Below are positions 1-40,743 of a stretch of 40,743 nt of DNA, piece by piece. This stretch comes from a virus: positions 1,492 through 42,234 of the IMG/VR virus record IMGVR_UViG_3300030098_001650. The stretch is one strand, 5' to 3'. Below the pieces are notes generated by a model, which was not told where the DNA came from, ran no database searches, and worked only from the letters and a program-made list of their open reading frames with translations. Every line of letters begins with the position of its first letter. Position 1 is the stretch's first letter. The position numbers and the translations under genes were made by a program.

Positions 1-271
1 CCATTTGATCTTTCATATTAAACTCCATACGAGTTGGTGGCCATGTATTACTAGCAGCTGGATCACCCATGTCTATAGTGTACGTACCAGTACCTGGTTT
101 AGGTAATTCCAAGGCTCTTTCTACTTTACTTTCTAATTCTGCAAACTTAGAATTAATGCTAGCCATTAAACCAAAATAAGCAGATATAACAGTCGCAACA
201 GCAACCACTATAGTTATTAACGTTTTAATACTAATTTGAAATTTGCTTTCTTCTGAAAGTTCTTTTGCCAT
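1..271 (-). CDS. Small single-pass membrane protein, 3' end outside window
   Basis: This gene starts with ATG at 271-269 and runs off the window edge, so only about 90 residues are visible. After the N-terminus MAKELSEESKFQISIKT there is one hydrophobic segment at about residues 18-36, followed by a short helical stretch (INSKFAELESKVERALEL) and then a Pro/Gly/Thr-rich part. The layout of a short cytoplasmic head, one membrane helix and a coiled-coil-like stem fits small late phage membrane proteins such as holin or spanin partners. No catalytic motif is visible. It follows the MKG-tagged gene at 284-1051 with a 12-base gap and is probably in the same transcript. A lysis accessory role is inferred from topology and position only; a virion membrane-interacting protein is equally possible. 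Confidence 0.7.
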   Translation of the reverse strand, partial: MAKELSEESKFQISIKTLITIVVAVATVISAYFGLMASINSKFAELESKVERALELPKPGTGTYTIDMGDPAASNTWPPTRMEFNMKDQM

Positions 272-283
272 TTTTAATATTAT

Positions 284-1051
284 TTAAGATACGTTTTCTA
301 AACCTGTTCCTCGTTTTTCTTCTTTTCTAATTATCTCTGATACTCTAGCTGAATTAATATATTGTTGGTCTTTTATTTTTCTTCCTGTACGCTTATAACC
401 AATTCCAGATTTTCTTCTAACTTTTTCTTCTAACTCACCAGTTTTAGGGTTAAAAACCGCTTTTCTTTTTGCCCATTTTTTTACTTCTTTACCTTTTTTA
501 TCTAATCCAGTAAATTTGTAAGTTTCAGTAAGTGGATTTCCATATTTATTTTCCTTACCATAAAGTCTTTCTTGCTTACCAATACTGTCGATTTTTCTAG
601 ATCTTTTACCAGTAAATATATTTTTTTTAGCTTTGTTTTTATCTTTTACAACATCTTCTTTTATAAATCTCTTTCTTGTTTTAGTTTTGCCGTGCCTATC
701 GCTCCTTGCAAAACCTGTGAGTGGATTAATTTTGGGATCACTTGTGTTTTTTCTTTTCCATCTTTTCCCTGTTGTCTTTTTTTCCGTTCCATAAAAATCA
801 GAAGCAGAACCTCCGCCAGCCGCTAACTCTTCTTCAGATAAATTATATTTAGCCCTTCCTTCTGTAGGATTTTTTCCAACTAATTTTTCTCCAAGCTGAC
901 TTACGTAAGGTCTATCTTGCCATTTTATATTTTTACTTAACTTTACATCTTGCACATCCTCTGATTTTAATATTTTATCAGTTGGATCTACTTTTTTCAT
1001 TGCTGAACTAGTACCTTCACCAAAGTTTATGCCTTTCATTTTAAACGCCAT
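284..1051 (-). CDS. Basic protein with MAFKMKG N-terminal tag (255 aa)
   Basis: I do not recognise a functional family. The protein opens with MAFKMKG, shared with three other genes in this window (1958-2785, 2793-3005, 6379-6516), and then diverges. It is strongly basic, with many Lys/Arg clusters such as KKTTGKRWKRKN, RKRFIKED and RKSGIGYKRTGRKIK, and has no signal peptide, membrane segment or Cys. The composition suggests a nucleic-acid-binding or packaged internal protein. It follows the 40-aa gene at 1054-1176 by two bases and sits in the tail-end accessory block with surface and lysis genes. The upstream sequence is an A/T-rich leader without a Shine-Dalgarno site. The coding call is firm because the reading frame is long and the tag is shared; the role is unknown. 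Confidence 0.82.
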   Translation of the reverse strand: MAFKMKGINFGEGTSSAMKKVDPTDKILKSEDVQDVKLSKNIKWQDRPYVSQLGEKLVGKNPTEGRAKYNLSEEELAAGGGSASDFYGTEKKTTGKRWKRKNTSDPKINPLTGFARSDRHGKTKTRKRFIKEDVVKDKNKAKKNIFTGKRSRKIDSIGKQERLYGKENKYGNPLTETYKFTGLDKKGKEVKKWAKRKAVFNPKTGELEEKVRRKSGIGYKRTGRKIKDQQYINSARVSEIIRKEEKRGTGLENVS

Positions 1052-1053
1052 AA

Positions 1054-1176
1054 CTATTTTTTATTTTTAGTTTGTTTTTGTTTCATTGATTTGCCACTTT
1101 TAGCAGCTCTCATATAATCAATACATTCCTTTATTCCTGGTAAAGAGTTAATTCTATACATTTGTTTTTTAGCCAT
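1054..1176 (-). CDS. Small basic protein (40 aa), unknown
   Basis: A 40-codon frame begins with ATG at 1176-1174 (MAKKQMYRINSLPGIKECID) and ends with TAG at 1056-1054. It fills exactly the gap between the stalk gene (stop at 1179) and the MAFKMKG gene (start at 1051), leaving spacings of two bases on each side. The C-terminus is Lys-rich (SGKSMKQKQTKNKK). The tight fit within a gap-free operon and an A/T-rich leader like those of neighbouring genes are the main evidence that it is real. It lacks the MKG tag but resembles the tagged proteins in charge. No function can be assigned. Confidence 0.6.
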   Translation of the reverse strand: MAKKQMYRINSLPGIKECIDYMRAAKSGKSMKQKQTKNKK

Positions 1177-1178
1177 AA

Positions 1179-1955
1179 TTATTTTATTTTAAATTTTACC
1201 TTACCGTTTTGTATATATAAACCGTTAGGCTCTCTAATTGCTTGCCCATTAATATTATATATTACACTATTTTCACTAGATTTATTTAGTAATTCAGGTA
1301 TATTAGAGCTACAAGGTAATCCAGTATCACAATCAATGTATTCTGTAATAATAACATCAACATACTCTATTATAGTATCTATAGTAAAAAATTCCACATA
1401 TTCCGTTTCTATTATAGTATCAAATACCACAACCTCAACTTCTTCGATTACGTCAATGTATAGTGTATCTAATATATCTTCATATATAGTAACTGTATCA
1501 GTCACGTATACAAACTCAGGCACAAACGTTTCTATAAATACAGAATCAATTACAATTTGAGTTATATATTCTGTTTCTACAATTGTATCTAATTGTATAA
1601 TTGTTTCATAAATATAGAAAGGAACCTCTAATGTATCTATTACAGGAACATCTATATATACAGTGTCACAAGAAGGTGGTGGTGGTGGTGCACAGTCACC
1701 CGGTACAGTTGGGACAGCATTGTCTTCATCAGAACCATCAACACAATCTTCCCACCCATCATTTAAATAAAATAAATTTTGATAACCATTAGGTACACAG
1801 CCGTTAGGGGAATACTGTGTCCAGTTTGCTGGATCATCTCCACAATAAAACCCGTTTTGTTCTGCACATGCGATGCATAATTCTTGGAAGTCGTATTCTT
1901 GCGAATAAGTAAACGAGCTTATAAACGCAAATAAAATTATAATATATTTTTTCAT
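1179..1955 (-). CDS. Secreted repeat-stalk protein with LDL-A-like motif and T9SS-type C-terminal sorting tail
   Basis: This 258-aa protein looks exported. Residues 1-19 form a signal peptide (MKKYIIILFAFISSFTYSQ). Residues about 27-88 are Cys-rich and include GWEDCVDGSDE (67-77), which matches the acidic calcium-binding core of LDL-receptor class A modules. A Pro run (90-94) leads to a beta-prone stalk at 97-208 with regularly placed D(T/S)(I/V/L) motifs and almost no Lys/Arg. The last 35 residues (SSENSVIYNINGQAI through GKVKFKIK) resemble the type A sorting domain used by the Bacteroidota type IX secretion system. The inferred role is a protein moved by host machinery to the host cell surface, perhaps for superinfection exclusion or adhesion. 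It lies in the late operon between MKG-tagged genes. Signal peptide and tail are read directly; the LDL-A and T9SS calls are motif-level and need profile confirmation. Confidence 0.8.
   Translation of the reverse strand: MKKYIIILFAFISSFTYSQEYDFQELCIACAEQNGFYCGDDPANWTQYSPNGCVPNGYQNLFYLNDGWEDCVDGSDEDNAVPTVPGDCAPPPPPSCDTVYIDVPVIDTLEVPFYIYETIIQLDTIVETEYITQIVIDSVFIETFVPEFVYVTDTVTIYEDILDTLYIDVIEEVEVVVFDTIIETEYVEFFTIDTIIEYVDVIITEYIDCDTGLPCSSNIPELLNKSSENSVIYNINGQAIREPNGLYIQNGKVKFKIK
1332..1667 (-). repeat. Tandem 168-bp (56-residue) duplication in the stalk coding region
   Basis: D(T/S) motifs in the stalk protein start at residues 97, 107, 123, 137, 153, 163, 179 and 193. The spacings are 10, 16, 14, 16 and then 10, 16, 14, so motifs recur with an exact 56-residue period. 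The two units correspond to bases 1500-1667 and 1332-1499. The best-preserved pair is DTIVETEY (residue 123) against DTIIETEY (residue 179). The copies have otherwise diverged, so this is an old internal duplication and not a recent array. Confidence 0.65.
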
Positions 1956-1957
1956 AG

Positions 1958-2785
1958 CTATTTGTTTTTTAATTCTTTCTTTTTTTGTTTTAATCCAGCT
2001 ATAGCAGATTTTAAATTATCTTGAGCTCTTTTGTTACCTATTTTTTTTATTCTTTCTATCTTAAGATCTCTAATACTTGATTTAACTTCTTTTAATCTTC
2101 TTTTATTTTGTGTTTTTTCTTCATTAGCTTCAAACCCACCTGTATCATAGCCTCTTTTCCCATTACCATTACCATTTTTCTTTAATGGAGAATTAAATTT
2201 ACTCATATCAATATGGCTTTTATCTTTAGTAAATAATTCACCATCACCTCTTTCAATAACTTTATTTTTCATCTTCAACATTAAATTTTCTAAATTTTTA
2301 ATTTTAGTTGAATCATTATCCATTTTAGCCTCGTGGTATTCGTTATCATAAATACCTAGTATTTCACCTTCTAACCTACCACTATCAGCTGTATTAATAG
2401 TTAATGTAGAATCACTGGGTAGTTTAGTATCATCTTTTCTTTTAAAAGGTGGTGGGTTGGGTGTCTTTTTTTGCTTTGGAATTTGCTTAGATATATTTTG
2501 CATTGGCTCAGTAGCCCAATCCATAGCATCTTTATAGCCAGTTGCTCCAGTGAATTGTTCTATTTCTTCTTCTGAATAACCTTGATTACGTAATAAGTCA
2601 ACAGCTTTATTCATTTTTTTCTCTGATCTAGGAAATTTTCTATCACTTTTTTTAGTACCATACGTAGGAGAGTCTACAGTAGTATGCCCAACGTGCTTTC
2701 TAGTTAACCTTTTAGCTTTATTAATTTTTCTTATATTTAGACCTGTTCCTTTTCCGGGGTCAAAGCCTTTCATTTTATATGCCAT
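1958..2785 (-). CDS. Basic protein with MAYKMKG N-terminal tag (275 aa)
   Basis: The protein begins MAYKMKGFDPGKGTG, a variant of the tag seen at 284-1051, 2793-3005 and 6379-6516, with Tyr replacing Phe at position 3. The first 65 residues are rich in Lys/Arg. A short segment, NQGYSEEEIEQFTGATGYKDAMDW (about residues 68-91), resembles a small helical domain. The middle is low complexity with acidic patches, and the C-terminal third (about 210-275) is a charged predicted helix rich in Lys, Arg and Glu. No signal peptide or membrane segment is present. It ends two bases before the stalk gene start and begins eight bases after the next tagged gene. An internal virion or DNA-associated role is inferred from charge and context only. 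Confidence 0.82.
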   Translation of the reverse strand: MAYKMKGFDPGKGTGLNIRKINKAKRLTRKHVGHTTVDSPTYGTKKSDRKFPRSEKKMNKAVDLLRNQGYSEEEIEQFTGATGYKDAMDWATEPMQNISKQIPKQKKTPNPPPFKRKDDTKLPSDSTLTINTADSGRLEGEILGIYDNEYHEAKMDNDSTKIKNLENLMLKMKNKVIERGDGELFTKDKSHIDMSKFNSPLKKNGNGNGKRGYDTGGFEANEEKTQNKRRLKEVKSSIRDLKIERIKKIGNKRAQDNLKSAIAGLKQKKKELKNK

Positions 2786-2792
2786 AATTTTT

Positions 2793-3005
2793 TTATTTTC
2801 TAATTTTCCATTTTATATTTCCAGTAAGTCTATACATAAAGTTATTAAAATAATCTGGCTTAACATTGCCAGCTGCTAAAGCCTCTTTGTATTTTTGTTT
2901 TGCTGTTTTTTCGTCTACTTTACCAACGCCTCCAGTATCATGCTTTGATCCTTCTACTGGAGTTTCTTTTGTAAAAGCAGAATACCCTTTCATTTTAAAT
3001 GCCAT
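2793..3005 (-). CDS. Small basic protein with MAFKMKG N-terminal tag (70 aa)
   Basis: This is the short intact member of the tag family. MAFKMKGYSAFTKETPVEG is followed by a Gly/Lys-rich stretch (SKHDTGGVGKVDEK) and a basic helix ending in ITGNIKWKIRK-like residues (LTGNIKWKIRK). It sits three bases downstream of the outer-membrane protein gene and eight bases upstream of the 275-aa tagged gene. Its ATG is preceded by TTTAATATTTTAAAAT, an A/T-rich leader. Its small size suggests the tag plus a short basic tail may be the minimal functional unit. No enzymatic motif is visible. Confidence 0.78.
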   Translation of the reverse strand: MAFKMKGYSAFTKETPVEGSKHDTGGVGKVDEKTAKQKYKEALAAGNVKPDYFNNFMYRLTGNIKWKIRK

Positions 3006-3008
3006 ATT

Positions 3009-4052
3009 TTAAAATATTAAATAGTTAAATCCAAACTTTACTTCAAAGATTTCTTTGCCCCAGTATCTCATATGGACACCTTCTACAAATAAACCTAAAT
3101 GCTTAGTTAGTTTTGTTCCTAAAACTAAACCAGCATCCCACTCTATATTATCACCATCGTATTCATATGAATAATCATCTAAACCATAATGATATGGTAG
3201 ACAGTTGAACCAAGCGTGAGCCCAAGCTGTTGGTGTATATTTATAATAAGCTAAACCTACTACAGCGCTTATTTCTTTTTGCATTCCTAATTTCTCTAAT
3301 TCTCTTTCATTAAATCTAGCAACCGCATCTCCAAAATACCAATTATAAAATTCGTCATTAGACGTTGCTATTAAAATAGAATCACCATCAGAAACATCGT
3401 ACCAATTTTGATCTACATAAAAACCTTGAACCCATTGCTCTGAAGCATATCCAAAGTCCTCTGCTAAATCTTGAAATGTATTTTCTCCTGGTACCCAAAA
3501 ATCTTCAATAGGATTTATACCATATACTGGATGTACTCTAAATACGGTTCCAACAGTAAAATCCCAATTACCTTTATTTAATCTAAATCTATAATCAAGA
3601 GAAGAATATTTTAAATTTACCCTTTGATTGTCCGCGTATTGAACTTTTGCGACAAATTTGTTACCAAGGTATCTAAGCCAAAAATTTTGTTCAGTGAACT
3701 TATCACCACGATTACGTATAAAAGAATAATTAAAAAGATACTCCCAACCATTAGCGTTCCCAATAGTAACGTTATCTGCAATATTGTCTTCAGTCCCGTA
3801 ATAAAATGTTTTAACCTTGTACTCATAATCCATTCGTGCTATTTTCCGTAGGCCTATTGTTAAATTGTAATCATAAGGCGAAACCCACGTAACGTCCTCA
3901 TAACCTTTATCAACTGCTATATAATCCTCTGTTTCTATCATCGATGTGTTCATTGTCATAGATGTATAGAAGGTTGAAAACTTAAAGAAGTCTTTAAACT
4001 GCGCTGTACATACTGTACTAACTAACAGAAATAATAATAATATATTTTTCAT
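3009..4052 (-). CDS. Phage-encoded outer-membrane beta-barrel protein
   Basis: The 347-aa product begins with a clear signal peptide (MKNILLLFLLVSTVCTAQ, residues 1-18) of the flavobacterial type. The mature part alternates polar and hydrophobic residues with many Tyr, Trp and Phe. Strand-like segments include YNLTIGLRKIARMDYEYK, FWLRYLGNKFVAKVQYA and WDAGLVLGTKLTKHLGLFVEG. The protein ends in the strand FEVKFGFNYLIF with a terminal Phe, as in the C-terminal beta signal recognised by the BAM complex. It should therefore insert in the host outer membrane and is not expected to be a virion component. Plausible roles are superinfection exclusion, permeability change or lysis assistance. It overlaps none of its neighbours but lies one base from the lysin candidate (stop at 4054) and three from the tagged gene, in one operon. 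The exact barrel family was not recognised. Confidence 0.8.
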   Translation of the reverse strand: MKNILLLFLLVSTVCTAQFKDFFKFSTFYTSMTMNTSMIETEDYIAVDKGYEDVTWVSPYDYNLTIGLRKIARMDYEYKVKTFYYGTEDNIADNVTIGNANGWEYLFNYSFIRNRGDKFTEQNFWLRYLGNKFVAKVQYADNQRVNLKYSSLDYRFRLNKGNWDFTVGTVFRVHPVYGINPIEDFWVPGENTFQDLAEDFGYASEQWVQGFYVDQNWYDVSDGDSILIATSNDEFYNWYFGDAVARFNERELEKLGMQKEISAVVGLAYYKYTPTAWAHAWFNCLPYHYGLDDYSYEYDGDNIEWDAGLVLGTKLTKHLGLFVEGVHMRYWGKEIFEVKFGFNYLIF

Positions 4053-4053
4053 T

Positions 4054-4662
4054 TTATAAATCTAAATCTTTACTATCTAATAATGTATATGTGAAACTAT
4101 TACCCCACTTATCTCTAGCAACTCTACATATATCCATAAATTCATGCCAATCATCATTAGCTGCTATTACTTGACATCCAGCTGACCACTTGTCTACTTT
4201 AGTAGATTTCTTACCTCCCCATTTTGTAGCTCGATGTATGTTAATACCAAACAAACCCGTCTGAGTATTATCATCGCTTAAATCAAACTTACCATCTTTA
4301 TTAGCATCTCTGTATACTGTAACAGGACCATTCTGCCCTAACGCTTCATATCTACCTTGGTGTAATCTAATTTTATGAGAACCGGGATACTGCCCTTCTT
4401 TCAAGACGGCCACACCTTCCTTTCTCATTATATTCTCCACCCAATATCTACCGGGGTCGGTCGTACAATCATAGCAATAAAATTCCCATTGACCATCACA
4501 CATAAATGATAATGTAATCTTGTCATCGAATTTATTTGTTACCTCTACTCCAGTGTCAGAATTCCTAACTCCTACTACGTTAATATTATAGTCACCTGTT
4601 TCGAACCATTTGTACCCTTTGGCTTTTACACCTTGCTCTATTATTTCTTTTGTTAATTTCAT
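4054..4662 (-). CDS. L,D-transpeptidase (YkuD)-like protein, candidate endolysin
   Basis: The 202-aa product contains GINIHRA (His143) followed 17 residues later by SAGCQV (Ser160, Cys163). This matches the His...S-x-GC catalytic signature of YkuD-fold L,D-transpeptidases, which use Cys to act on peptidoglycan stem peptides. Upstream, residues 119-130 (DANKDGKFDLSD) match an EF-hand or dockerin-type calcium loop. The segment KFDDKITLSFMCDGQWEF and the G(x)Y-G-SHKIRLHQGRYEAL region read as the beta core. There is no signal peptide, so a holin would be needed for access to the wall. It starts at a TAATG overlap with the gene at 4662-4964 and precedes the outer-membrane protein gene. A cell-wall-active role is well supported; whether it cleaves or cross-links is not decided by sequence. 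Confidence 0.7.
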   Translation of the reverse strand: MKLTKEIIEQGVKAKGYKWFETGDYNINVVGVRNSDTGVEVTNKFDDKITLSFMCDGQWEFYCYDCTTDPGRYWVENIMRKEGVAVLKEGQYPGSHKIRLHQGRYEALGQNGPVTVYRDANKDGKFDLSDDNTQTGLFGINIHRATKWGGKKSTKVDKWSAGCQVIAANDDWHEFMDICRVARDKWGNSFTYTLLDSKDLDL

Positions 4663-4964
4663 TATTTTAATATTACTGTTAAATTAGGATTCCCTGACCC
4701 GGAATCATGAGATATTCTTAAATTATATTTTGATGAATTAAAAGCTAAATTATCTTCTATTACTAACGTTGCGCCTGATGGTATTTTAGTATCTCTAATT
4801 ATATAATATACGTTAGTACCATCATAATAGTCTACACACACGCCAGTCGCAGTACTGCTATTATTATTAGATATTAGCATTTTCATAAAACGACCATGTT
4901 GCGCCCCACCTTTTTCTACTAAGACTGTTGTTGTTCCAGATGTTATATTTTTATATACTGCCAT
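4662..4964 (-). CDS. Small beta-rich protein (100 aa), likely virion accessory
   Basis: The sequence MAVYKNITSGTTTVLVEKGG continues as alternating beta strands with Gly/Ser/Asn turns (ISNNNSSTATGVCVDYY, IPSGATLVIEDNLAFNSS, YNLRISHDSGSGNPNLTVIL). It has no signal peptide or catalytic motif and resembles a small jelly-roll or Ig-like domain. It begins at a TAATG overlap with the tail-fibre gene stop and ends at a TAATG overlap with the lysin candidate start, suggesting translational coupling on both sides. Position directly after the fibre suggests a fibre accessory, capsid or tail decoration protein. The family was not recognised with confidence. Confidence 0.72.
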   Translation of the reverse strand: MAVYKNITSGTTTVLVEKGGAQHGRFMKMLISNNNSSTATGVCVDYYDGTNVYYIIRDTKIPSGATLVIEDNLAFNSSKYNLRISHDSGSGNPNLTVILK

Positions 4965-6382
4965 TATGTTGTTTTTGCTATTGTTATTTTTCCCCCATAT
5001 ATTAGATCTGATGTATCACCTGGGTTAAATACTATAGTAACAAATTTTTCACCATCTCCCACGATCTCTTTTCCAGTAATAACGCTTTGATCAGTATTAA
5101 ACGCAAATGCTAATGTAGCCGCAATAGGAGTTGTCCCATCAATCACACATTGATATGCTGTAAATGTAGCGGCGGTACTACCTCCATCAGTACCATTTAT
5201 TCTAAATGTACTAGCGGTATATCCTTTAGGTATTATTTTTTGACAAAAATAAAAAGTGCCAGCATTGCTTGGTGCCATTGTTTTTCCATTTGATGGAGTA
5301 GCTATTTCACCCACTTGTCTATAACTACTAGCTGTTATAAAATCAACAGGCATTAATGGAATAAATGTTTCAGACACAGGGCCTATATTGCCCCCTCTAA
5401 ATATTCCATTTGTATTTACATAATTCAACGCACCCGCAACTTCTAATTCTATATTACCTGCGGAATCTAGCGTAACTGTTGACCCCGCTAGTTCAGCTGT
5501 ACCTACTGCTGTTATTGAGGTATTTTCTGATGAGTCAATATCTAATCTACCTGCGTCTATATCTACAATATTATCTGTATCTGCATTTGCATCTAAATGA
5601 AATACTACGTCAGATAAATCTGGTGCTGCTATAGTATATTTACCAACAGGCGTAAACGTCATCGCTCCAGCTGATGTCATATTATCTCCATCAATATCAA
5701 GATCACCAGCTATTGTAGTTGTAGATGCGGGTCCATAACCTAATTGCACGTCAACTACATCACTAGCAAGGCTTTCAGCCAAAATCACATTACGCATAGC
5801 ATTTCCAGAAGCATCCCGCGCAGTTATTTGAAATGTTCCTTTTTCAGATCCAGCAGCTGTTTCTGCAATTTGGCTACTAAACTCAACAACTTTAACAGAA
5901 GTACCACTATCATTATCACCGTAAAATCTAATTGCGCCAGCAGTATCTCCATCAACACCAGTACCTCTTTCGTTAATAAAATCTAGAACGCCTCCAGCAG
6001 TGTTATTACCAGTATTTTTAATTATAACTTGGCTATTAGTAGCATTTGTAAATGTAGAAGTTAAAGCGTTAATTGAAAGGGCTGTTCCGCTATACGTGAA
6101 ATTAGCCTCAGCTGTAATAGGGCTAGCACCGGTTCCGGTAAGAACTGAATTGTCAGTAAGACTACTAGCTCCACTACCACCATTTGCTACAGGTAATACA
6201 CCAGTTACTTCTGAGGTTAAATCAACAGCACCACCAACCTCTGACGCTTTTACTATTTTATTATTTGAGTCTAGCCCAAGATTGCCCCCACTAGCGATCG
6301 TTCCAGATTCTATTGCTTCTAAATAAACATCAGAACGAAATCTAGATATAAAATCCCATATGTGCTGACCTATCCATTTCAT
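4964..6382 (-). CDS. Tail fibre / receptor-binding protein candidate
   Basis: The 472-aa product opens with MKWIGQHIWDFISRFRSDVY, a probable virion-attachment helix. It continues as a Gly/Ser/Thr/Asn/Ala-rich sequence typical of trimeric phage fibres (LPVANGGSGASSLTDNSVLT, then many short strand-turn units), with runs such as IDGDNMTSAG and DIDAGRLDIDSSENTSITA. From about residue 330 the composition changes to a compact beta domain (FIPLMPVDFITASSYRQVGE to the end), probably the receptor-binding tip. No S74 chaperone is found at its own C-terminus. Its ATG overlaps the stop of the 45-aa tagged gene in an ATGA junction. The inferred role is host recognition. Fibres evolve fast, so lack of a recognised family is expected. 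Confidence 0.75.
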   Translation of the reverse strand: MKWIGQHIWDFISRFRSDVYLEAIESGTIASGGNLGLDSNNKIVKASEVGGAVDLTSEVTGVLPVANGGSGASSLTDNSVLTGTGASPITAEANFTYSGTALSINALTSTFTNATNSQVIIKNTGNNTAGGVLDFINERGTGVDGDTAGAIRFYGDNDSGTSVKVVEFSSQIAETAAGSEKGTFQITARDASGNAMRNVILAESLASDVVDVQLGYGPASTTTIAGDLDIDGDNMTSAGAMTFTPVGKYTIAAPDLSDVVFHLDANADTDNIVDIDAGRLDIDSSENTSITAVGTAELAGSTVTLDSAGNIELEVAGALNYVNTNGIFRGGNIGPVSETFIPLMPVDFITASSYRQVGEIATPSNGKTMAPSNAGTFYFCQKIIPKGYTASTFRINGTDGGSTAATFTAYQCVIDGTTPIAATLAFAFNTDQSVITGKEIVGDGEKFVTIVFNPGDTSDLIYGGKITIAKTT

Positions 6383-6516
6383 TTATATTTTTTTGTTTTC
6401 TTATAAGGATTGTGATCGTATCCTTTTTTTTCTAAAGCTAAGTGCTCTTCGTGAGTCTTTGCTTTTTTTGTTTTATACATATTATGAGGTTTAAACCCCT
6501 TCATTTTAAACGCCAT
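6379..6516 (-). CDS. 45-aa protein with MAFKMKG N-terminal tag
   Basis: A 45-codon frame starts with ATG at 6516-6514 and reads MAFKMKGFKPHNMYKTKKAK, then THEEHLALEKKGYDHNPYKK and TKKYK, ending in TGA at 6381-6379. The stop overlaps the tail-fibre start (ATGA). It is the shortest member of the MKG-tag family and lies about 3.4 kb from the nearest other member, so the tag is not explained by a local tandem duplication alone. The codons for Ala2, Lys6 and Gly7 differ synonymously from other copies. It is very basic with no membrane segment. Existence is well supported by the shared tag; function is unknown. Confidence 0.75.
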   Translation of the reverse strand: MAFKMKGFKPHNMYKTKKAKTHEEHLALEKKGYDHNPYKKTKKYK

Positions 6517-6517
6517 A

Positions 6518-6589
6518 TTATTTAATTATTTTTATGATCCCTGCTGCCGTAATAACCGTTACCGCTACACAGACTGGGCAAGGACACAT
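6518..6589 (-). CDS. Tiny Cys-rich hydrophobic peptide (23 aa)
   Basis: A short frame starts at ATG 6589-6587, overlapping the TAA of the 57-aa gene in a TAATG junction, and reads MCPCPVCVAVTVITAAGIIK then IIK, with TAA at 6520-6518. It has a CPCPVC cluster followed by one hydrophobic segment and a short basic end, so it could be a membrane-anchored metal-binding or disulphide-forming peptide. The upstream 57-aa gene also carries a CPCxxC cluster, encoded by the shared DNA string CAAGGACACA on the plus strand. It fits the operon gap exactly, but being only 23 codons it remains tentative. Confidence 0.42.
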   Translation of the reverse strand: MCPCPVCVAVTVITAAGIIKIIK

Positions 6590-6762
6590 TATACTTCGAA
6601 TCCAAAATTTAGAATCATAAATCTAAGTCTTGAACAATTTTTTGTAGTACACGTGGCACAAGGACACAGTCTGAATTCAAACAGTGTCCACGTACCTAAT
6701 CGTAAACTCAATTCGTATACTTCTTTTTTATTTCCTGCATTCCAAGAGTTTATCCAATTCAT
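6589..6762 (-). CDS. Small Cys-rich protein (57 aa) with CPCxxC cluster
   Basis: The frame begins with ATG at 6762-6760 (MNWINSWNAGNKKEVYELSL) and ends in TAA at 6591-6589. Residues 33-43 hold LCPCATCTTKNC, four cysteines that could bind a metal ion or form disulphides. The C-terminus is hydrophobic (LRFMILNFGFEV). It lies five bases from the 91-aa membrane gene and is coupled by TAATG to the 23-aa Cys-rich frame. Filling of the gap and the shared Cys cluster support it being a gene. No function is recognised; a lysis or membrane role is possible from its position. Confidence 0.52.
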   Translation of the reverse strand: MNWINSWNAGNKKEVYELSLRLGTWTLFEFRLCPCATCTTKNCSRLRFMILNFGFEV

Positions 6763-6767
6763 ATCAA

Positions 6768-7043
6768 TTATATTTTAGTTTTAGAAAATCCCATCTTACA
6801 TAGTAACCACATCATAGGTTCTACTTTAAAGAAACAACAGATAGCAAAATACATTGCGCACCATATTTTTCCTCCAAAAAACCCAAATATCATACCCATT
6901 ACCATATACATAGTAATCATGAAGTATAACATTCTTAATGAAGTCCATTCTTTCCAGTTTTTAAAATTAATCCATTCAAACGTTATTAATGATTTTAATG
7001 TCACTAATCCGTTAAAAATAAATTCTTTAATAGTATTAATCAT
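6768..7043 (-). CDS. Two-pass membrane protein (91 aa), holin candidate
   Basis: The product MINTIKEFIFNGLVTLKSLI... has an amphipathic N-terminal part with repeated Trp/Phe/Lys (FEWINFKNWKEW). A long hydrophobic segment rich in Met and Phe follows (about residues 39-59, MLYFMITMYMVMGMIFGFFG), then a second hydrophobic stretch at about 61-76, and finally a short basic end (MGFSKTKI). Size and topology fit small phage holins, which permeabilise the inner membrane so that the lysin can reach the wall. It sits between the giant ejection-protein gene and the Cys-rich/fibre/lysin cluster. Holin identity is inferred because holins share little sequence; two other holin candidates occur at 40426-40743 and 1-271. 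Confidence 0.68.
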   Translation of the reverse strand: MINTIKEFIFNGLVTLKSLITFEWINFKNWKEWTSLRMLYFMITMYMVMGMIFGFFGGKIWCAMYFAICCFFKVEPMMWLLCKMGFSKTKI

Positions 7044-7084
7044 ATATTTTTCTAATTTGGTTATACTATACTATTATTACATGT

Positions 7085-10000
7085 TTATTGGTGAGCATAA
7101 CATTTTTTATTTGTATTCTCTGTTTTGTTCTTACATCTCTGTCCGTTAGATTTAGTTGCTGTACACCTATATTCTTTCTTACCGTCACCATCAGTATCGC
7201 TTCCATCTTTGAATTCCGCGTGATGAACACACTTCCAAGATTTTTTATTTGTCTCAGTTGTATTACCACACCTTCTACCATTTGATCTTATACCAGAACA
7301 TCTAACGGTTTTAATTCCTTTTTCTTTTTTCTCTTGTTCTTCTTTTTTCTTTTCCTCTTCTTTCTTTTTCTTTTCTTCTTCTTTTTTAATTTTCTTTTCT
7401 TCTTCTTTTTTCTCTTTCTTTTCTATTTTAATTTCTTCTTTTGCTTTTTCTATTTCTTCATCTTTTACACCAACATCCCATCTATTCCAACCTAGTACTA
7501 GCGCAACCCTTTGCCACATTAAATGATTTCCAGTTATTGCTTCTTCTAAGTTATTAGCTTTGTTAACAACCCTAGCCAATGGTATATTAGTTACAGCCTC
7601 TATAATACTAGACCACTTTCGTAAGTTTGGATTTTCAATACTCCAACCTACTTTTTCTCCAACTCCTTCATTATATAATTCTGTATCAAAAGCACTCATT
7701 ATTTTTCTCATCTTAGAACCTATTGGCGGAGATAAATTTACTAATTCTTGTGCTATATCCCATTTGTCTCGTTTCCACCTTGGTAAATTTTTTTGTTTAT
7801 GCCACTGTATAATAGTATTTTTAAGAGTAGATAATAAAGCCCCGTATAAACCAGTACCACGTAAAAAAGAATCTAAAGCCTGATTCATTGTTCTTACTGT
7901 TCTATTTTCAATTTCTTCTTCGTCATCTCCCCACATTATAGCCGCTAACGCCGTTTGTAAAGAAGCAAATACTATATTTTGAACCATTCCATAATATAAA
8001 ATTTTAGATACATTAGTTTTCCAATCGCCTCTACCATATCTTAAATCAGACAAAGCCTTTTTCGTTAATCTACCCATTTGCATTGTAACGTTCTGAAACG
8101 CTAAAACCATTCTACCAAGAATGCTAGCTTGTTGTTGTGATACTAAATCTTCTCTTGATGATTGTTGCGTTTCCTCTGCTATCTCTTGAAAATCTAACAT
8201 TGCTTGATCATGAGCTTCTTTATTAGACATTCCTTCTTTTTTATATTTATTTAATCTGTTTCTATAAAAACTAGCTCCACCAAAAGCAATAGCAAAACTA
8301 TCAGCAATTTGTGTTGGTGTAAAACCTTTTTGTAATAAATAACTAATAACAGCCGCTGGCGTACGTTTTCCTTCTGCAAAAGCTTTAGCTAATTCTGAAG
8401 CAGAGACATCAGTTTGTAGTCCCCCTCTTCTTTGTTTTAATTGATCAGAATTAAACAACATTACAAAATCTTTCCAAAACTGTACTTGATTGGCAAATGC
8501 CGCTGAAGCTTTAAATATATTATTGTCACTCCAATTAATAAAGTTAACAGTAGATATAGTTTGAAGTAATGCTGATCTCATATTAAAAAACATAACCGCA
8601 CCAACAGAGCCGTTTATCCACTCAGTAAACATATTAACCGTACTATCTGGACTAGTAAGTCTATTGCCTCCGTTTTCCATACGGTACAATATATTTTTTA
8701 AAGCTTCTACAAACCAAGAGCCATAAGCTGCTTCTATTTTATTTAAATTATCTTTATTAAATATAATATTTTTTAAATCAATCCACTCTTGCAAAAATTG
8801 TTTTCTACCAATTTTATTTACAAGGTTATTCATGTCGCCTGGAATAGAGCTAACAGACCAATTTTCTGTAGGAGGAGGATAGCCTTCTTTACTACGAGTT
8901 ATAGTAGAAAGACCTTCTGCAAAAGCTTTAACGTTAGCATTATTCTCAACGTATCTTATTAATTCTCGTTTTTGCGATTCAGATATTCCAGGTATATCGT
9001 GACCATGTTTATTCCATAGATAAACCCTAACCGCCGTGTCTACTGAAAAAACACTACCTGGTATTGTTTTATTTAAAGATTTTGCAACTTTAGGAAACTG
9101 CTTTTTTAAAGCTTTGTACTCGTTAACCATGTTTTGTTTATACGCATTCCACGATCGGATACCTCTAGCAAAAGGATCAAATAGTTTTTCTTTAAACCAT
9201 TTTAAATCCATATCACCTTGTTTTCCTTTGCCAACAAAGTAATACATTAATCCTTTAAAATCTTCTGCTGATGGTGGTATATAAAGACTTTTTAAGAATC
9301 TAATTATACTAGGTTGTGATCCTCTTTTTCTAGCCTCAGCCTCTGATATTATTGTTTTAGAGTCAATTCCTTTTTTACGCTCAATCATATCATTGAACTC
9401 TGTATTAATTTGATTTTCAATACTAGGTTCAATAATCTTACTTTCCATGCTATCACTATCATCAAGCTTTCTATTTGTTTTTTCCATTTTAGCTTGAACA
9501 ACATCCGATTTAATATCTAACTGATCTAGCACTTCTTTTACCGCAGCTACATTTTGTGTTGCGTCGTCAGCGAAATACATATCGTTATATCCTTCTGCAA
9601 ATTTATCTAATACCCATTTTGCTTTCGCTTCACCAGTACTGTTAGCTAAGCCGGTAATGTTTTTTAATGGTATATCTAATCCTTGAGATTTTAAGAATTG
9701 TTGTATAGCTTTAGCAGCCCTAGGTGTTCTAGCGGTTAAGACAAATATATCCTTAGTTCCGAATCTTTTAGCTCTTTCTAATGCTTTACCAAGTAATGGC
9801 CCAGGTCTACCTTCTACAACTTGGTCAAATTCTGAAAAATCAAATTTACCGCCACGTTGTAATATATCATCTCCTAGTTCAGCAAACTCAGTCGCATCTA
9901 ATCTTAATCTTTCGTGTCCAGAAACAAACTTATCCATTTTACTAGCTAAGTCTTTAGAAACCGGATCATCAATCTCCATGTTGTCAGTGTTTATTTCCAT

Positions 10001-11725
10001 AAAGTTATCACCAAACATTTCCTTAAAAGTATCTTTATTTCCTTGAACAGCCTCATGATTTCTTCTAACTATAACATCTAACAATGATCTTTCTTTTCTA
10101 GCTCTATTTCTATCCAATGCTGTATCTAAAGACGTCTCAACAAATAACATACTAACATCGTATCCTTTATCTTGAAATTCTTTTACTAATTTCTGCATTT
10201 GTTTTACTGAACCCCCTGTGCCATCTACAACAACCCCGTTTCCTTCTCCTTGATACTTCATCATTTTTTTTCTAGCTATCTTTCTTGACTGAGCGCCTAG
10301 TCTACCAAGTTCACTTCTTTGCTCTGGAGTCAAGTCTCGCATGTCTTCTGGTAATCCGGAGTTTTTCTTTAGCCATTCTAGCGATATATCAGAGTTAACT
10401 ATTTTAAATCCTTGTTTTTCTAAGTTTAATTTTTTAACTATGTTAGATTTACCACTGCCAGCGCCTCCAGCTAAAAATATAACTTTTCTTTTTGGTTTAG
10501 GTTTTCCATCAATATTTGGAACAGTAACTCTAACGCCTGACTTTGTAAAAGCTAACGTATCATCAAAATCAAAAATAGAAGCACCTTTTACATCTGGGGG
10601 CATACTATATGAAGATGACATACCACTTTCGTCAGCTAATTGTTTAGTTCTTTTTTCATTTTCAACGGGCATATTATCTTTAAGAAACTTATTTGCTTTT
10701 GTAGAAAATCCTTCTATATCATTTAAATGTTGAGCAGCTGTTTTACCATTAATATTAAAAACGTGCTTTTGCCTTCCTTTTAAAAATTTAATTAATCTAA
10801 GTTCTCCTTCCAAGCTAACTTTGTTGTCTACTAATTTTCCATCTATTTTTATTTTAGAATCCATTATATCACAAATAAATGCTGGAGCATAAAGCGTCTT
10901 ATGATTACTTGTTATATTATCTACATCAGTTTTTCCACTAAATACGTAATCAGCCCTTCTAGCATGAGTATCCGCTGATGGCTTTAAGTGTTCGTTTTTA
11001 GGTCTTAATAAACCTATTGTTTTATCTAACAAAGCGTTTCCTTTTAAGTTAGGAAACTTTTTCTTAGCTATTTTAAAAGCCTCATTAAAATCTTCACACT
11101 CTCTCCATGAATCATAGTATGCTTCTAGTTGAGTATCGTATTTTTCATTAGGTACTTTACCGTCTTTAGTCTTTTTAGTTTTTTGAGGCTTATTCATTTT
11201 TCCAACTTGTGGGCCTTTTACTAAATAAACATAATCTAAAGTGCTAAGAGCCCTAGTTCCTTCAACTATATTAGTTTGAAATTTACCTATAAGATAAATA
11301 TCTAAAGCAGATAATGTTTTGTTGTTATACGCTTGTTTTAGCTTTATGCTAAAATACTTCATTGCGGCTTTATTACTTTCGTTTATTTCTTCAATTTGTG
11401 CTCTAGCGTTTTGTAGCATTTCTTGCTTTTTAACTAAATTCGTTTCTTGAAGTATTGGTAATAATATTTCTCTAATTTTTCCTTTAAACTCCATGTGTTT
11501 AAAGTTTTTCATAGCATCAATCTCTGCCTTGGTCATTAGGCCATTGTCAATTAAATATTTTTCCTCCTTAGCAATTGCAGCATCGTCCATTCTTGAAGAA
11601 TCCTCTAAAAATAAAAAGTCTTTACCATTAGGTGTTCTTATACTACGAGCTGGTTTTCCATCTACCATAACAACCTTACCGTCAATCTTATAAGTTCCAG
11701 AATCTTTAAAACCCAAAAAGTACAT
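7085..11725 (-). CDS. Giant internal virion protein with P-loop kinase nested in a HAD phosphatase and twin Cys/His tail (1546 aa)
   Basis: Residues 386-390 (DFDDT) form HAD motif I. Next comes a P-loop kinase module with GGAGSGKS (420-427, Lys426), a later VVVDGTGG segment and an RNRARKER stretch, resembling zeta-toxin or polynucleotide-kinase-like folds. HAD motifs resume at VLTART (Thr664), GEAKAKWVLDKF and FADDATQN (Asp720/721). The kinase is thus inserted between HAD motifs I and II. The C-terminal half has hydrophobic helices (for example about 1235-1260), as in ejection proteins. A Lys/Glu coil (about 1425-1470) precedes two Cys/His modules: C-x9-C-x12-C-x2-H and C-x9-C-x10-C-x2-H. The ATG shown is the first in frame, but the frame is open a further 60 or so codons upstream and probably continues from the 2290-aa ORF through the slip site at 11887-11893. 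Inferred role: a DNA-ejection-associated protein carrying end-processing or RNA/DNA repair activities. Confidence 0.8.
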   Translation of the reverse strand: MYFLGFKDSGTYKIDGKVVMVDGKPARSIRTPNGKDFLFLEDSSRMDDAAIAKEEKYLIDNGLMTKAEIDAMKNFKHMEFKGKIREILLPILQETNLVKKQEMLQNARAQIEEINESNKAAMKYFSIKLKQAYNNKTLSALDIYLIGKFQTNIVEGTRALSTLDYVYLVKGPQVGKMNKPQKTKKTKDGKVPNEKYDTQLEAYYDSWRECEDFNEAFKIAKKKFPNLKGNALLDKTIGLLRPKNEHLKPSADTHARRADYVFSGKTDVDNITSNHKTLYAPAFICDIMDSKIKIDGKLVDNKVSLEGELRLIKFLKGRQKHVFNINGKTAAQHLNDIEGFSTKANKFLKDNMPVENEKRTKQLADESGMSSSYSMPPDVKGASIFDFDDTLAFTKSGVRVTVPNIDGKPKPKRKVIFLAGGAGSGKSNIVKKLNLEKQGFKIVNSDISLEWLKKNSGLPEDMRDLTPEQRSELGRLGAQSRKIARKKMMKYQGEGNGVVVDGTGGSVKQMQKLVKEFQDKGYDVSMLFVETSLDTALDRNRARKERSLLDVIVRRNHEAVQGNKDTFKEMFGDNFMEINTDNMEIDDPVSKDLASKMDKFVSGHERLRLDATEFAELGDDILQRGGKFDFSEFDQVVEGRPGPLLGKALERAKRFGTKDIFVLTARTPRAAKAIQQFLKSQGLDIPLKNITGLANSTGEAKAKWVLDKFAEGYNDMYFADDATQNVAAVKEVLDQLDIKSDVVQAKMEKTNRKLDDSDSMESKIIEPSIENQINTEFNDMIERKKGIDSKTIISEAEARKRGSQPSIIRFLKSLYIPPSAEDFKGLMYYFVGKGKQGDMDLKWFKEKLFDPFARGIRSWNAYKQNMVNEYKALKKQFPKVAKSLNKTIPGSVFSVDTAVRVYLWNKHGHDIPGISESQKRELIRYVENNANVKAFAEGLSTITRSKEGYPPPTENWSVSSIPGDMNNLVNKIGRKQFLQEWIDLKNIIFNKDNLNKIEAAYGSWFVEALKNILYRMENGGNRLTSPDSTVNMFTEWINGSVGAVMFFNMRSALLQTISTVNFINWSDNNIFKASAAFANQVQFWKDFVMLFNSDQLKQRRGGLQTDVSASELAKAFAEGKRTPAAVISYLLQKGFTPTQIADSFAIAFGGASFYRNRLNKYKKEGMSNKEAHDQAMLDFQEIAEETQQSSREDLVSQQQASILGRMVLAFQNVTMQMGRLTKKALSDLRYGRGDWKTNVSKILYYGMVQNIVFASLQTALAAIMWGDDEEEIENRTVRTMNQALDSFLRGTGLYGALLSTLKNTIIQWHKQKNLPRWKRDKWDIAQELVNLSPPIGSKMRKIMSAFDTELYNEGVGEKVGWSIENPNLRKWSSIIEAVTNIPLARVVNKANNLEEAITGNHLMWQRVALVLGWNRWDVGVKDEEIEKAKEEIKIEKKEKKEEEKKIKKEEEKKKKEEEKKKEEQEKKEKGIKTVRCSGIRSNGRRCGNTTETNKKSWKCVHHAEFKDGSDTDGDGKKEYRCTATKSNGQRCKNKTENTNKKCYAHQ
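7314..7450 (-). repeat. Near-uninterrupted polypurine tract (coding strand) encoding a Lys/Glu coil
   Basis: On the plus strand this stretch is almost entirely T and C with few interruptions, and on the coding (minus) strand almost entirely A and G. It encodes the KK/EE-rich linker between the membrane-like region and the Cys/His tail of the 1546-aa protein. Such codon-level slippage-prone tracts vary in length, and a homopurine tract can adopt unusual DNA structure; neither is demonstrated here. Confidence 0.6.
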
Positions 11726-11835
11726 TAAATGTTCTGTTTTTAAATTAGGGTGAGTTTGTTCTATAAGTTTTTTTGCACCTTTTGCTAAAGTTATTATAGG
11801 TACGCCAGGAAGTCCTTTACTACTATTACCATCTA

Positions 11836-14800
11836 CTATTTCAAATAATTTAGGGCCAACATATCTAACTTTATCACCTTTCTTAATTTTTTTAATTCTG
11901 GTGGCGTGGACTCAAAGTTAGCTATTACATCATTATAACCACCTGGGCTTGCTAAATAATTTTCTAAAGCCATTTGTTCAACAACGCTTAATAAAGCCGG
12001 GTTCATACCCTCTGTCATTAAATCAAACGATGCATCTCCATAGCTATTAATAGCTTTAACTATTTGATCTTCTATAGTCTCATTAGACTTTGTGTTGTTA
12101 AACATAGACAAGCTTTTACCATCACCTATTTTATGCCCAGCATTACCAGAAATTCTAAGTTCTTGATTAGTAAGTGTAGTTGCGGTTTGCGTAATTAGCT
12201 GTCTAATAGCAGCATCAACTCTTTTATTAGCTTTAGTATCTCCTTTTATAACGCTACCATCAGCGTTTATCCCAAAAAGATTTAAAAACTCTTCTTTAGT
12301 AATATTATCTCTTTTTAATTGATCAGGCAAGCCAGCCGCACTTCCAGTATCCGCCATAGCAGCTCGTTCTCCTTTGTCATAAAATTGACCAAGAACAGTA
12401 TCAGCTATACCAGTCGCTTTACCACTTCTATCTTGACCTTCTGGTAATAGTTTAAGTAAAATATCATTAAAGCTACCATCTTCATTAATAGAAAGCTTAG
12501 CTATCCATGCTTTACCAGCATCCCTTTGTTTAGCATTTAAGTCTTGGTTTGCTAGTATTCTAAGAGGACTAACACCAATTTCATTACTAAGACTTTCTAA
12601 TATTTCATATAATATACCAGTTGGTTTAACATCAGATTCTTTAGTTGGATTTTTTAATTGAATTTTTCCTGTTTTTTTATTTTTTCTTTTAACTTTTTCA
12701 ACACTAGTTAAATCACTATTAACGTTTTTATACCCTAATTTATTGTTACTATAATCAACATCTTTTGAAACTCTTTCTACTGTTTTTATAGTTTTATCTG
12801 AAAGCTGAAGAGCTGTTTTAACTTTAATAGAATTTACTTCTGTGCCTGTTTCGCTTTGTCGTAATATTTCCTCGCTTTCAAATTTATGTCTTCTTTCTTT
12901 ACCAGCGTCTCCAGGTATTATATCAGCATAAGATTGGCCTTCCGCCGTTTGCCTATCTAAGGAACGTTTGCCTGTACCACCTTCTTTTTCTATGTAATCT
13001 TTTTGGATATCTTTTTTTGCATAATATAAAACTCCATTAGCTCCAAATAACCAACCCGCTATACTATCATTTAAAGCTGGATCAAAGTTTTGTAAAAATC
13101 TATCTTGAAGATTTTCTTTTACTTTTCTAATGTACTCCTTTTGTTCTTCCTTAGGTAATCCTTTAGGATCAAACGCTTTATCACCCATCAAAATCATTTT
13201 ATCTAAGCCATTATCCATAAGTTTTAAATAAGCTTGCGTTCTATCATTAGTGCCTTTAGTTTCAAATTCTTCTTTATTTTTATATTTTTTAGAGCCATCT
13301 TTGTTTTTACTATGTTGATCATAGTTTGTAATTAAATCTACATCATCTTTAAGAGCATTATTAACGACTTCACTAAACTCACTTTGACCATCTATATCTT
13401 CAAACTTAGCGTCTTTAAATGCGTCACCCTTAGCGCCTCTAGCCATCATTCTAGCAATAGCTTTATTCGGCCTATTCTTTTTAATAGAATGATGAAAGTC
13501 TGTTAAAAAATTTTTTAAATCATTAATTCCTTTTTTTCCTTTTCTAAATCTAATATCGTAACCAAGATATTGTTGAGCAAATCTTCTAAATATACCTACA
13601 AGCTTTTCAGCAACAGTGTTATTAATTGTTATATCGCCATCTAACATCATTTCGGCTAAAATAGCCATCATTTCTTCGCCTTGTTTATTTTTTTTGTATT
13701 TTGCTATTCTTGCTCTAAATCTAGACTCAGCGCCTTCAGCAAAAGTAATACCTTTTCCTTCAATAACTTTTTCTAGCTGTTTTCCTAAAATAGCCCTCAT
13801 TGCAGGATCAGACTTTAAAGTATTTGCAAATACAGCATGTATAAACTCATGAGCTGTCGTATTAAACATACCATGTGTTACAACGGCATCTTTGTTAATT
13901 AGTATGTTCATTCCTTTAATAACAATCTCTCCTTTGCTGTTTTTTCCTAAAATAGGTTGCATAACTCCAGCACTGCTGCTGTTTAATATATTTATACCAG
14001 TAGTTAAATCTCCAGAAAGATCTTTAATCATTTGTTCAGCTAATTCAACTTCATTTTTGTTTTTTGATGTTTTTGCTACATTTTGCCAATATTCTAATTC
14101 AGCTTCGGATTCAGCTACTATATTTTCTATTTGTTCTTCGGTTTTACCCTTTTTCATAGATTCGTGCCTTTTAACAGCTTCTTTGTATTCCTTATCATTA
14201 AGTTCAATAAAGTTAACTTTAGGACCTCCCATTTTTTCAGTCATTTTAGCCATTTGCTGCATAACATTAAGCCTGTGGTTATAGTAAGCATCTATTTGTT
14301 CAGGATTATATTTATTTAATATTTTTTCTTTTTTCTTATTTCTTTGCTCAATGTTTTTATTTAACTGATTTATTTTTTTATTTATTTCAGCCTTAGGTAG
14401 CTTTCCTTCTGACTGTATTCTATCAAGTTCTTGTTGATCTATTTGATTTTTTTTCCATAAATCTAGTAATTCTTTTTTTTCATCTGGTTTTAAAAAGTCA
14501 ACTAACTTAGAACTTTTACCCATAGTATCATTAATCTTGACAACTAAATCTACGTATTGTTTTTCTAATTCTTTTAATTTAGCTTTCCTCTCATCTTCAT
14601 TTGTTATATCTTTAAACATAGGTCCATAACCTTTAATGTCAGCTATTTGATTAGTTATTTCATGTAAAGATTTACCCATACTTGATATAGCTTCAAAATC
14701 ACTATTTTCTGCAAATGGTGATACTAAATCAGCTGCCATTCTAGGAGAAGTTAATCCCATTGATAACCCAACTCCATTCCAAAATGATTCTTCAACATCA

Positions 14801-17800
14801 TCAAACAAATGAACTGTTTTATCTCCACTAATATACCTAGAGGCAAAGTTTTGCCCCATTGTTGCAAGAACTTCTGACGCTCCCTCACCAGCCCATTCAC
14901 CAGCCGTTGCTACGGTATATGTACCAAATTTTTTAATAGGATTAAATACCTTAGAAATATAATTTTGAGATGATGTCTGTATAGCATCTTTAGCCGCTCC
15001 CTTTCCAAATCTTCTAAGAGAATTCATTGTTAACCCTACAGTACGGCCAGTCCAAACCTCAGATAAACTTTCAGATAAACCAGCAACAGCTGCACCAATA
15101 GTCATTTGTCCCCATGATTGTTTTAATCCATATTGACCATTAGTTCTATGCCATAATTGATTGTCTTCGTAAGCATTTTTATAATACCCACCAGCGCTAT
15201 TTACCCCTAAAAGAGGTATTGCCCAACCACCCGTTGTTACAATAGTTGTTATAACAGGAACCTGCTCCATTCCCATTGATATACCATATTCAGCCCAATC
15301 CGTCCAACTACCATTTCGTTTTAGCTCGTCCCAAGATTTAGGCTCAATCATGTATTCATTCATGCTAGACACGTAATCTCCCCAACCCTTACTTATACTT
15401 CTAAATCGGCTAATGTTTTCTCCAGTTTTATGGTCATAAACGCCACCAATTCTAGAGTTTTTATCAAAAAGAGCTCCTAACCCTAACGCAATCCTTCCCA
15501 TAGGCGTAAACATTTGAGCAAAAGTCATTGCGTCTTTTACAAAATTTCTAAATTTTTCATTAGGTATAGCTTTTTCTAATAAATCTTCTTTAAACTCATA
15601 ATACCCGTCACCTAAACCTTGCATTGCTTCTCCAAAGTTCATCATAAAATTACCAACAACAGAAGTGCTTTTTATATTCCACCATTCAGGGGAGTTTAGC
15701 GCTGTGAATATTTTTCTTGATTCAGCAACCCCTATTTTTGACGTAAGATTTTCCCATTGTAAGCTATTTAATTTTGAAGAAACTATTTCATCTCTTGCAG
15801 TTAGGCTATTATGGTATTCTATTAATTCATTATGTTTATTGTTATAAAAGTTTATTTGCTTATATAATTCGCCGGCTTCTTCAAAGTATTTTTTAACTTC
15901 AGCATATTCTGTATCAAAATAATCTTGAGCTTCAATTCCTAACTCTTTTTTAAGTACATCTAAACTATTTGTATATTCATCTAATGCTGCATTAGCATTA
16001 TTAAACTTTCCTTGTAATTCATCTATATACTCGTTTTTAATTTTTTCTTCAGTATCTGTTATGCTTTTAACGTAACTGTCCCACTTAGCGTTAGCTTCAT
16101 CAACCGTTAGTGTTCCATTAGCAACGGCTTTTTCAAGCGAACTTCTTTTATTATTTATTTCTTTTTCTGTTGGGACAGCTTTTAAAATTCTAGCATTAAG
16201 TTCTTTTTGCTGCTCTTCTTCGCTAGGTAAATTAAAAGAATCTATTATTCTTTGTTGTTCTTTTTCTTGTTTTTCTTTTGTTGGGTATTTTGAATATATA
16301 TTTTTTTCAATATGATTTTCAATGTCACTTGTATCAACAACTTGATTTCCTTCTTTATCTTTTGTGAACTTTATATCATATTTTGCCGTTAGTTCATTTA
16401 TTTTTTCTTCAGTATTTTTAATTGATTCTTTTGTATCTAATACTATTTTTTCTGTTGATTTAGCTTCCTGAAAAATAGCGTCTTTCTCCATAACGCTTTC
16501 AGATATTTCAAAATCAGTATATTGCTGTATATTTTTAAATTCTTCTCTATATTCATTTTTTAAAGAATTAGGTGCATTTGCAATAAAATCTTTTACTCCT
16601 TTTGTTACTTCTTCTTGTATAGTTTGACTTTTAACTGCGTCTAAAAATTTTTGATGATAAGGATCTGTTTTATCAAGTTCAGCTATAGCCTTTTCATATT
16701 CTTTTTTTGTAATAATATCTTCTGGTTTAATTTCTTGACCATAAGAATTATAATACGTAACGCTACCGTCATTGTGCTCTATTTTTTTATGCTCTAACCT
16801 ACCCTGTAAACTAATTCTTTTATTTCTAAAAATAGCAGCATTTTCTTTTTCATCATTGTGAAGCTTTATAAACCTTTCGTCTTTATAATAATCACCGCGA
16901 TTAAACTTTTGCATGTTCTCTTTAATAGAGAGATCAATTTTATTTTCTTTTGCAAACTTACTAAAAGCTATCTGCTGAAGCATGTTATCATAGGCTTTTA
17001 AATGATTATATTTACTATTCCCAAGGGCCCCCGCATCTATGTGCTTGTCCATAGCTAAGAATTCGTCAACATCCCACGCTTGATTAAAATATTCAAAACC
17101 CTGATAATCACCCATTACTACAAATGGTGCTACCATCAATGGATCACTGCCCGGCCCTGCGGGGCCACTCATTTTCATCTTTTTTCCAGTTAGTCTAAGA
17201 ATTTTACCATCTTCGTTTTTCTTAGCTTCTTCATAAAGCTTAAGTCTTTCGTGTATATTAAAGTATGCTTGTTCTACACTTGAACCCTTACTATCTTCAG
17301 CTTTTTTAACGCTGTTTGTTTTAATTTCAAGATTTGCTATTAAAGCTTTATCTTCTAAATCCTTTTTATCTACTACTCCAAACTTACCATTTTTTATTAT
17401 AAAATTATTTATTTGCTCCGCGGCATCAGTGGCAAATAAATTTATTTTTTTCTTTTTGTCTCCTTCTCTAGTTGTTAATAATATATAGTCTCCTAAAATT
17501 ACCGCCTCTTCAAAACCTATATCTGTGTAAGAGTACCTATCAACAAGCATCTTTTTTACCCTTCCCTCAAAATCCGCTTGACGATCTATTCCTCTAGTTT
17601 TTGAAAGCTCAAACCCACTCATTGTAATAGTTTCACCAAGATAGCCTATAATATTACCAACGCCAGTATTTCTTAAACCTGGCGTCCATGCTTTAAGATC
17701 TTCAATTTCTTGTTGCGTTACAGGCGTAAATAAATCTTTTATTTTTCTGTCTGGATATTTTTCATAATAAGCATCTTCAGCTTCTTGCTCTAACTTTGCT

Positions 17801-18708
17801 TGTTCCCCAAGGTGAGTTATAATCCCTTTACTTAATATTTCTTCGGCATCGGCAACGGTTATCCATTCACTTTCTATCTTTCCATCAATTATGTCTTGAT
17901 AGTATTGCTCCATCTCACTATATTCATTTATTCTACGAATATCATTAATATCAAGTCTTTCTCTTTCATCTTCAATTGGTAATGTTTCTCCATAAGTAGG
18001 GCTTGTAACATCCTTATCAACATATACATTATTTTGCGCTAAAGTTTTAGCTGTAATCTGCGCTCCAGATATTTTATCATGTCCAATTTCTTGTATCTCT
18101 TCGGCGCTTAAATTCTCCTTTGGTATTTCAACGCCAAACCCATCAACGTAGTAAGAACCATTAGCTCCTATATGCTTTGTTCTTTTTTTAGAAAGCTCAT
18201 CTTTTATTTCTGTTTGCTTTCCACTTATTTCTTTAATAGCTTGCTCTATTTGTGGTTTTCTTTCGTCATCTGCCGTATCTAACTGTGATGTTAAGTTATC
18301 AAGAACTTTTTTATAATTATCGTAAGTTGTTCTTGGGTTATTAGGAGATTCAAAATCTTTTATAGTCTTGTTTTCAGTTATTTTAAAAGTATCAAGAAAG
18401 TCAACTTCGGCCTCACCTGTCTCTTCTTTTATTTTAGGTTCTTTTAATTTTTTTTGGTGAAAAAGTCCTTCTTCCCAGTCGTATTTTTGTTTGAAATAGT
18501 CCTCGTTTTGAGGAAAGAAATTTATAGCGTCAGGTGACGGAGTGCTTTTATCAAATGATATTTTAGGAGTGTATTCTTCTATTAAGGTAGGATTATTATC
18601 TTTATACATTTCCAAAAAGTCGTCCACGTTACGCTTGTGAACTCTTTTTTCAACTTGTTTGCCATCTACTGTTATATTGTATCTATATGATAGTGAAGTT
18701 ATTGCCAT
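11836..18708 (-). CDS. Giant internal virion / ejection protein with HExxH metallopeptidase motif (2290 aa)
   Basis: The N-terminus (MAITSLSYRYNITVDGKQVE) leads into long Lys/Glu-rich helical regions up to about residue 1000. A hydrophobic stretch lies at about 1135-1175 (VPVITTIVTTGGWAIPLLGV), with more Gly/Ala helices to about 1300, as in gp16-like proteins that form a channel through the host envelope. At 1620-1624 is HEFIH, with an acidic candidate third ligand in MMAILAEMMLDG about 60 residues later, matching gluzincin-type zinc peptidases. Targets may be virion proteins or the cell envelope. No lytic transglycosylase motif was found. The last 16 residues after Lys2274 are unlikely to be native. 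A -1 shift at the A AAA AAA heptamer would give PPELKKIKKGDKVRYVGPK and join the 1546-aa ORF. It is 48 bases downstream of the 314-aa gene. Confidence 0.82.
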   Translation of the reverse strand: MAITSLSYRYNITVDGKQVEKRVHKRNVDDFLEMYKDNNPTLIEEYTPKISFDKSTPSPDAINFFPQNEDYFKQKYDWEEGLFHQKKLKEPKIKEETGEAEVDFLDTFKITENKTIKDFESPNNPRTTYDNYKKVLDNLTSQLDTADDERKPQIEQAIKEISGKQTEIKDELSKKRTKHIGANGSYYVDGFGVEIPKENLSAEEIQEIGHDKISGAQITAKTLAQNNVYVDKDVTSPTYGETLPIEDERERLDINDIRRINEYSEMEQYYQDIIDGKIESEWITVADAEEILSKGIITHLGEQAKLEQEAEDAYYEKYPDRKIKDLFTPVTQQEIEDLKAWTPGLRNTGVGNIIGYLGETITMSGFELSKTRGIDRQADFEGRVKKMLVDRYSYTDIGFEEAVILGDYILLTTREGDKKKKINLFATDAAEQINNFIIKNGKFGVVDKKDLEDKALIANLEIKTNSVKKAEDSKGSSVEQAYFNIHERLKLYEEAKKNEDGKILRLTGKKMKMSGPAGPGSDPLMVAPFVVMGDYQGFEYFNQAWDVDEFLAMDKHIDAGALGNSKYNHLKAYDNMLQQIAFSKFAKENKIDLSIKENMQKFNRGDYYKDERFIKLHNDEKENAAIFRNKRISLQGRLEHKKIEHNDGSVTYYNSYGQEIKPEDIITKKEYEKAIAELDKTDPYHQKFLDAVKSQTIQEEVTKGVKDFIANAPNSLKNEYREEFKNIQQYTDFEISESVMEKDAIFQEAKSTEKIVLDTKESIKNTEEKINELTAKYDIKFTKDKEGNQVVDTSDIENHIEKNIYSKYPTKEKQEKEQQRIIDSFNLPSEEEQQKELNARILKAVPTEKEINNKRSSLEKAVANGTLTVDEANAKWDSYVKSITDTEEKIKNEYIDELQGKFNNANAALDEYTNSLDVLKKELGIEAQDYFDTEYAEVKKYFEEAGELYKQINFYNNKHNELIEYHNSLTARDEIVSSKLNSLQWENLTSKIGVAESRKIFTALNSPEWWNIKSTSVVGNFMMNFGEAMQGLGDGYYEFKEDLLEKAIPNEKFRNFVKDAMTFAQMFTPMGRIALGLGALFDKNSRIGGVYDHKTGENISRFRSISKGWGDYVSSMNEYMIEPKSWDELKRNGSWTDWAEYGISMGMEQVPVITTIVTTGGWAIPLLGVNSAGGYYKNAYEDNQLWHRTNGQYGLKQSWGQMTIGAAVAGLSESLSEVWTGRTVGLTMNSLRRFGKGAAKDAIQTSSQNYISKVFNPIKKFGTYTVATAGEWAGEGASEVLATMGQNFASRYISGDKTVHLFDDVEESFWNGVGLSMGLTSPRMAADLVSPFAENSDFEAISSMGKSLHEITNQIADIKGYGPMFKDITNEDERKAKLKELEKQYVDLVVKINDTMGKSSKLVDFLKPDEKKELLDLWKKNQIDQQELDRIQSEGKLPKAEINKKINQLNKNIEQRNKKKEKILNKYNPEQIDAYYNHRLNVMQQMAKMTEKMGGPKVNFIELNDKEYKEAVKRHESMKKGKTEEQIENIVAESEAELEYWQNVAKTSKNKNEVELAEQMIKDLSGDLTTGINILNSSSAGVMQPILGKNSKGEIVIKGMNILINKDAVVTHGMFNTTAHEFIHAVFANTLKSDPAMRAILGKQLEKVIEGKGITFAEGAESRFRARIAKYKKNKQGEEMMAILAEMMLDGDITINNTVAEKLVGIFRRFAQQYLGYDIRFRKGKKGINDLKNFLTDFHHSIKKNRPNKAIARMMARGAKGDAFKDAKFEDIDGQSEFSEVVNNALKDDVDLITNYDQHSKNKDGSKKYKNKEEFETKGTNDRTQAYLKLMDNGLDKMILMGDKAFDPKGLPKEEQKEYIRKVKENLQDRFLQNFDPALNDSIAGWLFGANGVLYYAKKDIQKDYIEKEGGTGKRSLDRQTAEGQSYADIIPGDAGKERRHKFESEEILRQSETGTEVNSIKVKTALQLSDKTIKTVERVSKDVDYSNNKLGYKNVNSDLTSVEKVKRKNKKTGKIQLKNPTKESDVKPTGILYEILESLSNEIGVSPLRILANQDLNAKQRDAGKAWIAKLSINEDGSFNDILLKLLPEGQDRSGKATGIADTVLGQFYDKGERAAMADTGSAAGLPDQLKRDNITKEEFLNLFGINADGSVIKGDTKANKRVDAAIRQLITQTATTLTNQELRISGNAGHKIGDGKSLSMFNNTKSNETIEDQIVKAINSYGDASFDLMTEGMNPALLSVVEQMALENYLASPGGYNDVIANFESTPPELKKLRKVIKLDMLALNYLK
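11887..11893 (-). other. Candidate -1 frameshift (slippery) site A AAA AAA joining two giant ORFs
   Basis: On the minus strand the 2290-aa frame reads TTA AAA AAA TTA here, giving the X XXY YYZ heptamer A AAA AAA in the correct phase. Slipping back one base replaces the short end LRKVIKLDML... with IKKGDKVRYVGPK, continues with no stop for 54 codons, and then enters the ATG of the 1546-aa ORF in frame. The fused product would be about 3,874 aa. No clear stimulatory hairpin or upstream Shine-Dalgarno-like element was seen. The alternative is a one-base loss in an eight-base homopolymer during sequencing or by mutation. Confidence 0.6.
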
Positions 18709-18756
18709 TACTGTTTCGTTAGTTACCCGTTAATAAATATTGGTATATGTGGTATA

Positions 18757-19701
18757 TTAAGCGAATTCATTTGGATCAAATACGTTTGTAGTATCTGAAC
18801 TTGATTCTTTTTCTTTTTTATTTTTATTATTTTTTACTTCTTGATTTAAATTATTATTCCAATTTTGCTCTAATGCTTTAGTGTAATATTCTGCTAAGTA
18901 TTCTTTAAGTAAGTCTTCGTTTTGTATAATAGTATTTGATATAATTTTAGCGTCTTCTTCTGTTATTTTACCATCATTGGGAGTTGGATCTTGCACTTGT
19001 TCATCAGGTATTCCCATATCTTTATATGTCCCTGTAGATATAGCTGATATTAAATCATCTTTAAATACTCTATTAGGAAATATTTTATCTATAGTTAATG
19101 ATTTTAAATCACCAGTTTCTACAATTTTTTCTTTAATGTTATTATACTCTTTTTGATAATTAAAAGTAGGGTCGTCGCCTGGTTGTATATTTTCAGATTT
19201 TCTAATAACGTCATCTAATAAAACTTTTATACCTTCTCTACTACCCTGATCAACTTTCATTGTGCTGAGCTTGTCAGTTATTTCTTGCATAGACATCCAC
19301 TCGCCATTACTCATTTCATATCCTGGAACTTTATCTTTAAATATAGGTTGACTAGTGCCATTGGCTATATTTTGAAAATCAATAGCCGTATCTCCTAGTT
19401 TTCCGATAATATCATGTCCAAAATTTTTAGTATCTGTTAGTGTTTCAGCCATTTGCTTTTTAAACTCTTCTGGCACGGTCAGCATTTGAGCTTTCTCTAA
19501 TGTCTCTTGTTGAATATTAAATTGAGTTTTTTTATCACCATTGGCATATTCATTTTTCTTTTCTTCACAAAAAACTCTAAGCTCTTCTTGCTCTTCAGTT
19601 GAAATATTAGGCATTCTATTTAACTCATCATTCATTTGCTTCGTAAACGATTCGTTAGTAAGCTGCTCTGATCCTAAAATAAGTTCATTTTCATCTTCCA
19701 T
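18757..19701 (-). CDS. Acidic helical internal protein (314 aa), ejection-block member
   Basis: The protein is hydrophilic and largely helical by composition, with Glu/Gln/Asn/Lys-rich stretches (TNESFTKQMNDELNRMPN, STEEQEELRVFCEEKKNEY). It has no signal peptide or membrane segment. Near residue 250 NDGKITEEDAKII resembles a degenerate EF-hand turn. The C-terminus ends DTTNVFDPNEFA after a Lys/Asn-rich linker. It lies between the gp14-like gene (two bases away) and the 2290-aa giant gene, the position of gp15 in T7-type ejection-protein blocks. Membership of the internal core or ejection complex is inferred from position. No specific family was recognised. Confidence 0.72.
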   Translation of the reverse strand: MEDENELILGSEQLTNESFTKQMNDELNRMPNISTEEQEELRVFCEEKKNEYANGDKKTQFNIQQETLEKAQMLTVPEEFKKQMAETLTDTKNFGHDIIGKLGDTAIDFQNIANGTSQPIFKDKVPGYEMSNGEWMSMQEITDKLSTMKVDQGSREGIKVLLDDVIRKSENIQPGDDPTFNYQKEYNNIKEKIVETGDLKSLTIDKIFPNRVFKDDLISAISTGTYKDMGIPDEQVQDPTPNDGKITEEDAKIISNTIIQNEDLLKEYLAEYYTKALEQNWNNNLNQEVKNNKNKKEKESSSDTTNVFDPNEFA

Positions 19702-19703
19702 TG

Positions 19704-20609
19704 TTATAATATTTTAAATTCAACATCAATTTTAGAATAATCAACTCTGTCATAACCACCGTTATTAACTACAGCATTACTTGGTATTTCATCTGACATA
19801 ACGCCTTGATAAATATGTTTTCCAAAAAACTTGTCAATATATTCAAACGCATATATTTTTAATCCACTAGGTGATTTTCCTATTAATCTAATATTCTTTT
19901 TTAATCTTTTGTCAGAACCAACTAAACTACCAAGAACATTTATACCGCTTGATATAGCCCCAGACCAAGCTTGATCTTTAGCTGCTTGAGCATTTATTGC
20001 TGCAGCGGTTGCGTTAGTAGCGTCTAGTTGAGCGGCATCATATAAAGTTTTTTGTTTTGTCAATTCTCTTTGTTGAGAAGCTGCTTCACCTTGAGCGATT
20101 GATGAGGCTACATCATAATCGCCCCTTGCCTCTGCTGTTTGTAATCTACCAGCCTCTCTAGCAGCGGCGGCTTGATTAGCTGCTTCTTGCTTACCTATAC
20201 TAGCAGAAGATTTTTGAGACGCTAATTGACTTTGTTGCGCTAATGTTTGTGCTAACGCTGCTATACCGCTACTACCAGCAGATCCTTTTAATCCACTCAT
20301 TATATTAGCTTGACTTTGCGCAAACTGTTGAGCTTGAAAATCTGCTTCTTGTTGATTAACGGTTAAGTCTTCCATTGTGTTTTCTAAACCAGCATATGGA
20401 TTTGTCATACCTTGAAATGGATTACTGGTATCAACATTTGAAAGTATTTCTGCCATTCTAGCTTTTTCGTCTGCAGCTCTTTCAGCTGCTTTATCTGCTT
20501 TTTTAGCGGCCTTACTAGCTTGTATACCTGAGTATACACCACCGACTAAACCACCAATAGCTCCGAATATTTTTAAAGGACTTTCCGTATTTTTTTCAAT
20601 ATAAGACAT
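19704..20609 (-). CDS. gp14-like internal virion protein with S74-type intramolecular chaperone
   Basis: The N-terminal part has a Gly/Ala hydrophobic helix (IFGAIGGLVGGVYSGIQASK, about residues 14-33) followed by long Ala/Gln-rich helices (about 35-215), like T7 gp14-type ejection proteins that cross the outer membrane. At 232-237 is SDKRLK, then KNIRLIGKSPSGLKIYAFEY, the signature of peptidase S74 chaperones. In that family the Ser and the Lys five positions later form the self-cleavage dyad, here Ser232/Lys237. The chaperone part would be about 70 aa, short for the family. Expected behaviour is trimer or oligomer folding and self-cleavage just before Ser232. The gene is preceded by a leader repeated at 30012-30042, so it may start its own transcript. 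The domain call is strong; the gp14 analogy rests on helix composition and gene order. Confidence 0.8.
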   Translation of the reverse strand: MSYIEKNTESPLKIFGAIGGLVGGVYSGIQASKAAKKADKAAERAADEKARMAEILSNVDTSNPFQGMTNPYAGLENTMEDLTVNQQEADFQAQQFAQSQANIMSGLKGSAGSSGIAALAQTLAQQSQLASQKSSASIGKQEAANQAAAAREAGRLQTAEARGDYDVASSIAQGEAASQQRELTKQKTLYDAAQLDATNATAAAINAQAAKDQAWSGAISSGINVLGSLVGSDKRLKKNIRLIGKSPSGLKIYAFEYIDKFFGKHIYQGVMSDEIPSNAVVNNGGYDRVDYSKIDVEFKIL

Positions 20610-20638
20610 ATGTGTTTATTTTACTATTATAGTTACAT
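20610..20638 (-). promoter_or_regulatory. Repeated leader upstream of the gp14-like gene
   Basis: On the minus strand the bases just before the ATG read ATGTAACTATAATAGTAAAA then TAAACACAT. The same string, with a two-base difference, lies before the adaptor gene at 30011. The preceding gene ends only about 10 bases further upstream. It could be a late promoter or a translation-enhancing leader. The -7/-33 consensus of Bacteroidota housekeeping promoters is not clearly present. Confidence 0.4.
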
Positions 20639-20648
20639 TTTTTGATTA

Positions 20649-21038
20649 TTATTTACTACTTTCGTGGATCTCACACGCCGCTGAAAACATTTCAGCTTTT
20701 GATCCAGAGGCATTTTTAAATTTAACTAAAGCATAATATCCTAATAAAGAAGTTAAGTTTACTTTATTATCTTTCGCAAAAAATATAAAATCGGATGTTG
20801 TTGGCATTGTTGTAGAAGTACTTATATTACAAATTAACGTTGTTGTTTGTGTTCCATCATCTAATGATGTCGTATTGTCTATACTTGTAATTTCACCTAT
20901 TTTAGTTATATCATTTTCATCAGCATTTTTAAACCCTGCTACATCATCATTAAGTGTAGCATAAAATGCTATATCTCCAATCTGTAATGATGGATAATCT
21001 GCTCTTGATACTTGTATTGTTATTGATACTGTTGCCAT
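20649..21038 (-). CDS. Small beta-rich structural protein (129 aa)
   Basis: MATVSITIQVSRADYPSLQI... alternates strands and Asp/Thr/Asn turns throughout, and includes LLGYYALVKFKNASGSKAEM near the C-terminus. No signal peptide, membrane helix or catalytic motif is visible. It is 11 bases downstream of the 511-aa beta protein gene and upstream of the ejection block, a typical position for a small tail component such as a fibre connector or tail-tip protein. The assignment as structural rests on composition and position. The family name is not known to me. Confidence 0.72.
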   Translation of the reverse strand: MATVSITIQVSRADYPSLQIGDIAFYATLNDDVAGFKNADENDITKIGEITSIDNTTSLDDGTQTTTLICNISTSTTMPTTSDFIFFAKDNKVNLTSLLGYYALVKFKNASGSKAEMFSAACEIHESSK

Positions 21039-21048
21039 AGTTTATAGT

Positions 21049-22584
21049 TTAAGTTGTAAAGAAAGTATCTAAAGTTATTAACATTGTTACGTCTTTTGTT
21101 CCAAACTTTTTAATTATAACATCCGCAGTAAGCGAGGCGGTGTTAGCGCCTGTTGCGGTTTGAACAATATTAACAATTTCAATATGGTTACCGTGATTGG
21201 CTGGTGTTGTATCAGAACTATCATAAGCTGAATTAGACCAACTAGAGGTTCCAGTACTAGACCAAGTTACGTTATCACCTTTGCTAATTGCGCTACCATG
21301 TGATAATTGGTAGCTAATTTGAAACATCGATGGTACAGATTTAATATGTCTTAATCTACTTGGGGTTGAATTAGGTCTACCAGTATAAGTTATGTTAGCT
21401 GGATTACCACTGGCACCACCAAATCTTGCCTCCAGCGTTATTGTAGGATTTGTATATTGATATATTATTCCTTGCGGTGGTGATTGCGGTAAATTAGAAT
21501 TTAATATAGTTCCGCTTTTAGGAGTTACGTTTATGTGATATATTTCATCTGATCCTGAAGCTGGATATACTTGTATAAATTCATGTTCAGCTATTAAATC
21601 TCCGCTTTCGCTACCAACTAATGTTTTATTAATACCTCTTATTAAACCACCTGGATTGTGAATTATATCAGCGTTAGTTATTGCTACATCCATTATAGAG
21701 GTGTTATCACTATTTTTAGTTACAGTTAAATCAAACTCTGCCCCAACTTCTCCTACAACTTTAATTGTTCTCGTCGCTCCCTCGGCAGCAACTATAGGTT
21801 CTCCATATACAACTTTTAATATTTCTTTAGTAGCGGCTCTATCTGCCACGCCTGTGTATTCTATAAACACTTTTCCTCCAAAAAGAGTTGAAAGATTAGA
21901 ATTAGCACCAAGTACTAAATAATGTTTCCAATTTGTAACCTCATCGTTAGCGTTTCTTGACACTACTGAATTAAATATAAATGAAATAACTCCGTCTGGA
22001 ATATTCTCTGTTCTAATTGTAGGAGGATTGTCAAAATGATAATTAGAGTCAGCTACTGTATCAATTGTTGCTATTACGTTTTGAACACCTGATGCTACCG
22101 TTCCTGATAAAACTGTTGTTTGCAAACCAGTGGCAGAATCTAAAGCATCTGCTTCAAGTGGTGGCGTTTCTGTTACACCAGCGCCCGCAGTTATAACCGT
22201 ACTTCCATTTACATTCTTTACAGTATTATCAATAAAATCAAGATGAAAACTAATAGTACGATCATCTTCTCTAAAAATAGTTGCATCACCAATTATGTGT
22301 ATATAAATGGGTGGTAAACTACTAGTTATTGTAAATAAATTTTGAAACGTAAAGGTAACTAAAACTGTATTTCCTGGATAACCAGCTATTCCAGTATCAG
22401 TAAAAACACACGTAGCAACGGCCTCTGGTAGCGGTGTGCCATGAGAAAAATCAGAAGCTGATACTACAAATCCTGGATCTGGAGTTATAGTCATAGTACC
22501 ACCCTCTAGCATATTACCCGCGTACATAGCGTCTAGTATCTCTTCTGTAAAATTAAATGTTGTTATTGAATAATTATTTGGCAT
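21049..22584 (-). CDS. Beta-rich tail or fibre-like structural protein (511 aa)
   Basis: The product is Thr/Ser/Asn/Gly/Val-rich with repeated beta-strand units (MTITPDPGFVVSASDFSHGT, DNTVKNVNGSTVITAGAGV, TVSFKNSDNT-like segments), suggesting several Ig-like or fibre domains in tandem. The C-terminal 110 residues (PPQGIIYQYTNPTITLEARF onward) could be a separate domain. There is no signal peptide and no enzyme motif. It starts one base after the nozzle gene ends, so it is probably translated with it. Candidate roles are tail appendage, nozzle accessory or second adhesin. I cannot assign a specific family. Confidence 0.74.
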   Translation of the reverse strand: MPNNYSITTFNFTEEILDAMYAGNMLEGGTMTITPDPGFVVSASDFSHGTPLPEAVATCVFTDTGIAGYPGNTVLVTFTFQNLFTITSSLPPIYIHIIGDATIFREDDRTISFHLDFIDNTVKNVNGSTVITAGAGVTETPPLEADALDSATGLQTTVLSGTVASGVQNVIATIDTVADSNYHFDNPPTIRTENIPDGVISFIFNSVVSRNANDEVTNWKHYLVLGANSNLSTLFGGKVFIEYTGVADRAATKEILKVVYGEPIVAAEGATRTIKVVGEVGAEFDLTVTKNSDNTSIMDVAITNADIIHNPGGLIRGINKTLVGSESGDLIAEHEFIQVYPASGSDEIYHINVTPKSGTILNSNLPQSPPQGIIYQYTNPTITLEARFGGASGNPANITYTGRPNSTPSRLRHIKSVPSMFQISYQLSHGSAISKGDNVTWSSTGTSSWSNSAYDSSDTTPANHGNHIEIVNIVQTATGANTASLTADVIIKKFGTKDVTMLITLDTFFTT

Positions 22585-22585
22585 G

Positions 22586-25500
22586 TTATAAAGGGTTATT
22601 ATCTGAGTCTACTCCCTGAACGGTTACTTCTTCTTCTGTTTGTGTATCTGTTGGATCTACTAAAGGAAATCCTATTCCTTGAACAGTAAACTCACTTGTA
22701 TCTAAATTATCTTTTGTTGTGGTGTCTCCGCTTATTTTATTAAACCATTTATTTTCTTTTTCTATAAACTCACCAACCGCTCCGGTTTGTAAATTTGTTT
22801 CAATTGAATCAACGTACCAACCAGTTTTAGTTGGAAATATGTTATAGTATTCTCCATCATTAACTGTTATTGGAGTTCCAGTTACGTCTTCATCAGTAAT
22901 TTCAGTAAATTGTTGTATTTTAGCTTGGCTTCCCTCGTAGTTTATTGCAGTAAAAGATTTAACAGTACCCGGTGATTCATTAAATAATACCTCTACTTCT
23001 GAATCATAATGTTGCTCATAAAAATAATTTCTTGAAACAATATCACTATAATGTACGTAGACATTATTAAGGTTAACTGAAAAATATTTATCATTTACAC
23101 TAACAGCTGTTAAAGGCACAAATGATTTAAAACTAACCCAACCTTTAGAACCCTCACTAAAAGAAGCTGTAATTGAATCAAATTGCCATTTAGAAGATCC
23201 ATTTAAAGTAAGATTATATTCATCACTAACGCCATCAAAAGAACCAATAAGATTATCACATTTTTTTAAAGTTTCTCTAAAATAAGATTTCATACCAACA
23301 TCTGATATAGGTGTTATTCCATTTCCAGATAACCTTAAAACGGCTCCTCGTTGCATATCAGTAAAATACATGCGATAACTATCAAAGGCTAACGATTCTG
23401 GATTTTTAGATATTCCATAGTCACCAGCAAAAGGCATTGCTGTACCAAGTACCGCATCTGTTGCTGTTAACTGTGGTTTGTTATCAGCATTAAATACCGC
23501 GTCTTTTCCACTAGACATTACTTTTAAAACCTTGTCTTCTGCAAAAACAACAACATCGTTATCTCTAGTTTTCATAGCTTGAATTGAACCGTGAATTGTA
23601 TTTAAATCTTTTGTTATTTTTTCTGCTTGTATAAATTGATTTAAATTATTAACGCCTGATATTGAGTTATATAAACCTGAATATATCATACCGCTAGTTT
23701 TATTTTCTTCTCCATACTCTAAAAATGTAGACGATGCTTTCACGCCGTTATCTATTTGTGGAGCATTAAAATCATCTCTAATCCTATCTGACTCTACGCC
23801 GTTACCAAATGAATAGCAATTAAACCAACCTAATTCTACTGGATATTGCCAAACTTCTTTTTCTATTTCAAAATAGCCTGTTACTATTTTTATAGTTATA
23901 TTACTAGTAAATGGCATTGATGTTATTGGTTTTCTACTTAATATAATAGAGTTAGCGTTTGGAGAACCAGTTGTGACCACAAACGTTCCTTTTTCTAAAC
24001 CATCACCCGTTACTTCTGCCCCAATAATACTTTGCCCATTTATATTATTAGTTATTCCTGGAGCTTCTATATAATTTCCACCTTGAAAAAAATTTACCGA
24101 AGCGTTAGAAAACGTAGCTCTATCAGATGGCACGGTAATCTCTGTGCTTAAAAGTTTAACGTGATCTAAAATTTTTGATTTAGTAACTAACCCACTTAAG
24201 TTTTTAAATGAAACAATATCATCTATAGCAGCGCAAACACCATCAGATGAATTAGCCGTTATTATTGTTTTTAAATTAGTAGCTATACCACCCAAGTTTC
24301 TTTTTATATGTACCGTATTTGATCCGATAGTTCGATAAACCCAAGGTAATCCTCCTTCACTTGTTTCTAAATTTACTTTTTCAAATTGTCCATTTATTAA
24401 TTTTCTTTGATCAATTGTAAATGAACTAGCGTTTTCTTTAATTTTATTTGGCCCAGTAAATGTTTGTATATATCTTTGACTTAGTCTTATTGGAATAGCG
24501 CCACTAGCTTCATAATATATATCTAAGCCAACATCTTCTTTTGGTTCCGTTTCAAAACAAGCAGAATTAGAAGAAATAGAGTCATCTGATAAGTTTTGAA
24601 CTTGCGTTCTTTGAACAAACTCTATAGTTAAACTTCCAAGTCCATTATGCTTAATAGTTCCTCTAGGGTCCCAAACACTAGCATCTAATCCAGCACCAGT
24701 GCTAACGCCATTATTATCAAGTCTTGAAAATCTAACTATTATTGTTTCTCTATCAACGTAATCAGGGTTTGCGCCGTCTTGATTAATATCATAATTTTTA
24801 CTTGGTATATTTATAGGGCCAGCAGGCACCACTCCGTTCCCATTAGATATAGTTTGACTTGATTGAAATACTCTATACACTTCTTGATTTGGATCATCTC
24901 TAAATCTAAATAACGTTCCTTGTGTTTGCATCTTAGTTTTAAAGTAAGAGTTTGTTCCATTCCACATTAAGTTGGCTCCACCACCAATCATAGAAAATGT
25001 TAATTGGCCCATATTATTATCTGAATTCCAAACTGTTTCTTCAAAAGTACCATTAGAAAGCCCTTGTGGTTGCCAGTTTGTCTCTCCTTCAAAAGTATTT
25101 ATTGGTTCATATCCAGAATTAAAATCAGTCAACGCATCTACGCCGTTTACTTGTAAATTAAAACCACTAAAAGCTGGGGCTTGATCAATAAATATATCTG
25201 CTGTCCTGTTAGAATTTTCATACCAGTTAATCCAAAAATCTTCTGTTGTAGAAGAGTCGTTAGGACCAAAGTTAGTTATTGTAGAACTAGTAAATATATT
25301 TGGGTCACCAGTGTATGGTGGCGTTGAAGTGATATAATCGTCCCAAGTAGAAGATTCATAATCCATTTCTGAAGCATACTCAGATACTTGTGATGGATTT
25401 ACACTTTCGTTTGCAATATAAGCTATTTGATACGAATTTAAAACTTCATATTCTCCTAAGGAATTACCTAAAATTCTTTCTTGTAAAGCGCTGTCATTAG

Positions 25501-28402
25501 CTACTTTAACAAAAAATTTACCATCAAATTGTGATTTATTTTCTACAACAGCGTCTATAAGTTGTATATAATATTTAAAATCACTATTGGTATCAGCTGT
25601 CCCTTGCGCTAAAACACTAGCATCAGGTAACTGCGTTAATATTTTTTGATATAAATTAACTTCTCCTAAGTTAAAAGTATTTCTAATAACAATTGCCTTT
25701 TCTTCTTCTTCATTTACTATTCTTGATATTGTTTTAATAGGACTTTTTGCTTCGTAAGTATTGCCGCTCGTTGTAAACTTAGCAATTATTCTAATCTTAG
25801 GCGTTCCTTTAAATTCTAAATTTTCAAGGTTAAGATCGGCACTTTTAATTTTTTTATTATCTATTAACGCACTAGGCACGGCATCTGTTATAACGTTACT
25901 TGGATCACCAATAACCCAAGTATCTCCATATATATTTGGAGAATCTATTTGTACTAAATCAAATTCTCTATTATCAGTTTTTATATAATCAGGCGCTTCA
26001 TTTTCTATAGCTAATATTTTATACTTAGCTTCTTCTTCAACAGCGCCCTGTCCACCGTGTTCATTTTTTAATATTAAATATGTTTCTTCATCAACCTTAT
26101 TTCTATCAGCTGAATTAAATGATAACCAAACATTGTTATCTCCGCCGTCATACCATCTGTCTAATACAAGATTATAGTATTCATTAGAAGTTTCTTTTAC
26201 GTAATACTTAATGTAATCCATCCATCTCATATCCGTTGGATTTGAACCATCCCAACTTTGTTTTAATTTAAATTTATTAGAAAATTTAGATAAAGATTTA
26301 GAAACTTTAGACGCTCCTGGTAAAACTTGACCATCTGCAGCTTGGTAACCATTTGATATAACTGGCGTTTCTCTACCATATCTATCCCCAATAACTATAC
26401 CAAATTGATAAGTTCTAAGAGACTTAACAGATTTTTTTGGATTTGGAAAAGATACTACATCAGAAACAAGAGTTTGTTTTAATCCTATATTTGAATCTAT
26501 ATCATAACCTTGTTTATAATTACCATATAAAAGTCTATTACCAGTTATTTCTTGAGCCACGGCATTTCTAGGTACATTATCCCACGATCTAAGTAATTGA
26601 TTTGCTTCAACAACTTTATATATCATTTCAGATGTTATAGCAAGAAGCCCAGTGTTTGATTCGATAGAGTCAGAAAAATTTTTCCACTCAGTGTCTATTT
26701 CTCTAACAATAGTTTTAACAATATATACATTAGAATTATCTGTTGTTTTCCAAAGAATATCAATTGACTTTACATCGTGTGGCCTAATATAATTATTTGG
26801 TATAAAGTCTTTAACAATTAATTGCCTAACAGTATTAGCCATTCCTTCATTAAAACCTTTGTTAGGTGTATATAAAAAATCACCAGGTAAAAATACTAAT
26901 TCAGACCAAGGAGAAAAAGTTGAATATTCATTATCTTCATATTGATATCTATATGCAAATCTTCCAAATTTAGCCTCAAATAAAGGTTCTCTTTTTTCTA
27001 ATTCTACCGACCATGAAGAAGGATTTTGAGTTGATGATAAATCACTATCAATAAGTAATAATTCTATTGTAACTGTACCTGGATTATTTTCATCTATATC
27101 TATAATTTTTGCTCTAATGGTAATAGGGTCAACAGTATTCTCAGCTGTAAATGTATATATGTCATCTAATCTAAAATCAACACTAGTAGGAAAATCAACA
27201 CTTCTAAGATCACCAGTTTTAGGAGGATTATCCAACGTACCATCACCATCATTGTCAATTACAAACTCATACCCAACTAATGGAAAATTAGCAGTGCTTT
27301 CTCTATCAACCTCTTTCATTGTGATATTAGGAGGAGAAGTTGGGGCTATTTTTATTGTTGTAATATTTTCTTTTTTTATATCTGAAGAAGTGCTAAATAA
27401 TGATAAATTTTCTAAATCAGATACAGGAACTAAACCACCATTTAAAGGGTGCTTTACCATAAGTTGAGTGTGTTCAAAATAAGATGATTGATTTGTACCC
27501 TCTAAACATCTTTGTATATTTATTTTTTTAGGTTCATGTTTTCCGTCCGTCCACATTAAAAGATCGTCTAGGATGTGTATAGCTGATATTGTATTTATTC
27601 CTTCCCAAAATCCCTCTTTATGATAATCAAATTCTAAAACTCTTTCTGGATATACAAATTTAAAAGCAACAGCTGTATTTAAGTCTGCAGTTTGTTGTTT
27701 TGATAAAGTTAAAACATTTGAACTTATTTGTAGTATTTCAACAAATTCATTATCACCATCTAAAAATAAATTAGCGCCAGCGCTAGTCTGTGCGTATATA
27801 CGCATACCTATTCTATACTTAGTTCCATCTAGAACTTGTATTTGATCATAACCATTAGTTGGAGTAGATTCAAAAGATCCATTTGATTTATATACAGAGC
27901 CGTTGTTAATATTACCATCTGTATCGCATGATACAACACCGGTTTTTATATCAGTAACAGCAAATCTATCTACAATAATAGGTTGAGTAAGATATCCATC
28001 ACCAAAAAGCTTAACTCGCATTATACTATCTGCCCATATAACTTGTTGCGTTATATCAGTAGGGTCTATGTTTACAACTCCTTCAGGCCAAAGATTAACA
28101 GCACCAACTAGTGGCACTGGAGCGGCTGTAAAAAAATAAGCAGAGTTAGTAGCATCATCTGACACGCTACCTATTATTTCTGATTTCTTTCCATCGTAAC
28201 CTATGATTTGTTGAGATGAACTTATCTTATAATTACCTTTTAAATTTTGCACAGTTCCAGCATCACCCAAATGATTAGAATCACCATCTGTGGTTTTAAC
28301 TTGAATATTTAAAGCGTTTCTATATTCGCCGTTAGGAACAAGTCTTTCGTCAAGATCTTTGTTCATTTTACCAGCTGAAAAATTGTGTTTAATTTCTGGC
28401 AT
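22586..28402 (-). CDS. Tail nozzle protein (gp12-like / muzzle-like), 1938 aa
   Basis: The N-terminus has GKMNKDLDERLVPNGEYRNA (residues 11-30), a motif I associate with the tail-tube or nozzle protein of marine podoviruses. The rest is a very long beta-rich sequence with Trp/Tyr-rich propeller-like segments such as NDKYFSVNLNNVYVHYSD, DAVLGTAMPFAGDYGISKNP and RSWDNVPRNAVAQEITGNRL. At 1938 aa it is more than twice the roughly 800 aa of T7 gp12, so extra domains, probably the middle part at about 900-1400, have been inserted. It follows the two adaptor genes, exactly as gp12 follows gp11. Expected role: the distal short-tail tube that contacts the host surface and gates DNA release. Identity is supported by order, motif and composition. 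Confidence 0.78.
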   Translation of the reverse strand: MPEIKHNFSAGKMNKDLDERLVPNGEYRNALNIQVKTTDGDSNHLGDAGTVQNLKGNYKISSSQQIIGYDGKKSEIIGSVSDDATNSAYFFTAAPVPLVGAVNLWPEGVVNIDPTDITQQVIWADSIMRVKLFGDGYLTQPIIVDRFAVTDIKTGVVSCDTDGNINNGSVYKSNGSFESTPTNGYDQIQVLDGTKYRIGMRIYAQTSAGANLFLDGDNEFVEILQISSNVLTLSKQQTADLNTAVAFKFVYPERVLEFDYHKEGFWEGINTISAIHILDDLLMWTDGKHEPKKINIQRCLEGTNQSSYFEHTQLMVKHPLNGGLVPVSDLENLSLFSTSSDIKKENITTIKIAPTSPPNITMKEVDRESTANFPLVGYEFVIDNDGDGTLDNPPKTGDLRSVDFPTSVDFRLDDIYTFTAENTVDPITIRAKIIDIDENNPGTVTIELLLIDSDLSSTQNPSSWSVELEKREPLFEAKFGRFAYRYQYEDNEYSTFSPWSELVFLPGDFLYTPNKGFNEGMANTVRQLIVKDFIPNNYIRPHDVKSIDILWKTTDNSNVYIVKTIVREIDTEWKNFSDSIESNTGLLAITSEMIYKVVEANQLLRSWDNVPRNAVAQEITGNRLLYGNYKQGYDIDSNIGLKQTLVSDVVSFPNPKKSVKSLRTYQFGIVIGDRYGRETPVISNGYQAADGQVLPGASKVSKSLSKFSNKFKLKQSWDGSNPTDMRWMDYIKYYVKETSNEYYNLVLDRWYDGGDNNVWLSFNSADRNKVDEETYLILKNEHGGQGAVEEEAKYKILAIENEAPDYIKTDNREFDLVQIDSPNIYGDTWVIGDPSNVITDAVPSALIDNKKIKSADLNLENLEFKGTPKIRIIAKFTTSGNTYEAKSPIKTISRIVNEEEEKAIVIRNTFNLGEVNLYQKILTQLPDASVLAQGTADTNSDFKYYIQLIDAVVENKSQFDGKFFVKVANDSALQERILGNSLGEYEVLNSYQIAYIANESVNPSQVSEYASEMDYESSTWDDYITSTPPYTGDPNIFTSSTITNFGPNDSSTTEDFWINWYENSNRTADIFIDQAPAFSGFNLQVNGVDALTDFNSGYEPINTFEGETNWQPQGLSNGTFEETVWNSDNNMGQLTFSMIGGGANLMWNGTNSYFKTKMQTQGTLFRFRDDPNQEVYRVFQSSQTISNGNGVVPAGPINIPSKNYDINQDGANPDYVDRETIIVRFSRLDNNGVSTGAGLDASVWDPRGTIKHNGLGSLTIEFVQRTQVQNLSDDSISSNSACFETEPKEDVGLDIYYEASGAIPIRLSQRYIQTFTGPNKIKENASSFTIDQRKLINGQFEKVNLETSEGGLPWVYRTIGSNTVHIKRNLGGIATNLKTIITANSSDGVCAAIDDIVSFKNLSGLVTKSKILDHVKLLSTEITVPSDRATFSNASVNFFQGGNYIEAPGITNNINGQSIIGAEVTGDGLEKGTFVVTTGSPNANSIILSRKPITSMPFTSNITIKIVTGYFEIEKEVWQYPVELGWFNCYSFGNGVESDRIRDDFNAPQIDNGVKASSTFLEYGEENKTSGMIYSGLYNSISGVNNLNQFIQAEKITKDLNTIHGSIQAMKTRDNDVVVFAEDKVLKVMSSGKDAVFNADNKPQLTATDAVLGTAMPFAGDYGISKNPESLAFDSYRMYFTDMQRGAVLRLSGNGITPISDVGMKSYFRETLKKCDNLIGSFDGVSDEYNLTLNGSSKWQFDSITASFSEGSKGWVSFKSFVPLTAVSVNDKYFSVNLNNVYVHYSDIVSRNYFYEQHYDSEVEVLFNESPGTVKSFTAINYEGSQAKIQQFTEITDEDVTGTPITVNDGEYYNIFPTKTGWYVDSIETNLQTGAVGEFIEKENKWFNKISGDTTTKDNLDTSEFTVQGIGFPLVDPTDTQTEEEVTVQGVDSDNNPL

Positions 28403-28404
28403 AG

Positions 28405-29304
28405 TTACTTAATTTGTTTACTCATACCTTTTAGTACTTGAGTAAATTCTTCTATTTTAATATTTGATAATCTTATTTTTGCTTTTCTAGTTTCAGCAAA
28501 TCTTTCTTTTTTATATCTTTGAATTATATATTCTGGTATATTAGATCTTGTAGATAATATACCATGCATTATCCATTTATAACAAGCCTCCTCACAGAAT
28601 TTATGTATAACCATTTCGCTATCTGTTCCAAGACCGTCACTAACATATTTTAAAATTATTGTTTCGCCAGATAACGTAGAACCAAAATGTATATAACCTC
28701 TGAGGTTATCAATATAAAATGTTCCGTTTGACTGAGCGTTTTCTGGATTTAATCCATATCTTCTACCTCTGTAATCTATTTCTATATCTGTAGAGTCATC
28801 AGAATCCGGGTCTGACTGTGTTGTGTCGGAAAAATTATCTAATGTATTACTAGGAGTTTGTTCTGTTAAGTCTTCATACGTAACGTCTAATGGGAGAGCC
28901 CCTTGAATTGGTGTGTATTGATACACTCCATCAGAATCTTGTGATATAGCAAAAGGATTAGAAGTTTTACTAGTTGGATATAAAATTCTTTCAATGCCAT
29001 CATTATCAACTTTAGTTAACTTTATATAATTAACATAATCTTGTGGTAGTATCATTTTAAGAGTATTAGGCACTTCTATTTCTTGAGTTTTAAAAGAACG
29101 TAATACATCATATGACAATTCTTGTAAAGCTCTCATTGCATGAAATTGCACATCACTCCTGTTTATTTTATTTATTATTTTATTTTCTCCTACATAAATA
29201 TACATAAAATTATTTATAATACTATCAATATTTATAAATTGATATGTTCCAGGATTACTTCCAGTATAATATGTATTTTGATTTGTTGTTCCTAGTAAAC
29301 CCAT
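28405..29304 (-). CDS. Head-to-tail adaptor / ring protein (299 aa)
   Basis: The sequence contains QFINIDSIINNFMYIYVGEN, an N-terminal helical bundle part (SDVQFHAMRALQELSYDVLR), then KMILPQDYVNYIKLTKVDND followed by GIERILYPT. This arrangement is one I associate with ring or connector proteins of Bacteroidota podoviruses. An Asp-rich loop (about residues 165-178) and C-terminal helices (MVIHKFCEEACYKWIMHGIL) follow. It lies between the 234-aa adaptor and the giant nozzle gene, separated by two bases on each side. Expected role: a ring below the portal bridging to the nozzle. Homology to Crassvirales ring proteins is possible but cannot be tested here. Confidence 0.75.
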   Translation of the reverse strand: MGLLGTTNQNTYYTGSNPGTYQFINIDSIINNFMYIYVGENKIINKINRSDVQFHAMRALQELSYDVLRSFKTQEIEVPNTLKMILPQDYVNYIKLTKVDNDGIERILYPTSKTSNPFAISQDSDGVYQYTPIQGALPLDVTYEDLTEQTPSNTLDNFSDTTQSDPDSDDSTDIEIDYRGRRYGLNPENAQSNGTFYIDNLRGYIHFGSTLSGETIILKYVSDGLGTDSEMVIHKFCEEACYKWIMHGILSTRSNIPEYIIQRYKKERFAETRKAKIRLSNIKIEEFTQVLKGMSKQIK

Positions 29305-29306
29305 AA

Positions 29307-30011
29307 TTAACTATTTTGTTCTTGATTAGTCATTTGTATAGCGTTTGCTCCAACTTGACCAGCATCTTGCTGTTTTGTTACAACGCCTGATAACATTAAT
29401 ATCCTTGACACTAATGGTTCTTCTTCTGATTCTGCTAATTCAAAATTAACACTAGTATTAACATTATATAAAGCTTTCTCATTAACAACAACGTAACCCC
29501 AACTTGGAGTTGTTGGAACTTTATAATAATTAATAGTACAGCTAGAGCTGTCAGTAGGTGAAGGTGTTATTCTAATTGTTGTAGATGATGCTCTAGTAAA
29601 TATAGGTCTTACTGTCTTAGGGTATAATACCGAACCAGTCTCACCAAGAGAAGTAATATAATGTTCTTCTTTTTTATTTACTTCTGTAGCAAGATTAGTT
29701 CCTACTTTTACAATATCTAATTTATATAAATCTGTTGGTAATGTCATGACGCCGCTAGAAACGTTAGTATTTGTTTCTGATTTTAAAAAAGGAGATAATT
29801 TAGCTTCTATCATTTCTAATGTATCCGTATGAGTATCGTCATCTTTTATTTTAGCATTTGAATTTCTTATTTGATGAAAGTAGTTTTCATATATTTCATT
29901 TTGAGCTCTATCTGCTAATAAATTAAACTCTTGCGGTGTTAAATAACCTCTTTGCTCTTTATTAAGCAATGCTAAAACCTTTTGATATACGCTGTTTATA
30001 TTTGCTGCCAT
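29307..30011 (-). CDS. Tail adaptor / ring protein, gp11-like position (234 aa)
   Basis: The protein begins with a helical segment (MAANINSVYQKVLALLNKEQ, RGYLTPQEFNLLADRAQNEIY). It then has a beta-rich core with MTLPTDLYKLDIVKVGTNLA and TIRITPSPTDSSSCTINYYK, and a helical C-terminus with Gln/Asn. A helical bundle plus beta domain of about 200-240 aa is typical of portal-adjacent adaptors such as T7 gp11. It is the first gene after the intergenic terminator at 30070-30096, with the repeated leader directly before its ATG, so it probably begins a transcription unit. Good support from order and architecture. Confidence 0.74.
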   Translation of the reverse strand: MAANINSVYQKVLALLNKEQRGYLTPQEFNLLADRAQNEIYENYFHQIRNSNAKIKDDDTHTDTLEMIEAKLSPFLKSETNTNVSSGVMTLPTDLYKLDIVKVGTNLATEVNKKEEHYITSLGETGSVLYPKTVRPIFTRASSTTIRITPSPTDSSSCTINYYKVPTTPSWGYVVVNEKALYNVNTSVNFELAESEEEPLVSRILMLSGVVTKQQDAGQVGANAIQMTNQEQNS

Positions 30012-30042
30012 TTGTTTTTATTTTACTATTATATAGTTACAT
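30012..30042 (-). promoter_or_regulatory. Repeated leader upstream of the first adaptor gene
   Basis: On the minus strand this reads ATGTAACTATATAGTAAAAT then AAAAACAA before the ATG, almost identical to the leader at 20610-20638. It lies about 30 bases downstream of a strong terminator hairpin, which makes a transcription start here plausible. It could equally be an untranslated-leader element acting in translation. Confidence 0.45.
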
Positions 30043-30069
30043 AATAAAGTGGAAGGTTAGCCCTTAAAT

Positions 30070-30096
30070 AAAAATAGCCACCCGTTAAGGTGGCTA
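30070..30096 (-). terminator. Rho-independent terminator after the 265-aa gene
   Basis: On the minus strand TAGCCACC and GGTGGCTA form a perfect 8-bp stem with a six-base loop, followed by TTTTTATTT. It lies about 22 bases after the stop of the 265-aa gene. The plus-strand copy is followed by CTTTTAG, so weak bidirectional use is possible, but no plus-strand gene feeds into it. Confidence 0.85.
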
Positions 30097-30118
30097 CTTT
30101 TAGTAATTTAAAATATTA

Positions 30119-30916
30119 TTATTTTAATCTTTTTTCTATATTAGAATAAATTTCCATGCCTTCATCAGTTTTAAGCCAAGCGGCTAAAGCTGAATATGGA
30201 TGTTCATCAAATGGGACCGTCATTAACTTTCTATCATTTGATCCCCACATAAAATAACGCTGGTCGCTAGATAACTTAATTATACCAGCTTCAGCAGCTT
30301 TAATACCAAAGTTTCTAAGTTGAACATTGTCATCTGTAGTTAATTCTAAAAATAATTTAGGATTTTTTCTAGCAAACAATAATAAATCTCTTTTTAGCTC
30401 TTTAGAACTTAGATCATTTACTTTAGAACCCATCTCGGCTCTCATAATAGCTTCAGCTAAATCAATATCCATGTCCTTAGCTATTTTAAGAGCTTCAACT
30501 TCAAACTCTAACCAGTCTAATTGGTTTTCTGCAATTTGAATTGGTTTGTGTTCATAAAATAGAACATTTTTATCTGGATGATATAATGATAATAATTTTT
30601 GAAGAGTTTGCTTTTCTCTAGTAACGTGTAATGCTCCATTTCTAAACACTATATGCTCTAAACGTTGATCGCCTTTCATCTCGTCAACAAAACAAGTTTT
30701 TTGATTTTGACAGTATTTAAGTTCCCTTTCGTAACCTTTTTCTTCATCAAAATAATATATACCAGTTGATCTCATTGAATAAGATAAAGGTTTCATTTTA
30801 CTTTTTAAATAATAAACTCTATCTTTTATTTCCCAAGTATTTTTTGGTTTTGCAACCATTGTGTTTTCAGTTATAGATTCTTCATGAACCTTAACTGTTT
30901 CTTTTTTCTTTGTCAT
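30119..30916 (-). CDS. Conserved-looking late protein after the capsid gene (265 aa), unknown
   Basis: The open frame extends further upstream, but the start MTKKKETVKVHEESITENTM at 30916 is preferred. The extra upstream codons would give a purely hydrophobic AT-derived stretch that lies in the leader after the capsid terminator. The protein has a mixed N-terminal region with RVYYLKSKMKPLSYSMRSTG and an aromatic-rich middle. Helical repeats follow (LLLFARKNPKLFLELTTDDN, IKAAEAGIIKLSSDQRYFMW). It has no signal peptide or clear catalytic motif. It is the only gene here bracketed by two terminators, so its level may be set separately from both capsid and tail genes. Head completion, capsid decoration or an assembly factor are possible; I cannot choose. 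Confidence 0.74.
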   Translation of the reverse strand: MTKKKETVKVHEESITENTMVAKPKNTWEIKDRVYYLKSKMKPLSYSMRSTGIYYFDEEKGYERELKYCQNQKTCFVDEMKGDQRLEHIVFRNGALHVTREKQTLQKLLSLYHPDKNVLFYEHKPIQIAENQLDWLEFEVEALKIAKDMDIDLAEAIMRAEMGSKVNDLSSKELKRDLLLFARKNPKLFLELTTDDNVQLRNFGIKAAEAGIIKLSSDQRYFMWGSNDRKLMTVPFDEHPYSALAAWLKTDEGMEIYSNIEKRLK

Positions 30917-30937
30917 AATATAATATAATAAAAAATT

Positions 30938-30974
30938 AATAAATAAAGAAAAGAGGAGCAACTAGTGCTCCCCT
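30938..30974 (-). terminator. Rho-independent terminator after the major capsid gene
   Basis: On the minus strand AGGGGAGCA and TGCTCCTCT form a nine-pair stem (one G-U) around the loop CTAGT, followed by TTTCTTTATT. It begins 16 bases after the capsid stop codon. Its position suggests that most transcripts end after the capsid gene, giving high capsid output and reduced downstream expression. Confidence 0.82.
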
Positions 30975-30990
30975 TAATCTTAAAAGTGAT

Positions 30991-32475
30991 TTACTTCATT
31001 AACATAAAGTTGTTAGCACCTTGAGTGATTAAACATCTTTCTGATAACATGTGAATCTCCATTGCATCAAGCGCTGATGTAGCAGCCCCAACAGAACCAG
31101 TAGTCCAAGTTTTCATTTTTCTATTGTCTGTTTGAGAAGCTCTATATCTAACGTGTAGAAAAGGACGCTTCATGTTCTTTCCTAAAGACTGGTCGTATAC
31201 TGTAGATGTACCAGCTGGAACCATAACTCCTCTAATAGCAGCAGATCCAGCAGCATCATTAATACCGCCTCTTGTAGCTTTGTCATTTAAGTATCTAAAG
31301 TCAGATTTGTAGAAATCATAAGAACCTCTTCGGAATCCTGAGAAACCTAAATTTAATGCCATATCCTCATCATTGTCAAATACTCCGTAAGAAGTACCTC
31401 CAGCTCCGTAAGAATTCATAGAAGCCAACATATCATCAATAGCCAAACTAGTTGATCTATTAACAAACATCATGTATTCTTCAATAGCACCTTGTTTATC
31501 GAACTCAGCTAAAATAGCATCGAATTCAGCTAAATCAGTAGCAGCGTTAACACCAGTTACACCAGTAGTTACATTTCCTCTATCTTCAATAGCATAAAAT
31601 AAACCTTCAGTACCAGCATCAGCTTCTGCGTAATTTGATCCTAATTCACCATCTACGTTTGTAGAGTTAGAACCTGGAATAGCTTCAAGCATTGTCATTT
31701 CTAAATAATCATTAAATCTAGCTCTTGTGTCAGCCGAAGCTTTTAAATACCATAGATATCCTGATTCTCCTTCTTCACTAGTTACTTCAACCCAACCAAT
31801 TCTAGATGTATCAGATCCAGAAACTGAATAAAAATCTTTCATAATAACTGGTTTGTTAACAAAAGATTTGAAAGTAGGTTCATTAGAAGTTCTACTAGTT
31901 GATCCATCATAGTTATCACCTTTTTTAAATTCAGAACCGATAACTAATAATGTTGCACCACTAGCTGTTTCAGAGTGACCAGTTAACACGTCTTCGTCAT
32001 AAGCTCTAAGACCTATATCTGCGCCGTCAACAGCTACTACCATACATCGTGATACTTTACCAGCGGATGCTAATAAAACAATATCGTGGTTTCTAACACC
32101 GTGATCAGCGATAGCAAAACCATCACCAGCAATGTTACCATCGATATCAGAGACAACAGTAAATTTACCTTTTGCCCCAGAAGATGATACATTACCATCT
32201 AAATCAACGGTACCTACTAATGAAATGTGTAATCTTGATTGTTCAGACCATATAACTCTATCAGAAGTCATAGCCTCTTCTGCTCCAACTTTTTCTAAAA
32301 AACCTGAAATAGTTCTTTGACCGAACACTTCAGCTTCTTTTTCCATTAAGTCAGGCAGGTATTGTTGCGCCCATCCTTCCGTGGATGTGCTTGTAAAGTC
32401 AACGTAATTTGATGATAGTGTTTGCTGCTGAGCAGATGGAACACTATTCAAATTACCCCCTGGATTAATTGCCAT
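30991..32475 (-). CDS. Major capsid protein (494 aa)
   Basis: The gene follows terminase, portal and scaffold in the canonical order and has the size of a large HK97-fold capsid protein. The N-terminal part includes FGQRTISGFLEKVGAEEAMT and VIWSEQSRLHISLVGTVDLD, typical of Bacteroidota podovirus capsid proteins, and the C-terminal part has KNMKRPFLHVRYRASQTDNR. The amino-acid mix is balanced, and the codons contain more C and G at third positions than those of its neighbours, as expected of a highly expressed gene. A terminator 16 bases downstream also fits high output. No delta domain or cleavage site is evident; the scaffold is encoded separately. The identification is strong from context; the family within the HK97 fold is not resolved. 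Confidence 0.86.
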   Translation of the reverse strand: MAINPGGNLNSVPSAQQQTLSSNYVDFTSTSTEGWAQQYLPDLMEKEAEVFGQRTISGFLEKVGAEEAMTSDRVIWSEQSRLHISLVGTVDLDGNVSSSGAKGKFTVVSDIDGNIAGDGFAIADHGVRNHDIVLLASAGKVSRCMVVAVDGADIGLRAYDEDVLTGHSETASGATLLVIGSEFKKGDNYDGSTSRTSNEPTFKSFVNKPVIMKDFYSVSGSDTSRIGWVEVTSEEGESGYLWYLKASADTRARFNDYLEMTMLEAIPGSNSTNVDGELGSNYAEADAGTEGLFYAIEDRGNVTTGVTGVNAATDLAEFDAILAEFDKQGAIEEYMMFVNRSTSLAIDDMLASMNSYGAGGTSYGVFDNDEDMALNLGFSGFRRGSYDFYKSDFRYLNDKATRGGINDAAGSAAIRGVMVPAGTSTVYDQSLGKNMKRPFLHVRYRASQTDNRKMKTWTTGSVGAATSALDAMEIHMLSERCLITQGANNFMLMK

Positions 32476-32493
32476 AATTTATAATTTTTTAAG

Positions 32494-33678
32494 TTAATTT
32501 TTCTTTCTAATTTTAAATGATCTGTTTTTAATATCAGAAGAAGTTTGGCCTAACACTTTAACTTTTAATCCACCAGCTTCGTATTCTCCATGCATTTTTC
32601 TAGGTTCTAAATTTATATTTTTATTTTTAGCAACACTAGCTTTAATTGCATCAGCTTTACCTTGCTCGTAAAAATGCTTAGCTATAGCATCGGCATTCAT
32701 GGCAGTAAATAATGATTTATGATAACCCGCTGCGTCTTCAATAGTTGAATTATCTTCATTAGTAAACTTACTAACAAAATTATTGATATCGCTTTGAGTT
32801 GTTTTAACTTTATCAACATTTTTAACGTTAAACCTATAACGTTTATCTCCGACATTATATTCAAAACCTTTGAAATCTTGTCCAAAAAAACTATCAGTTT
32901 TATTTAAAAATGTTCTTTTATTTACTTCCGTTTGTTTCTTCTGTTCTTCAGATCGATTGAAAAAATCAATAGCCTTTTGTTGCTCTTCTGTAAGTTTACT
33001 TCCAGCTTTGATATCTTCATAATATTTAGACTTTTGCCTGTCTAAGTGGGCTCTAGCCTCGGCAACTTGCTCTTTAAGGGCTATTTTCTTTTTACGTATT
33101 GTTTTCTCATCATCTAATTCTTCGTCAATCCCAAATGAATCTTCTAATAAAAATCCTCTTTCTTCTGGTGATAAATGAGATTTTGTTTGCTTGTAATATT
33201 CGTCTAATACGTCAGAGTCGTCCATTTTTTCAACGTCCCTATTTAATTGTACATAGTCGTTTAAATCACCACCAGTTTCGTCCATAAATTCTATTAACTT
33301 CTGTATATTTTCTGGCAATGGTTTTCCGGTAGTTTCCATGTTTTCAATTGCTTCTTTAGCAACTTCTTTTATTTCTTCTACTTTTTCTTCTTGTGTAATT
33401 TCTTCCATTACTGGAATTTCTTCTACAACTTCTTGTTCTTTAGTTTCTGGAACTTCAACCTTTGGTATTTCAGTTTTTAATTCTTCAACTACGTTTTCTT
33501 TTTCTTCAACAACCTCTTCTTTTGTTGGAGGCGGTTTGCTTAAATCTATTTTTACAATTCCATCATCTTTAATTTTTTTCTTAGATGTGAATTTACCTTT
33601 TTCATCTCTTGGTTGTTCTTTTTTTTCAACAACCTTTTCAGTTGTTTTTTCAACAACTTCTTTGTTTTTTTCTTCCAT
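32494..33678 (-). CDS. Capsid scaffold protein (394 aa)
   Basis: The first 110 residues are a low-complexity Glu/Lys/Val/Pro region (VEKTTEKVVEKKEQPRDEKG and similar), followed by acidic helices (about 120-260) and a basic, more compact C-terminus (about 340-394, ending IKNRSFKIRKKN). This charge layout, with an acidic helical body and a basic C-terminus binding the capsid shell, is typical of phage scaffolding proteins, and the gene lies directly between portal and capsid genes. It would be removed from the prohead before or during packaging. No protease signature is present within it. The plus-strand open frame over its N-terminal part is only a shadow of the repeated Lys/Glu codons. Confidence 0.76.
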   Translation of the reverse strand: MEEKNKEVVEKTTEKVVEKKEQPRDEKGKFTSKKKIKDDGIVKIDLSKPPPTKEEVVEEKENVVEELKTEIPKVEVPETKEQEVVEEIPVMEEITQEEKVEEIKEVAKEAIENMETTGKPLPENIQKLIEFMDETGGDLNDYVQLNRDVEKMDDSDVLDEYYKQTKSHLSPEERGFLLEDSFGIDEELDDEKTIRKKKIALKEQVAEARAHLDRQKSKYYEDIKAGSKLTEEQQKAIDFFNRSEEQKKQTEVNKRTFLNKTDSFFGQDFKGFEYNVGDKRYRFNVKNVDKVKTTQSDINNFVSKFTNEDNSTIEDAAGYHKSLFTAMNADAIAKHFYEQGKADAIKASVAKNKNINLEPRKMHGEYEAGGLKVKVLGQTSSDIKNRSFKIRKKN

Positions 33679-33704
33679 AATAAAATTTTATAAAATATTA
33701 AAAA

Positions 33705-36107
33705 TTAGAGACCGAATTTTCTCATACTCGCATCTCCACTAAGTATATCATTACCTGATGATTCGAATTTTTTATCAGTATCACCCTGTTTTCTTTGTTC
33801 AATCATATTCATCTGATGACTAGCTTGTCTATCAACTCTCATATCTTTTCTATCTTCTCTTTTATTTTCTTTTTCTTCGTCTGTTTCTTTTTTCATTCCT
33901 TCTAATTGAGAATTTAATTCAAATTCATATTGCATTAATTCTTTTTTAGCTTGAACTTCTGCTTGTAAAAATTGTATTTGTAGTTGATTTTTAGTTTGCT
34001 CTAATTGAGCTTCAGCTTGTGTTTTAGATTGATGTTTTTGCGCTTCAGCTTGAGCTGCCGCTTGCTGTTGTTGAGCATTAGCTTGGGCCTGTGCCGCCAT
34101 ATTTTGCTGTTGCATTTGCTGATCTCTTTGAGCCTTTGCTTTTCTTTTAACTTTTAATAATTGATTAGCAAGTTTAACATTTCTTACATTACGCAAATCT
34201 ATTGCGTCATCTAAATCAATTGATTGCTGCGCTATAGCTGCTTGTATATTATTTTCAAGTAAAGCTTTTTCTTCTTCATCTGGTAATAATTCTATAAATA
34301 TTCCAAAATCATGAAGATGCAATTCTGCCATTTCTTCAAGCGTTGCTACATTATGAGCGCCTATAGCTTGTATAAAAGCTTCTTTTGTAGGTGAGTATTC
34401 TATAATATCAGATATTCTTAAAGATAAGCATTCAGCAACTTCAGCGGTTACAAATAACATAGATTGTAATATATGCCTTGTTGCTGTATTAGAATTAGCA
34501 GCCGCTAATTTTTGCACACCAACTAAAGCATTTTTATCTGGAGTAGCAGCGTCTCTAGCTTCATTTAATCCTGTCGTATCTCTTATCATTTGTAAGTAGT
34601 AATTATAAGTTTGAATTAAACTTTGTATTTTACCACCGTTTACCCCATTGTTTATTTGTTGTATAGGTACTTTACCTGGATTTTGATCTCCATCTCCAGT
34701 AAAACTTCTACCAACAACACTACCAGTTTGGAAAAACATATTTAAAGCTTCTTGCGGATTATAATTTGTGCCATTACCAAGATCAACCTCTGCTAATCCA
34801 TCAACGTCAAGATAAACACCATCTGGCACCATTCTAGACATTACCTGCTGTAACTTTAAATGAGTTAGTTGAATCATATCAGCAAAACCAGTAATTCTAC
34901 TAACAATTGATTCAATTCTACCTTGATACATTCTAGGCGCGACTACTTGGTAATTCATTTTAACGCTACCAAAATCAGAATCTGAACGCATCATATTATC
35001 AGCTATTTTCCATTTTAATAATCTATCCGCACCTATTAAATAAACACCCTCATATAAAACTTCTACAGCTTTTTCTAGTTTACCAAAATCACCGTCCATA
35101 CTTTCTACAGGAGGATTAAATGTATCATCTTTTTCAATTACCTTTTCAGCACCGCTACCTAATTTTTTTAATTTATATACGTTATTCATATGAGTTTTGT
35201 AATTAAAATACAAAACTTCTACTTGATTTTTATCTAACTCTCTTCTATAGTGAGAATGTCTATAAGATGTATATCCAGAGTTTTCTACTATTTCTTTTAT
35301 TTCTTCCTCTGTTAAGTCAGGAAATTCTTTTACTAACTCATTTATAGGCACAATTTTTACTTCGCCTATATAATAAATATCATCAAAATATGGCGATTCT
35401 GTATGAGAATAAATTAAATTAGCCGGGTCAACATATTTTATTTTAACTCCGTCAACAAAATCAAAAGTTGTTTTTGTAGCACCTATACCTAATACTGTTA
35501 AATCATACAAAACTCTTCTTCTAATTAAATCATAATCACTGTTATCCATTAAGACATTGATAGCTTGCTCTTCAGCTAACTCAACAGCTTGCTTGTAATT
35601 AAGTTGCATATGAAGTGCTAGTTCTTCTTCTGAGTCAGGAAGAGATTCTGGTGGGTTTTCTGATATATCTATACCAAATTGCTCTTGAACTAAGTTAGTA
35701 TATTCTTTTGCTCTCATATCACGAAGTATTGACTCCATATACTCGGTTCTTTTACTTATACCATACTGATCTTGTGAATATGCATTTATTTCGTAGTTTC
35801 TTTGTGACATTCCATTAACAACTATGTCTACAAATTTAGGAATAATTGGAACGGGCTTCCAGTCTAAATTTAAATAAGATAAGTCGCCATTAATAGATAA
35901 TTCATTTTTATATTTTTGTATAGATTGTTCTCCTCTAGCATATAACCTTAATTGGTGAAAATTATTTATATTTCCATCAAACTTAGAAGTGGCCCCGTTA
36001 AACCACTCTTGTCTTATAGCTTTAGCTACATCTAATCCATATTTTTCAGATAGTTTTTCTAAATCACTTACTGCTTGTGATGGAAAATTTACATGAGATT
36101 GAATCAT
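33705..36107 (-). CDS. Portal protein (800 aa)
   Basis: The N-terminal half has portal-like helical and beta segments (FHQLRLYARGEQSIQKYKNE, WKPVPIIPKFVDIVVNGMSQ, ADNMMRSDSDFGSVKMNYQV, ITGFADMIQLTHLKLQQVMS). The last 150 residues form a long Ala/Gln-rich coiled coil (AQAQANAQQQQAAAQAEAQK, about 660-740) and a charged tail, suggesting an extended barrel or helical crown. The ATG overlaps the terminase stop in an ATGA junction, the usual terminase-portal coupling. Expected role: the dodecameric DNA gate at the capsid vertex. At 800 aa it is large, as in Crassvirales and related Bacteroidota podoviruses. The identification is firm from position, size and architecture. Confidence 0.84.
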   Translation of the reverse strand: MIQSHVNFPSQAVSDLEKLSEKYGLDVAKAIRQEWFNGATSKFDGNINNFHQLRLYARGEQSIQKYKNELSINGDLSYLNLDWKPVPIIPKFVDIVVNGMSQRNYEINAYSQDQYGISKRTEYMESILRDMRAKEYTNLVQEQFGIDISENPPESLPDSEEELALHMQLNYKQAVELAEEQAINVLMDNSDYDLIRRRVLYDLTVLGIGATKTTFDFVDGVKIKYVDPANLIYSHTESPYFDDIYYIGEVKIVPINELVKEFPDLTEEEIKEIVENSGYTSYRHSHYRRELDKNQVEVLYFNYKTHMNNVYKLKKLGSGAEKVIEKDDTFNPPVESMDGDFGKLEKAVEVLYEGVYLIGADRLLKWKIADNMMRSDSDFGSVKMNYQVVAPRMYQGRIESIVSRITGFADMIQLTHLKLQQVMSRMVPDGVYLDVDGLAEVDLGNGTNYNPQEALNMFFQTGSVVGRSFTGDGDQNPGKVPIQQINNGVNGGKIQSLIQTYNYYLQMIRDTTGLNEARDAATPDKNALVGVQKLAAANSNTATRHILQSMLFVTAEVAECLSLRISDIIEYSPTKEAFIQAIGAHNVATLEEMAELHLHDFGIFIELLPDEEEKALLENNIQAAIAQQSIDLDDAIDLRNVRNVKLANQLLKVKRKAKAQRDQQMQQQNMAAQAQANAQQQQAAAQAEAQKHQSKTQAEAQLEQTKNQLQIQFLQAEVQAKKELMQYEFELNSQLEGMKKETDEEKENKREDRKDMRVDRQASHQMNMIEQRKQGDTDKKFESSGNDILSGDASMRKFGL

Positions 36108-38338
36108 ACTTTGTCTGTTATTATTTTAGATTGAAATCCTTTGTTATTATATTTGTGTATACTAATGTTCACTGGCTGTCTTTCTAGTTTTGGATTTGGT
36201 CGGTATAAATGCCTATTACAAGCCATTATTGCTAAACCAGAACTAATTGAAGCATCGTGCTTTGTTCTTTTATTTATATCAAATTTAGACCAATCGTTTA
36301 ATGTTTCATTAAAATACATAGCGCCATAAGTGCCATCTTGTAGTAAACCAACGTGGTCATTAATATACATCTCAATAGCAGCTGCGTGAGCTTGTTTTAT
36401 ATCCTCACTTGAGTTAGGTATTCCACCAACTTCTTTTTCTGCCACTGATAATTTGTTCCAAACCTTGTCTGGTCTATTTATGCTAAATTTTCTATAACCT
36501 CTTCTTCTCAAATAATACAATAATCTAGGTTTATTATTTTCTGCTAATAATGGCATTCCATAAAATACTAATGCCATTAAAACGTCTTCAAAAAATATAT
36601 CAGCTGTTTGCGGTCTTGCTATATATTCTAAAAAAAAAGTATTAGCTGGAGCGTCTTCCATTGAAAATTTAGTTAATCCATGCAAAGCCCCTTTCGACCC
36701 AGTGCCATCTACCGTTCCAGATATATCATACGAGTCACAACCAAACGCTCCCATATGTTCATTACCTGGGTATTTTACGCCATTTTTTAGTATAACGTTA
36801 TTTTGTGAATTACTATTAGGTATCCAACTTACTTTAAATCTACCATTAGGATCAGCATTAAAAACAACTTGAGTATCTTTGATCCCATTTACCCATTGAA
36901 AATTACCAGTTGTTAATACAGAAGAATTTTTATTTCCTTCGTTGTAATCTATTTGTTCATATATTTTTACTAGATTAAATAGACTATTTCTAGTCTCATC
37001 CCTAAACGCATGTTCTTCAGTTCTAGGAAACTGTCGATAAAATTCATTTAAAGCATCTTGATCGTCTCTTAATCCTTCGGCTTCATTTTCCCAATTGTCT
37101 ATTACACCTTGATCTATTTCTAGTCCATGCGGATCATATTTTTCTTCTTCAGGATTATTAAAAACTGGTTGTCCATATTCATCGATAAACCCCTCGTAAT
37201 TCCACTCCATTGGTATAAATAAAGAATAAAGCCCTGATTTAGTTTGACCATTTCTATTTCTTTTTGTTACATCAGAATTATTATATAAATTCTTAAAGTT
37301 ATCACCTCCCTTGTCTAACGCATTGGAAGTACTACCCATCATACACTTACCAACTATTCTACTACCTAATCTTAAGCAAGTTTTTGTAACTCTCCAGTTA
37401 TTTTTTATATTATCAGGTCTCTCCCATTTACCACTTTCGTCATGTACTAATAGATTTAGCTTTTCACCGTCGTAGCTATTGTCACCTGTATTCTTCCAGT
37501 CAATAGTTGTATCAAGGCCCTCCATATCATCTTGATCTTCTCGCTCCCTCATTTTTTTACGAGTAAACTTTTTTGCAGGCACCCTATAAGCGAGCTCGGA
37601 CTTTGGTCGGTCCATACCGTCTTGTATTGGTTTGAAGAAGAAGGGGTAATTAAGACTTATAGGTACTACTTTATCTGTAAACATCTTTTTTGCATCAGCG
37701 CCAGTCTTAGAAAGTATCCCAAATCTACTATCACTAGCTAATGTAGCTAAATTAACAGTTTCAGCTGAACTCATAAAGGAAAAACCAGAACGTCTATTTT
37801 TTAAATAACACATTCCGTAACTTCTTTTATCTGCCTTGCAAGCTTCCCAAAATATAAAGAATAATCTATTAGCCTCTCTAAAATCAGGAGCGCCAACATC
37901 AATTTTACTCCACTGTAAATACATATAATGTGTACCAGTTAAATAAGTTGGTTTACCATTATTCATAAACCAAAATCCTTCTTCTCTTCTTCTAAATTCT
38001 TCATCTATATATCCATAATGCTTTTCTTTAAAATCATCTGGATAATTTTGCCAATCAAATACAGTTTTAATTCTTTTAAAATCTGGATTAAACGGAAATT
38101 TTTTCCACTTTTGTTTTTTTTGATTATTACTACAAGAATACACTTTAGTTGGCTGTTTTGGCAATGCTATTCGCAAACCTTGTATTTCAAGTATATCACC
38201 AATTTGACCGCTCTTGCTAATAATAATAATATCATTTTCTTTATTATAGCCGTATTCCCATTTTTTAGACTTATTCAATCTTTTAATGGTGTTATCTCTT
38301 ATAGGCTTTATAACCTTATATAATGTTTGTTTATACAT
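36104..38338 (-). CDS. Terminase large subunit (744 aa)
   Basis: The ATPase half shows a Walker A-like segment KNRRSGFSF (180-188), a Walker B segment LNLLVHDE (294-301, Asp300/Glu301) and a coupling motif MGSTSN (about 334-339). The nuclease half begins near GCDSYDISG (Asp535), followed by ADIFFEDVLMALVFYGMPLL and YYLRRRGYRKF, as in RNase H-fold terminase nucleases. The Walker A lacks the usual GxGKS form, a deviation known among Bacteroidota phages. An N-terminal extension of about 100 residues precedes the core. The gene starts in a TAATG overlap with the small-terminase candidate and ends in an ATGA overlap with the portal gene. It drives ATP-dependent genome packaging and cutting. Confidence 0.88.
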   Translation of the reverse strand: MYKQTLYKVIKPIRDNTIKRLNKSKKWEYGYNKENDIIIISKSGQIGDILEIQGLRIALPKQPTKVYSCSNNQKKQKWKKFPFNPDFKRIKTVFDWQNYPDDFKEKHYGYIDEEFRRREEGFWFMNNGKPTYLTGTHYMYLQWSKIDVGAPDFREANRLFFIFWEACKADKRSYGMCYLKNRRSGFSFMSSAETVNLATLASDSRFGILSKTGADAKKMFTDKVVPISLNYPFFFKPIQDGMDRPKSELAYRVPAKKFTRKKMREREDQDDMEGLDTTIDWKNTGDNSYDGEKLNLLVHDESGKWERPDNIKNNWRVTKTCLRLGSRIVGKCMMGSTSNALDKGGDNFKNLYNNSDVTKRNRNGQTKSGLYSLFIPMEWNYEGFIDEYGQPVFNNPEEEKYDPHGLEIDQGVIDNWENEAEGLRDDQDALNEFYRQFPRTEEHAFRDETRNSLFNLVKIYEQIDYNEGNKNSSVLTTGNFQWVNGIKDTQVVFNADPNGRFKVSWIPNSNSQNNVILKNGVKYPGNEHMGAFGCDSYDISGTVDGTGSKGALHGLTKFSMEDAPANTFFLEYIARPQTADIFFEDVLMALVFYGMPLLAENNKPRLLYYLRRRGYRKFSINRPDKVWNKLSVAEKEVGGIPNSSEDIKQAHAAAIEMYINDHVGLLQDGTYGAMYFNETLNDWSKFDINKRTKHDASISSGLAIMACNRHLYRPNPKLERQPVNISIHKYNNKGFQSKIITDKV

Positions 38339-38619
38339 TATTTAGATCTTCCTTCTGCAAATCCTTTAAACTCTATCTTCTTTTTAATATCTTTTCCAAC
38401 AGGCTTATCGTTAAGCATGCTTTCTTCCTCGTGGATTCTATTTAATATTTCAAACGCATCAAATATAGCTAACTTTTTTGTAGCAGCTGCATTTTTTAAT
38501 CTATCAGCAGATATGTCATCGTCAGAATCTACAATAGCCTCTTTGGCTACTTTAATTAATTCTTCAACTGCTTTTTGTCCAGCTTGGATTATATTCTTCT
38601 TCGTTTCCTTGATATTCAT
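38338..38619 (-). CDS. Probable terminase small subunit (93 aa)
   Basis: The short, helical, charged protein MNIKETKKNIIQAGQKAVEE... with DDDISADRLKNAAATKKLAI and FDAFEILNRIHEEE is coupled to the large terminase gene through a TAATG junction, the usual position of the small subunit. A central helical hairpin could oligomerise into a ring, and the Lys-rich ends could bind DNA. The start overlaps the 196-aa gene by 56 bases; no later Met lies near the beginning, so this start is kept. Recognition is mainly by position and helical pattern, since small terminases share little sequence. Confidence 0.66.
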   Translation of the reverse strand: MNIKETKKNIIQAGQKAVEELIKVAKEAIVDSDDDISADRLKNAAATKKLAIFDAFEILNRIHEEESMLNDKPVGKDIKKKIEFKGFAEGRSK

Positions 38620-39154
38620 ATTTAATTGTAATAAATTTATTCATAACTCTATATAATCTTTCTTCGTTAACAATGAATTCGTATTCACTACTAGGTGTAA
38701 ATCCTACTAACTCTTTTTTATTATAAGAACCATCAGAATATTTTACTATACCAATTAATGGTCTTTCAGATTCTTGATTAAACTTATCTATAGCTTTTAA
38801 TGGTTTTACAAAACTATAGCCGGGCATAGCTTTCCAATCTTTAGATTTATAAAGAAAAATTTGATCTTCAGATATAAAATATTTATTTTCTTTCCAATAA
38901 GATCTACTGTTTTTCTCTCTACCTTTTACATCATGCCATCTTCTAAATATATTATGATGTACTATTACTTCATCACCTACTTTTAAAGGTGATTGAAATA
39001 ATAGTGGAGTAGCGATTATTTTTGCTAATCTATTTACATACTGATGATTATATACCTCTGTATTAAGTATTAGTTCTTTGTCGTCGACTCGTATATTGTT
39101 ATTATACCTATCACCAATAGGGCTAATAATATAATCTTTGTAAGCATCATTCAT
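38564..39154 (-). CDS. GroES-like co-chaperonin candidate (196 aa)
   Basis: The first half follows the GroES layout. ISPIGDRYNN (10-19) corresponds to the opening P-x-x-DR strand of GroES. KELILNTEVYN and VNRLAKIIATP take the place of the mobile-loop and strand region, and LKVGDEVIVHHN (57-68) matches the conserved VGD-V-x-F/V turn. A longer C-terminal part (FRRWHDVKGREKNSRSYWKE, then WKAMPGYSFVKPLKAIDK) is extra compared with the roughly 97 aa of GroES, similar in idea to T4 gp31-type phage co-chaperonins. It would help the host GroEL fold the capsid protein. It is coupled to the preceding gene and overlaps the terminase small subunit. The assignment is by motif order, so moderate only; a generic beta-barrel DNA-packaging accessory is the alternative. 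Confidence 0.55.
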   Translation of the reverse strand: MNDAYKDYIISPIGDRYNNNIRVDDKELILNTEVYNHQYVNRLAKIIATPLLFQSPLKVGDEVIVHHNIFRRWHDVKGREKNSRSYWKENKYFISEDQIFLYKSKDWKAMPGYSFVKPLKAIDKFNQESERPLIGIVKYSDGSYNKKELVGFTPSSEYEFIVNEERLYRVMNKFITIKYEYQGNEEEYNPSWTKSS

Positions 39155-39378
39155 TAATATTCTAAGTTATACTCGATTGATATAGCCATATTTTTATTAA
39201 AATCTTTCCAAGGTATTACTACGTTGTCTTTTCTAATATAAATACAGTACTTATCTTCTTCTTCTATTATATCACAAATTTTATGACCGCCGTAGACCTC
39301 CTGTCCTACAGCGTAGTGCATGGCATCGTTTTTATAATCTTTACCTATAGTAATTTTTCTGATTATATTATTTTTCAT
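39154..39378 (-). CDS. Small protein (74 aa), unknown
   Basis: The start MKNNIIRKITIGKDYKNDAM at 39378 is preferred over an upstream Met, which would give a repetitive Leu/Met stretch overlapping the neighbouring gene more deeply. With this start the overlap with the 89-aa gene is 11 bases. The product has a beta-rich SH3-like pattern (AVGQEVYGGHKICDIIEEED, KYCIYIRKDNVVIPWKDF), suggesting a small regulatory or binding barrel. It ends at the start of the GroES-like gene. No family recognised. Confidence 0.62.
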   Translation of the reverse strand: MKNNIIRKITIGKDYKNDAMHYAVGQEVYGGHKICDIIEEEDKYCIYIRKDNVVIPWKDFNKNMAISIEYNLEY

Positions 39379-39637
39379 TTTCTTTTTTATTAATAGTACC
39401 ATCTGTAACATTAATATCAAAAGTACCATATTCCTTAGAAAGTTTATCTTGCATTTCTATAATTTTTTTTTGAGTTAATCCTAACTCGTGTAATAGTGTA
39501 TGCTTTTGACCTTCTAATTGTCCAATTTTAAATTGGATATTATTTGTCATATTTAATATCTCTTGTAACTCTTTTAAGTGTTCATCAGATATTTTGTCAA
39601 CCTTAGGTTTAAGATCAACCATTTTTTCTTTTTTCAT
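39368..39637 (-). CDS. Small coiled-coil protein (89 aa)
   Basis: The sequence MKKEKMVDLKPKVDKISDEH is followed by a long charged helix with heptad-like hydrophobics (LKELQEILNMTNNIQFKIGQ, LEGQKHTLLHELGLTQKKII, EMQDKLSKEYG) and a short tail FDINVTDGTINKKENEK. The predicted two-helix coiled coil and its position among small genes upstream of terminase match a protein I believe is frequent in marine Bacteroidota phages, with no established role. It may be a chaperone, a scaffold assistant or a host-interaction protein. Confidence 0.7.
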   Translation of the reverse strand: MKKEKMVDLKPKVDKISDEHLKELQEILNMTNNIQFKIGQLEGQKHTLLHELGLTQKKIIEMQDKLSKEYGTFDINVTDGTINKKENEK

Positions 39638-39665
39638 ATTTAATTTAATTTAATTTATTAATTTT

Positions 39666-40016
39666 TTAAGGGCAAGCTGTAACTCTTGTAATCGCCCCAT
39701 CACGTAGTTCTATGTTTATAGCAGTCCTAGTATCGCTAGCATGGTGTATTTTATAATGTCCGTTTGCTAAATTAAATTTATTATTAAGCCTCTTTCTTGA
39801 ATAGATTTTATCACTTGTCGTTGGTAAGTTGCTACTACCATCATGATAGTACTCAACGTCTCCTAATGATAAAGCGCACGCACTAGTACCTTGTACTGCT
39901 GTGCCGTATACTAATGTATAGTCTTTTGCAAGTATAACTTCTTTACGTCTTTGTACTAGTATAGGCTTGTTTTTACCTCTAGCTTGACCCATACTGAAAC
40001 TATTACCTAACGCCAT
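39666..40016 (-). CDS. Small beta-rich protein (116 aa), probable virion component
   Basis: MALGNSFSMGQARGKNKPIL opens the protein, followed by a basic strand (VQRRKEVILAKDYTLVYGTA) and a beta-rich core with a HDGSSNLPTTSDKIYSRKRL loop and the end ITRVTACP. There is no signal peptide or membrane helix. It starts in a TAATG overlap with the 135-aa gene. The pair of small beta proteins next to terminase suggests head decoration or tail-tip proteins. The family was not recognised. Confidence 0.68.
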   Translation of the reverse strand: MALGNSFSMGQARGKNKPILVQRRKEVILAKDYTLVYGTAVQGTSACALSLGDVEYYHDGSSNLPTTSDKIYSRKRLNNKFNLANGHYKIHHASDTRTAINIELRDGAITRVTACP

Positions 40017-40423
40017 TATGCCGGACCGTAATAAACGATTACACCATGCGTGTTAGTATCATCACTACCAGCGAGATCAACTAACTGAAGACTTGTCCAT
40101 CTACCATATATTGTCAACCCTGCTGGAAACTCTACTGTATTAGCTATAGGAGCTGAAGTCACAGCGTCACCATCATTATCCTCACCATTTGCTAAAAATT
40201 GAGTCCCAGTTCCTATATAAGATACTCCGTCATCTACTGAAGCACTTCCAGATCCTATAAACTTAGGATCAGCAATTAACTTAGTAAACTTCATGGCTTC
40301 TAACATTGTTATAGCTACTATTACTTTTCCAGTTGGAGCGAATAGTTCTACGTTAGTGGCTTTTATATGACCACTACCCATTTGTCCGAAGTTATAAGCA
40401 ACTCCTTGTGAATTTATTCCCAT
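40016..40423 (-). CDS. Small beta-rich protein (135 aa), probable virion decoration component
   Basis: MGINSQGVAYNFGQMGSGHI opens a Gly/Ala/Thr-rich protein with a likely jelly-roll pattern: ATNVELFAPTGKVIVAITML, TGTQFLANGEDNDGDAVTSA and FPAGLTIYGRWTSLQLVDLA, ending HGVIVYYGPA. No catalytic motif is seen. It is coupled by TAATG to the 116-aa gene and lies two bases downstream of the holin-like gene. Its role as a small virion protein is inferred from composition and from its place in the late operon. Confidence 0.68.
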   Translation of the reverse strand: MGINSQGVAYNFGQMGSGHIKATNVELFAPTGKVIVAITMLEAMKFTKLIADPKFIGSGSASVDDGVSYIGTGTQFLANGEDNDGDAVTSAPIANTVEFPAGLTIYGRWTSLQLVDLAGSDDTNTHGVIVYYGPA

Positions 40424-40425
40424 AA

Positions 40426-40743
40426 TTATTTATTGTTATTTTGTTGTTCATTTTTTTTAGACGATCCGCCGAAAAAGAAATCGACCACCGTGTTGACTTT
40501 AGCACTCATAGCCCCGAATATAGTTGAAATAAAACTTATTTCAAATTCACCTAGTTCTAAATCTCTCATTACGAAAAATTTAAACATCATGAAACTTAAT
40601 CCAAAGTATGCTGCTGTAAATAATGTTGCAAGGATCTTTTGAATGAGCGCATCGTCTTTGTACATATCACGAGCGCTTTTTCTATCCTCGACCTCTTGTT
40701 TAAAAGCTTCTGTTTCGGCATCGAGTAATAACCGTCTAAGAGC
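40426..40743 (-). CDS. Holin-like two-pass membrane protein, 5' end outside window
   Basis: The frame is open to the window edge, so the Met at 40665 is probably internal. The visible upstream part LLLDAETEAFKQEVEDRKSA is a charged helix, followed by RDMYKDDALIQKILATLFTA. Two hydrophobic segments follow (about residues 37-57 and 68-82 of the visible part) and then a Lys/Asn/Gln-rich tail after VDFFFGGSSKKN. This head-TM-TM-basic tail layout fits phage holins of the kind found at the start of late operons. It would permeabilise the inner membrane at lysis time. The holin call is by topology and by my recollection of similar sequences; no profile was run. Confidence 0.65.
   Translation of the reverse strand, partial: ALRRLLLDAETEAFKQEVEDRKSARDMYKDDALIQKILATLFTAAYFGLSFMMFKFFVMRDLELGEFEISFISTIFGAMSAKVNTVVDFFFGGSSKKNEQQNNNK

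Follow-up and report, generated by a model that had tools for sequence, protein, structure and literature searches.

Short linear cargo-loading peptides, usually C-terminal, load unrelated proteins into the HK97-fold shell of encapsulins. In the T-even phages, the capsid targeting sequence (CTS) is the only part conserved among the internal proteins and loads them into the prohead core (PMC3012670). In the parts of the report on crassvirus virions drawn on here, PhicrAss001 particles contain several MDa of cargo protein, and the crassvirus cargo proteins are large (60-277 kDa), with no shared short N-terminal tag described (PMC10172136). We analyzed a short N-terminal tag, MA[FY]KMKG, that is carried by otherwise dissimilar phage proteins. 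A search of open-access full text found the string MAFKMKG or FKMKG in no paper, and a tblastn search with the tag peptide alone against phage isolates gave no match, albeit with a query so short that this is weak evidence.

The window, i.e., the whole stretch of 40,743 nucleotides analyzed, spans bases 1492-42234 of a virus record of 42,234 bases in total. Four of its genes begin with MA[FY]KMKG, as the earlier note described, and all four lie on the minus strand. The genes were called as simple ATG-based longest open reading frames, and a few starts may be wrong. The features that matter here are as follows.

284-1051, minus strand: tagged gene, 255 aa, net charge +34, ATGGCGTTTAAAATGAAAGGC; tag codons at 1031-1051
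1958-2785, minus strand: tagged gene, 275 aa, net charge +25, ATGGCATATAAAATGAAAGGC; tag codons at 2765-2785
2793-3005, minus strand: tagged gene, 70 aa, net charge +8, ATGGCATTTAAAATGAAAGGG; tag codons at 2985-3005
6379-6516, minus strand: tagged gene, 45 aa, net charge +10, ATGGCGTTTAAAATGAAGGGG; tag codons at 6496-6516
7085-11725, minus strand: 1546-aa protein with a zeta-toxin/AAA_33-like domain; the untagged block ends here, with the window's tagged genes beyond
22586-28402, minus strand: 1938-aa tail protein with a crassvirus-muzzle-like C-terminus, untagged
30991-32475, minus strand: main head virion structural protein, probably the major capsid protein (phrog_13704), untagged
33705-36107, minus strand: portal protein (phrog_6547); the untagged virion block begins here
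36104-38338, minus strand: terminase large subunit (phrog_6681), marker of the tag-bearing lineage

The four copies differ synonymously at the codons for Ala2, Lys6 and Gly7, and the claimed divergence behind the tag was borne out, as the four proteins share no significant similarity once the tag is removed (best pairwise E 0.1). At positions 471-1001, close to the window but outside it, the full 42,234-base record has a fifth, diverged copy of 176 aa that starts with MAYKMQG (MAYKMQGWSAGKG). PHROGs, Pfam and NCBIfam profiles assigned no function to the tagged window proteins, and the 255-aa protein had no homologue among the ORFs of the loci compared. The 275-aa protein is a mosaic of the tag, a module of the tagged proteins of the loci L041 and L047 (about 62-64% identity) and a module of another tagged protein in L052 (56%); its residues 19-91 (about 2513-2731) and 137-179 (about 2249-2377) are modules that recur in other tagged proteins. 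The 45-aa protein is composed of the tag and a module, KPHNMYK..EEHLALEKKGYDH.PY (residues 9-40), that is present in longer proteins elsewhere.

The number of IMG/VR contigs with the MA[FY]KMKG pattern, searched as DNA, was at least 119, compared with 8 for a control of equal length with permuted codons, and 43 records contained 58 matches to the pattern against none to its reverse. Among the viral matches listed, 144 of 147 lay no more than 30 codons from an upstream in-frame stop (median 5 codons) and so mark true gene starts. The bacterial and archaeal genomes, 257 Gb in all, gave 61 matches, which is about chance level. Most of these were inside long reading frames or belonged to very short ones; a single match, on a 4.7-kb contig of a Maricaulis MAG (L169), codes for a member of a tagged viral family. 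The permuted, reversed and bacterial-genome comparisons altogether exclude chance as the source of the pattern, a possibility that the earlier note had left standing.

The tag codons of the 82 cluster representatives (see below) follow the use of their genomes: Phe3 is TTT at 0.86 (0.85 in the genomes) and Lys6 is AAA at 0.80 (0.79), while Ala2 is GCA at 0.73, compared with 0.70 at Ala2 of untagged genes. Only GGG at Gly7 is somewhat over-used (0.18 vs 0.05-0.07). The substitutions within the tag are conservative, with Met5 replaced by Leu, Ile or Gln, Lys by Arg, and Phe by Tyr. In the proteins of 29 records, the first 25 residues contain the core, [FY]K[ML][KR][GNA], 88 times, and the remaining 464,440 residues contain it 3 times. 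It usually starts at residue 3 and also at residues 4, 5, 6, 7, 9, 10 and 13; some of these shifts may reflect wrong start calls. The shifted cores follow unrelated starts, such as MSGPFKMKG, MKKSGFKMKG and MARKSKAKFKMKG. In 23 pairs of homologous tagged proteins, residues 1-7 were 91% identical and residues 8-25 were 22% identical, while the matched remainder had a mean identity of 59% over all homologous matches. Likewise, the tag is constant, the linker very variable in length and the small domain conserved in alignment A4. Background codon use, movable position and the contrast in identity show that the peptide, not the DNA, is the unit of selection, as had been supposed from the four copies in the window.

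The 152 tagged proteins fell into 82 homology clusters (E < 1e-4) and are mostly 50-430 aa long. Together with the identity of 91% against 22%, this rules out full-length homology as the explanation of the tag. The label sits on at least 80 late proteins that are mostly rich in lysine and otherwise unrelated. Thus, the proposal of an address label on unrelated basic proteins stands as to the unrelated carriers and the retained tag but not as to their charge, since in ten of the 82 families, among them members of a zinc-peptidase-like family, the net charge does not exceed zero. The strong positive charge said to be kept behind the tag is a property of the four window proteins and not of the class, for which "basic proteins" is too narrow a description. 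Profile searches with the 82 representatives matched only DUF6321 (2 members), Eco57I (one weak match) and short PHROG entries. Similarly, in tblastn searches with six representative tagged families, the only hits were modules of the DUF6321 type, most of them from pelagiphages and cyanophages.

In the 29 records, a second head, MA[FY]xQxNNPF(..CGRRR), hereafter the Q-head, precedes the same C-terminal modules as the FK(M/L)K head. The DUF6321 module was found behind the FK(M/L)K head in 3 cases, the Q-head in 8 and other starts in 5, and a WPSAYASGW module in 2, 6 and 3 cases, respectively. In pelagiphages and cyanophages, DUF6321 modules have neither of the two heads, and the head is therefore an add-on of this lineage. 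One tagged protein (L053) has a module in common with the N-terminal part of the virion structural family phrog_36695. A further motif, S[PA]hK[KQ], follows the tag 21 times against 0.6 expected, and is almost confined to late-flank proteins.

One tagged family has an HExxH motif and was found in 23 of the 29 records, 2.4-7.6 kb upstream of the terminase in 21 of them; it was not found among the called genes of the other 6, which include the window's own record. Its members nearly always start with M-[AGSP]-[FY]-K-[LMI]. All 37 sequences compared have His53, Glu54, His57 and Glu95, and Glu95 may serve as the downstream zinc ligand. The family was compared with two candidate folds, M78 IrrE/ImmA and minigluzincin. 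Its profile matched the minigluzincin selecase (E 8e-4), and its structure model resembled IrrE, ArdC and minigluzincins at modest scores (best for IrrE, Z 6.5, 3.0 A over 77 residues), while Foldseek gave no match for the model at E <= 0.001. Residues 1-12, which contain the tag, had pLDDT below 50, the domain mostly 70-86. The tag lies likewise outside the domain in the weaker model of a second tagged protein, so that it is part of the predicted fold in neither of the two models.

The tagged genes map to the late strand and flank the virion block, where "late" is read from strand and position. The strand of the terminase carries 137 of the 141 genes with the core tag or the Q-head. The 4 exceptions on the opposite strand (MGYKMKTC..) are one early family of 62-aa proteins, of which we regard the match to the relaxed pattern as coincidence. 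Tagged genes account for 17-18% of the late-strand genes of 38-450 aa located upstream of the terminase or beyond the giant protein; their share is 0.6% among genes of the virion block and likewise 0.6% among opposite-strand genes (Fisher p 5e-11 and 4e-33, with the reservation that genes of related genomes are not independent). The median lysine content of the tagged proteins is 16.7%, compared with 9.5% in their untagged neighbours. Both zones of tagged genes adjoin lysis-like genes, for example, 4054-4662 of the window. In phi40:1, a cultured cousin, MS/MS underlies the annotation of two Lys-rich late-flank proteins, gp069 and gp080, as structural, and their counterparts in phi38:1 have a net charge of +24. 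The two phi40:1 proteins are untagged and not homologues of the tagged proteins.

The window terminase belongs to phrog_6681 (E 5e-171), which was detected in 49 of 50 tag-bearing records, chosen for having the tag and being long, and in none of the 14 control genomes. Thus, the tag marks one podophage lineage. Most of the records are fragments. The same terminase family is common to cultured Bacteroidota podophages (Elemovirus, Callevirus and Pachyviridae; 30-62% identity); the relatives in the phage collection include the Flavobacterium elemo phages (46%), the metagenomic MW202828 (62%), and phages of Maribacter, Cellulophaga and Tenacibaculum. We infer from these relatives that the hosts belong to Bacteroidota, and relatives and shared modules together make a marine setting probable. 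The tag was absent from all eight terminase relatives examined in the phage collection. Even within the lineage tagging is patchy: when contigs longer than 20 kb were chosen by terminase similarity alone, 7 of 23 matched the relaxed tag pattern, and MxFK or a shifted form was present in 4 of the 6 fully read contigs without such a match. The absence from the cultured relatives examined and the patchiness imply that the tag is not needed for assembly. The compared regions of the terminase relatives contained no convincing homologues of the tagged proteins, two cases apart. In one, a module of a Q-head protein recurs in MW202828 and elemo; the other case, a terminase matching the relaxed pattern, is an accidental match.

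We propose that MAFKMKG (core F/Y-K-M/L-K/R-G/N) acts as an address label, a short linear motif that is portable and N-terminal. One phage lineage fuses it to small accessory proteins, a rapidly changing set whose genes lie among the late genes. Most likely, the label would dock its carriers onto some part of the head or tail during assembly, and the docked carriers would enter the virion and be delivered together with the DNA, as is the case for the variable internal proteins of T4. The alternation of hydrophobic and basic residues in Phe-Lys-Met-Lys-Gly is strand-like, and docking may therefore add a short strand to a sheet of the dock; the label is possibly cleaved. By analogy with the T4 CTS, we consider virion loading to be the best mechanism and give it an even chance of being correct. 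It is favoured by the genomic position, the late strand, the lysine-richness and the Lys-rich late proteins detected by mass spectrometry in the cultured relative. The swapping of heads on the same modules, the L053 module common to the virion family phrog_36695 and the disordered tag outside the modelled domains also suggest loading. Counting against it are the untagged virion proteins of phi40:1, the lack of the tag in the cultured relatives examined, its patchiness in the lineage and the acidic carriers. We further suggest, tentatively, that FKMKG and xQxNNPF are two interchangeable heads shuffled onto small effector modules, including the zincin-like protein, in which case a new head might recruit a protein to the virion, or the two heads to two virion sites.

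As the main rival, the label might instead send newly made late proteins to one factor of the host or the phage inside the infected cell (nucleoid, envelope, ribosome, protease or chaperone), where, staying outside the virion, they would help to time lysis, exclude other phages or support assembly. A short linear motif could bind any such partner, the carriers are diverse and include the peptidase-like family, and lysis-like genes adjoin the tagged zones. Genes for host takeover are usually early, yet the opposite strand is nearly devoid of tagged genes, and the restriction to the late flanks and the lysine-richness suit packaging better; we regard this possibility as real but rather unlikely. 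That the label is the recognition sequence of a maturation protease or processing enzyme, perhaps the tagged HExxH protein itself, with removal of the tag activating or releasing proteins during head maturation, seems improbable. The excess of S[PA]hK[KQ] could mark a cleavage site, if not a second docking site, and the putative enzyme bears the same tag, but it is absent or was not found in 6 of the 29 records including the window's, and such processing is compatible with virion loading and not an alternative to it.

We give scarcely any credence to two further readings. The earlier note had offered, as an alternative, a conserved translation-start module with two in-frame ATGs, and in a broader form the 5' sequence would be a translation-start or DNA recombination module with the peptide as a by-product. 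The A-rich start region, the over-used GGG at Gly7 and the shuffling of heads and modules would fit this, but the codons for Ala2, Phe3 and Lys6 match the background, Met5 is replaceable, and the core at residues 4-13 behind unrelated starts excludes a start-codon module. The same shuffling among paralogues makes a common origin of the head itself likely, and the shared start might then be a relic of descent without present function. However, a functionless tag would have decayed like the 18 residues that follow it, and the C-terminal modules found behind it are tagless in other phages.

If the label does load virions, the cargo of virions, most of it unannotated, could be listed from sequence for a phage lineage that is widespread and uncultured, and podophages related to crassviruses would have a T4-like targeting signal; the short peptide may then be usable to load foreign proteins into such particles. 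The analysis also exposes a pool of small cationic modules, shared with pelagiphages and cyanophages, that are mixed behind interchangeable heads.

Several tagged proteins share the module ..GSKAAKRRKSFCARSKxW..GKAARRRWKC with the small basic DUF6321 (PF19846) proteins of pelagiphages and cyanophages, although the latter, such as HTVC028P gp22 and S-TIP28_63, have no FKMKG head. Encapsulin cargo-loading peptides are, like the tag, short labels on unrelated proteins, but differ from it in sequence and usual position. The window phage resembles the crassviruses in its muzzle-like tail protein (PF25729, E 3.9e-5, 24.4 bits, below the curated cut-off of 27) and its P22-like portal match, which make cargo storage in head and tail plausible, whereas the crassvirus cargo proteins, in the parts of the report drawn on, far exceed the tagged proteins in size. 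The T4 CTS belongs to another phage group with other core proteins, and we do not claim homology; packaging and cleavage by the prohead protease are features of T4, whereas the tag is known from sequences. The tag has far more carriers, in 82 clusters, and a second, exchangeable head. In both systems, a single short, conserved peptide at the N-terminus is attached to accessory proteins that are rich in lysine and otherwise highly diverse.

The FKMKG head, the MA[FY]KMKG peptide that opens otherwise unrelated phage proteins, alternates with a second N-terminal head, MA[FY]xQxNNPF..(T/S)xCGRRR, which several unrelated late proteins have in common, and the same kinds of C-terminal module were found behind either head. 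The second head occurs in late-flank genes (those on either side of the virion block) of the comparison viral records G035, G026, G054, G055, G060, G075, G018, and G059. Another motif, S[PA]hK[KQ] (for example SPAKQ, SALKQ, or SPMKK), lies 5-30 residues C-terminal of the tag in late-flank proteins of the lineage; untagged late-flank proteins also carry it, and it is almost missing outside the late flank.

One protein contains the tag twice:

G054, 53350-53877, minus strand: tagged protein (MPFKMKGFPK..) with two tag copies

The second copy is internal (SGFKMKGFSPF, residue 74), and, judged from its sequence, the protein looks like two tagged proteins fused. The MGYKMKTC.ISGK.. family of 62 aa, encoded on the opposite, early strand in G026, G055, G048, and G033, fits the relaxed tag in sequence only, probably by coincidence.

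Near the tagged genes, the window encodes:

1179-1955, minus strand: protein with a signal-peptide-like start and the C-terminus YNINGQAIREPNGLYIQNGKVKFKIK
4054-4662, minus strand: 202-aa protein related to phrog_3000 and the endolysin family phrog_33083
7085-11725, minus strand: protein of 1546 aa in which approximately residues 410-561 form a zeta-toxin/AAA_33-like kinase domain

The C-terminus of the first looks similar to the sorting tails of type IX secretion in Bacteroidota; the protein had no match in NCBIfam. The second, whose gene is flanked by tagged genes, matched phrog_33083 with an E of 5e-15. The third ends in two Cys/His-rich repeats, RCSGIRSNGRRC.. and RCTATKSNGQRC...

A small tagged HExxH protein, near-universal and single-copy, was detected in 23 of 29 records, its gene being located upstream of the terminase. 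Examples from two comparison loci are:

L028, 1000-1305: tagged HExxH protein
L200, 6456-6848: tagged HExxH protein

This protein is zincin-like, resembling IrrE, ArdC, and minigluzincins.
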